Assembly (NCBI RefSeq): GCF_000377785.1
Contig: NZ_KB898726.1
Coordinates: 275,801-339,800, forward strand
Reading direction: 5' to 3'
DNA: 64,000 nucleotides
DNA from: Thioalkalivibrio sp. ALJ24
Lineage (GTDB): Bacteria; Pseudomonadota; Gammaproteobacteria; Ectothiorhodospirales; Ectothiorhodospiraceae
Below the pieces are notes generated by a model. It ran no database searches and was not told the DNA's origin. It saw nothing but the letters and a program-made list of their open reading frames with translations. Shown one piece after another: positions 1-64,000 of the stretch. The position numbers were made by a program, and so were the translations under genes. How positions within the stretch are numbered: position 1 is the first letter of the stretch; each line of letters starts with the position of its first letter.

Positions 1-447
1 GTCCTCGAACGTGCCGGCGGCGGCGCCCGTGCCCTGGTCGGCCAGACCAAGGCGCCGGTTAAAGCGGCGCAGCGCACCGCTGGTGACGCCCTCGGCAATC
101 CCGCCAAGATCCTCGAACGCCTTGGTCAGCTCCTGATAGGTCTCCGCGGTCACGCCGCCTACGTCGGCGGCCTCGCTGATGGCGGCGGTCTGTTCGATGA
201 CGTTGGATGCGGTGCGGCGCAGAAGGCTCACGCCGCCGATGCCTGCGAGCGGGCCCAGGATACGGCGCACGCCACCCATGCTCTGAGCCCACACGTCCCA
301 CTCGCGGCGCGACCGGCGAATGGTCCGGTCCTTGCGCTCGATCTGGCGACCCAGACGCCGCAGCTCGCGGTCCGTCATGTGCATGGCGTTGACGGCGCCC
401 TGCGAGTCCCCCGTCAGGCGGACGCCGAAGCGAACCTCACGCGCCAT
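1..447 (-). CDS. Tail tape measure protein, N-terminal part (truncated by window edge)
   Basis: The frame reading leftward from the ATG at 447 stays open for 149 codons to the window edge. It encodes a basic, amphipathic N-terminus (MAREVRFGVRLTGDSQGAV) followed by an arginine-rich helix and a glycine/alanine segment, as in phage tape measure proteins, which set tail length and help pass DNA through the membrane. It follows the G/GT tail chaperone genes, the slot of lambda H. Only the first 149 residues are visible, and no transglycosylase domain can be checked. The call rests on position and N-terminal style. Confidence 0.8.
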   Translation of the reverse strand, partial: MAREVRFGVRLTGDSQGAVNAMHMTDRELRRLGRQIERKDRTIRRSRREWDVWAQSMGGVRRILGPLAGIGGVSLLRRTASNVIEQTAAISEAADVGGVTAETYQELTKAFEDLGGIAEGVTSGALRRFNRRLGLADQGTGAAAGTFED

Positions 448-493
448 GGGCTACACTCCCCGCATTATCCCGTTCGAATCGTGAGGCATCGAC

Positions 494-691
494 ATGACCA
501 AACCCGCCGGCGTATTCCTCCAGATCATTGGCGTGCTGATGATCCTGTACGGATTCACGGAGGCCGCAGAGGGCGGCAGCCAGTGGCCGATATGGGCCGG
601 TCTCGGGCTCCTGGTGTGGGGCGGCATCGGCATCCGCAAGCGGATTGACCAGGAGACCGGTGTCACGAAGACTGACGACGATCGGAAATGA
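494..691 (+). CDS. Small membrane protein opposite the tail operon (possible moron)
   Basis: A 65-residue protein with a hydrophobic helix near residues 8-22 (VFLQIIGVLMILYGF), a second at about 31-46, and a basic/acidic C-terminus. It lies in the gap between the T-like tail gene and the tape measure but on the opposite strand, and its last 29 bases overlap the end of the T-like gene. A GTGAGG element precedes the ATG by seven bases. The clean two-helix pattern and the otherwise unexplained 215-base gap in a tightly packed operon argue it is real. Function is unknown; immunity or superinfection exclusion is speculation. Confidence 0.55.
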   Translation: MTKPAGVFLQIIGVLMILYGFTEAAEGGSQWPIWAGLGLLVWGGIGIRKRIDQETGVTKTDDDRK

Positions 692-1336
692 TCCGGAGCG
701 TGGCTGTTTCCAGGTGCTGAACGCGCTCGAAACAGTCATCCGGGTCATCCGGGCCGTACCGCCGCAGGGCCACATCGACGCCGGCATAGTCGAGGCCGGT
801 GGCGCCGGCCATGCCCACTCTCCACTGGGTCTGGCAGCGCAGGAACACCTCCACTGCATCCCAGTTCTCCGGCCATACGTCGATCGGTTCATCCCGCTCC
901 TCTCGCTGCCTGAGTGCCGCTTTCAGTTCCGGGGATAGGTTCTGGTCGTCCGCCGCGCGCCCCCGGTCGATCAACCTGCGCGCGACGTCTTCGAGTTTTT
1001 TGCCGCACCACCCCCGGTCGATACCTCCTGCAGCGCCCGCTCCAGGGCGTGAAGCAACGGGATGGACTGTCCCAGGTACTGCTCCAGGGTCTCGCGCGAG
1101 AACGGGATCGCCGCGCCGGTGTCCGGGTCGTGTGGGCCGCTCCAGTCGACCACGTGTTCCAGCAGCAGCCCGACCGGGTCGGGCCGGCTCCCGGCGGAAA
1201 GCTGGTTCACCTGATCGGTGGAGAGCGGCCGGATCCGTGCCTCGAACTCATACGTCTCGGTCTCGCCATGGTCCGCGGCCTCCACCACCTGCACCGGCCA
1301 CCACACCGGGGCCCGTTCTTTCCGGAAGGCGCGCAT
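663..1336 (-). CDS. Tail assembly chaperone GT fusion made by -1 frameshift
   Basis: The downstream frame (663-974) encodes a DUF1799-like domain (motif GLDYAGVDVALRRYG), the usual T part of the GT chaperone in lambda-like phages, but it has no ATG and only a TTG within its overlap. The G frame carries the heptamer A AAA AAC at 995-1001, in the right phase for simultaneous -1 slippage, eight codons before its stop. After the slip, reading continues as LEDVARRLIDRG into the T frame and gives a fusion of about 224 residues. In lambda, G and GT coat the tape measure during tail assembly in a fixed ratio. The mechanism here is inferred from the heptamer and the frame geometry. Confidence 0.78.
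971..1336 (-). CDS. Tail assembly chaperone, G-like
   Basis: This 121-residue protein sits between the tail tube gene and the tape measure, the lambda G slot (140 residues). It starts with a basic stretch (MRAFRKERAP) and continues as a mixed alpha/beta acidic domain. Its ATG overlaps the stop of the tail tube gene (TGATG), so translation is probably coupled. The last codons contain a slippery heptamer that feeds the T-like frame. No strong family motif was recognised, so the assignment rests on gene order and the frameshift arrangement. Confidence 0.75.
   Translation of the reverse strand: MRAFRKERAPVWWPVQVVEAADHGETETYEFEARIRPLSTDQVNQLSAGSRPDPVGLLLEHVVDWSGPHDPDTGAAIPFSRETLEQYLGQSIPLLHALERALQEVSTGGGAAKNSKTSRAG
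995..1001 (-). promoter_or_regulatory. Slippery heptamer A AAA AAC for -1 ribosomal frameshift
   Basis: Read on the minus strand in the G frame the codons are GCA AAA AAC, an X XXY YYZ heptamer with correct phasing. The zero-frame stop (TGA at 971-973) follows after seven sense codons, and the -1 frame is open to 663. It is the only such site in the overlap between the two tail genes. Confidence 0.78.
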
Positions 1337-2487
1337 CAGGAGTACACCAGCATCAGCTCGTCATCCTCGCCGGTGGCGCGGAATCCGAGGTCATATGTGG
1401 CGATGCCGTTGCGGCTGTCGTACGGCAGCTGGGTGTACTGCGTGCGCGGCATCACCAAGCGGACACGTCGGCCCGCTCCGGTTCCGATACCCGCGGCGAT
1501 GGCCACGTAGTTGCCCTGCGACCAATCCTTGTACGGGTTGAAGTCCCCGAGGCCGGTCACCTCCGGGTCCACCGATCCTGTGGGGTCGCGCTCGGTGATC
1601 AGGAAGCCCCGGAACCCGTCTTCGGCCTGCATGTCGTTACGCGGCTGCACTTCATTCGCCATGTCGGCCTGCACGGAGTTGACGGCCACCTGCTGCATGT
1701 CGAGGTTGCCGATGGTCATCCGGGCACCCAGGGCGGGCGTGGGCACCTGGTCAAGGTATTCCCCGGAAATGGGGCCGCCCGGCGCGGGCTCCAGGTACTT
1801 GCCCGACAGGGTGAACGTGATCTGCGGGATCTCCGCGCGGGTGATATTGAGGGAGAACGTGGCACGGGCCCCGGCCACCTTGTGCAGGTTGCCGTCGAGG
1901 TCGTAGCGCAGGTAGACCGAATCCTGGTCGTTCGGGCGCGGGGAAGCGGGCCGATATACCCAGGCGTCCGCAGCGGCATCCACCGTGCCCGCCGCCTCGC
2001 TGTCCTCGCCCTCCAGTTCGTCGCTGGCGTCGGGCATCGCCTGCAGGTCGCGCAGGTACAGGGTCTTCTCTTCCGGATCCCAGTCCGCGACGGTGCCCGC
2101 GGTTTCTTCGGCGGTGGTGTTCTGCACGGTCTCGCCGCGCTTGAAGTCGCCGGACACGCTCGTCAGCACCAGACGCGCGCCGTCCTCGCGCTCGAACGCG
2201 GATGCGCGCAGCAGCACGTCGGTCTCCGGGACCTTGAGTTCGTCGTTTTCGTCCAGGCCGGCGCCGCGCAGCTCGAGCGGCAGGCTCACCTCCTGCCGGC
2301 GGTCCACCACCACATGGCCCTGCGGGGACAGGGTGTCCCGCACGGTGTCACGGGTGACGGTGTTGCCCTCGACCGTCAGCGAGAGGTCGCTGTTCGGCAG
2401 CAGGGCGACGCGGTCGGCGCCCGGGTCCTTGCCGTATTCGGTCTCCAGCGCGACGTCGACGAATCGTTTGCGGATCAGCTTCGCCAT
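1336..2487 (-). CDS. Major tail tube protein (lambda V position)
   Basis: A 383-residue protein in the V slot. It opens with MAKLIRKRFVDVALETEYG and has beta-rich segments (RATFSLNITRAEIPQITFTL) typical of tail tube subunits. It is longer than lambda V (246), with an acidic linker near residues 155-175, which may mean an added decoration domain. It should polymerise into the tube of a long non-contractile tail. The start ATG is 14 bases after the stop of the tail terminator gene, and its stop overlaps the G start. Family assignment is from position and secondary-structure feel. Confidence 0.72.
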   Translation of the reverse strand: MAKLIRKRFVDVALETEYGKDPGADRVALLPNSDLSLTVEGNTVTRDTVRDTLSPQGHVVVDRRQEVSLPLELRGAGLDENDELKVPETDVLLRASAFEREDGARLVLTSVSGDFKRGETVQNTTAEETAGTVADWDPEEKTLYLRDLQAMPDASDELEGEDSEAAGTVDAAADAWVYRPASPRPNDQDSVYLRYDLDGNLHKVAGARATFSLNITRAEIPQITFTLSGKYLEPAPGGPISGEYLDQVPTPALGARMTIGNLDMQQVAVNSVQADMANEVQPRNDMQAEDGFRGFLITERDPTGSVDPEVTGLGDFNPYKDWSQGNYVAIAAGIGTGAGRRVRLVMPRTQYTQLPYDSRNGIATYDLGFRATGEDDELMLVYS

Positions 2488-2501
2488 TGCGGTGTCCTCG
2501 G

Positions 2502-2915
2502 TTACTGCGCGCCACCGCGCAGGTGATCGGTGTATCGGAAGGTGTCCTGCCAGCGGTCGATACCGGCCTGCGGGGCCTGGGCTTCACCGCCGGCGTATTC
2601 GAGCTGGATGGCCGGGTCGGGCTGCCAGCCCAGCAGCGCCTCCAGAACCTCGGTGCGCAGGGCCTCCATGGGCTCGCCGGCTTCCTGCGGCGGATCGGCC
2701 ATCAGCAGCACGGCCACGGTGCGGGTGCGTGCCTGCCGGACCATGCCGGCCACGCCGTCTGCCTGCGCCGCGGTGTCGTTCGAGCGCAGCACGAACGCCG
2801 CGGGCAGCTCGCCGTCGACGTTCTCCACTTCGCTCAGGTCGCGCAGCAGGCGGGCACGCCCGGCCAGCGCGGGGCATTCGGCGTTCAGTCGGTCGACCAG
2901 GGCCTGCAGCTTCAC
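2502..2915 (-). CDS. Tail terminator / minor tail protein U-like
   Basis: A 137-residue protein with an N-terminal helix (MKLQALVDRLNAECPALAGR) and a central beta hairpin (RTRTVAVLLMADPP), resembling the small alpha/beta tail terminators of siphophages. It precedes the tail tube gene as U precedes V in lambda (U is 131 residues). Tail terminators cap the tube when the tape measure length is reached and provide the head-binding surface. Start and upstream stop overlap as ATGA, indicating coupled translation. Confidence 0.65.
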   Translation of the reverse strand: MKLQALVDRLNAECPALAGRARLLRDLSEVENVDGELPAAFVLRSNDTAAQADGVAGMVRQARTRTVAVLLMADPPQEAGEPMEALRTEVLEALLGWQPDPAIQLEYAGGEAQAPQAGIDRWQDTFRYTDHLRGGAQ

Positions 2916-3208
2916 GACTCTTTCCTCCCCAGCACCACGGTGGTGATGTAGCCGTCGTCCGATTCCTGCCGGTCGACGTACCAGGTGCCGGTGGACAGGG
3001 TGATACGGTCGCCGCTGCGCGGCTTCACCTGGCCGCTGCGGAAGTCGACGGTGGTGCGGCGCACGTACACGCCCCCCTCTTCCTCCGCGGGGGCGTCGAA
3101 GTGAGGCACCGCCTTCATCGACACCGGGTCACCGTCCGCCGGCAGGTACGTGGCGTCCTCGCCGAAGGCGTTGGCCATGGCGTCGTGCATGGGTCCGAAT
3201 TCGATCAT
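2912..3208 (-). CDS. Head-tail joining protein, FII-like
   Basis: A 98-residue protein starting MIEFGPMHDAMANAFGEDAT. The C-terminal part, RSGDRITLSTGTWYVDRQ then a DDGYITTVVLGR ending, matches the beta pattern of lambda FII-type connectors (rGDtl...ywVdrv.pDdG...L). FII completes the head so the tail can attach. The ATG overlaps the stop of the Z-like gene. Order here is Z then FII, the reverse of lambda. Length is close to lambda FII (117). Confidence 0.68.
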   Translation of the reverse strand: MIEFGPMHDAMANAFGEDATYLPADGDPVSMKAVPHFDAPAEEEGGVYVRRTTVDFRSGQVKPRSGDRITLSTGTWYVDRQESDDGYITTVVLGRKES

Positions 3209-3771
3209 CGGTTGGCCCTCGCGACAGCGCGGTCGATCCGCCGGCGCAGTTCGTGTTCCAGGGTCGAGAGGTAGACCTCTTCGGCGCGCTGCAGAACCTG
3301 CCGCTCGACACCGGACTCCTGCAGCATCTGCGGTACAGCGGGGCCGAACAGCTGTTCCACGGGCAGCCGCGCGGACCCCTCCCGCCGGAACAGGCGGCTC
3401 GAAGGCATGGAGCCCTGGCCGAAGAACCCGCCGGACAGCAGGCGGCGGCCGGTGGACCGGCGGACGTTCAGCGTGACCCCGCGCCGGGTCTGGCGCGCGC
3501 CGAAGCGCGACAGGGGCAGCCGGACACCGCGGGACTCGATCAGCGCCTCGGGACGCGTCCGGCTCGCGCGCGTGATACGGAATGTGCCGCGCACCTCGGC
3601 AGCGGGCACGTTGTAGACCTGTCGGATGGCGGAGCTCGCGCGGGTTCGGGTTGCCGTGGTCGCACGGTTGAGCGCCCGGGAGATCGAATCCGGAACGATC
3701 CCGATCGACACCTCGCGCGCGATGCGCTCGAGCTGCCGGATAGAGGCGCCCTGCGTGTCGAGCTCGATCAC
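3205..3771 (-). CDS. Minor tail protein Z-like
   Basis: A 188-residue, very basic protein matching lambda Z in size (192) and in its arginine-rich character. It has an amphipathic N-terminal helix (QLERIAREVSIGIVP) and a segment RALNRATTATRTRASSAIRQ typical of the Z/GPZ family, which is needed for a functional head-proximal tail end. The start ATG overlaps the stop of the upstream coiled-coil protein gene. It is the first tail gene after the lysis cassette. Confidence 0.72.
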   Translation of the reverse strand: MIELDTQGASIRQLERIAREVSIGIVPDSISRALNRATTATRTRASSAIRQVYNVPAAEVRGTFRITRASRTRPEALIESRGVRLPLSRFGARQTRRGVTLNVRRSTGRRLLSGGFFGQGSMPSSRLFRREGSARLPVEQLFGPAVPQMLQESGVERQVLQRAEEVYLSTLEHELRRRIDRAVARANR

Positions 3772-4067
3772 GCGGCACCCCCGATTCTGCCGATCAGCTC
3801 GAGGCCGCCGAACGCGCCCAGCAGGCCCCCCAGCGCTGAGGCAAGGACCATTGCGCCGGCGGCCTTCCAGCGGAGCTTCTCCAGCTCCTGCACGCGCTCG
3901 CGGAGATCCTTGATCTCCCGGGCATGACCGTTCATACGGTCGGCTCCGTTGCTCATGCGCTCTTCCACCCGCGCGAGGTTGGTGATCGCCTCGGCCATCT
4001 GATCGACCTTCGCGTCGAGCTTGTTCATGCGATCCAGGACCACATCGACCACTCGATCATCTGACAT
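3768..4067 (-). CDS. Coiled-coil protein with one C-terminal membrane segment (holin-like)
   Basis: A 99-residue protein. The start ATG at 4067 is chosen because GGAGG lies five bases upstream. Residues 1-65 form a heptad-rich coiled coil with many D/R/E residues. One hydrophobic glycine/alanine helix follows (AAGAMVLASALGGLLGAFGG) with a short tail. This layout resembles XhlA-type phage membrane proteins that act with holins. Neighbours are an M15 endolysin-like gene, a lipoprotein and a DUF1353 gene, so a role in lysis or pore formation is plausible but not shown. Confidence 0.6.
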   Translation of the reverse strand: MSDDRVVDVVLDRMNKLDAKVDQMAEAITNLARVEERMSNGADRMNGHAREIKDLRERVQELEKLRWKAAGAMVLASALGGLLGAFGGLELIGRIGGAA

Positions 4068-4521
4068 CCAAGCCTCCATCGGTTGTCTTGGGTGCAGCGG
4101 CCCGGCGCGTGTGCCGAGGACCCCGACGCCAGGCCGCCCAGCCGCCGATGCGCACGCCGGCGTAGATCGCCCAGCGGTGACGGCGCGAGACGCCCTCTGC
4201 CACCATCGCGTCCAGGAAGATGCGATCCGCGGTGCGGCGGGTGATGGGCAGGTTGTCGACGGCCTGCGCGTGGTACAGCCAGTCGTGCAGCGCGGCGCTC
4301 TGCTCTGCCCGGCCCTTCAGCCAGGCGTGCAGGAACGGGATGCGCGGGACCGAATCCCAGTCGAATTCGAAGCCGGCCGGGATGCGGATCGTGCGGTCGA
4401 TGCGTTCCGAGACGAACCGCGCGGGCCGCACGGTGCGGGACCAGCCCGGCCGCACGGCCTGGGTCACCAGGCGGTCGAGCCAAGCATCGCCGATCAGGGG
4501 ATATCCGGACGGCATGATCAT
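4057..4521 (-). CDS. DUF1353 family phage protein
   Basis: A 154-residue protein with the DUF1353 signature: IRIPAGFEFDWDSVPRIP, then AALHDWLYHA and RRTADRIFLDAM. The family is common in tailed phages and prophages, usually near lysis or tail genes, and has no settled biochemical role. It overlaps the lipoprotein gene by four bases upstream and the coiled-coil gene by about ten bases downstream, so the four lysis-region genes form one translational block. The basic C-terminus (RRGPRHTRRAAAPK) is unusual and may be non-conserved. Confidence 0.75.
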   Translation of the reverse strand: MIMPSGYPLIGDAWLDRLVTQAVRPGWSRTVRPARFVSERIDRTIRIPAGFEFDWDSVPRIPFLHAWLKGRAEQSAALHDWLYHAQAVDNLPITRRTADRIFLDAMVAEGVSRRHRWAIYAGVRIGGWAAWRRGPRHTRRAAAPKTTDGGLDVR

Positions 4522-4943
4522 CCCCGAGACTCCACCCGAGCGGCGGCGTCATCGATCCAGTCGATCACGCGCTCCACGCGTTCGACGTCGTCCGGATCCA
4601 GCAGGCCGTCGCCGATGCGGGATTCCAGCTCGGCACGCAGGGCGCCCAGCAGTTCTGCCAGCAGGGTGGCGTCGGCGAGGTCGAGGTCATCCCAGGGGAT
4701 TGCATCCTCGACTGCCTGCGCCAGGGCCTCCAGCGTGGTCTCCCCGGTGGCGACCGGGCGGATTTCCACCAGCACGTGGCGGGCGCGTTCCGCGCGGAGG
4801 CTGTCGTCCCCCAGGTAGCGCAGGGTCGCGTACTGCACGGCGGCGCGGGCACCGCCGCCCATGCGCTCGAGCGTGGCGCAGGCGCTCAGGCCCGCGGCCG
4901 CAGCCGAGGCCACAGCGGTGGCGAGAAAGCTTCGGCGGTTCAT
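4518..4943 (-). CDS. Phage lipoprotein with Tat-like signal
   Basis: A 141-residue protein beginning MNRRSFLATAVASAAAAGLSAC: an RRSFL twin-arginine-like motif, a hydrophobic alanine core and a lipobox LSAC that places Cys22 at the mature N-terminus. The remainder is acidic and helical. The sequence predicts export and lipid anchoring in the envelope. Placed between the M15 peptidase and DUF1353 genes with ATGA overlaps on both sides, it could serve as a lysis accessory or outer-membrane (spanin-like) component. No spanin partner was recognised, so function is inferred from context only. Confidence 0.62.
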   Translation of the reverse strand: MNRRSFLATAVASAAAAGLSACATLERMGGGARAAVQYATLRYLGDDSLRAERARHVLVEIRPVATGETTLEALAQAVEDAIPWDDLDLADATLLAELLGALRAELESRIGDGLLDPDDVERVERVIDWIDDAAARVESRG

Positions 4944-5488
4944 GCGTGGGCCTCCAGCATGTCGGCGATCAGCCGGTGATAGCGGGCGGGCTCATTGGCC
5001 TGCAGCACGTACTCGATCGGCTCGCGGCCGTGCCCGACCCAGGGCACACGCTGCGGCCGGGTGTCGATGTGGAACATGCAGTAATCGCCGGGCGTGCCCC
5101 GTAGCATCAGCGAGTCATAGATGCCCAGGCCGCCCACGGCCGGGTGGCGGCGGGCGATCTCCAGCACCTTGGCGGCGTGGTCCCAGTGCACGTAGAAGTC
5201 GGTCGCACGCGACAGGCGCTCGCCGCCCTGCGTGCTGTGCTGGCTGGTGCCCTCCGACCGCACATGCGCCCCGGGCTCCGGCGACGGATAGAACGGCACC
5301 CCGGCGCTGGTGCGCAGCTGGGACAGGACCAGGATCACGGATGCCTCGAGCTCGGAGAGCACGCCCTCGGGCCACTCTTCCGGCTGGAGGGCGTCGGTGA
5401 CATCGTCCTGCCAGTCGAGTTCCGAGGCCGGGATCATCCGCCCGGACTCGATCTCCGGCAGGCGCTTGTGCAGGCTGGTCAGACTCAC
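4940..5488 (-). CDS. M15-type peptidase, probable endolysin
   Basis: A 182-residue protein with the zinc-peptidase layout of the M15/hedgehog fold: SQHSTQGGERLSRATDFYV gives the SxH...D pair, and MFHIDTRPQRVPW gives the HxD-like second metal motif followed by tryptophan. Such enzymes cut peptidoglycan stem peptides and serve as phage endolysins. No signal peptide is present, so release would depend on a holin, and a holin-like protein is encoded three genes downstream. It lies three bases after the FI-like gene stop and overlaps the lipoprotein gene by four bases. Confidence 0.68.
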   Translation of the reverse strand: MSLTSLHKRLPEIESGRMIPASELDWQDDVTDALQPEEWPEGVLSELEASVILVLSQLRTSAGVPFYPSPEPGAHVRSEGTSQHSTQGGERLSRATDFYVHWDHAAKVLEIARRHPAVGGLGIYDSLMLRGTPGDYCMFHIDTRPQRVPWVGHGREPIEYVLQANEPARYHRLIADMLEAHA

Positions 5489-5491
5489 GGG

Positions 5492-5839
5492 TCAGCCCTC
5501 GCCTTCGGCCCGGCCGGAGATCTCCGCCTTGATGGCGTCGACCAGCGTGGTGCGGCCCTTGCCGCCCTCTTCCCGCTCCCGGAGCTCGACCAGCTTGCCG
5601 TCGCCAAGATCCGGCAGGATCTCGACGATCTGGTCGACGTTGTGGGCCAGGATTGCATCAGCGGCCGCGTCCAGTGCCGGCTTCGCCGATTTGGACCGGG
5701 ACGCCGCGGGGTCCTTGTACTCCCGCGCAAAGCCGCGCTCGATCAGGCTGCGGGCTTCGGCCTCGTTCAATTCGGTGACCTCGCCGGGGGCAACATCACC
5801 CCCGGCGACCACCAGCGTCACAGTGGCGGTGATCTCCAT
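5492..5839 (-). CDS. Head protein in the lambda FI position
   Basis: A 115-residue protein if started at the ATG at 5839; an in-frame upstream start at 5863 would overlap the capsid gene. N-terminal residues 1-40 form a small beta domain (ITATVTLVVAGGDVAPGEV) ending in a helix like those in phage DUF7210/FluMu-type proteins. The C-terminal part, KLVELREREEGGKGRTTL, is a basic/acidic helical region. By position it matches lambda FI, which helps the terminase engage proheads. There is little direct sequence evidence for that role. Confidence 0.6.
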   Translation of the reverse strand: MEITATVTLVVAGGDVAPGEVTELNEAEARSLIERGFAREYKDPAASRSKSAKPALDAAADAILAHNVDQIVEILPDLGDGKLVELREREEGGKGRTTLVDAIKAEISGRAEGEG

Positions 5840-5844
5840 GGTGG

Positions 5845-6870
5845 TCACCGCACCGTGACGCACATGGAGTGATTGACGCGGGTCGGCACCACCAGGGGCG
5901 CGGACTGCGACATCACGTACCGGACGGCCGGATCCTGTTCGACCCAGGATTTCGGGAAGATCGGCACGGCCTGGTAGCCGGCCGCTTCATCCCGGATGGC
6001 GCCGAACGCCTGCGCGCCCTCGAGCGCCTGACCGGACAGGATCACGGTGTGGCTCGGCAGGATCGGCTTTTCTTCGCCATCGGCCGGGTCGATGTACCAG
6101 TCGGCGTACAGGAAGAAGTTGAAACCGTCGACGGTGCCCATGTAGGTGCCGCCCTGGGCATCCGGGCCGCCCATCGACATGAGCGAGTTGTCGACCCAGC
6201 GCAGGTCGAGGCGCTTCTTGAAGTCCTCGTCCTGATTGAGCTGCTTCCAGGCTTCAACATCCAGGGTGACGTCGACCGGCTTCGCGCCGGAGGCCTGCAG
6301 GGCTTCGAGGGCCCACTTGTTCAGGTCAGCCAGCGGAGACACGCCACTCTCACCCCACCGGTCCTCGCCGGTCAGGGTCTTGGTCAGGCTGCTCTTGCGG
6401 CCGAAGTCGACCACCTGCGTCGGGTAGTCCGCTCCCTGAACAGTGACCTGACCCTTGCGCAACGCCTCAGACGCCATGACCTCCATGCGGCGCCAGACCA
6501 TTTCGTCGTGCTCCATCATGGTCTGCACCATCAGCATCTCGAGACGCTCCATCGGGCTCATGGCCCCGCCAATGGACTCACCGGCCGCGCGCTTCAGAGG
6601 ACGGTTGGGATCCCACGGCGTCTTGGCCTTGATATAGGCGGGCTTGAAGGTCTTGGTGGTATGGCCGCTCGCCTCCACCACCTTGCCGGCCACGACCGGG
6701 GACACGAACGGCGCAAGCCGACGCGTGCGATCGATCACGTCGAAGTGGATTTCCTCGCTGGTTTCGGTCTGCTCGAACGGGAAGAACCGATCCAGGAGGA
6801 AAGTCGACGGGCGCTTCAGGCTTTCCCGAATGCCCATCATGTAGTTTGTGGAAAAGAGCATGTTATCCAT
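5845..6870 (-). CDS. Major capsid protein E
   Basis: A 341-residue protein, exactly the length of lambda gpE, starting MDNMLFSTNYMMGIRESLKR. It has the family motifs LLDRFFPFEQTETSEEIHFD and RRLAPFVSPVVAGKV near the N-terminus, then KPAYIKAKTPWDPNRPL. It forms the HK97-fold shell. The upstream neighbour encodes a D-like decoration protein and, beyond it, the portal and protease genes, completing a lambda-type head module. The C-terminal CVTVR region overlaps no other start. Confidence 0.95.
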   Translation of the reverse strand: MDNMLFSTNYMMGIRESLKRPSTFLLDRFFPFEQTETSEEIHFDVIDRTRRLAPFVSPVVAGKVVEASGHTTKTFKPAYIKAKTPWDPNRPLKRAAGESIGGAMSPMERLEMLMVQTMMEHDEMVWRRMEVMASEALRKGQVTVQGADYPTQVVDFGRKSSLTKTLTGEDRWGESGVSPLADLNKWALEALQASGAKPVDVTLDVEAWKQLNQDEDFKKRLDLRWVDNSLMSMGGPDAQGGTYMGTVDGFNFFLYADWYIDPADGEEKPILPSHTVILSGQALEGAQAFGAIRDEAAGYQAVPIFPKSWVEQDPAVRYVMSQSAPLVVPTRVNHSMCVTVR

Positions 6871-6885
6871 TGGTCAGTCTCCTGA

Positions 6886-7257
6886 TCAGGCGGCCTGGAC
6901 CGGCATGAGGATGATTCCCTTCTCGCGCAGGCCCTCCCGGATGCTCTCCAGGTCGTGACCGTCGCCAAGGGTGAGAGCGGGCTCGGCAAAGTCGCCGCGG
7001 CTGTAGGCGATCGCGGCGGTGTCGCCGCCGGTGGCGTCGACGTCCTGCGCGAGGATCAGGTCCGGCGTCTCGCTGCCGTCGTCAGCCGCAGACTTCGAAA
7101 GCAGGTGTTTGCCGTCTCCGTCCTTGCCGATGACGGCACCGCGCTTGAGTTCCTGCCCGTCCTTCACGGTGATGGAGCGCGCCACCAGAAGGTGGGCATT
7201 GCCGGCGACGAGAATGTCGTTCTCGAAGTCGGAGCTATCGAACATTGCGTGGCTCAT
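6886..7257 (-). CDS. Head decoration protein D
   Basis: A 123-residue protein of the lambda gpD / HDPD family (lambda D is 110). It contains DILVAGNAHLLVARSITVKDG, a glycine-rich stretch and the C-terminal helix LREKGIILMPVQAA. Trimers of this protein clamp the expanded capsid and stabilise packaged DNA. It lies directly before the capsid gene, as in lambda, with 15 bases between them. Confidence 0.88.
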   Translation of the reverse strand: MSHAMFDSSDFENDILVAGNAHLLVARSITVKDGQELKRGAVIGKDGDGKHLLSKSAADDGSETPDLILAQDVDATGGDTAAIAYSRGDFAEPALTLGDGHDLESIREGLREKGIILMPVQAA

Positions 7258-7272
7258 TGGTCGTTCCTCCGG

Positions 7273-7689
7273 TTAGTGGGCCGAGCCCTGGAAACGGGCG
7301 ACGGCGGCCTTGGCCGCGGCGCGTTCGTCCCAGTCGCCGGATTCGGTGTCGGCGCCGATGTCATGGCCGTTGGTGTGGGCCAGGCTCGGCAGACGGCTGG
7401 TTTCGAGCGTGGCCGGCACCGGCGCCGCATCCATCACGCTCTTGGCCACATCGAGGGACAGGCCCTGTTCGATGCAGGTCTTGGCCATGCCGATGTCGCG
7501 GCCTTCGTCCTGGGCATGCGCCAGAATCCCGGCGACGCGGGCCTTCTCTTCCTCGCGGCCCTGTTCCAGGCCGGCGGCCAGACCTTCGGCGTGCGCTTCG
7601 GCGCGGGCGGCTTCGAGGGCTTCGTTCGAGTTGGCGGCATCGGGCTGCTGGGTATCGCCCGCCGCCTTGGTCTTGTCAGTCATGGTCAT
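7273..7689 (-). CDS. Nested scaffold protein, Nu3-like (internal start in the protease gene)
   Basis: Within the protease frame an ATG at 7689 is preceded by AGAGGAC, a good ribosome binding site five to eight bases upstream. The resulting 138-residue protein starts MTMTDKTKAAGDT and consists of the charged helical C-terminal domain (ALEAARAEAHAEGLAAGLEQ). Lambda makes its scaffold Nu3 in exactly this way from inside gene C. The internal site is seen in the sequence. Its use is inferred from lambda biology. Confidence 0.68.
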   Translation of the reverse strand: MTMTDKTKAAGDTQQPDAANSNEALEAARAEAHAEGLAAGLEQGREEEKARVAGILAHAQDEGRDIGMAKTCIEQGLSLDVAKSVMDAAPVPATLETSRLPSLAHTNGHDIGADTESGDWDERAAAKAAVARFQGSAH

Positions 7690-8610
7690 GTCCTCTGCGC
7701 TGACGTTGGCCCGGGCGGCTTGCCCGGCAGGGAGTGCCACAGACCGCGTGGCCTGCAGCTCGGAAAGCAGCTGGTCGAAAGTGGCGACCCGATCCGCGAG
7801 ACCGGCCTCGACCGCGGCCGGGGCGCGGTAGGTGCGCGCCTGGGTGCCGCGCACGTGTTCGGCGGTGAGGCCCCGCCCATCCACCACGGCCTGGACGAAG
7901 TCGCCATAGAGCGAATCGATTTCGGCCTGGAAGTCCGCGCGCACGGCGGCCGGAAGGGGCTCATACGGGTTGCCGTCGACCTTGTGGTCGCCGGCGAAGA
8001 TCTGCGTCACCTCGATCCCGTCGCTGTCGAGGGCGCGGGAGAAATCGACGTGGCGCATCACCACGCCGATGGAGCCGACCAGACCGGTCGGCGTCACCAC
8101 GATTTCGTCCGCCTGCGAGGCGATCAGGTAGCCGGCGCTGAGCGCGAGCGTGTCGACCATCGCGATGACGCGCTTGCCGCCGGCCAGGTCCCGCAGCGAG
8201 GCGGCCAGCTCGAATGCACCAGAGACCTCGCCGCCGGGTGTGTCCAGGTTCAGGGCGATGGTCTCCACCTGCGGGTCGTCCGCGGCGGCCTCGATGGCCC
8301 GGGCCACTTCCTGGTAGCCGCGGATGAGCATGGAATCGGCAGTCATGCGGGTGCGGTGCGCGAGGCCGCCGAACACGTCGATCCGGGCCAGGCCGGCGCC
8401 GTGGGCGTAATAGACCTGGCCGGTCCGGTCATCGGCGCGCCGCACCCCCGGTTGCGTGGTGAAAAGCGAGTCATCGCGGCCGTGATCATTCAGCTCGGGT
8501 TCGGCCCCCAGCAGACGGCCGCCAAGGCCGGCGATGATCGCGTCCAGTTTCTCCGGGTGCATCAGCAACGGGGTGTTGAAGATGCGGCTGGCGAGATGGG
8601 GGTACTTCAT
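7273..8610 (-). CDS. Prohead protease, S49/ClpP-like (lambda C)
   Basis: A 445-residue protein (lambda C is 439) starting MKYPHLASRIFNTPLLMHPE; the ATG overlaps the portal stop as ATGA. The S49 fold shows in IALNLDTPGGEVSGAFELA, the catalytic-serine region DTLALSAGYLIAS and TGLVGSIGVVMRHVDFS with the basic partner region. It cleaves scaffold and itself during prohead maturation. The last about 138 residues are charged, alanine-rich and helical, the scaffold part, and can also be made separately from an internal start (separate entry). Confidence 0.93.
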   Translation of the reverse strand: MKYPHLASRIFNTPLLMHPEKLDAIIAGLGGRLLGAEPELNDHGRDDSLFTTQPGVRRADDRTGQVYYAHGAGLARIDVFGGLAHRTRMTADSMLIRGYQEVARAIEAAADDPQVETIALNLDTPGGEVSGAFELAASLRDLAGGKRVIAMVDTLALSAGYLIASQADEIVVTPTGLVGSIGVVMRHVDFSRALDSDGIEVTQIFAGDHKVDGNPYEPLPAAVRADFQAEIDSLYGDFVQAVVDGRGLTAEHVRGTQARTYRAPAAVEAGLADRVATFDQLLSELQATRSVALPAGQAARANVSAEDMTMTDKTKAAGDTQQPDAANSNEALEAARAEAHAEGLAAGLEQGREEEKARVAGILAHAQDEGRDIGMAKTCIEQGLSLDVAKSVMDAAPVPATLETSRLPSLAHTNGHDIGADTESGDWDERAAAKAAVARFQGSAH

Positions 8611-10205
8611 TCGGAGGCCTCCGGGGTCGGGTTGGCGGCCGCGCCGGAGGCCGGCGGATCGTCTTCGCGCTCCGGGGCCACGGGCTCGTGCATGACCGGC
8701 CGCTCGGTCAGATCCGTCAGGCCCAGTTCCTGCGCCTTGCGGCGCTCGCGCGCACGCTGTTCCAGCACCTCTTCCCAGTCCTGGCCCTGTTCCGCGGCTT
8801 CGTCCTCGAGGGTGGAGAGACCGGCCTCCATGCGGATCTTGGCGGCGTTGGCCTCTTTCACCGGGTCGACCCAGCCACGGCCGGAGAAGACCCAGCGGCA
8901 GCGGGAGTAGGCGTAGCGGTTGGCGAGGTAGTCGGCGTGGGATACGCCCGGCAGGCGGCCAGCCCATGCGGCCTCTTCCATCCACAGTTCATAGATGGGG
9001 CGCAGCCAGTGGTCCTTGATCCAGCGCCGGCGGCCCTGGAAGTAGCGCCAGGCTTCCAGCAGGGCCGCGCGGGCGCTGCTGTAGTTGGTCTTGCTGAAGT
9101 CCTTGAGCAGCAGCTCATACGGGATGTTCAGACCCGTGGCGATCTGCCGCATGGTCGACTCCATGAACTGCTCAAACGCCGGGTTCGGGCTGGACGGGTT
9201 GAACGCGCTCATGCGGGCGCCAGCCGGAAGCGGGATCACCGACGCGCCCTGCAGGCGACCGTGGTATCCGGACAGCTGGTCCTTCCAGGCCTGGCTCGGG
9301 TTCGAACCGAACAATTCGGCGGCGGCGTCCGGCGAGAGGTCGGACTCCAGGAACGCGGCGATCATCGATTGCGCGACGGCCGTTTCCAGGTGAGCTTCGG
9401 AGTATTTCCCGGCCAGCCGGAATTCCTTCATCACGCTGGTGACGATCGGCTTGCCACGGCTCTGCCCCGTGCGTTCCTTGTCGTGCAGGTGGATGACGCG
9501 CTGTAGGCCATCCGGCGTAAACCACGGGACGCGGTCATAGGCATAGGGCTCGCTGAGCCGGTGCCATCCGAGGCGATCGCCGGGATGCGTGCGCTGGATG
9601 TAGGCCGCGACCGGCGCGCCATGACGGTCGAGCTCGATCCCGCCGCGAATATCGACGCGGTGATAGAGTTGCGGCGGCGTGGCCAGACGGTCGGATTCGA
9701 TCAGCTGGATGCGGGTGTTCCAGCGGTGGCCGGGCCGCGGGACCCAGACCGGGAGCGCCACCGCGTCCCCGTTGAGGAACGCGGCCCCCAGGGCCTGCAG
9801 GGTCAGGCCCAGGAGATTCATCTGCCGACCGGCATCGGCCTCCACCGTGTTGGCCCAGGACTCGAACTCGGTTTCGTTGGCCTTGGACCATTCCTCGGCT
9901 TCGTCCCGCCCCCAGCCGAGCATGCGATAGTGCGGCTTGCTCGACAGCTTCAGGGTGTTGCCGACGATGTTGTCCTTGAGCGTCTGGATACCGCTCGAGG
10001 CAACGCCATTGTTCCGGGACAGATCGCGGGAGCGCGGGATCAGCGTGGACAGATCCGGGATCAGGTCCGAATCCGCCGATCCGCCGAACGGCATCCACTC
10101 ACGCATAGTGCGCTCGGTCGGGTCCGCCGCGGTGTGGGCCGCGGCTTCCGCCTCGGGGCGCTCCGGCGCGGCGTGCTCGGCCAGGTTGCGGCGACGGCCG
10201 GCCAT
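8607..10205 (-). CDS. Portal protein, lambda B family
   Basis: A 532-residue protein (lambda B is 533) with family features: LIPRSRDLSRNNGVASSGIQ, KDNIVGNTLKLSSKP, RTHPGDRLGWHR and IATGLNIPYELLLKDFSKTN followed by YSSARAALLEAWRYF. It forms the dodecameric DNA portal vertex. Its start overlaps the gpW stop by one base, and its stop overlaps the protease start. The C-terminal 40 residues are acidic and proline-rich, probably removed or flexible in the prohead. Confidence 0.95.
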   Translation of the reverse strand: MAGRRRNLAEHAAPERPEAEAAAHTAADPTERTMREWMPFGGSADSDLIPDLSTLIPRSRDLSRNNGVASSGIQTLKDNIVGNTLKLSSKPHYRMLGWGRDEAEEWSKANETEFESWANTVEADAGRQMNLLGLTLQALGAAFLNGDAVALPVWVPRPGHRWNTRIQLIESDRLATPPQLYHRVDIRGGIELDRHGAPVAAYIQRTHPGDRLGWHRLSEPYAYDRVPWFTPDGLQRVIHLHDKERTGQSRGKPIVTSVMKEFRLAGKYSEAHLETAVAQSMIAAFLESDLSPDAAAELFGSNPSQAWKDQLSGYHGRLQGASVIPLPAGARMSAFNPSSPNPAFEQFMESTMRQIATGLNIPYELLLKDFSKTNYSSARAALLEAWRYFQGRRRWIKDHWLRPIYELWMEEAAWAGRLPGVSHADYLANRYAYSRCRWVFSGRGWVDPVKEANAAKIRMEAGLSTLEDEAAEQGQDWEEVLEQRARERRKAQELGLTDLTERPVMHEPVAPEREDDPPASGAAANPTPEASE

Positions 10206-10450
10206 CAGCCGACCCCCAGGGTAATGGGGCCACGACCGGGGCGGCCGTTTTTCTTCGCGCGGATGGCGCCGCTCAGGGCCTGGATGTAGGCCTCGAGGCG
10301 CGCGGGCTCGGAATACTGCACCTGCCGGTCGCCATAGCGCAGGGTGACCGACCGCTTGCCGGTGTTCAGCGCATGGAGCCCGTCCAGCGCTTCATCGCGC
10401 CGCTTGCGCAGCTCCGAGAGGGGGAGGTGTTGAAACAGTCCAGCGTCCAT
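10205..10450 (-). CDS. gpW-type head completion protein
   Basis: An 81-residue protein of the gpW family (lambda W is 68). It has the helical opening LSELRKRRDEALDGLHAL, the beta hairpin SVTLRYGDRQVQYSEP, then a helix LEAYIQALSGAIRAKK. gpW adds to the portal after packaging and is needed for FII and tail attachment. It immediately precedes the portal gene as in lambda, but it is separated from the terminase by an unusual 1.6 kb island holding a HEPN gene and a Mor-like gene. Confidence 0.85.
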   Translation of the reverse strand: MDAGLFQHLPLSELRKRRDEALDGLHALNTGKRSVTLRYGDRQVQYSEPARLEAYIQALSGAIRAKKNGRPGRGPITLGVG

Positions 10451-10810
10451 GCGTGGACCGTAACCCCGCCCGTTCGGACAATTTTAGGTGACAATTGTCT
10501 TAGGAAATGACGCCCGCACCGACTGAAACACGCATAATGGAGTCTCGCTTCCACATGGTAACTATAACGTAATCGGTCGCAACAGAACGAGCGCGTTGCG
10601 CAGCCGACCGTCACCCATACTCTTTCTCTAACTCATAGCATTATGCTTGGAACGGTCAACCCTGAGGCCTCTTCCAGCGGCGCCGCTTGCTTCGCCTTCA
10701 AAGTTAAGTCGTTTCACCTATTCTGTTAACCTAGGGGGGGGGGGCAACCCCGACCATAAAAAACCGTAGTACACGTCAATTGAACAGAGACCTCAAAAAG
10801 GACCCCGAAA
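10451..10810. other. AT-rich non-coding stretch with palindrome and 11-G tract
   Basis: No convincing gene in 360 bases. Composition drops sharply from the surrounding phage DNA. The perfect 10-base palindrome GACAATTGTC lies near 10,490. A run of eleven G lies at 10,734-10,744, 66 bases before the HEPN start. AAGGA precedes that ATG by about nine bases. No clear sigma70 promoter with normal spacing was found; TTAACC at 10,726 and CATAAA at 10,755 flank the G tract but are 23 bases apart. Confidence 0.6.
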
Positions 10811-11554
10811 ATGAGTTCAGATCTATTTAAGGCCAAACTCGGTCGATCGCTCATAGAGATTCAGCAAAGGTTTCACCAAAAGTCGATTGCTATAGCCGAC
10901 TCTGCCATGATTCTTGTTAGCAGCCATCTATTATCTCTTGACGAGGACGACCTGAGCGATCCAGAGCTGGCAAAGTCGTTTCGCAGCCTAGAAAGCAATT
11001 TAACAAATGCCGGTATGAACATAGAAAACCACTTCGCCGGAATGCTCTTGACGAGTGTTGTTACAGAAGTGGAGACCTATCTCATAGATGTTACCAAGAT
11101 ATTACTCCTATACTATCCACACAAAATTGGCAACAAGCCATTCAAACTCAAAGACGCACTTAATAAGACACGGGACGAGCTGGTTCTAGAGGCGGCTGAG
11201 AAACATCTCCAAAGCTTGATGCATAAAAGCCCAAAGGAGTATCTAAAAGACCTTGCCGAACTAATGTCTATCAACCCAAGATTGGTCGAGGAAAGCTGGC
11301 CATACTTCGTCGAGGCAAAGGCGCGACGAGACTTAGGTGTTCACAACAACTGGAAAGTCAATCCAACTTACAGAAGAAAGGTTGAACAAGTAGGTTTTTC
11401 ACTGAGTGAGACGGACGGTATGTTTCTTTTTGCCGATAATGAATATCTGCTCGATACGATGAACCATTGCAACCGCTTGGTAGCATCAATCGGGGACCAG
11501 CTCCAATCCCAGTATTCGTTACATATACAAGTGGACTCTGGAGATGATTCTTGA
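10811..11554 (+). CDS. HEPN-domain protein, possible RNase toxin or defence moron
   Basis: A 247-residue protein oriented against the late operon. Its C-terminal half has the HEPN signature R-x4-H at Arg173-His178 in RRDLGVHNNWKVNPTY, followed by the Asn and Tyr positions typical of RiboL-PSP/ApeA-like HEPN domains. A helical N-terminal half includes LLTSVVTEVETYLIDV. HEPN proteins are often metal-independent RNases in toxin-antitoxin and abortive-infection systems. No antitoxin gene is adjacent. The low-GC codon use, unlike every neighbour, points to recent acquisition. It may be expressed from the repressed prophage, which would fit a lysogenic conversion gene. No substrate or activity can be read from the sequence. 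Confidence 0.72.
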   Translation: MSSDLFKAKLGRSLIEIQQRFHQKSIAIADSAMILVSSHLLSLDEDDLSDPELAKSFRSLESNLTNAGMNIENHFAGMLLTSVVTEVETYLIDVTKILLLYYPHKIGNKPFKLKDALNKTRDELVLEAAEKHLQSLMHKSPKEYLKDLAELMSINPRLVEESWPYFVEAKARRDLGVHNNWKVNPTYRRKVEQVGFSLSETDGMFLFADNEYLLDTMNHCNRLVASIGDQLQSQYSLHIQVDSGDDS

Positions 11555-11776
11555 TCCATTCTAACTTCAGAATACTTGTCTTTCTTCGCGAACTGATGGC
11601 AAATCAAACTGAGGTAAAGCAGCACGCGAGCGGCTCGAGTGAAAAGCGCAGCACGGACAGCAATGCCCTACGGATGAACCGGAAACGACGTTTCCATTTA
11701 TTAGATTGCACCATCGAAACAGGGGCCCTGTGGTGGTACAAATGGCACAAAGCACGTTTCCAGCCATAACCGGGCG
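11555..11776. other. Intergenic stretch between HEPN gene and Mor-like gene
   Basis: 222 bases with no supported gene. It contains the short palindrome ACAGGGGCCCTGT near 11,718-11,730 without a following T run. Composition rises back toward the phage average at its right end. It marks the right border of the acquired island. Confidence 0.45.
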
Positions 11777-12091
11777 TTACGAAGGAGTTTTAGCAGAGAG
11801 TGAGGCGTTACGCACCCAGCGCTGAACGGTTCGCCTGGACACACGAAACGTTCGAGATACCTCCTGGATGGATCGACCCTCTTTCAGCATATCGATAGCC
11901 CGTTCGCGCGCGGGTCGACCGCCCTGCGGGATGTAATGCGTGTCTCCTCCAGCGCGCATCTGGACCCGCTCCGAAATGCTGCGCGCCAGGTCCCGAGCCA
12001 TGCGCTGGTCGAGCGGCGAGAACCGCTGGATACAGGTCTGGGCTTCGTGTTCGATGATTTCCAGGAAGTCGTTCTTCTGTTCCATGGTCAT
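11777..12091 (-). CDS. Mor-like helix-turn-helix regulator
   Basis: A 104-residue protein resembling the Mor/C activators of Mu-like phages. Residues 45-60, RAGGDTHYIPQGGRPAR, match the GG..YIP.G element, and the C-terminal part, IQEVSRTFRVSRRTVQRWVR, is a helix-turn-helix. The ATG at 12,091 overlaps the terminase stop (ATGA). Mor-type proteins activate middle or late promoters as dimers with RNA polymerase. Finding one inside a lambda-type head operon is odd. It might control late genes or the island next to it. The C-terminal helix looks more resolvase-like than classical Mor, so the family call is moderate. Confidence 0.62.
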   Translation of the reverse strand: MTMEQKNDFLEIIEHEAQTCIQRFSPLDQRMARDLARSISERVQMRAGGDTHYIPQGGRPARERAIDMLKEGRSIQEVSRTFRVSRRTVQRWVRNASLSAKTPS

Positions 12092-14211
12092 GTCTCGCTG
12101 AAGGGGATCGGGGAGAACGGGTCGGCACGCCTCGGAGATTCAGGCTCATTCTGGGAGTCACGCTCGGCGTTTCTGGAGCGGCGGCTCTCCGCAGCTTCGC
12201 GCAGGGCGTTGGAGTGCAGTTCTCTGGCCCAGGCCGGCGGCCTGTCCCAGTCCAGCCGGTTGCGCTTTCGCGTCAGCATGTGGTCGAGCAGAGCCCTGGT
12301 CATGGCGCACAAGTCCAGTGCCTCGTTCCGCTTTCGCACCTTCTGGTACTTGCCGTTGGCCTGCTTAACCTCGGCCCGCATCTCGTCCCAGAAATCCGCA
12401 CGCAACCAGCTCCCCAGGTGGATCTTTCCCGGTCCCGAATCCTCACGATAGGCGCCGTTCAGAACCGCATCCTTCAGAGGGTTGGGGTTGCAGAGCAGGA
12501 ACCAGACCGTCCGCGATCTGCCGGCCGACTTGTCCGAAGCCTTGGACTCCTTGACCGGCGCCGAACTGGACGAAGATGCACCTTTGTACAGCCAGGCTCT
12601 GCTGCGCAGCGCGTTGGGGAGAGACAGCCACCACGCGTAGGCATTGGCGGTCACCCCATCTTCTCCCCCGGTGTCCACGATGATCTCCGCCACGCGCAGC
12701 TCTTCTCCATCGACCGGTGTGCGGTATGTGGATGAAAGCAGATCCGTCAGAACCTCCCAGTCCTCCGGATACCTCGCGGGGTCGATCTGGGCGCAGCCGG
12801 ATGACCTGGAACCCGGGCGCTTGCTGTCCCGGATGTCTCTGCGGTCGATCACCCACTGCTCATGCTCCGGGGCATGCGCGTGCGCCTGAATGACGAACCG
12901 GGAATCCTGACCGCCCTGGACGTCGACTGCGACGGTCACGAACCGGGCACCCTGGTCGGTTGGGACGATGAACTGCGGGAAATCCTCGGACAGCTCCGCC
13001 AGCTCGGCTTGGCCAGCCTCGCCTCGCAATGACCTCGGAAGATAGGGCTCCGCCTGATCGGTGTTGGTGGTGGTTCGCAGCGTCAGGTCCGAGCCGGACA
13101 ACGCGTACTCGCGCAGCCCCTGGAGATATCGCAGGATGATCGACTCCCAGTTCTGGTAGGCCGCTGCCACGCCACCCAGCCAGTAGCTCGCAATGCTCGA
13201 CTCCACCGCTTCACCCACCATCTCGCCATCCCGGGTCACGCTCATGCCATCCATCACCCAGCGGGCAGTGCGAATATCGTTGAGATGGTGTTTCCACTTC
13301 GCCTCGATCTGGCTGCCGCAGTGCGGACAGCACACGAATGCGTGCTGGCGCGCCATTCGCTTCAGATCGAGGCTGCGCACGGACTCCAGGAGTTCTTCCT
13401 CCGGGGGCAGCGTGGCGAACAGACTCAAGCCCGGGGCGGCCTCGAAATACTCGGAACAGTCCGGGCACTGCCAGTACCAGCGGCGACGGTCCCCCCGGTT
13501 GTAGATGCCGATGATGCCCGACGCCGGCGGACCTTCGTGGGGCGTCCCCGGCTGCCAATGTGGGTCGACGTACTCACGCCCCGGGCTGGACTCCACCATG
13601 CACATACCACGCGACAGGTAGGTCTGCGTGCGCTTCACCCCCAGTCCAAAAGGGGCCCCCTCCCCGTCTACGTTGTCGGGCATGCGGTCGTAGTCGGTCA
13701 GCGCGACGTAGCGGTAATCCGAGGACGCCAGCTGAGTCGCGCTCGGCCAGCCGATCTTGATCCACATGCCGTGGCGGGTCAGCTTGTCGTGAGTGTTGTC
13801 GTCGTGCCCGCGGGTGCTGATCAGGCGGTGAATCTCCGGGCTGTGACGGATCGCCCGGTCTACGCGAATCTTGCTGTACTCGCGCGCCTTCTCCTGGGTC
13901 ATCTGCGTGATCAGCATGTCACCCGGGTCGTTCACGACGGCATGCGCCAGCCATCCGTCCAGCAGACCGAGGGTCTTCCCGGAGCGCGCCGGCCCGACAA
14001 AGCAGACCGCCTCATGCTGCCGGCTGGCGAGCATGTTCATCGGCTCGACCATGTACGGCGTCTCGCTCGCCGACCAAGGTCCGGAATACCCACCCGGCTG
14101 CCTCAGCACCAGCGTGCGCTCCACACCCTCGGCCACGGACACCTTGCGCGGCGGCACGAACGCATGGCTCGCGCCGCGGATCACCGGCCACGGCGAGGCG
14201 TAATCACCCAT
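12088..14211 (-). CDS. Terminase large subunit, GpA family
   Basis: A 707-residue lambda gpA-type packaging ATPase/nuclease (lambda A is 641). Walker A is FVGPARSGKTLGLLDG near residue 72. A zinc-ribbon-like set CPDC...CCPHCGSQ lies near residues 240-300, and the nuclease half has VTVAVDVQGGQDSRFV and IIVDTGGEDG. It cuts concatemers at cos and pumps DNA into the prohead. Its start overlaps the small subunit stop by eight bases. Family knowledge predicts cohesive-end packaging. Confidence 0.95.
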   Translation of the reverse strand: MGDYASPWPVIRGASHAFVPPRKVSVAEGVERTLVLRQPGGYSGPWSASETPYMVEPMNMLASRQHEAVCFVGPARSGKTLGLLDGWLAHAVVNDPGDMLITQMTQEKAREYSKIRVDRAIRHSPEIHRLISTRGHDDNTHDKLTRHGMWIKIGWPSATQLASSDYRYVALTDYDRMPDNVDGEGAPFGLGVKRTQTYLSRGMCMVESSPGREYVDPHWQPGTPHEGPPASGIIGIYNRGDRRRWYWQCPDCSEYFEAAPGLSLFATLPPEEELLESVRSLDLKRMARQHAFVCCPHCGSQIEAKWKHHLNDIRTARWVMDGMSVTRDGEMVGEAVESSIASYWLGGVAAAYQNWESIILRYLQGLREYALSGSDLTLRTTTNTDQAEPYLPRSLRGEAGQAELAELSEDFPQFIVPTDQGARFVTVAVDVQGGQDSRFVIQAHAHAPEHEQWVIDRRDIRDSKRPGSRSSGCAQIDPARYPEDWEVLTDLLSSTYRTPVDGEELRVAEIIVDTGGEDGVTANAYAWWLSLPNALRSRAWLYKGASSSSSAPVKESKASDKSAGRSRTVWFLLCNPNPLKDAVLNGAYREDSGPGKIHLGSWLRADFWDEMRAEVKQANGKYQKVRKRNEALDLCAMTRALLDHMLTRKRNRLDWDRPPAWARELHSNALREAAESRRSRNAERDSQNEPESPRRADPFSPIPFSET

Positions 14212-14722
14212 CAGTCACCTCCGGTGCCTCGACCGGCGCCAGCGCGCCAAGCCGCTCTACCAGGTCATTCATCGTCTCGTGGATGACCGCTTCCGCGGCC
14301 TCGGCCGAAGCCGGATCCAAACCGACCCGGCGCTCCAGGTTGTCCGGCATGGCCAGAAGCGACTGCGCGATGGCGGAGAATGCCGTCGCCACGGACGCCT
14401 CCACCTCGGATGCGGGGATCAATTCCCGATCACGCACCTGCAGTTCGCGGCGCATCTTCTCGCCGTCGTACCACTGCTTGCGCTCTCCTGGAGGGAGGGT
14501 TTCCGGGTCGATATCGCCTTCCGCCGTTTTGGCGGAGTATCGCCATTCGGCCACCTGACGCAGATCGAGAACCCAAGCCACTCCGCGCGACCCACGCTGA
14601 ACCACCGGGCAGCCCTCACGGATCCACTTCTCCAGGGTGGGCAGCGTGATATCGAAGAACCACGCCGTCTCCGCCTTGTTGGCCCTCCGGCACTCCGGAA
14701 TTGTCTCCGCTACATCCGCCAT
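14204..14722 (-). CDS. Terminase small subunit, Nu1-like
   Basis: A 172-residue protein (lambda Nu1 is 181) with an N-terminal winged-helix domain (FFDITLPTLEKWIREGCPVV) that would bind cos, and a helical C-terminal part (AIAQSLLAMPDNLERRVGLD) for contact with the large subunit. Residues EGDIDPETLPPGERKQWYDG then KMRRELQVRDRELIPASEVE are typical of the Nu1/DUF1441 group. It is the first late structural gene. The approximately 180 bases upstream of it are where cos would be expected. Confidence 0.88.
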   Translation of the reverse strand: MADVAETIPECRRANKAETAWFFDITLPTLEKWIREGCPVVQRGSRGVAWVLDLRQVAEWRYSAKTAEGDIDPETLPPGERKQWYDGEKMRRELQVRDRELIPASEVEASVATAFSAIAQSLLAMPDNLERRVGLDPASAEAAEAVIHETMNDLVERLGALAPVEAPEVTDG

Positions 14723-14728
14723 AGACCC

Positions 14729-14926
14729 TCAACGAAACAAAGCACAGGGCATGCCAAAAACTGTCGAAATTCGCGCCTCTCCGCACCCGCACGCGCCACA
14801 TCCGCCAGAAGGACCCTCATGTCCGCCCATCCCAGTAAGTACGGATAGCCATCGGCTCCAGCAGGCCACCATCCCCCGCGCGACCTTGTTGCGGCGCTCG
14901 TCCTCAGACACACCGCTCGACTCCAT
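14729..14926 (-). CDS. Small cysteine-rich ORF between RuvC and terminase (uncertain)
   Basis: A 65-residue frame starting MESSGVSEDERRNKVARG and overlapping the last 23 bases of the RuvC-like gene. It contains a tryptophan-rich segment (VACWSRWLSVLTGMGG) and a GCGACGCGEA cysteine cluster. It sits where lambdoid phages often carry a late antiterminator, but no such family was recognised. The same DNA is also the likely cos region, so coding is doubtful. Confidence 0.25.
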   Translation of the reverse strand: MESSGVSEDERRNKVARGMVACWSRWLSVLTGMGGHEGPSGGCGACGCGEARISTVFGMPCALFR

Positions 14927-15383
14927 ACCGGCCGATCAGCAGCGCGTCCGCCAGGGCCTGCCCCTTCGCCTTCTGGTCCAGATCCCGGACGCCGGGGTAC
15001 AGCTGGACCGCTCGCGACCGGGCCGAGTCCTTGTTGCTGCCGGTCAGGCCGGCATGCCGCTTCCATACCTGCGGCGTCACGAGCGTTACCGGCAGACCAG
15101 CGGCGGCGATCACACCCTCGACCAGACCCGCGGAGTGCCCGAAGCTGAACGCGGCATGCGGCGACTCGCCCGGCCGGGCCCCAACGCGCTCGACGAACAC
15201 ATGCGCGATCCGGCCGCTGTACTCCGCCAGCCATGCGCCCACCGCCGCGCCGCTCACCCGGCTGCGTTTTCCGGTCTTGGTGGTCGGCATCAGCAGGTGC
15301 TCGACGTACTCGCTTTGCGTGTCCAGCAGCGCCAGGCACCCGGTCGCGCCGGGGTCGATACCGAGGTACAGCTTGTCCGTCAT
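14904..15383 (-). CDS. RuvC-like Holliday junction resolvase
   Basis: A 159-residue protein starting MTDKLYLGIDPGATGCLALL, the RuvC/RNase H-fold first motif with its catalytic Asp. IAHVFVERVGARPGES carries the second acidic residue (Glu), and the C-terminal KAKGQALADALLIGRYG carries the last Asp. It would resolve branched DNA before packaging. The start at 15,383 forms an ATGA overlap with the upstream HNH gene. It belongs to a three-gene recombination set with NinB- and Ref-like proteins. Confidence 0.88.
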   Translation of the reverse strand: MTDKLYLGIDPGATGCLALLDTQSEYVEHLLMPTTKTGKRSRVSGAAVGAWLAEYSGRIAHVFVERVGARPGESPHAAFSFGHSAGLVEGVIAAAGLPVTLVTPQVWKRHAGLTGSNKDSARSRAVQLYPGVRDLDQKAKGQALADALLIGRYGVERCV

Positions 15384-15658
15384 CGCTTCATCACCCTCTC
15401 GATCGTCAGCGCCAGCAGGTCCAGTTCCTCGAGCTTCGCCATGCGCAGCAGCGCCCGGTCGCCATGCACGCCCATCGGGCCGCGGTGGCACTCAGGGCAC
15501 AGGGCCGCGGTCAGGTAGTCGCTGGCCCGCTGGCTTGCGCCCTGCCCCTCGCGGAGGTGGTGGACCTCGGCCGGCACCCCGGGCATACCCAGGCACTCGC
15601 ACAGCACGCACGGCACCTCGGACACGCGGCCCATGTATTCGCGGCTCGGCTTGCTCAC
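15380..15658 (-). CDS. Ref/NinX-type HNH nuclease, small
   Basis: A 92-residue protein. Zinc-binding pairs CVLC and CPEC flank EVHHLREGQGASQRASDYL, and GPMGVHGD follows, the layout of phage P1 Ref-like and DUF968-type HNH nucleases acting in recombination. The GTG start at 15,658 overlaps the NinB-like stop as GTGA, which decides the start. It is encoded between the NinB-like and RuvC-like genes, so a shared role in strand processing is likely. The exact family (Ref or a Nin-region HNH) is not resolved. Confidence 0.7.
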   Translation of the reverse strand: MSKPSREYMGRVSEVPCVLCECLGMPGVPAEVHHLREGQGASQRASDYLTAALCPECHRGPMGVHGDRALLRMAKLEELDLLALTIERVMKR

Positions 15659-16101
15659 CACCCTTCCTCCGGCACCGTGATCTCGATCTCCATCTGGTAG
15701 CACCAGGCCATGTACCGCTCCATCGCCTCCGTGATCTCCGGCTTCGTGGCCTCGCTGGTGCGCTTGTTTCGGCTCAGGATCTCGCCGGTTTCCGGGTCCA
15801 CCAGCTCGGTGCCCTGCGGCGGCATGAACCGCGGGATGAAGATCACCTCGTGAACGTCCTCCTTGGCCCATCGGCGGCTGGTGCGGATGCTCAGTTCAGC
15901 GGCGACCTCTCCGTGCCACATCCACAGCGTCTTGCGCTGCGGGTCGGTGCGCGGCGGCTGCCACTCGCGGATGATCACCTCCTGGGGCCGGCCGTCCGCC
16001 TTCGTGCGCTTGGCCGCCTCGCGCAGGGCATCCACCGCCATCTGCGCCCGCGGGTATCCGCGTTCGGCATCCCCGGCGGGCAAGAGAAAACGGCCGCTCA
16101 C
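15655..16101 (-). CDS. NinB-like recombination protein
   Basis: A 148-residue protein with features of NinB/YbcN: QEVIIREWQPPRTDPQRKTL then WMWHGEVAAEL, and the C-terminal helical TEAMERYMAWCYQMEIEI. In lambda, NinB (Orf) binds single-stranded DNA and can replace RecFOR. The GTG start at 16,101 overlaps the preceding stop (GTGA), matching the style of this operon. Length is close to lambda NinB (146). Confidence 0.78.
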   Translation of the reverse strand: MSGRFLLPAGDAERGYPRAQMAVDALREAAKRTKADGRPQEVIIREWQPPRTDPQRKTLWMWHGEVAAELSIRTSRRWAKEDVHEVIFIPRFMPPQGTELVDPETGEILSRNKRTSEATKPEITEAMERYMAWCYQMEIEITVPEEGW

Positions 16102-16412
16102 TCCACCTCCTTTGGCCACCAGGTCACGCCGGTCCGATGGGTCATCACGTCGCGGCGGGATGGACCGCGCTCCACGAGGCCGGCTGTCTCTGCGTCCGGC
16201 AGTCGGCGTGCGATCATGTAGCGGTCGAGGCCCATGCTCTCCGCGGTGCGCGTGCGGGACAGCTCCGAGCTGGTGAGCCCGGGGTGGCAGCGCAGGAGAT
16301 CCACGGTCGCGAGCATCTGCTGGTGACGCTTGCCGCTGGCCGTGATCTCGCGCTCGGCCACCGCGCTGGTGCCGGGGTCGGTCGGCCGGCTTGCCGGGGT
16401 TTCGATTCGCAT
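16098..16412 (-). CDS. Small winged-helix DNA-binding protein
   Basis: A 104-residue protein whose middle part, LATVDLLRCHPGLTSSELSR then MGLDRYMIARRLPDAETAGL, is a winged helix ending in a beta wing (LVERGPSRRD). It resembles small phage transcription or replication accessory proteins rather than a named family. The ATG at 16,412 overlaps the preceding stop as TGATG. It lies between the helicase-loader and NinB-like genes in the early rightward lytic operon. Confidence 0.55.
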   Translation of the reverse strand: MRIETPASRPTDPGTSAVAEREITASGKRHQQMLATVDLLRCHPGLTSSELSRTRTAESMGLDRYMIARRLPDAETAGLVERGPSRRDVMTHRTGVTWWPKEVE

Positions 16413-17173
16413 CACGCTCCCTCCGCTCTTCTCGCTGCCGCACGGGCCGCCTCACGGCGCCTGCGCACTTCCTGGGTTTCCTCGATCTTTCCGCTGTGGT
16501 CGCTTTCCCCCAAGAGCTCCTTGATACCTCGCAAACGTTTCTGGGCGTCTTCCACGCTCGTCGGCTCCCCAACGCCACCAGTCAGAAGACCGGCCACTTC
16601 ATCGGCCATGCCCTCTTCGGGTGGCGGCAGCAGGTTCTTCGCCTGGTCGTGCGTAATCAGGCCTCGCTCTTCGGCATGCGTAATGGCGTCCCGCCGGAGA
16701 TCCGGGTCATGTCCGGCCGACACCCGGACCCGGGGGCTGCGCCCCTCCTCAAGGGCCGCGCGCACCTCACGCCGGTAGGCTTCGCGGAAAGCCATGCGAG
16801 CCCCCACCTCGTCGCCTGCCTCAGCAATCGGCCGTGCAATGCCCCAAGCCGCGGCGATCTCGTCGTTCCAGATCACAGTGTCGTTCTCGTCCATCGCCCG
16901 CAGCGCCGTGGACCAGGCCTCGTCGGACTCAGGCCACTGGCTGGCCTGGCGGGATTCGATGTGCGCGATCACGTCGGCAGGCTTCGGCGCCCAGCGGCCA
17001 CGGTCGGGGTCTTGAAGGTGCGCTTGCAGACCAGCCCGCACCTCCTCAATAGGGTGCTTCTCGAGGGTGGCCCACCACATGCGTAGCGCCCCGTCCGATA
17101 CCGTCTTGTCGTAGAACTCCATGGTGTGGCGAACGATGTCGCCGAACAGCTTGGCGTCGGTATTCGGGTTCAT
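16412..17173 (-). CDS. Replication protein, probable helicase loader (lambda P/G39P-like)
   Basis: A 253-residue protein directly downstream of the O-like initiator. The N-terminal part, HTMEFYDKTVSDGALRMWWA then LEKHPIEEVRAGLQAHLQDP, plus GRWAPKPADVIAHI, is typical of phage proteins annotated as helicase loaders of the G39P type. The C-terminal half is charged and helical. The start at 17,173 makes an ATGA overlap with the initiator gene. By lambda analogy it would bring the host DnaB helicase to the phage origin. Recognition is by pattern and position. Confidence 0.58.
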   Translation of the reverse strand: MNPNTDAKLFGDIVRHTMEFYDKTVSDGALRMWWATLEKHPIEEVRAGLQAHLQDPDRGRWAPKPADVIAHIESRQASQWPESDEAWSTALRAMDENDTVIWNDEIAAAWGIARPIAEAGDEVGARMAFREAYRREVRAALEEGRSPRVRVSAGHDPDLRRDAITHAEERGLITHDQAKNLLPPPEEGMADEVAGLLTGGVGEPTSVEDAQKRLRGIKELLGESDHSGKIEETQEVRRRREAARAAARRAEGA

Positions 17174-17979
17174 TCCGCCCTTCCTTTCGCCCACTGGACG
17201 AACGAATCAACAGCCTCCTGGTTGCTGGCGACTTTCGGTTGACCCTGCGGCCCATCGCGCTGGATCTCGTCCTGCCATCGCTCCTGGTTGAGGTAGGTCA
17301 GCGGGTTCGGAATGAATCCCTGGCGCCACCCGGAATCTGTTCCGGCTCGAAGCTGGACGTCGGCAATGATCTCGTCGGCTCGTCCATCCAGCCGCTTGCG
17401 CGTCCATGCTTCCTTGGCTGGCTTCTTGCCCTTCTTCTTCGGGTACTGCTGCCAGAATTCCTCGAAGCGATCCGAGGTCGAATGAACAAGCCGCGGTTCG
17501 CCAGAACCGCTCGCGCCTTGCGCGCCTGTTCCCTGTTCCTTTTCCCCTGTTCCCTTTCCCTTTCCCCTTCCCTTTCCTGTATCACCCCGGGAATCACCGC
17601 CGTATTCGCCGGGAATACTTGGCTTTTCCTCATGCGTATCTGCTTGATCTGGGGCCGGATATTGACCATCCGCTGTGGCTTCTTTTCCCTGTATCCGCTG
17701 GTGCTTGGTGAAACCGGGGATATGGCCGTAGCTTTTCCCGTCGACGCGGTACAAAATCACGTACCCACACCCCTCCAGTTCCTCGAGAAGCGACGGGATA
17801 TTCACCTCTGATTCCCAGGGGAACGCATGGGCATGGATCTGCATCGGGATTGCTCTGAACACGCCGTTCTTGTCGCACAGCTGAAGAAGAGCGATTGCCA
17901 GCAGGCGGGCATGCGGTGAACATGCGGCCAAATCTTCGTCCTGCCAGAACTCAGGCTTGATTGTTCGAATTCGAGCCAT
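17170..17979 (-). CDS. Phage replication initiator, O-like
   Basis: A 269-residue protein. The N-terminal winged-helix domain begins MARIRTIKPEFWQDEDLAAC and continues ARLLAIALLQLCDKNGVFRA, a hallmark of phage replication initiators. A low-complexity glycine/lysine linker (GKGRGKGKGTGEKEQGTG) lies near residues 135-155, and a C-terminal DnaT/DnaD-like part (FEEFWQQYPKKKGKKPAKEA) ends in NPLTYLNQERWQDEI. AGGATATCAG precedes the ATG. The repetitive linker-coding DNA (17,520-17,590), with T/C runs and near-repeats, is where an internal origin of lambda type could lie, but no iterons were proved. Confidence 0.82.
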   Translation of the reverse strand: MARIRTIKPEFWQDEDLAACSPHARLLAIALLQLCDKNGVFRAIPMQIHAHAFPWESEVNIPSLLEELEGCGYVILYRVDGKSYGHIPGFTKHQRIQGKEATADGQYPAPDQADTHEEKPSIPGEYGGDSRGDTGKGRGKGKGTGEKEQGTGAQGASGSGEPRLVHSTSDRFEEFWQQYPKKKGKKPAKEAWTRKRLDGRADEIIADVQLRAGTDSGWRQGFIPNPLTYLNQERWQDEIQRDGPQGQPKVASNQEAVDSFVQWAKGRAE

Positions 17980-18361
17980 CTGATATCCTTATGTCCGTGT
18001 AGTTGATGAGCCCCGGCACTTGGCCCGCCAGCCAGCCGGGGCTTTTTTGTGGTCTCCACCCGGAGAAAGGCCGGAGGTTGGACCCCGGCAACCGGCGGAG
18101 GAAGTCAGCAGGCTGTTGACCCGGCCTGCCAGCGGGGATTCGGGTCCGGATGCGCTGCGCCATGTCGGCGCGCATCACAGGGTGCTGCTCTTCCAGCCAT
18201 CGCCGGATCTCGACCTCCGACCAGGTGGCCGCAGTGTCCGCCAGCCGATCCCGCGCACGGTCCTCGGCCTCTGCCGCGCGCTGGATCGGCGTGCAAATCA
18301 TCAGTGGGATGCCCTCGGCGGGCAGGTGATCTTCCAGGGGAATCTCGGGGTTCCAGCTCAT
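17951..18361 (-). CDS. Small early protein of unknown function
   Basis: A 136-residue frame starting MSWNPEIPLEDHLPAEGIPL. It has a helical acidic middle (QRAAEAEDRARDRLADTAA, then WSEVEIRRWLEEQHPVM) and a basic proline-rich tail. The ATG overlaps the CII-like stop as ATGA, and its end overlaps the initiator gene by 29 bases. The N-terminal 90 residues look like real protein. The last 30 residues are read through a GC-rich hairpin and may be poorly conserved. No family recognised. Confidence 0.55.
   Translation of the reverse strand: MSWNPEIPLEDHLPAEGIPLMICTPIQRAAEAEDRARDRLADTAATWSEVEIRRWLEEQHPVMRADMAQRIRTRIPAGRPGQQPADFLRRLPGSNLRPFSGWRPQKSPGWLAGQVPGLINYTDIRISDGSNSNNQA
18009..18048 (+). terminator. 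Plus-strand rho-independent terminator-like hairpin
   Basis: AGCCCCGG (18,009-18,016) pairs with CCGGGGCT (18,036-18,043) and is followed by a run of six T on the plus strand. All annotated genes here are on the minus strand, so it faces against them and would stop an antisense transcript running out of the lytic operon. Confidence 0.6.
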
Positions 18362-18744
18362 GCATCACCTCCTTGCAGGCGCTCCATCCGTTTGACGACC
18401 TGCTCCATGGCCTTGGCCGCGGCGATGTATTCGCGCTGCAATTCGCTCTGCTGTTCTTCCGGCGTTACCGGCTTCGGCTCCGCGTACCCCGCGGATTCGG
18501 CCAGGTGAGCCATTGCGGTATGCACGCCAGCGCGCGAGCCCGCCTGCAGCAGCCACACCAGCTCGCCGAGCGAAAGTTTCTCGGCGCGCTCCGTATCCAG
18601 GCAGTGGTTTAGGTGCCGAGCGCCATCCGTGATGGACTTGCCCGGCCACAGATCGGACGCCACCCTCTTCGGGCCGCCGAGCGCCATCACTACAGTGCGC
18701 AGTGCCTCTTCCAGGCTGTCGTGCCACAGGTCCTCTTGTTTCAT
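18358..18744 (-). CDS. CII/CP76-like phage regulatory protein
   Basis: A 128-residue protein starting MKQEDLWHDSLEEALRTVVM at an ATG preceded by GAGGGGG. LGGPKRVASDLWPGKSITDG then ARHLNHCLDTERAEKLSLGE and AHLAESAGYAEPKPVTPEEQ match the CP76-type family, helical regulators in the cII position of many proteobacterial prophages. It follows the Cro-like gene after a tR1-like terminator, the arrangement that in lambda puts cII under antitermination control. Its likely job is establishing lysogeny or early control. DNA targets are unknown. Confidence 0.72.
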   Translation of the reverse strand: MKQEDLWHDSLEEALRTVVMALGGPKRVASDLWPGKSITDGARHLNHCLDTERAEKLSLGELVWLLQAGSRAGVHTAMAHLAESAGYAEPKPVTPEEQQSELQREYIAAAKAMEQVVKRMERLQGGDA

Positions 18745-18800
18745 GGTTTCCCCCTCGGTCCGTCTTGGTGGTATGGCGTGGGAAAGCCCTCCGGTGCCAC

Positions 18801-18828
18801 AAAAAAAGCGCACCCAAGCAGGAGCGCT
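18801..18828 (-). terminator. tR1-like terminator between cro and CII-like genes
   Basis: On the minus strand AGCGC (18,828-18,824) pairs with GCGCT (18,811-18,807), with an extra CC/GG inside after one mismatch, followed by a run of seven T. It lies 15 bases after the Cro-like stop and would stop early transcription unless antiterminated. Confidence 0.7.
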
Positions 18829-18842
18829 TCGTCATGCGCCAT

Positions 18843-19100
18843 TCAGGCCGACTCCTTCGCACGAACGCCGCCATCGCGCTCTACGGGGGAGAAGATGTCG
18901 GGCCGCAACTCCTCGGCCCGAACCCCCGTAAGAGCCTCCAGTTCACGACAGCGCTTCGCCGGTACACGTCCGGTTTGGATCCACTCCCACACGGACGGCT
19001 GAGACACGCCCATCCGTTTGGCGAGATGGACCTGCGTCGGAGGATCGAGTGACTTCAACGCCCGACGCAGCGCCGCTCGAGTATCGGTATTTCCACTCAT
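18843..19100 (-). CDS. Cro/YdaS-like early repressor
   Basis: An 85-residue protein with a helix-turn-helix, TQVHLAKRMGVSQPSVWEWI, followed by PAKRCRELEALTGVRAEELR, the form of YdaS/Cro-type regulators that favour the lytic side. The ATG at 19,100 is taken rather than the upstream in-frame start because it gives the normal family N-terminus. It is transcribed divergently from cI with 96 bases between start codons, the classic immunity arrangement, and should repress cI from shared operators. Confidence 0.82.
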   Translation of the reverse strand: MSGNTDTRAALRRALKSLDPPTQVHLAKRMGVSQPSVWEWIQTGRVPAKRCRELEALTGVRAEELRPDIFSPVERDGGVRAKESA

Positions 19101-19196
19101 ACGGCGAATAATATCGTCTAAACCTATATCTCGCAACACCGGAAGACCGGCGTGGCCTATGTGACCTGATTAGGGTCTACCTATACACTTGCCGTG
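19101..19196. promoter_or_regulatory. cI/cro divergent promoter-operator region
   Basis: Three CCTAT elements (19,123; 19,156; 19,180) and one inverted TAGG (19,171) lie in 60 bases, including the dyad TAGGGTCTACCTA. Two related strings, TCTAAACCTATA and TCTACCTATA, flank the region. These are candidate CI/Cro operators. TACACT at 19,185-19,190 could be the -10 of the cI promoter, with GTGACC at 19,161-19,166 as a weak -35. That would start transcription at or near the cI ATG. Confidence 0.5.
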
Positions 19197-20123
19197 ATGA
19201 GTACAGAAATCGGACATCGGATACGTAACGCGCGGGCGCGCGCGGGGCTGAGCCAGGTTGAGCTGGCCCGGAAGATGGGCGTCAGCCAAGCTACGGTTGC
19301 CGGCTGGGAAACCGGCAAACACACCCCGCGCTGGCCAAAGGTCGACGGTATATCTCGCATCCTTGGCGTCACCCCCAGCGATCTGATAGGGGGCGGTGGA
19401 GGTAGCAAGAGAGTCCCGAACCGAGACATCGACGGTGTAACGAGTCGGGAGAAGGAGGCATTGCGGGCATTTCTGGAGCAGTTCAACCCAAATGAGGATG
19501 CCTACCTGCAGATCGTCCAACTTGTCGACCAGATAGGGGTATCTTCAAGCCAGCAAACAGCGCTGGACCATCCAGATCATGTTGAAGACATCCTGGACGA
19601 GTACTACCCAGGATGGCGGGACGGGGAATACAGCCAATGCACCCTAGGTGCGGCCGAATCCCAGGCCGCACTGTCGGCGATCCCGACGGTGCAAAACGCG
19701 CGGTGTATCCCTGTGATCGACTACGTAGAAGCTGGCTCCCCGCGCGAGATCGTAGACGCCTACGAGTGCGGCGACGGCCACCGGCACGAGTGGCTCGATC
19801 CGGCATCGGCCGAGGCCCTAGGCCCGCACACCTTCGCCCTGGAGATCCGCGGCCGGTCCATGGAACCCGACTTCCGCGAGAGCGAGATCATCATCGTGGA
19901 CCCGGATGCACCGGTGCGCCCCGGCGACATTGTGGTGGCGAGGGTCAATGGCGACGCTGAGGCCACCGTCAAGAAATACCGAGACCGCGGCCGGGACAGC
20001 CAGGGGCACCCGGTCTATGAATTGGTGCCCCTGAATCCGGACTACGCGACCATCACCATCGACTCCGGCAACCCGGGCTCGCTGATTGGCCCGGTCGTCC
20101 AGCACAAGAGGAACCTCCGATGA
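19197..20123 (+). CDS. CI-type repressor with LexA/S24 autocleavage domain
   Basis: A 308-residue protein. N-terminal helix-turn-helix: IGHRIRNARARAGLSQVELA then KMGVSQATVAGWETG. The C-terminal S24 domain has the catalytic serine in EIRGRSMEPDFRESEIIIVD, the lysine in EATVKKYRD, and a probable cleavage site at the Ala-Gly in VEAGSPREI. It should hold lysogeny and be inactivated by RecA-stimulated self-cleavage after DNA damage. No ribosome binding site precedes the ATG at 19,197, and a possible -10 lies seven bases upstream, so the message may be leaderless as for lambda cI. The linker (residues 70-170) is longer than in lambda. Confidence 0.93.
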   Translation: MSTEIGHRIRNARARAGLSQVELARKMGVSQATVAGWETGKHTPRWPKVDGISRILGVTPSDLIGGGGGSKRVPNRDIDGVTSREKEALRAFLEQFNPNEDAYLQIVQLVDQIGVSSSQQTALDHPDHVEDILDEYYPGWRDGEYSQCTLGAAESQAALSAIPTVQNARCIPVIDYVEAGSPREIVDAYECGDGHRHEWLDPASAEALGPHTFALEIRGRSMEPDFRESEIIIVDPDAPVRPGDIVVARVNGDAEATVKKYRDRGRDSQGHPVYELVPLNPDYATITIDSGNPGSLIGPVVQHKRNLR

Positions 20124-20242
20124 CCAGCTGTCAGGGTTCCCCCTTCCACAGCTGGACCTTCCGAAGAATGCCTCCCTTATGAAGCTCGCCTATGGAACTG
20201 TGTAGGGAGTTATTCCGGCTCTGGTACTTGCCGTCGTTTGCG

Positions 20243-20878
20243 CTAAAACGGCTCGTCGTCTTCAGGCCATATCCGCCGGGAAATGAACAGGCCAACGATA
20301 CGAGCCTGAGGGAAATGCTCTTGCAGGACATGCTGCATCGCTTTGAAGTGAGTGCCCGCAGTCAGCACGTCATCGACGACAGCAATACGGGTTGGCGGAG
20401 GGTCGGCCTGGTCGTGGTCGATGCGGTAAGCACTCACCAACTCGTCGACTGTAGGCCTTTGGGCGGGGCCCCGTAAATGGGCGGGGGCGAACGAGCGGTC
20501 CTGAACCACTAGCTTGCGGCGGTCAATATCGCCGACGGACTCCAGAACCCACCACATGCGGTCGTCATAGTCTGGGTCCGATGGGTTTTTGGATGGCGGG
20601 ACCGGGACGAACGTACCGTCCTGAAGCCACTTTTTCGGCATGCTCTCGCGAAGCATCCTTCCGGCTTTCTGGATAGCTCTGCGTTTGTACTTCCACTCAG
20701 CGGTCCCCCGCTTCTCCGGTCCTTTTTTTAGGTTGAAGATCAGTTGGTTAGTGTCGCTGTAGCTGTAACTTTCTCCTGACGCGTACTCGCGGAGGTAGTA
20801 GCACTCATCGTCATCGCTCAACCGGGCGTGTTCACCCCGTGTAAGCTGATCGATCCGGCTGAAACGTTGGTTACCCAA
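20243..20878 (-). CDS. Phosphoribosyltransferase-like protein, ShosT-like
   Basis: A 211-residue protein with the PRPP-binding loop RIAVVDDVLTAGTHFKAM near residue 167 (two acidic residues then TAGT). An upstream VPVPPSKNPSDPDYDDRM segment resembles the ComF type I PRTase fold. No zinc finger of the ComF competence protein is present. Its start overlaps the stop of the DprA-like gene by eight bases, so the two are co-translated. A PRTase-plus-DprA pair is the composition I recall for the ShosTA toxin-antitoxin/anti-phage system, with the PRTase as toxin. Function here is inferred from that resemblance and from its place next to the prophage repressor. Confidence 0.68.
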   Translation of the reverse strand: MGNQRFSRIDQLTRGEHARLSDDDECYYLREYASGESYSYSDTNQLIFNLKKGPEKRGTAEWKYKRRAIQKAGRMLRESMPKKWLQDGTFVPVPPSKNPSDPDYDDRMWWVLESVGDIDRRKLVVQDRSFAPAHLRGPAQRPTVDELVSAYRIDHDQADPPPTRIAVVDDVLTAGTHFKAMQHVLQEHFPQARIVGLFISRRIWPEDDEPF

Positions 20879-21761
20879 GGTGGTCCAAAATGTCTTCGAA
20901 CGTTCTGACCCGGACCGCTCCCTTTCTCTCGAACCGGGACGGCCAGCTTATCTGGCTGTTTTGAAAGCAACTGTCGAGGATAAAGAGCTTGCGACCTTGC
21001 GCTAGGGCCGCACGGGCCTGGGTTAGCGTTCCTGACGTGTCGCTTGCTTCCACGATGACGGTCGCCTCGGTCAGGGCGGACATCGTCACATTGCGCTCCG
21101 GGAAGAAAAAGCGATTCTGCTTCGGTCCCTGACGCTCATAACGCAGCACAGGAACTTGGCTAATCACTAGAAAATCCCTAGCCAGTTGACTCTGTAACTC
21201 CTTGTTTTCTTTCGGATAGTTGTGGCTCAACGGCGTCCCGATGACAGCGACGGTGTTCCCGCCAGCATCGATCGCCGCCTTGTGCGCCTCGGAATCGATG
21301 CCCGCCGCAAGCCCGGATACGACCGTGTAACGGCTCTCGACCAGCTTCTTGGCTAACTTGCGCGCGCGCGCACGGCCTTCATCACTGGGTTTGCGAGCAC
21401 CAACCACTGCTACCGACGGAAGCTCTGTCAGGTCCCACCGGCCCTGGTAGTAGAGAAGTTCGACGGGATGGCTCGCATCGCGCAACTTCTGTGGGTACTC
21501 CCCAGCTTGGTGCACACGAACCCCGAACGACCGCACGCCGGCACGCCAAAGAACTTGCTGAACCTCGTTTGCCCGACGCTCAGCTTCCTCCCTGGAAACC
21601 AATTCAGAGGGAAGCGCACCAGGGTTAGACCGAAACAGATCAGCAACTTTCTTGAAGGTGTTCACGCCATCTTTCAGCCACAGAGCCTCGTACGCCCCCA
21701 TCTCCAACCATGGGGAGACGGCGGGGAAGTCAGCTGTCTCGGCTTCCAAGGGTAGCTGCAT
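20871..21761 (-). CDS. DprA-like DNA-binding protein, ShosA-like
   Basis: A 296-residue protein with the DprA Rossmann motifs: SVAVVGARKPSDEGRAR, YTVVSGLAAGIDSEAHKAA, VIGTPLSHNYPKENKELQ, FFFPERNVTMSALTEATV and EASDTSGTLTQARAALAQG. An N-terminal SAM-like helical part precedes it. The C-terminal winged helix of competence DprA is absent. The ATG at 21,761 is chosen because the longer upstream frame has no protein-like character. Competence DprA loads RecA on single-stranded DNA. Here, paired with a PRTase in the immunity region, it more likely acts as antitoxin or DNA sensor of a ShosTA-like module. Confidence 0.75.
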   Translation of the reverse strand: MQLPLEAETADFPAVSPWLEMGAYEALWLKDGVNTFKKVADLFRSNPGALPSELVSREEAERRANEVQQVLWRAGVRSFGVRVHQAGEYPQKLRDASHPVELLYYQGRWDLTELPSVAVVGARKPSDEGRARARKLAKKLVESRYTVVSGLAAGIDSEAHKAAIDAGGNTVAVIGTPLSHNYPKENKELQSQLARDFLVISQVPVLRYERQGPKQNRFFFPERNVTMSALTEATVIVEASDTSGTLTQARAALAQGRKLFILDSCFQNSQISWPSRFERKGAVRVRTFEDILDHLG

Positions 21762-21877
21762 GAATTGCGGTCCACCAACGTGAATCGTTCGGGATAGTTT
21801 ACCACGCCTATGCAGGCAACCATGCCCGGCCATCACTGGGGACGGAGATATCGGAATGGCCAGGCTGGCACTGCCTC

Positions 21878-22096
21878 TTACTCCCCCATCGTGGCCTCGC
21901 ACCGTCGCTCCAGGGCCATCATCTCAAGCTCATTCCCGCCCGCGTAGTGCTCCAGCACGCACTCATCGACCGTGCTGTAGCTGCCGGCGCGGTCCTCCCA
22001 AACCGCGCCAGCCGCCATCCCCGCCAGAAACGCCCCGCTAACCGCAATCAGCATCGCCCCAAGCGTGACCGTCGTGGGTCGCCGTTCTTCACTCAT
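21878..22096 (-). CDS. Small single-span membrane protein
   Basis: A 72-residue protein: a short basic N-terminus (MSEERRPTTVT), one transmembrane helix (LGAMLIAVSGAFLAGMAAGA), then a conserved-looking periplasmic or cytoplasmic tail VDECVLEHYAGGNELEMMAL with two cysteines. AGAGAGGAAC precedes the ATG. It reads divergently from the early-left operon and toward the DprA-like gene. Similar small proteins with a DCVLEH motif occur in other phages, but no function is known to me. Confidence 0.62.
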   Translation of the reverse strand: MSEERRPTTVTLGAMLIAVSGAFLAGMAAGAVWEDRAGSYSTVDECVLEHYAGGNELEMMALERRCEATMGE

Positions 22097-22201
22097 GCCG
22101 GTTCCTCTCTGAAGTTGCCCTGAATCGTAGCCGCCGAGTTACCTGAGGACTAACCTCGTTTCCGCAATATCAGGGAGTATCGGCACAACCATTTTCTCCT
22201 G

Positions 22202-22231
22202 TTGACGTAGGGTATCGGTTTTTCCTATTAT
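22202..22231 (+). promoter_or_regulatory. Early-left (PL-like) sigma70 promoter with operator half-sites
   Basis: TTGACG (22,202-22,207) and TATTAT (22,226-22,231) with 18 bases between, 30 bases before the first gene of the recombination operon. GTATCGG occurs at 22,177 and 22,212, and its inverse CCGATAC at 22,240, bracketing the -10. CCTAT overlaps the -10, echoing the CCTAT elements of the cI/cro region. Repression by CI is inferred. Confidence 0.75.
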
Positions 22232-22260
22232 CGCCTTTACCGATACGAAAGGGGACGGTC

Positions 22261-22551
22261 ATGTACGACAAGCCCACGCAGACCAACATCCAGCGCGTCG
22301 CAGACGAGGTCGACGCCGACCCCGAGGTGGTCGCGGCGGTGGCTGAAGGCTGCGGTCGCGCCCTGACACGCAGTTTCGGCAGCCAGGAAGTCGCGGCGGA
22401 ATTCCTGAACTCCGGTGCCGAGTGGGCGGTGACGATCGCCCTGCGCGATCACATGGACACCGTTCAACGCATGGCCAACCGGGCACAGCGCGATCCGCTG
22501 CAGTTCTCGTGTCTCGTGCTGGACGTGCTGCGGGACGAGGCTCCGGCATGA
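22261..22551 (+). CDS. First gene of early-left operon, unknown small protein
   Basis: A 96-residue soluble acidic helical protein (ADEVDADPEVVAAVAEGCGR, then AVTIALRDHMDTVQRM). AAGGGGA precedes the ATG, and a strong promoter lies just upstream. Its stop overlaps the next gene as ATGA. Being first in the operon from the PL-like promoter, it occupies the N-antiterminator slot of lambda, but it lacks an arginine-rich RNA-binding motif. No family recognised. Confidence 0.6.
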   Translation: MYDKPTQTNIQRVADEVDADPEVVAAVAEGCGRALTRSFGSQEVAAEFLNSGAEWAVTIALRDHMDTVQRMANRAQRDPLQFSCLVLDVLRDEAPA

Positions 22552-22667
22552 GCTCGCTGGAGACAGCCTTCGTCGCCCTCGCCTACGTGGCACCGGTGTT
22601 CGGCATGTTTGCCGTCCTCGCAGGCCTGGCGGATGTCTTCGAAGCAATCACCAACCGGAGGTCCTGA
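22548..22667 (+). CDS. Tiny membrane protein, 39 residues
   Basis: Starts MSSLETAFVALAYVAPVFGM and continues with a single hydrophobic helix, ending EAITNRRS. The ATG overlaps the previous stop (ATGA), and the stop lies one base before the ERF gene's GTG start codon region with its GGAGG inside this gene. The overlaps argue for real translation. Function unknown; small early membrane proteins of phages can affect host membrane potential or superinfection, which is speculation here. Confidence 0.5.
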   Translation: MSSLETAFVALAYVAPVFGMFAVLAGLADVFEAITNRRS

Positions 22668-22668
22668 C

Positions 22669-23451
22669 GTGACCAGCCACCATGCAGCAGCCGACGTTGC
22701 CACCATCGAACAGGATCAGCCACCGGTGTCCTCGCCGATGCTGGCCTTGGCCGAAAAGGCCGTCCAGTCCGGCCAGGCCGACCAGCTGGAACGCCTGATG
22801 GACATGCACGAACGTTGGGAGACCAACGAAGCCCGCAAGGCGTTCGACCGCGCCATGGCAGCGTTCAAGGCCGACCCGCCTCGGATCGAGAAGAATGCCG
22901 AGGTGGACTTCACCAGCAACAAGGGCCGCACCCACTACCGGCACGCCACCCTGGACCACGTTTCCAACGTGATCAGCCAGGCCATGGCCCCGCACGGGCT
23001 CTCCTTCCGCTGGACCACGGAACAGGAAGGCAACCAGGTCAAGGTGACCTGCATCGTAGCGCACGAGAAAGGTCACCAGGAGCGCGTGACGCTGGCGGGC
23101 CAGCCGGACAACAGCGGGAACAAGAACGGCCTCCAGCAGGTGGGCAGCACGATCACCTACCTGCAGCGGTACACCCTGCTCGCGGCCACCGGCCTCGCCG
23201 CCAGTGACCAGGACGACGACGGCGGCGACGCAGGAACTCCGGTCGAGAAGATCAGCGACGAACAGCTGAGCCAGATCGAGGACATGCTGGAGGCCACGGG
23301 ATCGGACATCGACCGGTTCAAGGACTGGGCCTTCGCCGGCATTCCGAACGGCCGGAGTATCCCCCTCTCCGATCTGCGCGCCGATCAGTTTCCGCGCGCG
23401 ATGGAAATGCTGAAGCACAAGCAGAGCCAGAAGAACGGGGCCTCGCAATGA
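22669..23451 (+). CDS. ERF family single-strand annealing protein
   Basis: A 260-residue recombinase with the ERF pattern: KAFDRAMAAFKADPPRIEKN, then YRHATLDHVSNVISQAMAPH, GLSFRWTTEQEGNQVKVTC and GSTITYLQRYTLLAATGLAA. The GTG start at 22,669 has GGAGG seven bases upstream. A C-terminal part (about residues 190-260) may contact SSB or the exonuclease. With the next gene it forms a two-component recombination system like lambda Bet-Exo or P22 Erf. Both are co-translated through an ATGA-type overlap. Confidence 0.92.
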   Translation: MTSHHAAADVATIEQDQPPVSSPMLALAEKAVQSGQADQLERLMDMHERWETNEARKAFDRAMAAFKADPPRIEKNAEVDFTSNKGRTHYRHATLDHVSNVISQAMAPHGLSFRWTTEQEGNQVKVTCIVAHEKGHQERVTLAGQPDNSGNKNGLQQVGSTITYLQRYTLLAATGLAASDQDDDGGDAGTPVEKISDEQLSQIEDMLEATGSDIDRFKDWAFAGIPNGRSIPLSDLRADQFPRAMEMLKHKQSQKNGASQ

Positions 23452-24107
23452 TCGAGATCCACCGCGACATCGAACAGGGCACTGAGGAGTGGCTGCGCGT
23501 GCGCGCTGGGATCCCCACAGCCTCGCAGTTCGGCGAGCTGATCGACCGCGGGCAAGGGAAAACCCGGCGCACCTACATGCTCAAGCTCGCCGGCGAGATC
23601 CTGACCGGCGAGCCCATGCCCGGGTTCAGCAACCAGCACACACGGCGCGGCCACGAACAGGAAGACGAGGCGCGCGAGACCTACGGGTTCATTCGCGAGG
23701 TAGACGTGGAGCAGGTCGGGTTCATCCGTAACGGAGACAAGGGAGGCTCGCCGGATGGCCTGGTGGGCATTGATGGCGGATGCGAGGTCAAGACCAAGCT
23801 CCCTCACCTTCACCTGGAGGTGCTGCTGGCGGAGGAAGTGCCTGCCGAGCACATGCCCCAGATCGACGGCCTGATCTGGGTCGCGGAGCGGGAGTGGTGG
23901 GACTTCATCAGTTACTGCCGCGGCCTGCCGCCGTTCATCAAGCGCGTGTACCGGGACGAGAAGCGCATCCGGAAGATCTCGCGCGCCATTGACCAGTTCA
24001 ACCAGGAGCTGGCGGACATCGTCGAGAAGGTCCGGCGCGGCAGCGAACCGATGCACGCCCCAGACACCATCCCGGCCCAAGAACCCGATCTCGACACGAT
24101 CTTCTGA
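23448..24107 (+). CDS. YqaJ/lambda-type 5'-3' exonuclease
   Basis: A 219-residue nuclease of the YqaJ family: EQGTEEWLRVRAGIPTASQF, then RRGHEQEDEARETYGF with the catalytic Glu, GGSPDGLVGIDGGCEVKTKL giving the D...ExK core, and HMPQIDGLIWVAEREWWDFI. It degrades the 5' strand of duplex ends and loads the annealing protein. It overlaps the ERF gene by four bases. Confidence 0.94.
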   Translation: MIEIHRDIEQGTEEWLRVRAGIPTASQFGELIDRGQGKTRRTYMLKLAGEILTGEPMPGFSNQHTRRGHEQEDEARETYGFIREVDVEQVGFIRNGDKGGSPDGLVGIDGGCEVKTKLPHLHLEVLLAEEVPAEHMPQIDGLIWVAEREWWDFISYCRGLPPFIKRVYRDEKRIRKISRAIDQFNQELADIVEKVRRGSEPMHAPDTIPAQEPDLDTIF

Positions 24108-24123
24108 TCGCACGGAGTAACCC

Positions 24124-25134
24124 ATGGAAATGCAGAACCTGATCCGCATCGAAACCCAGCCGGCCGTGCTCGACCTGAACTTCGAGCAGCTGGAGAAGGC
24201 GCTGGACGAACGCCTGGCGCAGTACGAAACCGTCGTCACCGAGGACGGCGTGAAGGACGCCAAGGCCGCCGCCACGGAGATCAACAAGCTCAAGGGCGAG
24301 CTGGCGAGCCGTCGCAAGGCCGCGGCCGACGAAGCCAAAGCCCCAATCGCCGCCTTCGAGAAGCAGATCAAGACCCTCGAATCGAAGTGCGAGGACGCGC
24401 GCCAGGGGATCCTGGGACAGGTGCAGAAGTACGAGGACCAGGTGAGAGAAGAAGCCCGCGAAATGCTGAGCGCGTTGCGGGCCGATGGCTGGGACGAGCT
24501 GGAGGTCGAGGATCACCACCAGCGCGCCGAGATCGAGGACCTGGTGAAGGTCACTGCCGTCACTGCCAAGGGGAACCTGGCCAAAGGCCCGCGCGAGACC
24601 CTGGAGGCCCGGGTGCGCGAGGACAAGGCCCGGCAGGACAAGGTGCGCATGCGCCTTCTCGAGCTGGAGAACGCCAGCTACCGAGCCGGGCTGTCCGCGC
24701 CCCTCACGCAGGGCCACGTTCACCGGGTGCTGGAATCCGACGACGCGACCTACTCGGCCGAGCTGCAGCGCATCCTCGAGGCCGAGCTGCAGCGTGAGCA
24801 GGTGGCCCGCCAGCGCGAACAGGAACGCCAGGAGCGCCAGGCGGCCGCCGCCGAAGCGACCCGGGCGAACCGGCCGGATGCGAGCCCCATCAACTCCGAG
24901 CCGCAGCAGCACACTGCTCCGATGGACACGACGGAACAGCACACCCCGGACCCGCCCCCGCGGGAATCCTCCCCCGGAAAGCACGCGGTGACCGTGGTCG
25001 GCACCTTCGAGACCGAAGTCCCGCCCGGGGTCAGCGACGAACAACTCGAGTCGGCCCTGCGCAAGAAGATGGAGTCCGCGGGGATTACCAGCCTGACGCG
25101 GATCGAGATCCATCGACACCAGGCCGCCGCCTGA
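24124..25134 (+). CDS. DUF1351 family phage protein
   Basis: A 336-residue protein, mostly long charged coiled coil: LNFEQLEKALDERLAQYETV, KAAATEINKLKGELASRRKA and AELQREQVARQREQERQERQ. The N-terminal part is the DUF1351 pattern, common next to phage recombinases. The C-terminal about 45 residues form a small separate domain (AVTVVGTFETEVPPGVSDEQ). Its neighbours suggest a role around recombination or exonuclease control, but biochemistry is unknown. GGAGTAACCC precedes the ATG. Confidence 0.8.
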   Translation: MEMQNLIRIETQPAVLDLNFEQLEKALDERLAQYETVVTEDGVKDAKAAATEINKLKGELASRRKAAADEAKAPIAAFEKQIKTLESKCEDARQGILGQVQKYEDQVREEAREMLSALRADGWDELEVEDHHQRAEIEDLVKVTAVTAKGNLAKGPRETLEARVREDKARQDKVRMRLLELENASYRAGLSAPLTQGHVHRVLESDDATYSAELQRILEAELQREQVARQREQERQERQAAAAEATRANRPDASPINSEPQQHTAPMDTTEQHTPDPPPRESSPGKHAVTVVGTFETEVPPGVSDEQLESALRKKMESAGITSLTRIEIHRHQAAA

Positions 25135-25141
25135 TTCCATC

Positions 25142-25351
25142 ACCGGCCGGAGGCCATGCCCTGCCCCTGCCAGGGTCCGGCCGGTAACGCAGGGCGCCCG
25201 CGGGCGGTGCGCAACACCCGCAGCGGAGACGAGGCCTCTTGCCTCGGGCGAAGCCGTAGGGCCCACGAGACGGGCCGTTTCCCGCGGCATGCGGGGTGTG
25301 GTCTCACGCTGATCTTCTAACCAAGGTCGTCTGGGAAAGTCGAGACCGCAC
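25142..25351 (+). ncRNA. Candidate structured RNA upstream of the HNH gene
   Basis: The 257-base gap in this packed operon folds as at least six hairpins in a row. ACCGGCCGGA/TCCGGCCGGT at 25,142-25,151 with 25,176-25,185 encloses CCCTG/CAGGG. Next are GCGGG/CCCGC (25,200 with 25,217), CGAGGC/GCCTCG (25,230 with 25,241), GGCCC/GGGCC (25,260 with 25,272) and CCCGC/GCGGG (25,281 with 25,291). A ten-pair stem GTGTGGTCTC/GAGACCGCAC (25,296 with 25,342) encloses GATCTT/AAGGTC. There is no T run after any stem and no protein-like frame. The pairing was found by eye; function and family are unknown. Confidence 0.55.
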
Positions 25352-25391
25352 CACCGGATGGCGCGAAGAGCCACAAGACGAGGAGCCAGGC

Positions 25392-26012
25392 ATGGCGAAG
25401 TGGACAGAAGACGAAGACAAGGTGCTGCGGGGCCTGTACCCGGGCCGATCTAACCAGCACATCGCGTGGGTGCTGGGGCGGTCCGAATCGTCAGTGAGCA
25501 ACCGCGCCGTAACTCTGGGGCTGAGCAAGTCGCCGGAATACCTGGCGTCCGGCCCCGGGCAGTTCCGCCCTGGGCAGACGAGCTGGAACAAGGGCAAGCG
25601 TCACAAAGCCGGCGGCCGCTCGGCAGAGACGCGGTTCAAGCCCGGACGCGCACCCAGCGAGTCCCCGAACTACAAGCCCATCGGCAGCACCCGCGTCACC
25701 CGAGACGGGATACTCGAGCGCAAGGTGACCGACTCACGCGACATCGTGCCGGCGCGCCGCTGGGTCCCGGTCGCACGGCTGGTCTGGGAAGAAGCGCATG
25801 GCCCGGTGCCCGAGGGTCACGCGGTCGTGTTCCGCCAGGGCATGCACACCACCGTCGAGTCCGATATCACCCCGGACCGCCTGGAATGCATCCCCCGCTC
25901 CGAGCTGATGCGCCGCAACAGCTTCCTGACCCGCTACCCGAAGGAGATCGCGGACGTGATCCGCCTCCGCGGTGCCCTGAAACGCCAGATCAACCGGAGG
26001 GAATCCGCATGA
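25392..26012 (+). CDS. HNH endonuclease-like protein with N-terminal SANT/HTH domain
   Basis: A 206-residue protein starting MAKWTEDEDKVLRGLYPGRS. The N-terminal Myb/SANT-like helix-turn-helix is IAWVLGRSESSVSNRAVTLG. A basic linker follows, then an HNH_3-type domain VARLVWEEAHGPVPEGHAVV ... DRLECIPRSELMRRNSFL. The usual HH.DGN core reads HAVVFRQG, so the catalytic His/Asn set may be degraded. Such proteins are frequent free-standing homing nucleases in phages. It directly follows the structured non-coding stretch. AGGAGCC precedes the ATG. Confidence 0.75.
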   Translation: MAKWTEDEDKVLRGLYPGRSNQHIAWVLGRSESSVSNRAVTLGLSKSPEYLASGPGQFRPGQTSWNKGKRHKAGGRSAETRFKPGRAPSESPNYKPIGSTRVTRDGILERKVTDSRDIVPARRWVPVARLVWEEAHGPVPEGHAVVFRQGMHTTVESDITPDRLECIPRSELMRRNSFLTRYPKEIADVIRLRGALKRQINRRESA

Positions 26013-26266
26013 GCACCGACAAGATCGACGACCTGCGCACGCACCTGTTCGACACCCTGCGCGACCTGCGCGCCGGGAACATGGACATCGACAAGGCGAA
26101 GACCATCTGCGAGGTCAGCAAGCAGATCACCGAGACGGCCAAGGTCGAGGTCGACTACCTGCGCGCGACCGAGCAGACCCAGGGCACGGGGTTCATCCCG
26201 GACGACCGTCGGATGCCGGGTGGCGGCGGGAAGATGCGCATGATCAACGGAGGCAGCGATGAATAA
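26009..26266 (+). CDS. Small conserved phage protein
   Basis: An 85-residue protein, MSTDKIDDLRTHLFDTLRDL then GNMDIDKAKTICEVSKQITE and AKVEVDYLRATEQTQG, ending in a glycine-rich tail. The pattern (two helices, MDID.AK..., AKVEVD) recurs in small proteins of the recombination operons of many proteobacterial prophages. No activity is known. The ATG overlaps the HNH stop (ATGA). Confidence 0.65.
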   Translation: MSTDKIDDLRTHLFDTLRDLRAGNMDIDKAKTICEVSKQITETAKVEVDYLRATEQTQGTGFIPDDRRMPGGGGKMRMINGGSDE

Positions 26267-26465
26267 CCCGTTCGCCCGATACGACGAGACCCTGGGCCGC
26301 GAGATCCAGACGGTGGACACCGACAGCCGCCGGCAGATGGTGGACCGCTTCACCTTGGAGGAATGCCGGGATGCGCTGGAGGTGCCGGGGCTGCAAAAGA
26401 CGGTCCGGGCTCGCGTGGAATCGCGGGTCCGGAAGCTGGAGAAGCAACTGAGGGAGACGAGCTGA
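26259..26465 (+). CDS. Small basic-acidic phage protein
   Basis: A 68-residue helical protein (RRQMVDRFTLEECRDALEVP, then VESRVRKLEKQLRETS). It overlaps the preceding gene by eight bases and its stop overlaps the csrA start (TGATG). Unrecognised family; size and tight packing in the operon support it as a gene. Confidence 0.55.
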   Translation: MNNPFARYDETLGREIQTVDTDSRRQMVDRFTLEECRDALEVPGLQKTVRARVESRVRKLEKQLRETS

Positions 26466-26647
26466 TGTTGGTATTAACCAGGAAGGTAGGTGAGCGGCTG
26501 ATGGTTGGCGAGGACATCGCCGTGGAGGTGCTGGACGTGAACGGGTCGCAGGCCCGGATCGGCGTCACGGCCCCGGAGGACATGCGGATCGACCGCGAGG
26601 AAGTGCGTCGCCAACGCGACCAGGAACAGAAGCAGGAGACGGACTGA
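26465..26647 (+). CDS. csrA: Phage-encoded CsrA homologue
   Basis: A 60-residue protein, [20 protein letters not shown] then [17 protein letters not shown], unmistakably CsrA/RsmA. It keeps the first beta strand (LTRKVGE), the GV.AP turn and the DREEV segment with the RNA-binding arginine. CsrA dimers bind GGA motifs in leader RNAs and control translation and stability. The ATG overlaps the upstream stop (TGATG), and the stop abuts the SSB start, so it is an integral early operon member. A phage copy may retune host carbon storage, motility or biofilm genes, or its own transcripts; the targets are unknown. Confidence 0.95.
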
Positions 26648-27156
26648 TGGCTCGCGGAGTCAACAAGGCGGTCATTCTCGGCAACCTCGGTGCCGACCCC
26701 GAAAAGCGCGAAACGCCCGGCGGGGCGACCGTCACCAACTTCCGCGTGGCCACCACGGAGCAGTGGACCGACAAGCAGAGCGGGGAGCGGCGCGAAAACA
26801 CCGAATGGCACCGGGTCGTGATGTTCGGTCGTCTGGCCGACATCGCCGCGCAGTCTCTGTCCAAGGGCTCCCAGGTGTACATCGAGGGCCGGATCCAGAC
26901 CCGCAAGTGGCAGGGGCAGGACGGTCAGGATCGCTATACCACCGAGATCGTCGCCAGTGACATGCAGCTGGTCGGTGGACGCGGCGGCGGTGGCGCCGGC
27001 GGTGCCGCTGCTGCCGGTGCCGGCTACGGCGGCGGTTACGACCCGGGCCCCGGTGGCGACGGCTTCGGTGGCGGTTCGTCCTCCCCGTCGTCCGGTCCGG
27101 GTGGCTCCTTCGATGACGATGACGTCCCGTTCTCGCCGCTTCGGGGGATCTGGTGA
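26647..27156 (+). CDS. ssb: Single-stranded DNA-binding protein
   Basis: A 169-residue SSB: OB fold residues 1-110 ([20 protein letters not shown], then [20 protein letters not shown] and [20 protein letters not shown]), followed by a glycine-rich linker. The acidic tip DDDDVPF, which normally ends the protein and recruits partners, is here followed by seven extra residues SPLRGIW. It protects single strands in phage recombination and replication. The stop overlaps the next mini-gene as TGATG. Confidence 0.95.
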
Positions 27157-27239
27157 TGGGTGTCGCGGAGCTGAAGAACGGGCAGACCGAGCACGCATAC
27201 CTCAGTGGCGAAATGCCGGCACCAAGGGGTGACGTATGA
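27156..27239 (+). CDS. 27-residue mini-gene linking ssb and excisionase
   Basis: ATG at 27,156 overlaps the ssb stop (TGATG), and its own stop overlaps the excisionase start (ATGA). It encodes [20 protein letters not shown] plus seven residues. The double overlap suggests a translational relay that couples excisionase to SSB. It could equally be a remnant. No family recognised. Confidence 0.45.
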   Translation: MGVAELKNGQTEHAYLSGEMPAPRGDV

Positions 27240-27436
27240 AGCTGATCACCGTCGATCAATTCCGCCAGCGGTATTTCGACCAGGAAAGCCAGCCCCAGCG
27301 GCGCACCGTACGCTCTTGGATCGATGCTGGCGAAGTGCCTGGCAAGATCGTGGGCAAGCTGTACTACGTCGACGAGGACGCCTGGCTGGCCGGTACTCAT
27401 GACGCCTTGGTCGAGCGGGTGCTGCAGTCCGCATGA
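27236..27436 (+). CDS. xis: Excisionase (Xis-like)
   Basis: A 66-residue protein with an excisionase-type winged helix: MKLITVDQFRQRYFDQESQP, then RTVRSWIDAGEVPGKIVGKL and YYVDEDAWL. It directly precedes and overlaps the integrase gene by four bases. It should bend attachment-site DNA and steer the integrase toward excision. As the last-but-one gene of the early-left operon it would be made on induction. Confidence 0.85.
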   Translation: MKLITVDQFRQRYFDQESQPQRRTVRSWIDAGEVPGKIVGKLYYVDEDAWLAGTHDALVERVLQSA

Positions 27437-28566
27437 GCCCTCGCCCGCGAAAGAAAGGAAGGCGCGACCTGCCGCCGAACCTGTATACCACGGTCAGCCG
27501 GGGGCGGACGTACTACGTCTATGAGCACCCGCAGACCCGAAAGCGGCACGGCATGGGCGTGGACAAGGCCAAAGCGATACAGGCGGCCAAGATCCTCAAC
27601 TCGCGCCTGATGCCTACAGGCAGGGAAGCCGAGACGATGGCCGCGGCCGTGCTGGCCGGGCCTGACCAGATCGGCACCGTACTCGAGCGTTTTGCAGCCA
27701 CATTGCCCGACCGGCGAAACAGCCAGGGCAACCCTATGGCCGCGAAGACGATCCACGACTACACGAACATGCTGCGCGAGGCGGCCGGGCAGTTCGGCCA
27801 CCTGGACGCGCACGAAGTCACGCGCCGGCACATCGCCGAACACCTGAACCAGTACCCGCCCCGGTCCAGCAACTCGCGCAGGAACGTGCTGCGGCAGGCA
27901 TTCGCGTGGATGGTCGCGGAGGGCCTGCGGGACGACAACCCGGTCGAGGGGACGGCGACGAAGACCGAGGTGGTCCAGCGCCAGCGCCTGACCCTGGACG
28001 AATGGCGCGCCATTCGCGATGCCGGGGAGCCATGGTTCCGCAACGCGCTGGATCTGGCGCTGCAGACCTGCCAGCGCCGGGGTGACCTTGTCGTGATGCG
28101 CTTCGACCATATCGAGGACGGCCACCTGCTGGTGCGGCAGCAGAAAATCGCGGGCAAAGAGGCGGGCAATATCCGCATTGCGATCGGGCCCGAACTACAA
28201 AGGGTAATCGATGCATGCCGTGATGACGTGCTCTCCCCTTTCCTGATCCACCGACGGCCGACCAGGAACCGGCGCGACCACCAGAAGCGAAAGGAACACT
28301 GGACACAGCTGGTGCCCGAACGCCTGAGCCGAGAGTTCGCCCGGGTACGGGATCGACTGGGCATCCGGTCAGAACTCCCCAGCAGGGCCCGGCCGTCCCT
28401 GCACGAAGTGCGCGCCCTGGGCGCAGACCTGTACCGGCAAGCCGGGTGGTCCGAGGACGCCGTGCAGCGGCTTCTAGGTCACTCCAGCCAGGCCATGACC
28501 AAGGTCTACCTGAGCCGTCACCGGGAGACCTGGGTGGATGCGGAGGCCGGTCTGGATGTCGGATGA
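27433..28566 (+). CDS. int: Tyrosine integrase
   Basis: A 377-residue lambda-family integrase. The N-terminal arm-binding part is TTVSRGRTYYVYEHPQTRKR. The core-binding domain is around residues 80-170. The catalytic domain has the first arginine in LQTCQRRGDLVVM, HEVRALGADLY with the His/Arg pair, LLGHSSQAMTKVYLSRH with the second His and the nucleophile Tyr. It reads toward the neighbouring tRNA-Pro, whose 3' end faces it. That is the usual geometry for tRNA integration. Confidence 0.95.
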   Translation: MSPRPRKKGRRDLPPNLYTTVSRGRTYYVYEHPQTRKRHGMGVDKAKAIQAAKILNSRLMPTGREAETMAAAVLAGPDQIGTVLERFAATLPDRRNSQGNPMAAKTIHDYTNMLREAAGQFGHLDAHEVTRRHIAEHLNQYPPRSSNSRRNVLRQAFAWMVAEGLRDDNPVEGTATKTEVVQRQRLTLDEWRAIRDAGEPWFRNALDLALQTCQRRGDLVVMRFDHIEDGHLLVRQQKIAGKEAGNIRIAIGPELQRVIDACRDDVLSPFLIHRRPTRNRRDHQKRKEHWTQLVPERLSREFARVRDRLGIRSELPSRARPSLHEVRALGADLYRQAGWSEDAVQRLLGHSSQAMTKVYLSRHRETWVDAEAGLDVG

Positions 28567-28571
28567 CGGCC

Positions 28572-28600
28572 TTCGTTTCGCAAACGAATCGCAAACGAAT
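28572..28600. repeat. Tandem 11-base repeat and palindrome beside the attachment site
   Basis: TCGCAAACGAA occurs twice in direct tandem (28,578-28,588 and 28,589-28,599). TTCGTTT at 28,572 with AAACGAA at 28,582 forms a perfect inverted repeat around CGC. Lying between the integrase stop and the tRNA 3' end, these are candidate integrase or excisionase binding sites. Core and arm sites cannot be assigned without the other prophage end. Confidence 0.5.
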
Positions 28601-28618
28601 TCCCAACACACCCGGGCA

Positions 28619-28653
28619 CAAAAAAGGGCCGGCGCGTAACTCGCTGACCGGCC
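28619..28653 (-). terminator. Rho-independent terminator after tRNA-Pro
   Basis: On the minus strand GGGCCGG (28,653-28,647) pairs with CCGGCCC (28,632-28,626), followed by a run of six T. It begins 11 bases beyond the tRNA 3' end and so ends the tRNA transcript. It lies on the prophage side of the junction and may be a phage-supplied replacement. Confidence 0.82.
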
Positions 28654-28663
28654 CCTAGAAATT

Positions 28664-28740
28664 TGGTCGGGACGGCAGGATTTGAACCTGCGACCCTCTG
28701 CACCCCATGCAGATGCGCTACCAGACTGCGCTACGCCCCG
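28664..28740 (-). tRNA. tRNA-Pro (anticodon GGG)
   Basis: 77 bases. The acceptor CGGGGCG pairs with CGTCCCG (one G-U), discriminator A, CCA encoded. The anticodon stem TCTGC/GCAGA encloses ATGGGGT, giving anticodon GGG for proline CCC codons. The T-arm reads GCAGGTTCAAATCCTGC. The gene is intact at this prophage junction. The downstream ihfA-merR block with tRNA-Pro is a common integration target in gammaproteobacteria. Confidence 0.96.
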
Positions 28741-28806
28741 AACGCCGCATATGGTAATCGACCACGACCCTGCGCGAAAGGCCCCCGCAGCCCTCGGGGG
28801 CCGGTT

Positions 28807-29163
28807 TCAGGTGCGCAGGACCTTGAGTACCGATTCCAGCTCCTGGATCGTATCCTGGATGATCTGCTGCGCCTGCTGGTGATCCTCGCGCGCCTCGTCA
28901 CCGGAGAGTTTCTGACGCGCCCCGTTGATCGTGTAGCCCTCCTCGTACAGCAGGGCCCGGATCTGGCGGATCAGGATCACGTCCTGGCGCTGGTAATAAC
29001 GCCGGTTGCCACGGCGCTTCACCGGTTCCAGCATCGGGAATTCCTGTTCCCAGTAGCGCAGCACGTGCGGCTTGACCTGGCACAGCTCCGCGACCTCGCC
29101 GATGGTGAAGTAGCGCTTGCCGGGGATCGCCGGCAGCTCCTGGTGATTACTCGCTTCCAGCAT
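28807..29163 (-). CDS. MerR-family regulator downstream of ihfA
   Basis: A 118-residue protein with a MerR helix-turn-helix, [20 protein letters not shown] then [20 protein letters not shown], and a helical C-terminal dimer part ([20 protein letters not shown]). No cysteine metal site is seen. It overlaps the end of ihfA by 17 bases, an arrangement conserved in many gammaproteobacteria. The role of this conserved regulator is not established to my knowledge. The start at 29,163 is taken because three upstream residues add nothing conserved. Confidence 0.9.
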
Positions 29164-29446
29164 AGCTCTCAACCCGCTCGCGCAGCTTCTGTCCCGGCCG
29201 GAAGGTGACCACCCGTCGGGCGGACACCGGGATCTCCTCGCCAGTCTTGGGATTGCGGCCCGGGCGCTGATTCTTGTCGCGCAACACGAAATTGCCGAAA
29301 CCCGAGAGTTTGACGCCCTCGCCGTTCTCCAGCGACTGACGCATCTCCTCGAAGAACATTTCGACGAATTCCTTGGCCTCGCGCTTGTTCAGGCCGAGTT
29401 CCTCGTTCAGCGTGGCGGCCAGATCCGCCTTGGTCACAGCTGCCAT
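29147..29446 (-). CDS. ihfA: Integration host factor subunit alpha
   Basis: A 99-residue HU/IHF fold protein: [20 protein letters not shown], then [40 protein letters not shown] and [20 protein letters not shown]. It bends DNA sharply with its beta subunit and supports recombination, transcription and phage integration, including probably that of the neighbouring prophage. It lies three bases after pheT, the usual gammaproteobacterial operon. Confidence 0.97.
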
Positions 29447-29449
29447 CGA

Positions 29450-31812
29450 TCAGTGCCTCAGGGTCGCGTTGAACCGGGACTCGAGCTGCGCGACCACCGC
29501 ATCGGTCACGCCGGCCACGTCGGATTCATCAAGCGTGCGTTCAAATGCCTGTAAAATCAAGCCCAGAGCAAGACTCTTCTCGCCCGGGTTCAGCCCCTTG
29601 CCGCGGTACACGTCGAACAGCCGCACCTCGCGCAGCAGTGGCAGATCCAGCGCCTCGATCGCAGCCAGCAGGTCCCCCGCCGGAACCTCCTCCGCCACCA
29701 CCAGGGCCAGATCGCGCCGGATCGACGGATACGCGGACAGCGGCCGGAACTGCGGCACCGGGTCGTGACACACCGCGCGCGCGTCCAGATCGAACAGGAA
29801 CACCGCCCCCAGGTCGAATCGCTCGGCCAGCGCCGGATGCAGCCGCCCGACCCAGCCGATCGGGTCTTCCCCGGCCAGCACCCGTGCCGACTGGCCATCG
29901 TGCAGTGCCGGGTGACGCTCCGCGCGCAGGCGCAGGGGCGCATCCAGGCCGGTGCACAGCATCTCCACCTCGCCGCTGGCGTCGAAGAAGTCCAGTTCAC
30001 GCGCCTCGCCTTCCCAGTGTTCGGGCACCGCTCGGCCCGTCATGAGCCCGGCCAGACGCGGCTCCTGGCGCAGGCCGGAGGCGTCGGGCACGAAACGCAG
30101 GCCGTGTTCGAACAGCCGCAGATCGTTCTGCTGGCGTGCGGTGTTCCACGCGGCGGTGGTCACCAGTCCCGGCCACAGCCCGGGGCGCATCACGCTCATG
30201 TCCGAGGCGATGGGGTTGGCCAGCGCCAGCGGCTCGACCTCGGGATAGAAGCCGCGCGATACCTCGCGGTCAATGAAACTGAAGCTGATGACCTCATGGA
30301 ACCCGCGCCGGGTCAGACCCTCGCGCAGGGCCTTCAGGCCGCTGTCCGGGGGCACCGGCGCCACCGGACGGGGCAGCGTGCGCGGAAGCCGGTCGTAGCC
30401 ATGCACCCGCGCCAGTTCCTCGATCAGGTCTTCCTCGCGCTCCAGGTCGAAGCGTGCCCGCGGGGCAAACACCCGCCATTCGCCTTCGTCCCCTGACTCG
30501 ACCACGCAGTCCAGCGCACGCAGGATACGCTCCACCACACCCGCCTCCAGGGCCACCCCCAGCAGCCGCTGGATGCGGGTGGCGCGCAGCGTGATCGCCC
30601 CCTCGCGTTGCACGGACGGGATCTCGCCGGCGGTGACCACCGGCCCGCAGGCGCCGCCGCAGATCGACACCAGCAAGGCACTGGCGCGCTCCATCGCCTG
30701 TGGAACCAGGGTCGGGTCCACGCCCCGCTCGAAACGGTGCGAAGCATCGGTGTGCAGGCCATGCTCGCGCGCCCGCCCGGCGAGCGCACGCGGCGCGAAA
30801 TGCGCGCATTCCAGCACCACGCGGGTGGTCTCCGCGTCCACTGCCGAACTGGCGCCGCCCATAATCCCGGCCAGCGCCAGCGGCTGCTCCGCATCGGCAA
30901 TCACCAGGTCCGCGGGAGAGAGCTTCACGGTCTGCTCGCCGCCCAGCAGGGTCAGGGTCTCCCCCTCGCCCCCACGACGCACGCGGATGGTGTCGCCGCA
31001 GCGATCCGCATCGAAGGCGTGCAGCGGTTGCCCCAGCTCCAGCATCACGTAGTTGGTGACGTCCACGATCGCCGAGATCGGGCGCACCCCGGCGCGCCGC
31101 AACCGCTCCGACATCCACAATGGCGTGGTCGCGCCGGCATCCAGGCCCTCCAGCACCCGCGCGGAATAGACCGGACAGGCCTGCTCGTCCTCCACCTGCA
31201 CCTGTACGCGGCGATCCAGTTCCGGCGTCACGGCCGCGATGTCGCCCGCATGCAGCGGGCGATCCAGCAGCGCGGAACACTCCCGTGCGATCCCGCGCAT
31301 GCCAAGGCAGTCCGCGCGGTTGGGCGTCAGGTCCACATCCAGCACATGATCGTCCAGCCCCATCGCCGTGCGCAGGTCCGCACCGGGTTCCAGATCGGCC
31401 GGAAGGTCCAGCAGACCCTCGGCGTCCTCGGCCAGGCCCAGTTCGCGGGCCGAACAGAGCATCCCCTCGGAGGCCACGCCGCGCAGCTTCGAGCGCTTGA
31501 TGCGGAACTCGCCCGGCAGCTCCGCCCCGACCACCGCGACCGGCGCCACCATGCCCGCGTAGACATTCGGCGCGCCACACACGATGTTCAACGGTTCGTT
31601 CTCGCCCGCCTCCACCTGGCACACCCGCAGGCGGTCGGCGTCCGGGTGGGGCTCCACGGTGAGCACGCGGCCGACCCGCACGCCATGGAACGCCGGGGCC
31701 GCCGGTTCGATGGCGTCCAGCTCCAGCCCGGCCATGGTCAGCCGGTGTCCAAGATCCTGCGGGGTCTCGTCGATCTGCAGCCAGTCCTGCAGCCATTCGA
31801 TACTGATGCGCA

Positions 31813-31813
<1 letters not shown>
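29450..31813 (-). CDS. pheT: Phenylalanyl-tRNA synthetase beta subunit
   Basis: 787 residues (E. coli 795). The N-terminal tRNA-binding EMAP-like domain is GVRVGRVLTVEPHPDADRLR then NIVCGAPNVYAGMVAPVAVV. The B3/B4 editing domain follows (LTPNRADCLGMRGIARECSA), then B5 and the C-terminal anticodon-binding domain (YPSIRRDLALVVAEEVP). It forms the alpha2-beta2 synthetase with PheS. The start overlaps the pheS stop as TAATG. Confidence 0.97.
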
Positions 31814-33335
<1,522 letters not shown>

Positions 33336-33355
33336 GTCTCGATTCCTCGGTCAGT

Positions 33356-33556
33356 TCAACGACGGTAGGGCAGCATCTTGCGCACGGCGGCCGTATCGGC
33401 ATCGTGCACCATCGCTGGGCTGCGCAGGTGACGCTTACGCTTGGTGGCCTTCTTGGTCAGGATGTGGCTGCGGTGCGACTGAAACCGCTTGTACTTTCCC
33501 GACCCCGTACGGGTGAAGCGCTTGGCCGCACCCCGATTGGTCTTGATCTTCGGCAT
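33356..33556 (-). CDS. rpmI: 50S ribosomal protein L35
   Basis: 66 residues starting [20 protein letters not shown], a complete L35 with the usual basic composition. The ATG at 33,556 is chosen over an in-frame upstream start because it gives the family N-terminus. Between infC and rplT. Confidence 0.98.
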
Positions 33557-33661
33557 TTTCTTCTCCGGCATTTCGGACCGGTTCCCCGCGGGGCCGGTCG
33601 TTTGTGAACAGGGCGATCAGGTATGCGGAAACCTGCCACCCCTTGCTGGATGGCGACCCGA

Positions 33662-34180
33662 TTACTTCTTGCGGGCCGACATCACCATGATCATCTGGCG
33701 TCCTTCCATCTTGGGGCGCTGTTCCACCACCGCGATGTCGGACACGTCCTGTTCGATCTTGTCCAGCAGCTCGTTCCCCAGTTCCTGGTGGCGCATCTCG
33801 CGACCGCGGAAGCGGATGGTGACCTTGGCCTTGTCACCGTTCTCGAGGAAGCGCCGCAGGTTGCGCAGCTTGACGTTGTAGTCGCCCTCGTCCGTCCCGG
33901 GACGGAACTTCACTTCCTTGATCTGGATCTGCTTCTGCTTCTTCTTGGCTTCCTGTGCCTTCTTCGACTGCTCGAACTTGTACTTGCCGTAGTCCATGAT
34001 CCGGCAGACCGGTGGCTCGGCGTTCGGCGAGATCTCCACCAGGTCCAGCCCGGACTCCTGGGCCAGTTCGAGGGCCTCGGGGGTTCCGAAGATGCCCCGG
34101 TTCTCGCCTTCGGCGTCGATCAGCCGAATCTTCGGCGTCGTAATCTGATCGTTCAGGCGAACGGTTTTCGCTGCGCTAAT
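33662..34180 (-). CDS. infC: Translation initiation factor IF-3, AUU start
   Basis: 172 residues when read from the rare ATT codon at 34,180: [20 protein letters not shown], then [20 protein letters not shown] and [21 protein letters not shown] frame restricted to normal starts would lose the first 46 residues and begin inside the N-terminal domain. GGAG precedes the ATT. IF-3 rejects non-standard start codons, so the AUU start gives autogenous control, as in E. coli. Its start lies 15 bases from the thrS stop. Confidence 0.95.
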
Positions 34181-34195
34181 GGCCTTTTCTCCAGT

Positions 34196-36118
34196 TCAGG
34201 TTCCGGTGCCCCGGCTGGCGACCTCTTTCCCGAGGCGTTCGCTCAGATCGTCCAGGGACATGGAACCGAGGTCCTCCCCGTCACGGGTACGAACCGCGAC
34301 CTTGCCCTCTTCCATCTCCCGGTCTCCGAGCACCAGCAGGTACGGCACGCGCTTGAGCGTGTGCTCGCGGATCTTAAAGCCGATCTTCTCGTTTCTCAAG
34401 TCGGGCTCGACCCGGAAGCCCTGTTCGCGCAGGCGCCGCGCCACGTCCCGGGCATAGTCGTCCTGGCGTTCGGTAATGGTCAGGACCGAGGCCTGAATCG
34501 GCGCCAGCCAGGTCGGGAAGTGCCCGGCGTAGTGCTCGATCAGCACGCCGAAGAAGCGTTCCACCGACCCCAGCAGGGCGCGATGGATCATGATCGGGCG
34601 GCGCCGCTCGTTGTCCTCGGCGACGTACTCCATGTCGAAACGCTCGGGCAGGTTGAAGTCGAGCTGGATGGTCGAGCACTGCCACTGGCGGCCGATCGCG
34701 TCGTGGATCTTGATGTCGATTTTGGGGCCGTAAAAGGCACCACCGCCCTCGTCCAGGCTGTATTCCAGCCCCTTTTTCTCGATCGCACCGCGCAGGGCAC
34801 GGGTCGCGTGGTCCCAGATCTCGTCCGAACCCACCGCGTCATCCGGCCGGGTCGACAGATTCACGTCGAAATCCTCGAAGCCGAAGGTGCGCAGGGTCTC
34901 CAGGGTGAGATCGATGACGCCCATGACCTCGTCCTCGATCTGGTCCTCGCGGCAGAAGATGTGGGCGTCGTCCTGGGTGAAGCCGCGCACGCGCATCAGA
35001 CCATGCAGGGCCCCGGACATCTCGCGGCGGTAGACCGTCCCCATTTCGCCCCAGCGGATCGGCAGATCGCGATAGGAATGCAGCCGATCCTTGTACATCA
35101 ACACATGGAACGGGCAGTTCATCGGCTTGAGCTGGAACGCCTGGTGCTCGTCCTGCATCGGCTCGTACATCGAGTCGGCATAGAACTCGGCGTGACCGGA
35201 GGTGTGCCACAGTTCCAGGTTGGCGATATGCGGCGACACGACGAAGTCGTAGCCGGCCTTCTCGTGCATCTCGTACCAGAAATTCTCGATCTCGCGGCGA
35301 ATGCGCGCACCCTTCGGGTGCCAGAACACCAGGCCGCCGCCAGCCTCATCCTGGATCGAAAAAAGGTCCAGCTCTGCGCCGATCTTGCGATGGTCGCGCC
35401 GCTCCGCCTCCTTCAGCCGATGGAGGTGTTCTTCCAGCTGCTGCTTGTTCGGCCAAGCGGTCCCGTAGATGCGCTGCAGCATCTCGTTGTCGGAATCACC
35501 GCGCCAGTACGCCCCGGCCACGCTGGTCAGCTTGAATGCCTTCAGCTTCCCGGTGGACGGGATATGCGGGCCGCGGCACAGATCGACGAAATCACCCTGA
35601 CGGTACAGCGAGATGGTCTCGCCCTGCGGGATGCTGGCGATGATCTCGGCCTTGTATTCCTCGCCCATCTCACGGAAATAGTCCACCGCGTCGTCGCGGT
35701 CCATGGTCGAGCGTTCCACCGGCAGATCCTGCTTCGCCAGCTCCTTCATCCGCTTCTCGATCTTTTCCAGATCTTCCGGCGTGAAGCCGCGATCGTAGGC
35801 GAAATCGTAATAGAAGCCGTTCTCGATGGTCGGCCCGATGGTCACCTGGGCCTCGGGGAACAGCTCCTTGACCGCCTGCGCCATCAGATGCGCGGTGGAG
35901 TGACGGATGATCTCCACGCCCTCGGGGTCCCGGTCGGTGACGATCGCCACCTCGGCGTCGTCCTCGATCGTGTGGCGGACGTCCACCAGCTCGCCGTTGA
36001 CCTTGCCGGCGAGCGCGGCCTTGGCCAGACCACTGCCGATGTCCTTCGCCACGTCCATGATGGTGACCGGCTGCTCGTACTCGCGGCGGCTGCCGTCGGG
36101 GAGGGATACTGCTGGCAT
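34196..36118 (-). CDS. thrS: Threonyl-tRNA synthetase
   Basis: 640 residues (E. coli 642). N-terminal TGS domain ([19 protein letters not shown]), editing domain with [20 protein letters not shown], class II core with [19 protein letters not shown] and the zinc-site [11 protein letters not shown], and C-terminal anticodon domain ([20 protein letters not shown]). The ATG at 36,118 is chosen for the TGS start. First gene of the thrS-infC-rpmI-rplT-pheST block. Confidence 0.98.
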
Positions 36119-36261
36119 TGCGAAACTCCTTCGCCGACCCATACGCGGGGTCGAACGTCGCGGATTCAGAAAGATGAAGGGGATCGGAAAACCGATATGC
36201 GAAGGTTATCACGATGCGCCCTCGCCCCGACAGCAAACCCGCGCCGGGCGCGGGGCCGCCC

Positions 36262-36961
36262 TTACTCGTCACCGTCCGGCATGTCCTCCGGCCCCACGGG
36301 CGGATCGGGCTCGGACAGGTCCTCCCCCGGAGGAATATCGTCCTCCAGCGGCACGGGGGCTTCGTCAGCCTCGCCGTTGATGGGACTGCTGGAGGCATCG
36401 GCCGGATCGGGGTCGTCGTCCTCCATCAACAGCACGTCCACGCGGCGGTTGCGGGCGCGGCTCTCGGCATCCACGTTGGGACGCAGCGGGCGCGTGTCCG
36501 CATGCCCGGTGGCACGCATGCGCGCCGGCTCCACGCCGGTATCCTCCATCACGTGCACTACCGAGACCGCCCGAGCGGTGGACAGATCCCAGTTGGAACG
36601 GAAACGCTCGCTGCGGATCGGCAGGTCGTCGGTATGCCCGGCGATCACGATCTGGCCCGGGGTCTCCGCCAGCACCTCGGCCACGCGCTCCAGCACCGGA
36701 ACGAAGTCCGCGTCCAGGTCCTTCTCGCCCAGCTCGAAGGCCGCCTGCTCCTCGAAGCATGGCCGGGGCTTCCTCCTCGACCTCGGTGGAGCCCAGCACC
36801 TCGCGCAGCGACTCGGCCATCTGCTCGTATTTCTCGGCATCGATGGTCGAGAAGGAGTAGAGCATCACGAAGAACACCACCAGCACCGCCATCAGATCGG
36901 CAAAGGTGGTCATCCAGCGCGGGGCGCCGCCCTCCCCCTTCTTGTTCCTGCGCACGGCCAT
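36262..36961 (-). pseudogene. motB: Flagellar stator protein MotB, frameshifted
   Basis: The N-terminal part, MAVRRNKKGEGGAPRWMTTF then ADLMAVLVVFFVMLYSFSTI with the proton/ion-binding Asp, is read in one frame to about 36,758. The OmpA-like peptidoglycan-binding part (IVIAGHTDDLPIRSERFRSN, WDLSTARAVSVVHVMEDTG) is in another frame. The frames join at GCC ATG C TTC GAG around 36,757, consistent with one extra C. Together they give a normal MotB of about 232 residues. The 10-base gap to motA is typical. Either a real disabling mutation, a sequencing error or, less likely, recoding. Confidence 0.8.
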
Positions 36962-36971
36962 GTCCGGGGCC

Positions 36972-37769
36972 TCAGGAACCCTGGCTCTGGGCCTGCGTCT
37001 GCTGCTCCAGCTCCTCGGCGGCCTTCTCGCGCTGCTTGCTTGGCAGGTAGGGCAGCAACATCTCCTCGATCATGCGCGAGTTGAAGCCCTGGTGGATGCA
37101 GTCGACCGCATCCACGATCAGGCTCCGGGTGATGTGTTCGGAGCGCGCCCGCATCTCCAGATTGTCCGCGATCGGCAGGGCCACAAGCTGCGCGAAGATC
37201 GCGCCGTAAAGCGTTGTAAGCAGAGCTACCGCCATGCCGGGCCCTACCGCTTCGGGACTCTCCAGGTTGCCCAGCATCTGCACCAGACCCACCAGCGTGC
37301 CGATCATGCCGAAGGCCGGCGCCTGTTCGCCGATCGAGCGGAACACCTTCTGCCCGGTCTCGTGGCGCTCCAGCGACAGCTCCAGGTCCTCGCGCAGCAC
37401 GTGCTGGATACGCTCCGGCTCGAAGCCGTCCACTGACAGCTGCAGGGCCTTGGCGTAGAAGTCGTTGGGCGTCGCCTCGTCTTCCAGTGCCAGCAGGCCC
37501 TTCTTGCGGGCGACCTGCGCCAGCTCCTTGGTCCGCTCGATCAGCGCGCGCGGATCGTCCTCCTGGTAATAGAGGGTCTTGGCCGCCACGCGCATCGAGC
37601 TCATCACGTTCCGGAACGGAAACTTGATGAACGTGGCGGCCATGGTGCCGCCGAACACGATCAGCACCGCCGGCAGATGCCAGAAATCGGCGGCCTGACC
37701 ACTGAGGATGATGGCGCCGAAGATGACGACCAGCCCCATCACCACGCCAAAGAGGGTTGCCTTGTCCAA
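36972..37769 (-). CDS. motA: Flagellar stator protein MotA (PomA-like)
   Basis: 265 residues from a TTG at 37,769 (LDKATLFGVVMGLVVIFGAI), the PomA/MotA start. Four membrane segments are seen: residues 6-24, 33-50, about 155-175 (APAFGMIGTLVGLVQMLGN) and 185-205 (ALLTTLYGAIFAQLVALPIA). The large cytoplasmic loop with VRKK-type charged patches contacts FliG. The sequence is nearer PomA, so sodium drive is possible and would suit a haloalkaliphile, but coupling ion is inferred. Its partner motB is frameshifted. Confidence 0.9.
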   Translation of the reverse strand: MDKATLFGVVMGLVVIFGAIILSGQAADFWHLPAVLIVFGGTMAATFIKFPFRNVMSSMRVAAKTLYYQEDDPRALIERTKELAQVARKKGLLALEDEATPNDFYAKALQLSVDGFEPERIQHVLREDLELSLERHETGQKVFRSIGEQAPAFGMIGTLVGLVQMLGNLESPEAVGPGMAVALLTTLYGAIFAQLVALPIADNLEMRARSEHITRSLIVDAVDCIHQGFNSRMIEEMLLPYLPSKQREKAAEELEQQTQAQSQGS

Positions 37770-37873
37770 ATGGGACCCCGTACGCAAAACGACCTGGGTT
37801 GCTAGCGCCCCATCCTAATATAAGCGCCCCCTGCACGCCCGCCCCGGGCGTCCCGGCGTGTCACAATGCCCGC

Positions 37874-38869
37874 ATGCAAACGCATCCCTACGACGCCCTG
37901 ACCCCGGACTGCATCCTTGATGCGGTGGAAACCACCGGCCTGCGCTGCGACGGGCGGCTGCTGGAACTCAATTCCTTCGAGAACCGGGTCTATCAGATCG
38001 GCACCGAGGGAGACGACGGCCGTTCGATCCCGGTAATCGGCAAGTTCTACCGTCCCGGGCGCTGGAGCGATGCCGCCATCCGCGAGGAACATGCCTTCGC
38101 CCGCGAGCTGACTGAGGCCGAGATCCCGCTGGTAGCGCCGCTCGCGGATGAGCACGGCGAGACCCTGCACCGGCACGCAGGCTTCCGCTTTGCAATCTGG
38201 CCGCGGCGTGGCGGCCGCAGCCCCGATCTCGAACAGCCCGAGGTGCTGGAACGCATTGGCCAGTTCATCGCCCGCATCCACCAGGTCGGGGCGGCCCATG
38301 TATTTCGTCACCGCGAGGTCATGGATCTCGTCGGGATGGCCGCCGCGGCACGCGAAGACGTGCTCGCCAGCGAACGGCTGCCGCCGGAGCTTGCGGCCGT
38401 CTACAGCGGCCTGGCCGATGACATCCGCGGGCGTCTGGAAGATTTCCAGGCACTGCTGCGCGAGGTTCCGGCGATCCGGCTGCACGGTGACACCCATCGC
38501 GGCAACCTGCTGTGGACCGATGCCGGTCCGCATTTCGTCGACCTCGACGATGCCCGCACCGGCCCGGCGATCCAGGACCTGTGGATGTTCCTGTCCGGCG
38601 ATCCGTCCGCGATGACCGCGCAGCTGCTGGACCTGCTCGAGGGTTACGAGAGCTTCCGCCCGTTCGACCGGCGCGAACTGGCCCTGATCGCACCACTGCG
38701 CACCGTGCGCATCCTGCGCCATGCAGCCTGGCTCGCAAGGCGCGCAGACGATCCGGCCTTCGTCCAGGGCTTCCCGGTTTTCTACACCCCGCGCTTCTGG
38801 GAGGAGCACATCCTCGCCCTGCGCGAACAGCGCGCGGCACTGGACGAACCCCCGCTGGCCCTGCCCTGA
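37874..38869 (+). CDS. srkA: Stress response kinase A (YihE/RdoA)
   Basis: 331 residues, aminoglycoside-phosphotransferase fold: SFENRVYQIGTEGDDGRSIP with VIGKFYRPGRW giving the ATP lysine, catalytic loop AIRLHGDTHRGNLLWTD, and metal-binding HFVDLDDARTGPAIQDLWMF. SrkA is a Ser/Thr kinase that protects against envelope and oxidative stress in E. coli and Salmonella. It starts 104 bases from the motA start, divergently, with a shared promoter region. Confidence 0.93.
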   Translation: MQTHPYDALTPDCILDAVETTGLRCDGRLLELNSFENRVYQIGTEGDDGRSIPVIGKFYRPGRWSDAAIREEHAFARELTEAEIPLVAPLADEHGETLHRHAGFRFAIWPRRGGRSPDLEQPEVLERIGQFIARIHQVGAAHVFRHREVMDLVGMAAAAREDVLASERLPPELAAVYSGLADDIRGRLEDFQALLREVPAIRLHGDTHRGNLLWTDAGPHFVDLDDARTGPAIQDLWMFLSGDPSAMTAQLLDLLEGYESFRPFDRRELALIAPLRTVRILRHAAWLARRADDPAFVQGFPVFYTPRFWEEHILALREQRAALDEPPLALP

Positions 38870-38914
38870 GCCGGTCCCGGGCCCTGCCCGGGCTCCCTCC
38901 GGGGAGCGCCACGT

Positions 38915-39748
38915 TCAGTACCGCGCGGGGACATATTTGCCGGTCAGCAGCGGCCCGCGGGCGTCCTGGTCGTTGGCCCAGACGCGCGGTTCGAGAACCG
39001 GTCGCTCGGGCGGATGGTCGCTGTAGGGGATGTTCGCGAGGATATCCGCGATGCAGTTGAGCCGCGCGTGCCGCTTGATGTCCGCATCCACCATGCGCCA
39101 GGGCGCATGCGCGGTATCGGTATGGCGCAGCATGTCGTCCTTGGCCTTCGAGAATTCGTGCCACAGCTCGCGCGATTTCAGGTCCATGGGCGAGAGCTTC
39201 CAGCGCTTGACCGGATCCTCCACCCGCGCCCGGAAGCGACGTTCCTGCTCCTGTTCGCTGACCGAGAACCAGTACTTGTACAGCTCGATGCCATCTTCCA
39301 CCAGCAGCCGCTCGAAAGTTGGACAGGCATGGAGAAAGCGCCGCACCTCTTCATCCGAGGCGAACCCCATCACCCGCTCGACCCCGGCACGGTTGTACCA
39401 GGAGCGGTCGAACAGCACGATCTCCCCCGCCGCCGGCAGATGCGCGACATAGCGCTGGAAATACCACTGCCCCTGTTCGTGATCCGACGGCTTGCCCAGC
39501 GCGACCGTACGCACGATGCGCGGGTTGCTCTTCTCCATGATCCGCTTGATGACCCCGCCCTTGCCGGCCGCGTCACGGCCCTCGAACAGGATCACCACGC
39601 GCCGCCCCTCGGCCTGAACGCAGCGCTGCAACTTGATCAGCTCCACCTGCAGCCGGCGCAGCTCCCGTTCGTAGACCTTGCGCCGCAGCACGCCTTCCTT
39701 GTTGTAGTCCTCGGCATCAAAGCGCCGCAGGCGTTCCCCATCCGCCAT
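38915..39748 (-). CDS. ppk2: Polyphosphate kinase 2, class I
   Basis: 277 residues. Walker A: VVILFEGRDAAGKGGVIKRI; Walker B: IVLFDRSWYNRAGVERVMGF; lid region EQERRFRARVEDPVKRWKLS. Class I PPK2 enzymes phosphorylate NDPs from polyphosphate. The ATG at 39,748 follows the weak AGGAGAC-like context upstream; a much longer frame upstream lacks protein character. Convergent with srkA, with GC-rich hairpins but no T run between the two stops. Confidence 0.93.
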   Translation of the reverse strand: MADGERLRRFDAEDYNKEGVLRRKVYERELRRLQVELIKLQRCVQAEGRRVVILFEGRDAAGKGGVIKRIMEKSNPRIVRTVALGKPSDHEQGQWYFQRYVAHLPAAGEIVLFDRSWYNRAGVERVMGFASDEEVRRFLHACPTFERLLVEDGIELYKYWFSVSEQEQERRFRARVEDPVKRWKLSPMDLKSRELWHEFSKAKDDMLRHTDTAHAPWRMVDADIKRHARLNCIADILANIPYSDHPPERPVLEPRVWANDQDARGPLLTGKYVPARY

Positions 39749-39886
39749 CTGCTGTCTCCGGCCATCACGGACCCGCAGTATGGCAGCCCGTGCGGGGCGC
39801 GGGCATCCATTCGGGACCTTGACCATGCATTGCAAGCCCGCGCCGAGTCGGGCAGGGTCGACCCACACAACGGAAGGAACCGAACC

Positions 39887-40411
39887 ATGGCCGACATCGC
39901 CTCCTGGGCCGGCGCGCTGGACCCCTGGCAGATCTGGCTGCTCGCTGCCCTGCTGATCCTGATCATCGACCTCCTCCTGCTGGGCGGACTGATGTCCGGC
40001 GGCGGGGGCATCACCCTGGTGCTGGCCGGTGGCGCGCTCGGCGCGATGGTGGCGGCCGCGTTCGGCGCCGAACTCGCCGGCCAGCTGAGCGCCGGAGTGG
40101 TCGGCATGATCCTGGCCGGCGCCCTGGCCTTCTGGGTTGGCCGCCGCTGGTCCGGCCGACCCCGGCAGGGCCCGCCGGACGACCCGCGCGTACGCGACGA
40201 GATCCTCCATCTCGAACCCTATAACGGCGGTCTGGGCGTGCGCGTGCTGGGCGACGCCTATCCGGCGCGCGCCGAAGACCCGCAACAGACCCTGCGCGAA
40301 GGCGACGCCGTGCGCATCCTGCGTTTTCAGGGCATCACCGCCGTGGTGCAACCGGCCGGCGACGCCGCCGATACCCGCTCCAGCCATACCAACGAAGGGA
40401 ACTCCGCATGA
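39887..40411 (+). CDS. NfeD-like membrane protein
   Basis: 174 residues. A tryptophan-rich N-terminus and membrane segments at about 15-37 (IWLLAALLILIIDLLLLGG), 41-60 and 67-87 precede a C-terminal OB-fold domain (YNGGLGVRVLGDAYPARAED, then LREGDAVRILRFQGITAVV). The stop overlaps the next gene (ATGA), which encodes an SPFH protein, the standard NfeD-SPFH pair. The pair organises membrane microdomains; its clients are not known here. Confidence 0.9.
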   Translation: MADIASWAGALDPWQIWLLAALLILIIDLLLLGGLMSGGGGITLVLAGGALGAMVAAAFGAELAGQLSAGVVGMILAGALAFWVGRRWSGRPRQGPPDDPRVRDEILHLEPYNGGLGVRVLGDAYPARAEDPQQTLREGDAVRILRFQGITAVVQPAGDAADTRSSHTNEGNSA

Positions 40412-41403
40412 ACACGCTCATTACCCTCATCGCCATCGCCGTCCTCGTGGCGGTCTTCCTCAGCATGGGGATCACCATGATCCCGCAGCGCCGCGCCCAG
40501 GTGATCGAACGCCTCGGCAAGTACCACCGCACCCTGGAGCCGGGCCTGAACCTGATCATCCCGTTCATCGACCGACCCCGGGCAATCACGATCCTCACCT
40601 TCAAGAACGACCAGCCGGTGGTGCGCACCGAGGACAAGATCGACATGCGCGAGGTCGTGCTGGACTTCCCCAGTCAGTCGGTGATCACCCAGGACAACGT
40701 CGGCGTCCAGATCGACGGCGTGCTCTACTACCAGATCATGGACCCGCAGGCCGCGGTCTACGGCACCGAGAACCTGGTGCTGGCGATCCAGACCCTTGCC
40801 CAGACCTCGCTGCGCTCCGAGATCGGCACCATGGAGCTGGACAAGATCTTCGAGTCGCGCCAGGAGATCAACGCACGCCTGCAGGCGGTGATGGACGAGG
40901 CCGGCAACAAATGGGGCCTGAAGGTGAACCGCGTGGAGATCCGCGATATCGACACCCCGCAGGAGATCCGTGAGGCGATGAACCAGCAGATGGTCGCCGA
41001 GCGCAACCGCCGCGCCACGGTGCGCGAGGCCGAGGGCTACAAGGAAGCCGAGATCCAGAAGGCCGAGGGGGACAAGCAGGCGGAGATCGCCAAGGCCGAG
41101 GGCCAGAAACAGGCCGCCATCCTGGTGGCCCAGGGCGAGAAGGAGGCCATCCAGAACGTGATGGCCGCCCTCGAGGGCAAGGCCAACGACCCGATGGCCG
41201 GCGTGCAGTACCTGATCGCACAGCGCTACATCGAGATGCTGCCCGAACTGGCCAAACAGGGCGACCGCGTGTTCGTGCCGATGGAAGGCACCGCCCTGCT
41301 GGGATCACTCGGCGGCATGCGCGACCTGTTCGGTGCCGGGGCGATGTCCAGCGTCGACAGCCCGGCCGGGACGGTGACCGGCACCCCGACGCAGGGTCGC
41401 TGA
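40408..41403 (+). CDS. SPFH/band 7 protein (paraslipin/QmcA-like)
   Basis: 331 residues with an N-terminal membrane anchor (LITLIAIAVLVAVFLSMGIT), SPFH domain (RAQVIERLGKYHRTLEPGLN, LIIPFIDRP, QSVITQDNVGVQIDGVLYYQ) and a long helical oligomerisation part (QKAEGDKQAEIAKAEGQKQA). It forms large ring assemblies on the membrane, here with NfeD, and is linked to protease control in related systems. Translation is coupled to the NfeD gene. Confidence 0.93.
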   Translation: MNTLITLIAIAVLVAVFLSMGITMIPQRRAQVIERLGKYHRTLEPGLNLIIPFIDRPRAITILTFKNDQPVVRTEDKIDMREVVLDFPSQSVITQDNVGVQIDGVLYYQIMDPQAAVYGTENLVLAIQTLAQTSLRSEIGTMELDKIFESRQEINARLQAVMDEAGNKWGLKVNRVEIRDIDTPQEIREAMNQQMVAERNRRATVREAEGYKEAEIQKAEGDKQAEIAKAEGQKQAAILVAQGEKEAIQNVMAALEGKANDPMAGVQYLIAQRYIEMLPELAKQGDRVFVPMEGTALLGSLGGMRDLFGAGAMSSVDSPAGTVTGTPTQGR

Positions 41404-41429
41404 CGCCGTGCCCAACCGGCATGCGCCGA

Positions 41430-41447
41430 GCGGTGGGGACCCACCGC
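41430..41447. terminator. GC-rich palindrome between convergent genes
   Basis: GCGGTGGG (41,430-41,437) and CCCACCGC (41,440-41,447) form a perfect inverted repeat between the SPFH stop and the lipoate ligase stop. A second weaker repeat, TACGG/CCGTA, lies near 41,497. No T run follows either, so terminator function is a guess. Confidence 0.35.
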
Positions 41448-41514
41448 CCGGCCTTGCCTAACCGGCCTAGCCGCCGTGCCTGCTACGCCGCCTTGATACG
41501 GGCCGTACCCGTAC

Positions 41515-42594
41515 TCAGTGCGGTTCGTGGTGGCGAGCCGCCAGAATGGCCGCCGCCACATCCCCGGGTTCGATGCCCGGGGCATCCAGCCCCACTCCGG
41601 ACATGGCCGTGGCCACCGCATCCTGCAGCACCGGCTCCTCCAGCGGGATCCCGTGCAGGGCCTCCGCGACCCGATCCATGCCGTCTTCAGGGAAGACCGT
41701 GAAGTCGCCGGACAACAGGAGATCGGCGATCTCGTCGTCCTTTTCCATCAGCTGCGCGCGGATCAGCCCGCCGGCCGCCTTGTGCGCACCCTCGGTGAGA
41801 TGCGTGCCCGCAGCGATCTTGACCCCCATCTCCACGAACTTGCGCCCCTTGCGGTAAGTCCACTCGGGATCCGCCAGGGCGTGCACCTGTTCATCGATGG
41901 CGGCGATCTCCTCGGCCGTCGGCTCGCTCATCTCGACGTCCACGTCCAGCTCCTCGCCGACCCGCTTGAGGAACGCCTCGCGCACCGTCTCGCGCGGCGG
42001 CTTTTCCCCCAGCTCGCGGGTGAGCGTGGTGATGTAGTCCTCCATGCCGGCACGCAGCTTGTCGCGGAACTTCTCCGACGGAACCTTCAGGCATTGCGCC
42101 ATGGTCGCGGTGTCGAAATCGAACATGAAGCTCCCGACCATCACCGTCGCGTCGCCAATGCTGGCCGCGCCGGTGCCGCCGATCTTGCGCCCGTCGACGT
42201 GGATGTCGTTCACCGGACGGAAGGTCGCGTTGACCCCCAGATCCTGATAGGTGTGGATCACCGGATCGATGAACTTCTGATAGATCTGCGAGACGATACG
42301 CGGGGCCTTCGCGCTCGGGTAGATGAAGTGGAAGAACATCTGGTCGCGGTCCAGATACACCGCGCCGCCCCCCACATGCCGGCGCACGACGGGGAGGTTC
42401 TGTTCCTCGCAGTACTCCTCGTCCACCTCCAGGGCGATCTCCTGATGCAGCCCCACGCAAACGTAGGGATCATCGGGATTTACCAGCGTCAGCACCGGAT
42501 CGTCGTCCGGCCCCATCGCCTCGGCCACACCGTGATACACGGCCTGGGAACGCAGTGCGGGCTGCTGCCCGAAATCGATCACGCGCAAACGCAT
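41515..42594 (-). CDS. lplA: Lipoate-protein ligase A family
   Basis: 359 residues. The ligase core has VVRRHVGGGAVYLDRDQMFF, the lipoate-adenylate lysine in VNDIHVDGRKIGGTGAASI, and TYQDLGVNATFRPVND. A C-terminal extension of about 120 residues (EWTYRKGRKFVEMGVKIAAG) corresponds to the accessory domain of larger LplA proteins. It attaches lipoate to carrier proteins. If the host is a Thioalkalivibrio-type sulfur oxidiser, the sHdr-linked lipoate-binding protein is a possible client. No carrier gene is nearby, so that is inference. Confidence 0.88.
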   Translation of the reverse strand: MRLRVIDFGQQPALRSQAVYHGVAEAMGPDDDPVLTLVNPDDPYVCVGLHQEIALEVDEEYCEEQNLPVVRRHVGGGAVYLDRDQMFFHFIYPSAKAPRIVSQIYQKFIDPVIHTYQDLGVNATFRPVNDIHVDGRKIGGTGAASIGDATVMVGSFMFDFDTATMAQCLKVPSEKFRDKLRAGMEDYITTLTRELGEKPPRETVREAFLKRVGEELDVDVEMSEPTAEEIAAIDEQVHALADPEWTYRKGRKFVEMGVKIAAGTHLTEGAHKAAGGLIRAQLMEKDDEIADLLLSGDFTVFPEDGMDRVAEALHGIPLEEPVLQDAVATAMSGVGLDAPGIEPGDVAAAILAARHHEPH

Positions 42595-42659
42595 CTTCCT
42601 TCCTCTGATCGAGCGGGGCCGGGCCCCGCTGTCCATGGCGGTTCCGGTCGCGGGCCGGA

Positions 42660-44885
42660 TCAGAACTCAGCGTACCAGACCACGCCGAAGCTGCGACCGG
42701 GGGCCAGGATCTCCTGTGCCCCGCGCGCCGGGTCTATCTGGTTTTCGCGCTGGCCGGTCACGTGCTCGCGGTAGGCCTTGTCGGCGATGTTGTTCACCTG
42801 GAAGGTCAGTTCGTTGTGGCGCAGCAGACCGGACGGCTGGAAACGATAGCCCACCAGCAGATCCCCGGTCGCGAAGCCAGCGGTCTCGCGTTCGGTGTTG
42901 TCGGTGAAGCGGTCCGCCGTGCGATCCTGCCGCGCCACCGCACGCAGCCGGCCTTCCCACTGCCAGCCCTGCTCCACCGAGCGGCGCAGCGCGATGCTGG
43001 CCTCCGGCGGCGGCATCTCGGCCAGGGGCTCGTCGAACCGACTGTCGCGGTTCTCGCCCCGGATCCAGGTGCCGGTGAACTCGCCGCTCACGTGCTCGGT
43101 GAACGGACGCTGGACCTGCAGCTCGACCCCGTGGATGCGGGCCTCGTCCAGGTTGACCGTCTGGCGCTGGCCCTCCTCCGGCGTGAGCCCACCGATGTAG
43201 TCGCGAATCCGGCTCTCGTAGGCGGAGACCATGTAGTTGAAGCCCTGCAGATGCCCGCGCGCGCCGACCTCCAGGGTCCGGTTGCGCTCGGGATCCAGCT
43301 GCGGATCCGAGGTCCAGGCATTGCCGTCGCTGTAGGGATAGGTCAGGAACCGCTCGATCAGGCTGGCAGAACGGTAGCCTTCGGACAGGCTGACGTAGGG
43401 ATTGATCTCCTCACGCAGATCCCAGTTGAAACCGGCCGACCAGCTCAGGTTGTGATCCACCTGCTGCAGATCTCCGTCATGCCCGGAGACCGCATCCGCA
43501 TCGCCCTCCACACGGTCGTATCGCAGGCCGAGGTTCAGGGTACCGGCATCGAGGAACGTCTCGTGCTGCACGAACACGCCCTGCGAATCGATCTGACCGT
43601 CATCGATCAAATTGATGAACAACGCCAGATCCTCGCGGGCGCCAGTGTCCCCCGCGAGCACCGGGAACGGGGCCGAGTCGTCATTCGGACGGTAATCCTG
43701 ATCGACATGACCGATATAGGAATCCGGACTGGCCCGCAGGCGCCAGTATTCGGCGCCCACCAGCAGGATCTGGTTGTCGGTCGGGAACAGCTCGGTCTGG
43801 ATCCGGGCCCCGTCGGTGGTGAAGTCGGTGTCGGAGACGCGGTAGTCCCGCCCCAGCGCATGGCTCCAGTCGTAGTTGCCGCGCGAAAGCTCCTGGCGGT
43901 AGATCGAGGCCTCGATCCGGGGCGCCCAGGCGCCGCCGAAATCGCCCTGGTAACTCGCCTCCAGCAGGTCCCGGGTCTGGGTCGGCGTGTAATGGGTATT
44001 CAGGCCCCGGGGCTGTTGCTGCAACCTCTGCTGTAATGCAAGCGCTTGCTGTTCATCCGTTACCACCCCCAGTCCGGGGTTCACGTCTTCCGGATTATCA
44101 TCGGTGAACGTCCGCGACGCCAGGTACCACACGTCCTCGCGCTCGTCACGCTGGGCGCGGAAACCGAGCTCGTGGTCCGGCGTCAGACGGGTGCGATAGC
44201 GCAGGTGATAGGCCTGCTGCCGGGTCCCGCTGTCGTCCAGGCGATCACCGTCGCCCATGCGGTAGTCGTCGGTATCCAGATAGGCGGTGGAGAAGTCCAG
44301 CACGTGGCGTTCGTTGGAGGCGGTCACCCCCAGCGCGGTGCGCAGCCCGCGATCCACCGAGCTGTAGCCCAGACGGCTCCAGGCGTTCATTTCCTCTTCT
44401 TCGGTGAAATCGCCGCTGCGGGTGATGATGTTGATCACCCCGCCCATCGCGCCGGAACCGTAGAGCACCGAGCTCGGACCGCGCACGATCTCGATGCGTT
44501 CGATCAGATCCATGTTCACGTAGGAGGCGAGCGAACCACGCGCCGGCGGCTGCATCGCGTTCACGCGCACGCCGTCCACCAGTACCAGCACCTGGTCACG
44601 CTTGAGACCGCGGATAATCGGGTCCTGCCCCACCGAGCCGTCCACCGCGGTGGCCAGACCCGCTTCGCCGCGCAGCAGGTCGCCCACGCCCACCCCCGGG
44701 CGGTTGCGGATCTCGTCGCGGTCGATGACCGTCACCGATGCCGGCGTATCCTCGACCAGCGCCTCGTAGCCGGTGGCCGTCACCGATACCGGTGCCAGAT
44801 CCACGGCTTCGCCCTGGGCCAGGGCCGCGCCCGGAACGGCCAGCAGCGTGGCCAGCGTCGTCTTCCCGATGGTACGTTGCGTCAT
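42660..44885 (-). CDS. TonB-dependent receptor, haem/haemoprotein type
   Basis: 741 residues with a signal peptide (TTLATLLAVPGAALAQG), a TonB-box-like EAVDLAPVSVTA, a plug domain (DPIIRGLKRDQVLVLVDGVR, ERIEIVRGPSSVLYGSGAMG) and a beta barrel ending in the aromatic VVWYAEF. The EGYRSASLIERF and DPQLDPERNRTLEVG elements resemble the FRAP and NPNL motifs of haem receptors. It should bring haem or a similar ligand across the outer membrane with TonB-ExbBD. No haem utilisation genes are adjacent. A Fur site was not identified. Confidence 0.88.
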   Translation of the reverse strand: MTQRTIGKTTLATLLAVPGAALAQGEAVDLAPVSVTATGYEALVEDTPASVTVIDRDEIRNRPGVGVGDLLRGEAGLATAVDGSVGQDPIIRGLKRDQVLVLVDGVRVNAMQPPARGSLASYVNMDLIERIEIVRGPSSVLYGSGAMGGVINIITRSGDFTEEEEMNAWSRLGYSSVDRGLRTALGVTASNERHVLDFSTAYLDTDDYRMGDGDRLDDSGTRQQAYHLRYRTRLTPDHELGFRAQRDEREDVWYLASRTFTDDNPEDVNPGLGVVTDEQQALALQQRLQQQPRGLNTHYTPTQTRDLLEASYQGDFGGAWAPRIEASIYRQELSRGNYDWSHALGRDYRVSDTDFTTDGARIQTELFPTDNQILLVGAEYWRLRASPDSYIGHVDQDYRPNDDSAPFPVLAGDTGAREDLALFINLIDDGQIDSQGVFVQHETFLDAGTLNLGLRYDRVEGDADAVSGHDGDLQQVDHNLSWSAGFNWDLREEINPYVSLSEGYRSASLIERFLTYPYSDGNAWTSDPQLDPERNRTLEVGARGHLQGFNYMVSAYESRIRDYIGGLTPEEGQRQTVNLDEARIHGVELQVQRPFTEHVSGEFTGTWIRGENRDSRFDEPLAEMPPPEASIALRRSVEQGWQWEGRLRAVARQDRTADRFTDNTERETAGFATGDLLVGYRFQPSGLLRHNELTFQVNNIADKAYREHVTGQRENQIDPARGAQEILAPGRSFGVVWYAEF

Positions 44886-44972
44886 GGTGCTCTCCCCGTT
44901 ATCGAGGCACGCAATTTAGGCAGGGTCGGCCCGGGCCGCAAGCGGATCCCCACTGCCAATAAGGAGAAGCTG

Positions 44973-45035
44973 ATGTATACGCCGGAATCCTTTGCGGGTC
45001 ACTCCCCGGGCGCGCGCCCCACGAGCCCCCGATGA
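44973..45035 (+). CDS. 20-residue leader ORF before the RimK cassette
   Basis: AAGGAGAAGC precedes ATG 44,973. The frame encodes [20 protein letters not shown] and its stop overlaps the next ATG (ATGA). The good ribosome binding site here, and none in front of the retropepsin gene, suggests that ribosomes enter through this ORF. The MYTPESF start recalls PaiB-type FMN-binding proteins, so it may be the remnant of such a gene. Confidence 0.45.
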
Positions 45036-45502
45036 AGACGCCCGCGATCCTTGGCTGGCGCGAGTGGGTCGGACTGCCGGAACTGGGCCTGGAGCGAATC
45101 AAGTGCAAGGTCGACACCGGGGCGCGCAGCTCGGCACTGCATGCGTTCGCGATCGAGACCTTCTCCCGCGACGGCCAGGAATGGGTGCGCTTCGGCATGC
45201 ACCCGCGTCAGCACGATGACCGCCACGAGGTCTGGTGCGAGGCCCCGGTGCTGGACGTGCGTCCGGTCACCGACTCCGGGGGCCACCGCAGCGAGCGCTA
45301 TTTCATCCGCACGTCACTGGATATCGGGGATGTGCAAATGCCGGTGGATCTTTCCCTGACCAGTCGCGATACCATGATGTTTCGCATGCTGCTCGGGCGC
45401 GAGGCGATGCGGGGCCGGTTCCTGGTGGATCCCGGCGCCTCGTTCTCCCTCGGACGGCCACCGGGCCCGCCCGACATCCGCGACGACGAAGCCGCCCACT
45501 GA
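45032..45502 (+). CDS. RimB-type retropepsin-like protease (ATP-dependent zinc protease family)
   Basis: 156 residues: [20 protein letters not shown] then [16 protein letters not shown], with the DTG aspartic-protease signature, and [20 protein letters not shown] as the flap/second strand region. The family (formerly zinc protease, pfam05618) is usually encoded beside RimK. It is translated through an ATGA overlap with a short leader ORF and lies 14 bases before rimK. It probably trims poly-glutamate tails that RimK adds. Confidence 0.88.
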
Positions 45503-45516
45503 CACCGGGGAACCCC

Positions 45517-46422
45517 ATGAAGATCGGCATCCTGTCCCGCAACGCCAAGCTCTATTCCACCCGCCGCCTAGTCGAGGCCGCGCAGCAGCGCGACCACGAG
45601 GTGCGCGTGGTGGACCCGCTGCGCTGCTACATGAACATCACCGCGCACAAACCGCAGATCCACTACAAGGGCGACATCCTCGACGAGTTCAACGCGGTCA
45701 TCCCGCGCATCGGGGCCTCGGTCACCTTCTACGGCACCGCGGTGCTGCGCCAGTTCGAGATGATGAACGTCTATCCGCTGAACGAATCGGTGGGCATCTC
45801 GCGCTCGCGCGACAAGCTGCGCAGCCTGCAGCTGCTGTCGCGCCGCGGGATCGGTCTGCCGGTTACCGGCTTCGCCCATTCACCGGATGACATCGACGAT
45901 CTGCTGGCCACCGTCGGCGGCGCGCCCTGCGTGATCAAGCTGCTGGAGGGCACCCAGGGCCTGGGCGTGGTGCTGGCCGAGACCAAACAGGCGGCCGAGA
46001 GCGTGATCCAGGCGTTCATGGGACTCAAGCAGCACATCCTGGTGCAGGAATACATCAAGGAGGCGAAGGGCTCGGACATCCGCTGCTTCGTGATCGGCGA
46101 CAAGGTGGTCGCCTCCATGAAGCGCCAGGCGAAGGAAGGCGAATTCCGCTCCAACCTGCACCGCGGCGGCAGTGCGGCGCTTTGCCGGATTACCCCGGAG
46201 GAACGCGCCACCGCGGTGCGCGCGGCCAAAGTGATGGGCCTGAACGTGTGCGGCGTCGACCTGCTGCGCTCCAACCACGGCGCAGTGGTCATGGAGGTCA
46301 ATTCCTCGCCCGGACTGGAGGGCATCGAGGCCGCCTCGGGCAAGGACGTCGCCGGGATGATCATCGACTTCATCCAGAAGAACGCGAAGCCCAACCGAAC
46401 CAAGACCAAGGGTCGCGGCTGA
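45517..46422 (+). CDS. rimK: RimK, ATP-grasp glutamate ligase
   Basis: 301 residues. N-terminal domain [23 protein letters not shown]-grasp core [20 protein letters not shown] and [20 protein letters not shown] with substrate loop [17 protein letters not shown], and metal-binding [20 protein letters not shown]. It adds glutamates to the C-terminus of ribosomal protein S6 and can make poly-glutamate. The next ATG abuts the stop (TGAATG), so all three genes form one operon. Confidence 0.96.
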
Positions 46423-47511
46423 ATGGCCGGACTGCCGCGGGCGCGCCGCAACCGGCCGATCACCCTCGGGGACACCACCGTGCAGCCGGGCGAACGGCGC
46501 ACGGTGGAACTGGAAGTCGGCAGCCTGTACACCCACACCCCTACCCACATGCCGGTCCAGGTGGTCTGCGGCCGGCAGAAGGGACCGGTGCTGTTCGTCA
46601 GTGCCGCCATCCACGGCGACGAGATCAACGGCGTCGAGATCATCCGCCGCCTGCTCAAGGTGCGTGCCCTGCGCCGCATGAAGGGCACGCTGCTGGCGGT
46701 GCCGGTGGTCAACATGCACGGTTTCATCAACCAGAGCCGCTACCTGCCCGACCGGCGCGACCTCAACCGGGTCTTTCCCGGGTCCCGCAAGGGCTCGCTG
46801 GGCGCGCGCGTGGCGCGCCTGTTCATGCGCGAGATCGTGTACAACAGCACCCACGGCATCGACCTGCATACAGGGGCCATCCATCGCTCCAATCTGCCGC
46901 AGATCCGCGCCAACCTGGACCACCGCGAGACGCGCGAGATGGCCCAGGCCTTCGGTGCACCGGTGATCCTCAACTCGGCCCTGCGCGATGGCTCCCTGCG
47001 CGAGGCGGCCGCGGAGCGGCAGGTGCCCATCCTGCTGTACGAGGCCGGCGAGGCCCTGCGCTTCGACGAACTCTCGATCCGCGGCGGTGTGCACGGGATC
47101 ATCGAGGTCATGCGCCATCTGGGCATGCTGCCCGTCCCGCCCCGCCGACGTCGCCGCGAGCCGGTGATGGCCCGCGCCTCCAGCTGGGTACGCGCACCGG
47201 AGAGCGGCATCCTGCGCATCTTCGTGCGCGAGGGCGACCGGGTGATCCGCGGCCAGACCCTGCTGGGGATCGTCTCCGACCCGTTCGGCGAACGCGAGAC
47301 CGAGATCCGTGCCCCGGTGTCGGGCATCGTGATCGGCCAGCTCCGCCTGCCGCTGGTGAACGAGGGCGACGCGGTGTTCCACATCGCCCAGTTCCACCGC
47401 ACCGACATCGCCGTGGAGCGCCTGGAAACCTTCCAGGAAGACCTGGAGGCGACCGGCTACCCCTACGCCGATGGCGGCAACGGTGGCAACGCCGGCAACG
47501 ACACCGCCTGA
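46423..47511 (+). CDS. Succinylglutamate desuccinylase/aspartoacylase family protein
   Basis: 362 residues. The zinc peptidase-like core has VLFVSAAIHGDEINGVEIIR (HGDE), DLNRVFPGSRKGS and NSTHGIDLHTGAIHRSNLPQ. The C-terminal part is a barrel-sandwich, biotinyl-like domain (SGILRIFVREGDRVIRGQTL). Such M14-type acylases are the usual third member of RimK cassettes. Substrate is not known; removal of glutamyl or N-acyl groups is inferred. It ends before a convergent CBS gene. Confidence 0.9.
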   Translation: MAGLPRARRNRPITLGDTTVQPGERRTVELEVGSLYTHTPTHMPVQVVCGRQKGPVLFVSAAIHGDEINGVEIIRRLLKVRALRRMKGTLLAVPVVNMHGFINQSRYLPDRRDLNRVFPGSRKGSLGARVARLFMREIVYNSTHGIDLHTGAIHRSNLPQIRANLDHRETREMAQAFGAPVILNSALRDGSLREAAAERQVPILLYEAGEALRFDELSIRGGVHGIIEVMRHLGMLPVPPRRRRREPVMARASSWVRAPESGILRIFVREGDRVIRGQTLLGIVSDPFGERETEIRAPVSGIVIGQLRLPLVNEGDAVFHIAQFHRTDIAVERLETFQEDLEATGYPYADGGNGGNAGNDTA

Positions 47512-47544
47512 GGGATAACGCCCCGGCCCGCCTTCCCGCCGGGA

Positions 47545-48138
47545 TCAGGACGCCAGCGAACGCTCCAGCTCGGCGAACGACTGAGCCGGCCCTTCCGGCG
47601 AGACTTCCACGCCCAGCTGACGCCCCACCTGGGTCGCCGAGAACAGGCCACATACCGCCTCGCTGCCGTCGTCCCGGCGCATCACCACCAGCGCATGCTG
47701 GCGCCCCGATTTCTTCAGCGTCCGGACCACGTCACCCACGCGCGAGTGTTCCACCTTGTCCAGGTCCATCGCTTCCAGTTCGCTGACCTTGCTCATCACG
47801 TGCTTCACTTCCACCGCGTCGCGGGGGATCCCTTCCTCCTGCGCGGCCCGCACCGGGCCTTCGCCCATTATGTCGCGCGCGGTCACCACACCCTTCACGG
47901 AATCCTGCGCATCCACCACCAGCAGCAGGCGAACCCCGGCATGGATCATCCGCTGCAGCGCCTCGTCGGCCCGCATGTCCGCCATGGTCGTGACCGCCGG
48001 CACCTTGCGCAGGTCGGTCATGGCGCGATCCGCCGGCGACTCCGGCGTGACCCGCGGCGCCAGAACGCCATCGCAGCGCAGCACGGCGGTATCCGCTGAC
48101 AGCGGGCGAGTCTGGATGGGGGCAAAGCTGTTGTTCAT
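47545..48138 (-). CDS. Tandem CBS-domain protein
   Basis: 197 residues. Two CBS motifs: MRADEALQRMIHAGVRLLLV ... DSVKGVVTARDIMGEGPVRA, and HSRVGDVVRTLKKSGRQHAL ... VCGLFSATQVGRQLGVEV. A flexible N-terminus (MNNSFAPIQTRPLSADTAVL) precedes them. CBS pairs bind adenosine nucleotides. No catalytic domain is attached, so it is probably a regulatory partner of an unknown protein. The ATG has AGGAGCGG-type context upstream. Confidence 0.88.
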   Translation of the reverse strand: MNNSFAPIQTRPLSADTAVLRCDGVLAPRVTPESPADRAMTDLRKVPAVTTMADMRADEALQRMIHAGVRLLLVVDAQDSVKGVVTARDIMGEGPVRAAQEEGIPRDAVEVKHVMSKVSELEAMDLDKVEHSRVGDVVRTLKKSGRQHALVVMRRDDGSEAVCGLFSATQVGRQLGVEVSPEGPAQSFAELERSLAS

Positions 48139-48580
48139 GAACCGCTCCTTGACGTGGTTGCACGGCCCTCGCGCGAACCCCGCACGAAGGTCATTCCCTC
48201 GGAGTGTAGTCAGAAATCTTCGTTCAGTGTCATTGAGGCTGCCGCGACGACATGAATCCACGCCGACTCGGACGGGCCGGCCAGCGGCTTTCCGACCACA
48301 TGGCAGGATGAATTCGGTGGATTGATATTGACCCCCTAGATACAGCTGAAAAGCTGCAACCACTCGACTGTCAAAAGTCGAGCCCTGTATCGTTATGGTA
48401 CTGGACGCATACAAGGCTTGTATTGGAAATGACACCCACTCGACGTTCCTTCGAGTTCGTGTTGCCGCGGACTGGTGAAGTTGCCTGCCACGAACCGCTG
48501 CAGCACCCGGTTCACCCGGTCGCCCCCGAGGGCTCTGCCGGCAGATGGTCCGGTGAAAGCACTTCATCGGGTCTTCCAGG
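48139..48580. promoter_or_regulatory. Regulatory gap upstream of the GGDEF-EAL/KaiC operon
   Basis: 442 bases without a supported gene. It holds several inverted repeats. CTCGACT/AGTCGAG (48,363-48,369 with 48,376-48,382) and a second ACTCGA/TCGAGT (48,438 with 48,451) share the CTCGA core. ATACAAGGCTTGTAT (48,409-48,423) is a near-perfect palindrome. CAGCT/AGCTG lies at about 48,342. These look like operators or leader hairpins. No confident -35/-10 pair was found. Confidence 0.5.
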
Positions 48581-51307
48581 TTGATCCCGGACGGTCTTGC
48601 CAGCGTTGATGTGTGCCTGCTCACGGCACTGATCGCCGGTTCCCTTTCCGGCGTCGTCCTCGCGGCACTCGCTTTCCGGCTGTTGTTGCGCCGCCTGAAG
48701 GCCTCCGAACGAACGCTAAAAATCAGGCTGGAAGAGTACCGGCAGGCTGCCTCGCAGGCCCTGGTGCCCATCGGAGAGCAGGCAGACAAAACCGATCTCG
48801 CAGCGACGCTCCGCCGGATGCTCCACTCTTCGGGGGAGACTTCCGCGCGGTTGCGGGCACAGAAAGAGCTCCTCCAGCACCTCCACGATCTCCTGGAAAA
48901 TAGCGAAGATCTGTGCGGCATCGCCGATGCCGATTACCGCTACACATGGGCCAACCGCGCCTACCGCGAACATTACGGGCTGACTGACGAGGAGCTCGTG
49001 GGGCGTTCACTGCCCGAAATTCTGGGAGCGGATTATTTTGAGCAAACGGTCAAACCCTATCTGGATCGCTGCCTGGGCGGGGAGACTGTGAGGTACGAGA
49101 CCGAGCGCACCACGACCGATGGCCAGCGCCGTCGACTTCGGGTGAACTACTATCCGCTTGGCCCTGGTCTCGACCGGAAACAGCGGGCGGGAGCGGTCAT
49201 TACCGATATCACAGACCTGCGTGCGGCCGAGAACGAACTGCAACGCCAGGCCCACCTGATCGAGATGGCCGGCCAGATCGCCCGCGTCGGCGGCTGGTCG
49301 GTATATCTCGATGACGGGCGAATCGCCTGGTCCCCGGTGGTCGCCGAGATCCATGGCATGCCTGAGGGATACGCCCCGCCGATCGAGGACGGGATCAACT
49401 TCTACGCTCCCGAGTCGCGGGACCGGATCCGCACCCTGTTCAACAACTGCATCCAACGGGGGCTCCCCTACGACGAAGAGCTGGCCATCATTGACACCGA
49501 AGGACAGCGCAAATGGGTACGTGCACTGGGCGAACCGCTTTTTGATGCTGAAGGCCGCATCGTGGGGGCCCAGGGGGCCTTCCAGGATCTGACCCGCCAC
49601 CGCGAACGTGAGCGCCAGCTCCACCGGTTCCGCCACATCATCGAGCAGAGCCCGGCGGCGGTCGCCGTCACCGATCTGGAAGGCCACATCGAATACGTGA
49701 ACCCGGCCTTCGAACGGGTCTCCGGCTATTCCAGAGATGAGCTGTTGGGCCAGACACCGGCCCGGATCCAGAGCGGCAACACGCCGGACGAGGTCTACCG
49801 GGATCTTTGGGGGACCATCACCGCCGGGGAGACCTGGACCGGAGAGATCCAGAACCGGCGCAAGGACGGGACCCTGTTCTGGGAACAGGAGGTCATTTCG
49901 CCGCTCAAGGACGAACAGGGTCGGGTCATCAACTACGTGGCGATCAAGCAGGACATCACCCCCCTGAAGAAGGCCGAGGAGCAACTCCGCCGGCTCGCCT
50001 TCGAGGACGCCCTGACCGGACTGCTGTCACGTTCTGGCTTCGAACGGGCGCTGCAGGAACGGATCGATGGGGAGCACTGGCATCCGGCCGGTATCCTGGT
50101 GATCACGGACATCGCGGCACTGCGCGACATCAACGAGTCTTACGGCTACGAGGCCGGCGACTGGCTGCTGAAGGAATTCGGGCAGCGTCTGAAAGGACAG
50201 GCGGGCGACCGCGGCCTGGCGGGCCGGATCGGCGGCGACGAATTCGTTGTCTTCCTCGCCGAACCCCGCGAGCCGCCGGAACTCGAGCTGGACGAGCTGC
50301 ACGACGCATTGACCGCGCCCTTCGCGATGAACGGCGCGGAGTTCGAGGTCGCGATTCGCATGGGCTTTACCCGTATGGGTACCCGGCGTCGCACGGCGGA
50401 GGATCTGCTGCACGAGGCGGAGCTCGCCCAGTTCCGCAACCATGCCGAGGCGTCCCAGCTCTGGTCGGCGTTCACCCCTCAACTGCTCGAGGAAACCCAG
50501 GAGCGCATCGACCTCACGCGCGATCTGCGTCAGGCCCTCAACGAGGACCAGCTCGAACTCCATTTCCAGCCCAAGGTGGACCTGGCCAGTGGCCGGCTGG
50601 TGTCCTGCGAGGCCCTGCTGCGATGGAATCACCCCGAGCGCGGCCTGCTCCCGCCGGACCTGTTCATCAGCCTGGCCGAACAGAGTCAGCAGATCACCGC
50701 AGTGGGCGACTGGGCGCTCGCGCGGGCCTGCCGGCATCTGCGCGAATGGCGCGATGCGGGCCTCGAACCGGTCCGTGTGGCGGTCAACGTGTCGCTGACG
50801 CAGTTCGAGGTCGGCAACTTTGCACGACGCGTGCAAAGCATCCTAGAAGAATCGGGGGTCGCCCCCGAGGAACTGGCACTGGAGGTTACGGAAGGGGTGT
50901 TCATCGGACAGTCCTACGCCCTTTTGCGACAGATGCGCTCCCTGCATGAAATGGGCGTGCGCCTGTCTCTGGACGACTTCGGCACCGGCTATTCCTCGCT
51001 GCTCTACCTCAAGGAGTACCCCTTCGACGAAATCAAGATCGACCAGGGCTTCGTGTTCCACCTGCTGGACGAGCCTTTCCATCGCCACATCGTGGAGACG
51101 GTGGTGACACTGGCCCGGGCGATGGATGCGGAAGTCATTGCCGAAGGCGTCGAGTCCGCGCAGGTTGGCGAGGCCCTGCTGGAAATGGGCTGTCCCTTCG
51201 GCCAGGGCTATTACTACAGCATGCCGCTGGAGGCGGAGGACTTCCGCTGGTTGCTGGAGCAGCGAGGACGCCTGCCGCTGGGCAGCTCTCACCCGCCATC
51301 GACCTGA
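48581..51307 (+). CDS. PAS-GGDEF-EAL cyclic-di-GMP protein
   Basis: 908 residues if started at TTG 48,581. One N-terminal membrane segment (LIAGSLSGVVLAALAFRLLL), a coiled coil, then three PAS domains near residues 105-215, 225-345 and 355-480 (typical FERVSGYSRDELLGQ and LVGRSLPEILG). The GGDEF domain has an intact RIGGDEFVVF, and the EAL domain has CEALLRWNHPERGLL, NVSLTQFEVGNFARRV and SLDDFGTGYSSLLYLK. Both catalytic signatures are intact, so it could make or break c-di-GMP. It leads an operon with KaiC and KaiB homologues. Confidence 0.93.
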   Translation: MIPDGLASVDVCLLTALIAGSLSGVVLAALAFRLLLRRLKASERTLKIRLEEYRQAASQALVPIGEQADKTDLAATLRRMLHSSGETSARLRAQKELLQHLHDLLENSEDLCGIADADYRYTWANRAYREHYGLTDEELVGRSLPEILGADYFEQTVKPYLDRCLGGETVRYETERTTTDGQRRRLRVNYYPLGPGLDRKQRAGAVITDITDLRAAENELQRQAHLIEMAGQIARVGGWSVYLDDGRIAWSPVVAEIHGMPEGYAPPIEDGINFYAPESRDRIRTLFNNCIQRGLPYDEELAIIDTEGQRKWVRALGEPLFDAEGRIVGAQGAFQDLTRHRERERQLHRFRHIIEQSPAAVAVTDLEGHIEYVNPAFERVSGYSRDELLGQTPARIQSGNTPDEVYRDLWGTITAGETWTGEIQNRRKDGTLFWEQEVISPLKDEQGRVINYVAIKQDITPLKKAEEQLRRLAFEDALTGLLSRSGFERALQERIDGEHWHPAGILVITDIAALRDINESYGYEAGDWLLKEFGQRLKGQAGDRGLAGRIGGDEFVVFLAEPREPPELELDELHDALTAPFAMNGAEFEVAIRMGFTRMGTRRRTAEDLLHEAELAQFRNHAEASQLWSAFTPQLLEETQERIDLTRDLRQALNEDQLELHFQPKVDLASGRLVSCEALLRWNHPERGLLPPDLFISLAEQSQQITAVGDWALARACRHLREWRDAGLEPVRVAVNVSLTQFEVGNFARRVQSILEESGVAPEELALEVTEGVFIGQSYALLRQMRSLHEMGVRLSLDDFGTGYSSLLYLKEYPFDEIKIDQGFVFHLLDEPFHRHIVETVVTLARAMDAEVIAEGVESAQVGEALLEMGCPFGQGYYYSMPLEAEDFRWLLEQRGRLPLGSSHPPST

Positions 51308-51322
51308 ACAACCGGAGTGCGC

Positions 51323-53038
51323 ATGGACCGACCCGAAAACACACTGCAAAAGTTCGAAACCGGCATCGCCGGGCTCGACCGTGCCACTCGCGGCGGCCTG
51401 CCCAAAGGCCAGGCGACGCTTGTCCTCGGCCAACCCGCCGCCGGCAAGACCATCCTGTGTCTGCAGATCCTGGCCCGAGCGGTGGAACGGGGTGAACGCG
51501 GCGTTTTCGTGACCTTCGAGGAATCGCCCGAGCAGGTTCGCCGCGACGCCGCCTCGTTTACCTGGGGCGCTGACCTGCTGGAGTCCGAGCGTTGGCAGCT
51601 GATTGACGCAGGCCCGCATCCAGGGGCCGAGGCGGCCGGCGAATTCGACATCGGAGGCTTGCTGAGTGCCGTCACAGCCGCGGCCGGCAGCAATGCAGGC
51701 TGGGTGATCTTCGACGGCATCGACCAGCTCCTGCAGCTCCAGCCAACCCCGCGTGCCGCCATCGAGCAGATCCGCCGGATCAACGATCACTGCGAGACCC
51801 ACGGTCAGGCGGTGCTGATCACCGGCAAGGCACGGAGTGACAGCCCGGCACCGGCCTGGCTGGAAGGGATCGAGTTCCTGCTGTCGTCGAGCCTGCTGCT
51901 CTCCGCGCGCGTGGTCCAGCAGAAGCTCAACCGCTCACTGCGCGTTACCAAGTATCGGGGCAGCGACCATGTCGCCGACGAGATGCCGATGCTCATCGAT
52001 GGCGAGGGCATCCAGCTCCCCTACCACGAGGCCCTTCCGATCGGTCAGCCAGCGGCCGGCAGCGAACGGCTGAACACCGGCATCCCGCGTCTGGACAGCC
52101 TCCTGGGTGGCGGCATCCATCGCGGTTCCAGCCTGCTGATCTCCGGGCGCCCGGGGACCGCCAAGAGCACCCTGGCCGGAACCTTCGCAGAGACCCGGGC
52201 ACGCGAGGGCGAACGCGTGCTGTACATCAGCTTTGACGAGCTGGAAACGGCCTATGTCCGCAATCTGGCATCGGTGGGCATCGACCTGGCCAGCCCGGTC
52301 GCCAGCGGGACCGTCCGGTTTCAGGACTTTTCCGCCTACGCCTCGAGCGTCACCGAACACTTCCTCGCATTGCGACGCCTGATCGACGGTTTCGCTCCCG
52401 ACTGCCTGATCATCGATCCGGTCTCCGCCTTGCTGAAAGCCAGTGCCACCGAAGGCGCCCATCTGGCGACCGAACAGCTGAGCGATCTGGCCCGGCGACG
52501 CGGCATCACCACCGTTCTGACCGCACTGAGCGGTGTAGAGGGCCCGGAGGGAGAAGCCACCCTGGGCTATGTCTCCACGTTGGCCGATACCTGGATTGTC
52601 GTCGGTTACAACGAACGCGGGGGCGAACGTAACCGGTCGCTGTCCATCGTGAAATCGCGCGGTTCGGCTCACTCCAATCAGCAGCGCGAACTGATCCTGT
52701 CCGACAGCGGACTGGACCTCGCGGATGTTTACGCATCCGGCTCGGAGGTGCTGATGGGGACGGCGCGCGCGATGAAGGAACGCGAGAATCAGGAGCGGGA
52801 GCGCCAGCGACAGCTGGAGCGCGAGCGCCGGCGTCTGGACCTGGAACAGCGCATCCTGCAGGCGGAGGCAGAACGACAGCGTCTGGAGGCCGAACGCGAC
52901 CACCTGGATCGGACAAGCGGCGAGACCGATCGTCTGGAACACGATTATCACGAAGAAATCCGCCGCCGCCGGGACCCGGATCACGATCCGGAACCCTTCA
53001 AAGAAGGTCAGCATGCCGACGGAGGAAAACAGCATTGA
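51323..53038 (+). CDS. kaiC: KaiC homologue, double RecA-like ATPase
   Basis: 571 residues (cyanobacterial KaiC 519). The CI domain has Walker A LGQPAAGKTILCLQILA and the glutamate pair VFVTFEESPEQVRRDA. CII has Walker A ISGRPGTAKSTLAGTF and LYISFDELETAYVRNLAS. The CII segment GYVSTLADTWIVVGY keeps the Ser-Thr pair at the position of the KaiC phosphorylation sites. The C-terminal about 90 residues form a charged coiled coil (ENQERERQRQLERERRRLDL) in place of the cyanobacterial tail. The start ATG has CCGGAG upstream. It probably works as a hexameric ATPase switch or timer. Confidence 0.92.
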   Translation: MDRPENTLQKFETGIAGLDRATRGGLPKGQATLVLGQPAAGKTILCLQILARAVERGERGVFVTFEESPEQVRRDAASFTWGADLLESERWQLIDAGPHPGAEAAGEFDIGGLLSAVTAAAGSNAGWVIFDGIDQLLQLQPTPRAAIEQIRRINDHCETHGQAVLITGKARSDSPAPAWLEGIEFLLSSSLLLSARVVQQKLNRSLRVTKYRGSDHVADEMPMLIDGEGIQLPYHEALPIGQPAAGSERLNTGIPRLDSLLGGGIHRGSSLLISGRPGTAKSTLAGTFAETRAREGERVLYISFDELETAYVRNLASVGIDLASPVASGTVRFQDFSAYASSVTEHFLALRRLIDGFAPDCLIIDPVSALLKASATEGAHLATEQLSDLARRRGITTVLTALSGVEGPEGEATLGYVSTLADTWIVVGYNERGGERNRSLSIVKSRGSAHSNQQRELILSDSGLDLADVYASGSEVLMGTARAMKERENQERERQRQLERERRRLDLEQRILQAEAERQRLEAERDHLDRTSGETDRLEHDYHEEIRRRRDPDHDPEPFKEGQHADGGKQH

Positions 53039-53346
53039 ACGAGAATCAGGACCATGGCGAAGCCTCCATCCCCGTGCTGACCCTCTTCGTAACCGGATCG
53101 GCACCCCGCTCGCAGCGCGCGCGGGCCAACCTCGCCCGAATGCTTGAGCAAATCGGCCGCTCCGACCTGCAACCTCAGGAGGTCGATCTTCTAGAACACC
53201 CCCAACAGGGCATCACCCAGTCGGTGTTCGCCACCCCCTCGCTGCTGAAGACCGACGCGAATGGCGAAGTCTCGGTGCTCTACGGGGACCTGTCGGAGGA
53301 GGAACAGCTGCGGCGATTCCTCGCCGAACTGCAAACCAATACGTAA
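53035..53346 (+). CDS. kaiB: KaiB homologue
   Basis: 103 residues with the KaiB/thioredoxin-like pattern: PVLTLFVTGSAPRSQRARAN, then LQPQEVDLLEHPQQGITQSV and FATPSLLKTDANGEVSVLYG, DLSEEEQLRRFLAELQ. The TTG start overlaps the kaiC stop (TTGA) with GGAGG nine bases upstream. KaiB binds the CI ring of KaiC. No kaiA is present, as in non-cyanobacterial Kai operons. Confidence 0.92.
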   Translation: MNENQDHGEASIPVLTLFVTGSAPRSQRARANLARMLEQIGRSDLQPQEVDLLEHPQQGITQSVFATPSLLKTDANGEVSVLYGDLSEEEQLRRFLAELQTNT

Positions 53347-53354
53347 ACCGAAAA

Positions 53355-53431
53355 TGGCGTCCCCGGCAGGATTCGAACCTGCGACCTACCCCTTAGGAGG
53401 GGGTTGCTCTGTCCAGCTGAGCTACGGAGAC
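53355..53431 (-). tRNA. tRNA-Arg (anticodon CCT)
   Basis: 77 bases. The acceptor GTCTCCG pairs with CGGGGAC, discriminator G, CCA encoded. The anticodon stem ACCCC/GGGGT encloses CTCCTAA, giving anticodon CCT for AGG codons. The T-arm reads GCAGGTTCGAATCCTGC. Convergent with kaiB, nine bases from its stop. A common integration target elsewhere, but nothing mobile is next to it here. Confidence 0.96.
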
Positions 53432-53535
53432 GCGGGCGGGAATCCGGATTATACGCGCGGCTGGCGGCATGTCGAAAACGCCCCGCCGCTGGCCGCGGGG
53501 TGGCGCACCGCGCGCCGGCGAACTAATGTACGGGC

Positions 53536-53865
53536 ATGGCAAAGCTGAACTCCGAGCAAGCCGGGCGGCTGATCGATCTGCTGTGCCCCCTGGTGGGCGT
53601 GCGCGGCGAGGTTGACGGTCGCGTGGTGGAACTGATCGACATCCTCGACGAGGGACCCGGCGGTCAGCCCGGAATCGCACTGATGGATGCCGGCGTGGAC
53701 CGCAGCATTCAGACCAACCAGTACGGCGATCCGCTGTCCCGCCAGTCCCGCGTGCGCACGCTGCCCCTGCTGAGCGAGGTGGAACCGGACCTGCATCCGG
53801 TGCTGCGCGCCCTGCTCCCGGACGACGTCCTCCGGCGCTGTCGCGAGGAGCTCGCCGACGACTGA
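53536..53865 (+). CDS. Unknown small protein
   Basis: 109 residues. A helical N-terminus (MAKLNSEQAGRLIDLLCPLV) is followed by an acidic beta-rich middle (VRGEVDGRVVELIDILDEG) and a C-terminal helical end (ALLPDDVLRRCREELADD). No family recognised. It ends close to and converges on the tesA gene. Codon use matches the host. Confidence 0.6.
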   Translation: MAKLNSEQAGRLIDLLCPLVGVRGEVDGRVVELIDILDEGPGGQPGIALMDAGVDRSIQTNQYGDPLSRQSRVRTLPLLSEVEPDLHPVLRALLPDDVLRRCREELADD

Positions 53866-53918
53866 GCGCCGTGCCGCTGCAGCCCGGATCGCTCTTCAGC
53901 CCGTCATTCTGGCATCCG

Positions 53919-54617
53919 TCACTCTCCCGCCCGCTCGGCCGTCGCCGCCTCCACCTGCTCCAGCAACGGCTCGAGTTCCGGCCATACGTTGTCCAGCAGC
54001 TGCGGCTGGGCCTCGGCCGACGGATGGATCCCGTCGTCGTGCATCATCACCTCGTCGTCGGCCACCCCGTCCAGAAAGAACGGCTCGAAGGCCAGCTCGC
54101 GTTCTTTCGCCAGCTCGCGGAACACCGCCTCGAAGCGGTCCGTATACTGGGGACCGTAGTTGGGCGGGATGCGGATGCCCAGCAACAGGGTCTGCGCGCC
54201 CGCGGCGTCGATGGCATCCAGCATGGCCTCGAGGTTCTCGCGCATGGCGGCGGGCGCCAGCCCGCGCAGGCCATCATTGCCGCCCAGCTCGAGGATGACG
54301 ATGTCCGGCTCGACGCGTTCCAGTTCGTCCGGGAGGCGCTGACGGCCGCCGGCCGTGGTCTCGCCGCTGATCGAGGCGTTGTGCACCCGCCAGTGGCCAT
54401 CGCGCGCCTCCAGGCGCTCTTCCAGCAGGGCCACCCAGCCTTCGGACTCGTCCATCCCCCAGGCGGCACTGAGCGAATCGCCGAACACAAGCAGGCGATG
54501 GGTGTCGTCCTCCGGGGCCTTGTGGGCAGAATTCTCCGCCGGCGGGGAATTCGCGGCGAGCGGAAGACTCAACAGCAGGGCAAGACACCCAACGATCAGC
54601 AACGGGAAACGCGACAT
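53919..54617 (-). CDS. tesA: Arylesterase/lysophospholipase TesA-like, SGNH hydrolase
   Basis: 232 residues. Signal peptide MSRFPLLIVGCLALLLSLPL, then block I LLVFGDSLSAAWGMD (nucleophile Ser), block II SISGETTAGG, block III ELGGNDGLRGL, and DGIHPSAEAQ with the Asp-His pair. A periplasmic lipase/esterase of the TesA type. Its start codon overlaps that of the divergent ABC transporter gene within CATG at 54,615-54,618; GAGG lies nine bases upstream inside that gene. Confidence 0.9.
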   Translation of the reverse strand: MSRFPLLIVGCLALLLSLPLAANSPPAENSAHKAPEDDTHRLLVFGDSLSAAWGMDESEGWVALLEERLEARDGHWRVHNASISGETTAGGRQRLPDELERVEPDIVILELGGNDGLRGLAPAAMRENLEAMLDAIDAAGAQTLLLGIRIPPNYGPQYTDRFEAVFRELAKERELAFEPFFLDGVADDEVMMHDDGIHPSAEAQPQLLDNVWPELEPLLEQVEAATAERAGE

Positions 54618-55326
54618 GGATGCATCCTCGCAAGCAGTACTGGAAGCCACGGACCTGCGCCAGCGAGTGGAGGGGCCCAGCGGCACGCTGGACATCCTTC
54701 GCGGCGTGTCCCTGGCGGTCAACCCGGGCGAGACGGTCGCCATCCTCGGCGCCTCCGGCTCGGGCAAGTCGACCCTTCTGGGTCTCCTCGCGGGTCTTGA
54801 CGCCCCCAGTGGCGGAGAAGTTCGACTGCTGGGCCAGACCATCAGCGAACTGGACGAGGACGGCCGCGCGGCCCTGCGCGCCGGAAGGGTCGGTTTCGTG
54901 TTCCAGTCGTTTCAGCTGCTGCCGGCCCTGACCGCACTGGAAAACGCCCTCCTGCCGCTGGAGCTCAACCCGGAACACGCGCAGCAGCCGGCCGCGGAGC
55001 TGACCCGCCGCGCCCACGAGGCACTGGAGCGCGTGGGGCTGACCGAGCGCGCGCGCCACTATCCGCACCAGCTCTCCGGCGGCGAACAGCAGCGCGTCGC
55101 GATCGCGCGCGCGATCGTCGACCGGCCGGCCATCCTGTTCGCCGACGAGCCCACCGGCAACCTCGACGGGCGCACCGGCGAACGCATCATCGAACACCTG
55201 TTCGCCCTCACCGACGATCCCGAACCCGGCCACGTCCCCGCTGCCCTGCTGCTGGTCACCCACGACCCCGAACTGGCGCAGCGCTGCGACCGCATCATCC
55301 GCATCCAGGACGGGGTTCTGGCATGA
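54616..55326 (+). CDS. ybbA: ABC transporter ATP-binding protein, YbbA/LolD-like
   Basis: 236 residues. Walker A LGASGSGKSTLLGLLAGLD, Q-loop VFQSFQLLPALTALENALLP, signature HQLSGGEQQRVAIARAIVD, Walker B ILFADEPTGNLDGRTG. It belongs to the MacB/LolD-like group, next to an FtsX-type permease and divergent from tesA as in E. coli ybbA-ybbP/tesA. Its stop overlaps the permease start (ATGA). Substrate unknown; envelope lipid or lipoprotein handling is likely from the family. Confidence 0.95.
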   Translation: MDASSQAVLEATDLRQRVEGPSGTLDILRGVSLAVNPGETVAILGASGSGKSTLLGLLAGLDAPSGGEVRLLGQTISELDEDGRAALRAGRVGFVFQSFQLLPALTALENALLPLELNPEHAQQPAAELTRRAHEALERVGLTERARHYPHQLSGGEQQRVAIARAIVDRPAILFADEPTGNLDGRTGERIIEHLFALTDDPEPGHVPAALLLVTHDPELAQRCDRIIRIQDGVLA

Positions 55327-57842
55327 GTCCGGCGGCCGGACTGCATCATCCGCTGCGCCAGCTGCGGGGATGGCTGCGGGGCACCCGTCAGGAGTGGCGT
55401 TCGGCCGAGTTGCGGGTACTGGCCGCTGCCCTGGTGGTGGCGGTGGCCGCGGTGGCCGCGGTGGGCTTTTTCACCGACCGCGTCGACCGCGGCATGGCCG
55501 ACGAGGCGGCCTCCCTGCTGGGCGGGGACCTGTCGGTGGTCGCGCGCGACCCGATCCCCGACGAGTGGGTGGAACAGGCCCGCGAGCGGGGACTGGAACA
55601 GGTGCGCACGGCCGCCCTGCCCTCGGTGCTGTTCGGTGCGGAGGACCGCTCGCGACTGAGTTCCCTGCGCGCGGTGGATCCCGACTGGCCGCTGGTGGGC
55701 GAGGCCCGCATCCGCGATGCCGAGGGCCGGGAACGGGCCGTCACCGAGGGACCGGAGTCCGGCGAGGCCTGGCTGGAGAGCAGCCTGCTGAACGACCTCG
55801 GTCTGGAACCGGGGGGTACGGTCACCGTCGGACACCGGGACCTGGAGATTACCGCGGTCCTGACCCTGGAACCCGACCGCGGCAGTGCGCTCACCGATCT
55901 CGCACCGCGGCTGCTGCTCGCCTACCAGGACCTGGAATCGACCGAACTGATCGGCCCCGGCAGCCGCGTGCGTTACCAGTTCCACCTGCGCGGGGCAGAC
56001 AGCGCGGTGGCCGGGTTCGAACAGTGGCTGGAACCGCGTCTGGAGGCCGGACAGCGCATCCAGGGCCTGGAGGATGCCGATCCGGAGCTGCGCGCGGCGA
56101 TCGAGCGCGCCGAGCGTTTCCTCGGCCTGGCGTCGCTGATGGCCGTGCTGCTGGCCGGGGCCGCGATCGCGGTGGCGGCACACCACTTTGCCCAGCGCCG
56201 CGCCGACTCGGCGGCGATCATGCGCGCCCTGGGCGCCAGCGCACGGCGGGTGCTGGCGGTGTATTTCGGGCGTGTGCTGCTGGTTGCCCTGATCGCCTCG
56301 CTGATCGGGCTGGCCATCGGCTTCGCCGCGCAGTTCGTGCTCGCCGCCCTGCTGGGCGACTGGCTGGACGCCGATCTGCCCCCGCCAGGCCTGCGACCGG
56401 TGGTGGCCGGGCTGGGCGTCGGCCTGATCACCGCCGCCGGCTTCGCCCTGCCGGCGATGCTGCGCATCGGGCAGATCCCGCCGCTGCGGGTACTGCGCCG
56501 CGACATCGGCCTGCCGTCGGCCTCGGTGTGGCTGTCGGGCGGGCTGGCGGTGGCGGCCTTCGGCGCCCTGCTGTGGTGGCAGGCGGCCGATGCGCAGCTC
56601 GCCCTGTGGGTCCTGCTGGGCACCGCCGGGGCCCTGCTGATCCTCGGCCTGCTGGGGGCGGCCCTGGTGCTGGCGGTACGCCCGCTGCGTGACCGCGGCG
56701 GCATCGCGCTGCGTTTCGGTCTGGCCAATCTGGCGCGGCGCGGCGGGCTGAGCGCGGTGCAGCTGGTGGCCTTCAGCGTGGGCATCCTCGCGCTGTTGCT
56801 GCTGGCGATCGTGCGCGTCGACCTGCTGGAGGCCTGGGATGCCAGCATCCCCGAGGACGCGCCCAACCACTTCTACGTGAACATCCAGCCGGGGGAACAG
56901 GACCGGCTGGCCGACCGCATGGAAGAGGCCGGGCTGGAACGGCCGCAGATGGACCCGATGATCCGCGGCCGACTGGTTGCCATCAACGACCTGCCGGTGG
57001 GGCCCGAGGACTTCGACGACGAGCGCACCCGACGCCTGCTGGACCGCGAGTTCAACCTGTCCTACGCGGAACAGCCACCGGAGCACAACCCGGTGGTGGA
57101 AGGCTACTGGACCCTTGACCAGCCGGATTCCGACGGGCTCTCGGTGGAGGCCGGGCTGATGGAACGCCTGGGGCTGGAACTGGGCGACAGCCTGACCTTC
57201 CGCATCGGCGGGCGCGCGGTGCGCGGGACCATCACGAACGTGCGCGAGGTGAACTGGGACAGCTTCCGGGTGAACTTCTTCGTCACCGGTGCCCCGGCCC
57301 TGCTGGACCAGCAGCCGCGCACCTATATCACCGCGTTCCGCCTGCCGGAGGACATGCACGACGCCCAGAGCCGCTGGCTGCGCGATTTCCCGGCGGTCAC
57401 CGCGATCGATGTCAGCGCGATCCTGGAGCGCGTGCGCGACATCATCGAACAGGCCACGCGCGCGGTCGAATACGTGTTCCTCTTCACCCTGGTGGCCGGG
57501 CTGACGGTGCTGTTCGCCGCGGTCCAGGCGACCCGCGACGTCCGCCGGCGCGAGGCCGCACTGCTGCGCACCCTGGGTGCTCGGCGCCGCGACATCCGTA
57601 ACGCGCTGCTGGCCGAGTTCGGGACCCTGGGCTTTCTCGCCGGGCTGCTGGCGGCGATCATCGCCACCGCGATCGGGGCCCTGCTGGCCTGGCAGGTGTT
57701 CGACTTCGACTACCGCATCAACCCGATGACGTTCGTCTACGGGATCGGCGGCGGCACCCTCGGCATCGCGCTGGCCGGCTGGCTCGGCACCCGGCGGGTG
57801 CTGGATCAGGCCCCGCTCACGGTGCTGCGCGGGCCGGAGTGA
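55323..57842 (+). CDS. ybbP: FtsX-family ABC permease, YbbP-like
   Basis: 839 residues, about ten membrane segments: one near 30-50 (VLAAALVVAVAAVAAVGFFT), a large periplasmic domain, a first FtsX core at 270-400 (LASLMAVLLAGAAIAVAAHH), a central helix pair, a second periplasmic domain and a last core at 715-830 (YVFLFTLVAGLTVLFAAVQ). The double-core, 800-residue form is YbbP. It forms the transmembrane part of the ABC machine with the preceding ATPase. Confidence 0.93.
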   Translation: MSPAAGLHHPLRQLRGWLRGTRQEWRSAELRVLAAALVVAVAAVAAVGFFTDRVDRGMADEAASLLGGDLSVVARDPIPDEWVEQARERGLEQVRTAALPSVLFGAEDRSRLSSLRAVDPDWPLVGEARIRDAEGRERAVTEGPESGEAWLESSLLNDLGLEPGGTVTVGHRDLEITAVLTLEPDRGSALTDLAPRLLLAYQDLESTELIGPGSRVRYQFHLRGADSAVAGFEQWLEPRLEAGQRIQGLEDADPELRAAIERAERFLGLASLMAVLLAGAAIAVAAHHFAQRRADSAAIMRALGASARRVLAVYFGRVLLVALIASLIGLAIGFAAQFVLAALLGDWLDADLPPPGLRPVVAGLGVGLITAAGFALPAMLRIGQIPPLRVLRRDIGLPSASVWLSGGLAVAAFGALLWWQAADAQLALWVLLGTAGALLILGLLGAALVLAVRPLRDRGGIALRFGLANLARRGGLSAVQLVAFSVGILALLLLAIVRVDLLEAWDASIPEDAPNHFYVNIQPGEQDRLADRMEEAGLERPQMDPMIRGRLVAINDLPVGPEDFDDERTRRLLDREFNLSYAEQPPEHNPVVEGYWTLDQPDSDGLSVEAGLMERLGLELGDSLTFRIGGRAVRGTITNVREVNWDSFRVNFFVTGAPALLDQQPRTYITAFRLPEDMHDAQSRWLRDFPAVTAIDVSAILERVRDIIEQATRAVEYVFLFTLVAGLTVLFAAVQATRDVRRREAALLRTLGARRRDIRNALLAEFGTLGFLAGLLAAIIATAIGALLAWQVFDFDYRINPMTFVYGIGGGTLGIALAGWLGTRRVLDQAPLTVLRGPE

Positions 57843-57851
57843 CGCGATGGT

Positions 57852-58730
57852 TCAGTGGCCGTACATCACGCCGGTGTCGAGGAAGCCGAACAGCACGAGG
57901 AAGGCCAGGATCCACACGTAGATGGAGAACACCTTCAGGCTGGAGCGATAGAGGAAGAACAGCACCATCTTCAGCGACACCACGCCGACCACCGCGGAGA
58001 CCACGAACCCGGTGATCAGCGCGGACCATGAGAGATCGCCCAGGCCGTCGTGGTTGAACACGTCCAGCGACTGCACGGCGGTGGCCGCGAGGATGGTCGG
58101 GATCGCGAGGAAGAAGCTGTATTCCGCCGCCCAGCGCCGCTTGAGCCCGCTGAACAGGCCGAACACGATGGTCATGCCACTGCGGCTGAGCCCGGGCACG
58201 AGGGCAAAGCCCTGGGCCACGCCGATCACCGTCGCGATGCGCGGGTTCAGCTTGCGCAGCCCCAGCGGGCGCCGGCTCAGGCGGTCGGTCCACCACAGCA
58301 GCACGCCGGTCAGGGTCAGGGTCCCGGCGATCAGCACCGGGTTGGCGAACACCTGCTCGAAGGCCGCCTTGAGGGTAAAGCCCACCGCGGCGGTCGCGAC
58401 CACCGACAGCACGCACAGCATCCCGAGACGGAAATACAGCATCTCGCGCCGCGCCTCGCCGCGCCGCGCGGCCCACTGCCAGCTCTCGCGCAGGATGCCG
58501 CCGGAGAGCTGCCACAGGCTGCGGCGAAACACATAGACGATCGACACCAGCGTGCCCACATGCACCACCAGATCGAACAGGATCATCTCCGGGCTCTCCG
58601 GCGGCGGCAGTTCGTGGCCCTGGCCGATCAGCCAGTGCTGGGTGAGCACCAGGTGCGCGGTTGAACTCACCGGCACGAACATGAAAATACCCTGTACGAT
58701 CCCCAGCAGGGTCGCGATCCAGATCGCCAT
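57852..58730 (-). CDS. uppP: Undecaprenyl-diphosphatase (UppP/BacA-like), variant active site
   Basis: 292 residues with eight hydrophobic segments. Conserved FVPVSSTAHLVLTQHWLI and VPGLSRSGMTIVFGLFSGLK are present. In the first motif the usual (E/Q)xxxE reads QGIFM, so the second, normally essential glutamate is methionine. The extramembrane catalytic arginine in SRSGMT and the histidine in STAHL are kept. It would recycle the lipid carrier of peptidoglycan synthesis. The substitution makes full activity uncertain. The ATG at 58,730 is chosen for the family N-terminus. Confidence 0.88.
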   Translation of the reverse strand: MAIWIATLLGIVQGIFMFVPVSSTAHLVLTQHWLIGQGHELPPPESPEMILFDLVVHVGTLVSIVYVFRRSLWQLSGGILRESWQWAARRGEARREMLYFRLGMLCVLSVVATAAVGFTLKAAFEQVFANPVLIAGTLTLTGVLLWWTDRLSRRPLGLRKLNPRIATVIGVAQGFALVPGLSRSGMTIVFGLFSGLKRRWAAEYSFFLAIPTILAATAVQSLDVFNHDGLGDLSWSALITGFVVSAVVGVVSLKMVLFFLYRSSLKVFSIYVWILAFLVLFGFLDTGVMYGH

Positions 58731-58831
58731 GGCCGTTCGCTCTTGTCCGCGGGCGGGAAAGGCGCCGCAGTATACGGAAATCACACGACGAAATCGCCGG
58801 GCGCCGTCACACGCCCGCCAGGGAAGAAACC

Positions 58832-60544
58832 ATGCATGCACCGACCCGCCACACCCCGCGCGCCGTGCGGAACCCTCGCGCCGCCACCGCCGCCCTCATC
58901 CTGCTGCTGGCCCCGGCCCTGCCGGGGGCGGCCACCGCCGACTGCCCCGCCCCGCCGATCGACGACCGCGTGGCCCTCGACGAACTGCGCGCCGGCGCGG
59001 TGGACGAGGATCAACCCGTGGTCGCCGAGGGCACGGTCAGCGGCGTGTTCCAGGACGAGGACGCGCTGGGTGGGTTCTATCTGCAGGACGACGCGACCAA
59101 CCCGCCCAGCGGACTGTTCGTGTACGCCCCGGACCACGCCGACACCGACCTGCAGCCCGGCGACCGGGTGCAGGTCCATGCGCGTTTCGGCCGCCACCAC
59201 GGCCGCCCGCAGCTGTCCCGGATGCAGGCACTGGAGCGCTGCCGGCGCGGCGAACCCCCGCAGGCCGTGACCCTGCGCCTGCCGGAAGACGCCGAACGGC
59301 TGGAGGCACTGGAAGACGTGCGCGTGCGTTTTGACCAGACCCTGACCGTCACCGCCAATCGCGAACTGGCGCGCTACGGCAGCCTGGACCTTGCCGCCGG
59401 CGGGCGCCTGCGCCACCCGGGCCAGACCGGGGAATTCGGCGATCCGGATGGCGGCGACGGCGATGGCAACGGGGATCGCCGCATCGTGCTGGACGACGGC
59501 AGCTACCGCGCCCGCCCCGACCCGGTGCCGTATCTGGACGACCACGGCACCCGCCGCGTCGGCAGTCGGGTGGACGGCCTGACCGGCATCCTGACCCACG
59601 CCTTCGACGCCCACCGCGTGCATCCGGTGTATCCGCCGCAATGGGAGGGCGGGGACCGCCCCGACCCACCACCCGAGCCCGGCGACGACACCCTGCGCAT
59701 CGCCACCGCGAACCTGGAGAACGACTTTGTCACCCTGGGCGAGCGCGGCGCGCAGGACCCCGCCGAACGCGAACGCCAGACCGCCAAGCTGGACGCCCAG
59801 CTCGCGGGCCTGGCGATGGACATCCTCGCATTCGTGGAACTGGAGAACCGCCCCGCCGCCGGACGCGAGCTGCGCGAGCGGGTGGATGCCCTGGACGAGC
59901 GCACGCACATGCGCAAGGCCGCCCACCCCGACAGCGGGACCGATGCGATCCAGGTCGGCCTGCTCTACGACCGCGAGCGGGTGGAACTGCTGGACACCGC
60001 GGCCGACGGGGATGCGGTCCACCATCGCCCGCCGCTGCTGGGCTGGTTCCGTTCACGCGACGGCGGCGAACCCTTCGGCGTGGTGGCCGTGCACTTCAAG
60101 GCCAAGACCGGCTGTCCGGAGCACGGCGACATCGACCGCGGTCAGGGCTGCTGGAACCAGCGCCGCACCGAGCAGGCCGAGCGCCTGGCGGAGTGGATCG
60201 CCCGGCAGCGCGAGGCCAGACCGGACGACCCGCCGGTGATCATCGCCGGCGATCTCAACAGCTACGCCGCCGAAGACCCGCTGGCCGCCCTGCGCGCGGC
60301 CGGCAAGGAGGACCTGGTGGCCACGGATCCGGAGACCATCCACACCTACGTGTTCCGCGGCCGCTCGGGGCAGCTGGACTACCTGCTCGGCCCGGAGGCG
60401 CTGGCCGCGCGGGTCGTGGCCGCCGACACCTGGGCGGTGAACGCCGACGAACCCGTGTTCCTCGGCTTCGACGGCGCGCATCCGGCCGACGGCCCCTGGC
60501 GCGCCTCCGACCATGACCCGGTGTGGCTCGACCTGCGCCCGTAG
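58832..60544 (+). CDS. ExeM/NucH-type extracellular nuclease
   Basis: 570 residues. Signal peptide (AATAALILLLAPALPGAATA) and an OB-like domain near 50-140 (GTVSGVFQDEDALGGFYLQD) are followed by an acidic Asp-rich segment (DPDGGDGDGNGDRR) near 200-215. A C-terminal endonuclease/exonuclease/phosphatase domain has RIATANLENDFVTLG, ILAFVELENR, GVVAVHFKAKTGC, VIIAGDLNSYAAEDP and ASDHDPVWLDLR. Probably secreted or surface-bound DNase for external DNA or biofilm turnover. Divergent from uppP. Confidence 0.9.
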   Translation: MHAPTRHTPRAVRNPRAATAALILLLAPALPGAATADCPAPPIDDRVALDELRAGAVDEDQPVVAEGTVSGVFQDEDALGGFYLQDDATNPPSGLFVYAPDHADTDLQPGDRVQVHARFGRHHGRPQLSRMQALERCRRGEPPQAVTLRLPEDAERLEALEDVRVRFDQTLTVTANRELARYGSLDLAAGGRLRHPGQTGEFGDPDGGDGDGNGDRRIVLDDGSYRARPDPVPYLDDHGTRRVGSRVDGLTGILTHAFDAHRVHPVYPPQWEGGDRPDPPPEPGDDTLRIATANLENDFVTLGERGAQDPAERERQTAKLDAQLAGLAMDILAFVELENRPAAGRELRERVDALDERTHMRKAAHPDSGTDAIQVGLLYDRERVELLDTAADGDAVHHRPPLLGWFRSRDGGEPFGVVAVHFKAKTGCPEHGDIDRGQGCWNQRRTEQAERLAEWIARQREARPDDPPVIIAGDLNSYAAEDPLAALRAAGKEDLVATDPETIHTYVFRGRSGQLDYLLGPEALAARVVAADTWAVNADEPVFLGFDGAHPADGPWRASDHDPVWLDLRP

Positions 60545-60552
60545 GCCGCCGG

Positions 60553-61452
60553 TCAACTATTACCGGGGGTATTGTCCACCGGCGGGACCTCGGGCCCGGA
60601 CGCCGGCTCGTCGCCGGAGACCACGCGCACCGGGAAGGGGGCGCCGGTCAGCGAACCCAGGGTGCGCTGCGGGAACGGGATCTCGATGCCGGCCTCGTCG
60701 AAGGCCTTCTTCACCGCGATGTGCATGCGATTGCGCAGGTCGAGGAAGTTTTCCCGCTTCGCCCAGACCGAGAACTGCAGTTTCAGTGCCGAGTCGCCGA
60801 ATTCAAGGAAGATGAACAGCGGGCGCGGCTCCTCCAGACACAGCGGCTCGCGGTCGGCCACGTCCATCAGGATCTCGCGCACCCGCACGATGTCGGCGTG
60901 GTAGGCGACGCCGATCTGCATGTCCAGGCGCCGGATCGGGAAGCGCGTCAGGTTGGTCAGCTGCGACTTCACCAGGGTCTCGTTGGGTACCCGCACCATC
61001 AGGTTCTCGAAGGTACGCAGCTTGACCGACAGCATGTCGATGGACAGCACCTCGCCGGTCACGTCGCCCACCCGGACCACGTCGCCCACCGCGAACGGGC
61101 GCTCGCCGATCAGGAACAGGCCCGAGATCAGGTTGGAGGCCGAGGTCTGCGAGGCAAACCCGATGGCCACCGTCAGGATGCCCGCCGCCCCCAGCAGCAC
61201 GGTCAGGTCGAAGCCCAGCTCGCGCAGGGCCGATACCCCGGCCAGCACCAGCACCAGGTAGAACCCGATGCGTCGCACCAGCATCGCCTGCTGGGCGTCC
61301 AGATGGCGTCCCGCGACCCGGATCAGGGTGCGCGACACCACCCGCGCGAGCAGCAGCCCCACCCCCAGATAGATCGCCGCACGGACCCACGCGAGCACCG
61401 CATCGGCGGTCATCAGCTCCACACTGCGCGCGATCCAGGAACCCTCTTCCAT
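60553..61452 (-). CDS. Small-conductance mechanosensitive channel, MscS family
   Basis: 299 residues. N-terminal membrane segments at about 20-40, 62-82 and the pore helix LLGAAGILTVAIGFASQTSA. Then the beta domain GLFLIGERPFAVGDVVRVGD and VLSIDMLSVKLRTFENLMVR, and the C-terminal alpha/beta domain (NFLDLRNRMHIAVKKAFDEA). It releases osmolytes on hypo-osmotic shock. It ends next to the nuclease gene stop and lies eight bases after the DUF432-like gene, suggesting joint expression. Confidence 0.93.
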   Translation of the reverse strand: MEEGSWIARSVELMTADAVLAWVRAAIYLGVGLLLARVVSRTLIRVAGRHLDAQQAMLVRRIGFYLVLVLAGVSALRELGFDLTVLLGAAGILTVAIGFASQTSASNLISGLFLIGERPFAVGDVVRVGDVTGEVLSIDMLSVKLRTFENLMVRVPNETLVKSQLTNLTRFPIRRLDMQIGVAYHADIVRVREILMDVADREPLCLEEPRPLFIFLEFGDSALKLQFSVWAKRENFLDLRNRMHIAVKKAFDEAGIEIPFPQRTLGSLTGAPFPVRVVSGDEPASGPEVPPVDNTPGNS

Positions 61453-61460
61453 CTCGCCCC

Positions 61461-62273
61461 CTAATGGAACAGTGCGCTGAACGCGCGCAGGCTGAAGCGG
61501 CTGCCACCCGATTCACGCGGCTCGGCCACCCGCCGCGCGCGGGGCGACTCGGCCGGCGGCCCCTCGCCCAGCTTGACCTCGGCCAGGTCCCGTTCGGGCT
61601 CGTGCTGTACCCGCACCGCCGAGGTCCACAGGCGGCCGCGGGCATCCGCATACACCGGCAGGCGCGGCACCGGCAGCTTGATGCGCTCCAGCAGCAGGGT
61701 GTCGCCGGCGGCATTGTGCACCGTCAGCGGCGTCAGCACGCGATGGGCGCGCTCGGGCACGTCTTCGAGGGTCATGCGCGCCTGGGTGCGGCTGGCATAG
61801 CACAGCTCGCCCTCCACCGTGTTCGGGCCGAACCAGGTATCGGAGGCGGGATACGCGGGGAACTCGTGGAGCCGGGTCTCTCCCAGCCGCAGCTGCACCC
61901 AGGCGGGCGTGCTCACATACAGGGTGACCTCGCCGCCCGCGGGCACATGGAACGGCGCCTCCGGACGACTGACCACCGGCCGGTCGGCCAGAGCCACGGC
62001 CAGCGTGGCCGTCGCCCCGCCCGGGGTGCCGGCAAACCGTCGCTGCTCCGCCGGTTTCTCGGGCACCGGCTCGCGCGCCGGGATCTCGCGCCGGAAACCG
62101 CTTTCCTCCGGATCCCGCTCGCGGGCCAGCCACAGGTCCCACTCATCGGCGCAGCGTTTCAGCCACAGGTCCAGCGGCCCGATCGCCCAGTACCCGGTGG
62201 CCCCGGGCGGCAGCTCCACCGGCCCCCACCAGCCGGCATCCTCGCCGGAATTCGAATGTACGCGTACGCCCAT
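61461..62273 (-). CDS. DUF432-like protein next to mscS
   Basis: 270 residues, beta-rich and without membrane segments: WWGPVELPPGATGYWAIGPL, DLWLKRCADEWDLWLARERD, VPAGGEVTLYVSTPAWVQLR and DTLLLERIKLPVPRLPVYAD. The pattern resembles DUF432, usually encoded directly upstream of MscS-type channels. The ATG at 62,273 has GGGAGAGCCC upstream. It may modulate the channel or sense envelope stress. The family call is from memory of the pattern and context. Confidence 0.6.
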   Translation of the reverse strand: MGVRVHSNSGEDAGWWGPVELPPGATGYWAIGPLDLWLKRCADEWDLWLARERDPEESGFRREIPAREPVPEKPAEQRRFAGTPGGATATLAVALADRPVVSRPEAPFHVPAGGEVTLYVSTPAWVQLRLGETRLHEFPAYPASDTWFGPNTVEGELCYASRTQARMTLEDVPERAHRVLTPLTVHNAAGDTLLLERIKLPVPRLPVYADARGRLWTSAVRVQHEPERDLAEVKLGEGPPAESPRARRVAEPRESGGSRFSLRAFSALFH

Positions 62274-62366
62274 GGGCTCTCCCTCCTCCGGGCCACTGTA
62301 GCGCGAAGAAGCGAGCCGCAGAAGCGACCCGCCGGCCCGACCACGCCCCGGCACCGGGGGAACAGC

Positions 62367-63446
62367 TCAGAACAGATCCAGCTGCCGGTCATCGGCCGGC
62401 TTCGCTGGCGCCGGCGGGCGGAATTGGGAGCAATCGAGATCCCCGGACCAGCGGTCCAGCCCGTGGCGGCGCCGCGCGAGGGCAAAGCGCTGGCCCAGCA
62501 GATCGGCCCACGCCCCGGAGCCCCGCATGCGCTGGCCAAAGCTGGAATCGTAGACCCGCCCGCCGTGCGCCTCGCGCAGGCGGGCCAGCACGTGTTCCGC
62601 CTTCAGCGGTTCGTGGGCCCGGAGCCACTCCTCGAACAGCCCCGCCACCTCGCGCGGCAGGCGCAGCAGTACGTAGTCGGCCGAGACCGCACCGGCCGCA
62701 GCCGCCGCCTCCAGCAGAGACTCGGTCTCGCCATCGGTCAACACCGGGATCAGCGGGGCCACCAGCACGCTCACCGGCACGCCCGCATCCGTCAGCCGCC
62801 GGATGGTCTCCAGGCGCCGCTGCGGGGCCGCCGCGCGCGGCTCCAGACGCCTGGACAGACCGCGATCGAGGCTGGTCAGGGACACCGCCACCTGCGCCAG
62901 TCCGGCGTGCCCCATCGGCCCCAGCAGATCGAGGTCGCGTTCCACCAGCGCCGACTTGGTGACGATGGACACCGGATGCGCGCTCTCCGCCAGCACCTCC
63001 AGCAGCTCGCGGGTGACCCGCCATTCCCGCTCCACCGGCTGGTAGGCATCGGTGTTGATGCCCAGCGCGACCGGTGACGGCCTGTAGTTGCGCGCACCCA
63101 GTTCGCGGCGCAGCACGGCCGCCGCGCCAGTCTTCACGTACAGCCGGCTCTCGAAGTCCAGTCCGGGCGACAGCCCCACATAGGCATGCGCCGGCCGCGC
63201 GAAACAGTACGCGCAGCCATGCTCGCAGCCCCGGTAGGGATTGATGGACAGGGTAAACGGGACGTCCGGGGAGTCGTTGCGCACCAGCAGGCTGCGCGGC
63301 GTCTCCGGGGTCACTTCGGTGCGCAGCGCCGGGGCGGGATCGTCGTCCCCGACCCAGCCGTCGTCCACGGGTTCGCGCTGCAGGGGTTCGTAGCGGGCGG
63401 CCGGCCGGCTGGCACTGCCACGGCCGCGCGGGGGCTCACTCGCCAT
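62367..63446 (-). CDS. Radical SAM protein, PA0069/SplB-like family
   Basis: 359 residues. The CxxxCxxC iron-sulfur motif is in NPYRGCEHGCAYCFARPAHA, followed by the TIM-barrel pattern LGINTDAYQPVEREWRVTR, PVSIVTKSALVERDLDLLGP and GVPVSVLVAPLIPVLTDGET. This Rv2578c/PA0069-type family lacks a defined substrate. The start at 63,446 is chosen because family members begin with a short basic tail. Its first 11 bases overlap the end of the DUF1992 gene. Confidence 0.88.
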   Translation of the reverse strand: MASEPPRGRGSASRPAARYEPLQREPVDDGWVGDDDPAPALRTEVTPETPRSLLVRNDSPDVPFTLSINPYRGCEHGCAYCFARPAHAYVGLSPGLDFESRLYVKTGAAAVLRRELGARNYRPSPVALGINTDAYQPVEREWRVTRELLEVLAESAHPVSIVTKSALVERDLDLLGPMGHAGLAQVAVSLTSLDRGLSRRLEPRAAAPQRRLETIRRLTDAGVPVSVLVAPLIPVLTDGETESLLEAAAAAGAVSADYVLLRLPREVAGLFEEWLRAHEPLKAEHVLARLREAHGGRVYDSSFGQRMRGSGAWADLLGQRFALARRRHGLDRWSGDLDCSQFRPPAPAKPADDRQLDLF

Positions 63447-63816
63447 CGAGCCTTGCGCACAGGGCCCGGAAATACCCGGACTCGGTGGCCAGGCCGGCAT
63501 CGCCACCGCTGCGCCCGCGCTCGCGTGCCAGACGGTCCAGCAGCACGCGCAGACGCCGCGAATGGCGCTCCCGGCCCTCGGGCTCCTCGGCCTCGCGCAG
63601 CAGGGCCTCGACCGAGGCGATCTCGCCGCGCAGCCGGACTTCTTCCGGCACGTAGCCGGCGTTCTTCATGATGCGAAACGCCATGCGCATGTCTTCCGGC
63701 ACGTCGCGGTCGTCATCCAGCTGCAGCGGCCGCCCGGCACCGGGCAGATCGTCGAACTCCCCGCGCCGCGCGGCATCGGCCAGCTGCGCCTCGATCTGCG
63801 CCTCGCTCAGAAGCAT
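63436..63816 (-). CDS. DUF1992 (DnaJ-homologue subfamily C member 28-like) protein
   Basis: 126 residues starting MLLSEAQIEAQLADAARRGE, then FDDLPGAGRPLQLDDDRDVP and RMAFRIMKNAGYVPEEVRLR, the DUF1992 signature (GEFDDLPGAGRPL). Small soluble proteins of unknown role. The ATG at 63,816 has a plausible upstream context and matches the family start. It overlaps the radical SAM gene, so the two are probably co-expressed. Confidence 0.88.
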   Translation of the reverse strand: MLLSEAQIEAQLADAARRGEFDDLPGAGRPLQLDDDRDVPEDMRMAFRIMKNAGYVPEEVRLRGEIASVEALLREAEEPEGRERHSRRLRVLLDRLARERGRSGGDAGLATESGYFRALCARLDGE

Positions 63817-63820
63817 CGCG

Positions 63821-64000
63821 TTACACGGCACCGCCCTGCTGGGCCACCGGGAGCATCCACAGGGTCAGCGACAGCAGGATCGCGGTCAGGCTCACGCCAA
63901 AGATCGGCAGCATCATCACGCCGGCCAGCGGCTCGCGCCGGAACAGCCGGATGCCCATGCCGCCCAGGCTGATCGCCCAGCCCACGGCGACGAAGAACGA
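63821..64000 (-). CDS. C-terminal end of a membrane protein (truncated by window edge)
   Basis: The frame is open from the window edge to a TAA at 63,821, giving the last 59 residues. Two hydrophobic segments (FFVAVGWAISLGGMG and VSLTAILLSLTLWMLPVA) flank a loop IRLFRREPLAG. It ends four bases before the DUF1992 start codon region. Family unknown. Confidence 0.6.
   Translation of the reverse strand, partial: SFFVAVGWAISLGGMGIRLFRREPLAGVMMLPIFGVSLTAILLSLTLWMLPVAQQGGAV

What the first reader, a model, noticed from the sequence alone, without database searches (positions are those of the whole stretch)
20243..21761. ShosTA-like DprA + phosphoribosyltransferase pair in the prophage immunity region
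Two co-translated genes (eight-base overlap) encode a DprA-type protein without the competence winged helix and a PRTase with a full PRPP loop (VVDDVLTAGTH). This is the composition I recall for the ShosTA toxin-antitoxin/anti-phage system. It lies just downstream of cI, the slot of lambda rexAB, where lysogenic exclusion genes are expressed. No competence genes are near. A divergent form in a haloalkaliphile-type prophage could extend the family. Seen: both motif sets and the overlap. Known: DprA and PRTase folds. Inferred: defence function.
Basis: partly seen in the sequence, partly recalled or inferred. Interest (0 to 1): 0.78.

Follow-up and report, generated by a model that had tools for sequence, protein, structure and literature searches.

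The report
Prophage ShosTA toxin–antitoxin pair, short type
A virus lying dormant in this bacterium's chromosome carries a two-gene pair that matches a known anti-virus toxin–antitoxin system (ShosTA), in a short form that lacks part of the toxin whose structure has been solved; it is a solid but fairly ordinary new example.

Summary
Window 20243–20878 (−) encodes a 211-aa phosphoribosyltransferase (PRTase) and 20871–21761 (−) a 296-aa DprA-like protein; they overlap by 8 bases. They match PADLOC's ShosT (161 bits) and ShosA (327 bits), well above the host's own ComF-like protein (34) and DprA (198). They lie in a 39.3-kb prophage integrated at tRNA-Pro, bounded by a 48-bp exact repeat. The best reading is a ShosTA-type toxin–antitoxin pair.

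Two corrections. The pair is convergent with cI, so it is not expressed with cI as rexAB are. It is also not a lone divergent outlier: 29 further short pairs from phages, plasmids and genomes were aligned, and their DprA-like members form one well-supported group.

The more useful result is anatomical. The ShosTA with solved structures has a 424-aa toxin, and the window's toxin matches only its PRTase part (residues 159–365). The window's antitoxin has an N-terminal ~80 residues shared with other short antitoxins but not detected in seven controls. D169, D170 and G175 of the PRPP loop are invariant in 31 of 31 short toxins; the rest of the loop varies. Toxicity, neutralisation and defence were not tested. 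New member of a known kind; interest moderate to low.

The parts
20243..20878 (-). ShosT-like toxin: single-domain phosphoribosyltransferase, 211 aa, TTG start
   Evidence: PADLOC ShosT 1.1e-47; model pLDDT 85.9; VIA-align Z 12.7 to ShosT 8zvc residues 159-365 and 13.4 to ComF 7p0h
20348..20380 (-). PRPP loop VVDDVLTAGTH (residues 167-177); D169, D170, G175 invariant in 31 of 31 short ShosT, other loop positions vary
20871..21761 (-). ShosA-like antitoxin: DprA-type Rossmann protein without a C-terminal winged helix, 296 aa
   Evidence: PADLOC ShosA 2.1e-98; PF02481; tree group
21522..21761 (-). N-terminal ~80 residues of ShosA, shared by short ShosA (14 in the profile, 2 of 2 held out) and not detected in 7 of 7 control proteins (three DprA, long ShosA, three other phage DprA-like)
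20871..20878 (-). 8-base overlap of the two genes
19194..20123 (+). cI-like repressor (HTH + Peptidase_S24), convergent with the pair
18843..19139 (-). Cro-like HTH protein (YdaS family above cutoff; P22 Cro below cutoff), divergent from cI
22609..23451 (+). ERF-family single-strand annealing protein of the prophage
23448..24107 (+). YqaJ-like exonuclease of the prophage
12088..14211 (-). terminase large subunit (GpA) of the prophage
27433..28566 (+). tyrosine integrase (lambda-type arm-binding domain + Phage_integrase)
28662..28709 (.). attR: 48-bp exact repeat overlapping tRNA-Pro (28664-28740, -); the other copy lies outside the window at window coordinate -10601 to -10554 (contig C3 265199-265246), giving a prophage of about 39.3 kb

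Best explanation
The pair is a prophage-borne ShosTA-type toxin-antitoxin module of the short subtype. The 211-aa ShosT is a PRTase expected to bind PRPP. Left unchecked, it would disturb the purine/PRPP pool and so damage DNA synthesis. The DprA-like ShosA, probably translated just before ShosT from the same message, holds it in check, by direct binding and/or by DNA-bound repair functions. When another phage infects the lysogen and upsets this balance, ShosT is released and the cell stops before that phage can multiply, which benefits the resident prophage and its host's kin. Shown here: gene structure, profile and fold membership, retained key PRPP-loop residues, prophage location and co-divergence of the two genes. 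Inferred from papers on relatives: PRPP binding, toxicity, neutralisation, purine mechanism and phage defence.
For: PADLOC ShosT 161 bits against 34 for the host's ComF-like protein, and ShosA 327 bits against 198 for the host DprA and 198 for Salmonella DprA. NCBIfam dprA: the window protein scores 167.9, below the 191.15 cutoff; the host DprA scores 242.2, above it. The ShosT model (pLDDT 85.9) matches ComF 7p0h (Z 13.4, 160 aligned, 3.1 A) and ShosT 8zvc (Z 12.7, 175 aligned, 3.2 A, chain residues 159-365); the best row that is neither is Z 8.4. Twelve ShosT residues are invariant in 31 of 31 short ShosT, including D169, D170, G175 of the PRPP loop. Toxin and antitoxin distances correlate across 30 pairs (r 0.75; 0 of 2000 permutations as high). 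In IMG/VR, 19 of 22 ShosA loci have ShosT adjacent; 2 of the other 3 stop at a contig end and 1 is a remnant. Prophage with 48-bp att repeat and integrase. Pair G+C 58.1%, against 65.1% for the prophage part and 67.6% for the rest of the window. Papers: a DprA+PRTase pair from P2-like phages protects against T7 and lambda, and DprA homologues are antitoxins of shosTA, syrTA and rqlHI (PMC9122126, passages); a review's account of Pu et al. 2025 on ShosT PRTase/pyrophosphatase activity, DNA duplications and filamentation (PMC12593503, passages).
Against: No experiment on this pair was found or run. The ShosTA with solved structures is the long subtype; which subtype the published phage and toxicity tests used I could not verify. 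A sequence search of solved structures with the window ShosT found no ShosT, and my short-ShosT profile reaches the long ShosT only around the PRPP loop (4.9 bits; hhalign probability 5%), so PADLOC's joint profile and the fold comparison carry that link. Foldseek's TM-scores for those matches are modest (0.46-0.51 by query length). ComF matches the ShosT model as well as ShosT does (tied Z). Beyond D169, D170 and G175 the PRPP loop varies among short ShosT. PADLOC's ShosA profile is not specific (198 bits to housekeeping DprA). The trees neither show nor reject that short and long ShosA form one clade (AU p 0.405). The ShosA model was poor (pLDDT 56), so its fold was not checked.
Confidence: 0.72

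Rival explanations
1. A phage DNA-handling module: the DprA-like protein and the ComF-like PRTase work together on single-stranded DNA for the prophage's own recombination (near ERF and YqaJ exonuclease genes), without toxicity.
For: The ShosT model matches ComF 7p0h as well as ShosT. H. pylori ComFC binds ssDNA, and ComFC of other species interacts with DprA (PMC9005727, passages). ERF and YqaJ genes start about 0.8 and 1.7 kb away. Beyond three residues the PRPP loop varies among short ShosT.
Against: The pair is on the opposite strand to the recombination genes and has lower G+C. Relatives also sit on plasmids. D169, D170 and G175 of the PRPP loop are invariant in 31 of 31, whereas in ComFC the PRPP site was dispensable for cytoplasmic ssDNA handling. 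PADLOC ShosT scores 161 against 34 bits for the host's ComF-like protein.
Confidence: 0.12
2. An addiction module that mainly stabilises the prophage, with little or no phage-defence activity.
For: The toxin-antitoxin composition; relatives on plasmids (14 of 72,556 plasmid records have a ShosT relative, 9 of them over at least 80% of the query) and in prophages.
Against: A DprA+PRTase pair of P2-like phages blocks T7 and lambda (PMC9122126, passages). Not mutually exclusive with defence.
Confidence: 0.12
3. A decayed or silent passenger with no present function.
For: A ShosT relative was found in 1 of 30 genomes of the genus (only the window's own); no sigma-70-like site was found on the - strand upstream of ShosA.
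Against: Both frames intact with invariant residues retained; a Shine-Dalgarno-like GGTGGA 9 nt before the ShosA ATG (read); the promoter scan is a crude consensus search.
Confidence: 0.04

Closest known systems
Short-type ShosTA pairs (PADLOC PDLC03961/PDLC03962), e.g. Burkholderia phage Mana, Pseudomonas phage Riah, E. coli plasmid NZ_CP010208.1, Enterobacter mori plasmid NZ_CP071064.1
   Same: DprA-like gene followed by a ~200-230-aa PRTase in the same order; in these four ShosA is 56-61% and ShosT 35-42% identical to the window's
   Different: Different hosts and replicons; the window pair lies next to cI in convergent orientation
Long, P2-type ShosTA (Peduovirus P24C9; PDLC02997/PDLC03012; PDB 9vzo, 8zva, 8zvb-d, 9w2p/q)
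   Same: DprA-like protein followed by a PRTase-bearing protein in a temperate phage; PRTase fold and PRPP loop
   Different: ShosT 424 aa with an N-terminal part (residues 1-158, weak HAD-hydrolase match below Pfam's cutoff) that the window lacks; ShosA N-terminus unrelated by profile; ShosA 34% identical over 171 residues
Phage DprA+PRTase pairs outside the short group (Thermus/Geobacillus phage phiOH2, Gordonia phage Vasanti, Salmonella phage SopEPhi)
   Same: DprA-like gene beside a PRTase gene
   Different: PRTases of 401, 249 and 193 aa scoring only 23-60 bits to ShosT; in SopEPhi the PRTase gene comes first; DprA-like proteins outside the short group in the tree
RqlHI / PsyrTA
   Same: DprA-homologous antitoxin against a toxic PRTase domain; [quoted passage not shown]
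   Different: The toxin is a RecQ-like helicase with a PRTase domain (RqlH; PsyrT profile 689 positions); the window toxin is 211 aa with no helicase
Competence ComFC + DprA
   Same: Same two folds by name; ComF is the joint-best structural match of ShosT
   Different: ShosT lacks ComFC's four-cysteine zinc finger (one Cys in all) and no ComF model appeared among its NCBIfam matches to E 1; ShosA lacks the C-terminal extension; the host has its own ComF-like protein (below NCBIfam's cutoffs) and DprA elsewhere

Membership tests
ShosTA (broad, as PADLOC-DB 2.0.0 profiles recognise it) | Adjacent DprA-like and PRTase genes in one transcription direction | tested here: met
   same strand, 8-base overlap
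ShosTA (broad, as PADLOC-DB 2.0.0 profiles recognise it) | ShosT profile match well above related PRTases | tested here: met
   161 bits against 34 for the host ComF-like protein and 23-60 for three other phage PRTases
ShosTA (broad, as PADLOC-DB 2.0.0 profiles recognise it) | ShosA profile match well above housekeeping DprA | tested here: met
   327 bits against 198 for host DprA and 198 for Salmonella DprA; the profile itself is not specific
ShosTA (broad, as PADLOC-DB 2.0.0 profiles recognise it) | PRTase fold with key PRPP-loop residues | tested here: met
   D169, D170, G175 present and invariant
ShosTA (broad, as PADLOC-DB 2.0.0 profiles recognise it) | Toxin harmful alone, neutralised by the DprA-like partner, protects against phage | not testable with these tools
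   needs expression and plaque assays
ShosTA (broad, as PADLOC-DB 2.0.0 profiles recognise it) | ShosA shares one clade with the solved (long) ShosA to the exclusion of housekeeping DprA | tested here: inconclusive
   AU p 0.405, long branches
Long, P2-type ShosTA (solved structures) | ShosT of about 424 aa with an N-terminal part ahead of the PRTase | tested here: not met
   window ShosT is 211 aa and aligns with residues 159-365 of 8zvc; not filed under this subtype
Competence/housekeeping DprA | NCBIfam dprA equivalog cutoff (TIGR00732, 191.15 bits) | tested here: not met
   167.9 bits; host DprA 242.2
Competence/housekeeping DprA | C-terminal winged-helix region | tested here: not met
   no such Pfam match; protein ends about 80 columns before host DprA
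ComFC | ComF family model match and four-cysteine zinc finger | tested here: not met
   no ComF model among NCBIfam matches to E 1; one cysteine in the protein. The fold match to ComF is strong
PsyrTA / RqlHI | RecQ-like helicase fused to the PRTase | tested here: not met
   211-aa single-domain toxin; only ShosT matched in PADLOC

The most novel reading that the evidence does not exclude
The short pairs are a separate lineage from the solved ShosTA: a stand-alone PRTase toxin with no N-terminal hydrolase-like part, controlled through an N-terminal antitoxin domain of its own, and descended, like ComFC+DprA, from a DNA-uptake partnership that was turned into a killing switch. If so, the PRTase domain alone is enough for ShosT killing, and 'ShosTA' covers two or more independent recruitments of the same two folds.
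Probability: 0.3. Interest if true: 0.5.

Novelty: new member of a known kind. Interest (0 to 1): 0.32.

Why it matters
It adds a chromosomal prophage example to the ShosTA systems. It also shows that pairs filed as ShosTA come in at least two architectures: the short pairs aligned here, from phages, plasmids and genomes, lack the N-terminal part of the solved toxin and have a different antitoxin N-terminus. That makes a simple question testable: is the PRTase domain alone the toxin, and is the antitoxin's N-terminal domain the part that neutralises it? The tied structural match to ComF suggests a link between natural transformation proteins and abortive infection.

Tried and rejected
Considered and rejected: (1) rexAB-like co-expression with cI, because the genes are convergent. 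(2) Competence DprA: below the dprA cutoff, no C-terminal extension, and the host has its own DprA. (3) PsyrTA/RqlHI: no helicase. (4) Using raw ShosT profile counts as prevalence: one search gave matches in 352 of 369 genomes of the class, and the same search rang in 13 of 14 named control genomes, so these are mostly other PRTases. Only five genomes exceed 80 bits (161.6, 152, 145.2, 118.2, 82.4); the next is 50.9.

Led nowhere: the ShosA structure model (5-row alignment) was poor (pLDDT 56) and I did not search with it. A search for a short motif shared by 19100–19200 and 22100–22275 as possible cI operators found no shared word of 8 or more bases. cI relatives in IMG/VR (16 loci, one being this prophage) were fetched but I did not analyse the gene beside cI in them. 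In one search, matches to cI outside the own genome were all weak (best E 6.6e-7) and were not followed. No PADLOC family was found for 10 further prophage ORFs; I did not scan all ORFs of the prophage. A first script for the viral contigs failed and was rerun. Caspase and other rows appear low in the Foldseek list at low probability and were ignored.

Rows dropped before counts: I left out L078 (own prophage again), L082 (same contig as L004), L096 (taken as the same phage as L006: equal record length and match position), and L083, L093, L099, which lack a readable ShosT. That leaves 31 ShosT and 30 ShosA. The tree leaves out three long-branch rows. Longest-ORF starts were used for many relatives, so their N-termini and overlaps are approximate. 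Of the 5 phage records, two are the same phage (Mana).

Recalled, from no call: the lambda gene order, the rule that HAD enzymes need an N-terminal Asp nucleophile, and that Millman et al. 2022 tested a ShosTA. Pu et al. 2025, Millman et al. 2022 and the 2012 paper on toxic genes were not held. Searches of the held library showed no paper describing the short and long architectures in what I saw (listings, starts of abstracts, and passages of five papers), so I make no claim that this is unpublished.

Full report
What is there. On the − strand, 20871–21761 encodes a 296-aa DprA-like protein and 20243–20878 a 211-aa phosphoribosyltransferase; the two overlap by 8 bases. The ATG at 21761 is preceded by GGTGGA at a spacing of 9 nt (read). 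The PRTase starts with TTG at nearly the same place as several relatives (by eye). Pfam sees the DprA Rossmann domain (PF02481, residues 81–285) and reports nothing to E 1 in the PRTase. PADLOC recognises both: ShosT 1.1e-47 and ShosA 2.1e-98.

Controls for the profile hits. PADLOC's ShosA profile also scores the host's own DprA at 197.7 bits and Salmonella DprA at 197.7, against 327.3 for the window. Its ShosT profile scores the host's ComF-like protein at 34.0, against 161 for the window. NCBIfam's dprA model puts the window protein below its cutoff (167.9 of 191.15) and the host DprA above it (242.2). Results against: among solved structures the window ShosA is closer to pneumococcal DprA (110.5 bits) than to the solved ShosA 9vzo (77.2), and the window ShosT finds no ShosT by sequence. 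The next paragraph explains both.

Two architectures. Peduovirus P24C9, a P2-like phage, carries a 349-aa ShosA and a 424-aa ShosT near its genome end. These match the solved ShosA (9vzo, 8zva) and ShosT (8zvb–d, 9w2p/q) along nearly their whole length. The N-terminal part of this long ShosT has only a weak HAD-hydrolase match, below Pfam's cutoff (21.7 of 26.4 bits). By eye its first motif (FSIAD) lacks the usual Asp nucleophile, so it may not be active; that motif rule is recalled. The window ShosT model (pLDDT 85.9) aligns with residues 159–365 of 8zvc (Z 12.7, 175 aligned, 3.2 Å) and with ComF 7p0h (Z 13.4, 160 aligned, 3.1 Å), which are tied; two other ShosT entries follow (12.2, 9.6), and the best row that is neither is Z 8.4. 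Foldseek ranks ComF and two ShosT entries first, with modest TM-scores of 0.46–0.51. The window toxin therefore corresponds to the PRTase part of ShosT alone. My own profile of 15 short ShosT reaches the long ShosT only around the PRPP loop (4.9 bits; hhalign probability 5%), so sequence alone hardly links the two. The PADLOC profile that matches both may have been built from both.

The short family. Over these, ShosA is 50–61% and ShosT 32–47% identical to the window's. A ShosT relative occurs in 5 of 50,697 phage records (two are the same phage) and 14 of 72,556 plasmid records. In IMG/VR, 22 loci encode a ShosA relative, one being this prophage. ShosT is adjacent in 19 of 22, two of the other three stop at a contig end, and one is a truncated remnant. 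In 18 of the 19 the genes run A then T on one strand; in one (L081) they are tail to tail. Within the genus a ShosT relative is in 1 of 30 genomes, the window's own.

Conservation. Over 31 short ShosT, twelve residues are invariant: N44, K65, P92, P94, S96, D105, R107, D169, D170, G175, G196, F198. D169, D170 and G175 are in the PRPP loop; the loop's other positions vary, for example the threonines before the glycine are missing in several relatives. By eye, P92–R107 corresponds to the PPi-loop stretch of ComF. Mean pairwise identity is 36% for ShosT and 54% for ShosA, and their distances correlate over 30 pairs (r 0.75; none of 2000 permutations as high, the highest 0.22). Co-divergence is expected for a unit that travels together and does not by itself prove interaction. 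A profile of the N-terminal ~80 residues of 14 short ShosA scores two held-out short ShosA at 100 and 63 bits and seven controls (three DprA, long ShosA, three other phage DprA-like proteins) at under 2 bits or not at all. In the trees the 32 short ShosA rows stand on one side of a branch (100/99 of 40 rows; 98/93 of 37 rows). Whether the long ShosA joins them is open (AU p 0.405).

Setting. The pair lies in a prophage with integrase, terminase, ERF, YqaJ, Cro-like and cI-like genes, bounded by a 48-bp exact repeat. One copy overlaps tRNA-Pro at 28662–28709, the other is outside the window at contig C3 265199–265246, giving about 39.3 kb. IMG/VR holds a 38,439-bp viral contig with the identical pair and cI. 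Pair G+C is 58.1%, against 65.1% in the prophage part and 67.6% in the rest of the window; 19 of 272 overlapping windows of this size in the prophage part are as low or lower, its own included. The pair is convergent with cI, and no terminator-like site was found in 19000–22600. The genome has its own DprA and a ComF-like protein on another contig; the latter is below NCBIfam's cutoffs.

Mechanism. From papers on relatives: P2-phage DprA+PRTase protects against T7 and lambda, and DprA homologues are antitoxins (PMC9122126, passages). A review reports that Pu et al. 2025 found ShosT to act as PRTase and pyrophosphatase, upsetting purine pools and causing DNA duplications, filamentation and death, with ShosA binding DNA and T7 Gp0.7 as trigger (PMC12593503, passages; the paper itself was not held). 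[quoted passage not shown] A Pf phage of Pseudomonas aeruginosa also carries ShosTA, but its effect could not be told from that of Kiwa on the same phage (PMC11878078, passages). The window pair keeps the PRTase and key loop residues, so the same mode is the best guess. Whether a toxin without the N-terminal part has all the reported activities is unknown.

Verdict. It is a new member of a known kind, with a worthwhile architectural distinction. Function remains inferred.

Noticed in passing
L081 (IMGVR_UViG_3300005534_000378) 5890-6885 (+) and 6882-7526 (-): A short ShosTA pair near an integrase-like ORF (4104-5240, by eye) with the toxin gene inverted, tail to tail with the antitoxin and overlapping by 4 bases; both frames intact. 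Either an unusual arrangement that uncouples the two genes or an assembly artefact.
   Followed up: partly
window 26462-26647 (+): The prophage encodes a CsrA-like RNA-binding regulator (phrog CsrA-like 3e-21; 72.2 bits, just under NCBIfam's cutoff of 73), beside an SSB-like gene (26647-27156, read by eye, not scanned).
   Followed up: partly
window 10811-11554 (+): A 247-aa ORF on the opposite strand to the 12088-14211 terminase gene, with no match in PADLOC or PHROGs; possibly another accessory gene.
   Followed up: partly
window 21878-22096 (-): A 72-aa ORF with a hydrophobic stretch (by eye) directly upstream of ShosA on the same strand, with no match in Pfam, PADLOC or PHROGs.
   Followed up: partly
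L104 (Salmonella phage SopEPhi stretch) 1699-3247; L100 (phiOH2) 976-3442; L101 (Gordonia phage Vasanti) 1225-2912: Other phage DprA+PRTase pairs outside the short ShosA group; in SopEPhi the PRTase gene comes first (60 bits to ShosT). They hint at several recruitments of the same two folds.
   Followed up: partly
L099 5917-6321 (+): A truncated ShosA remnant (residues 2-97 only) beside an acyltransferase-like gene (by eye), with no ShosT match: a decayed copy.
   Followed up: yes
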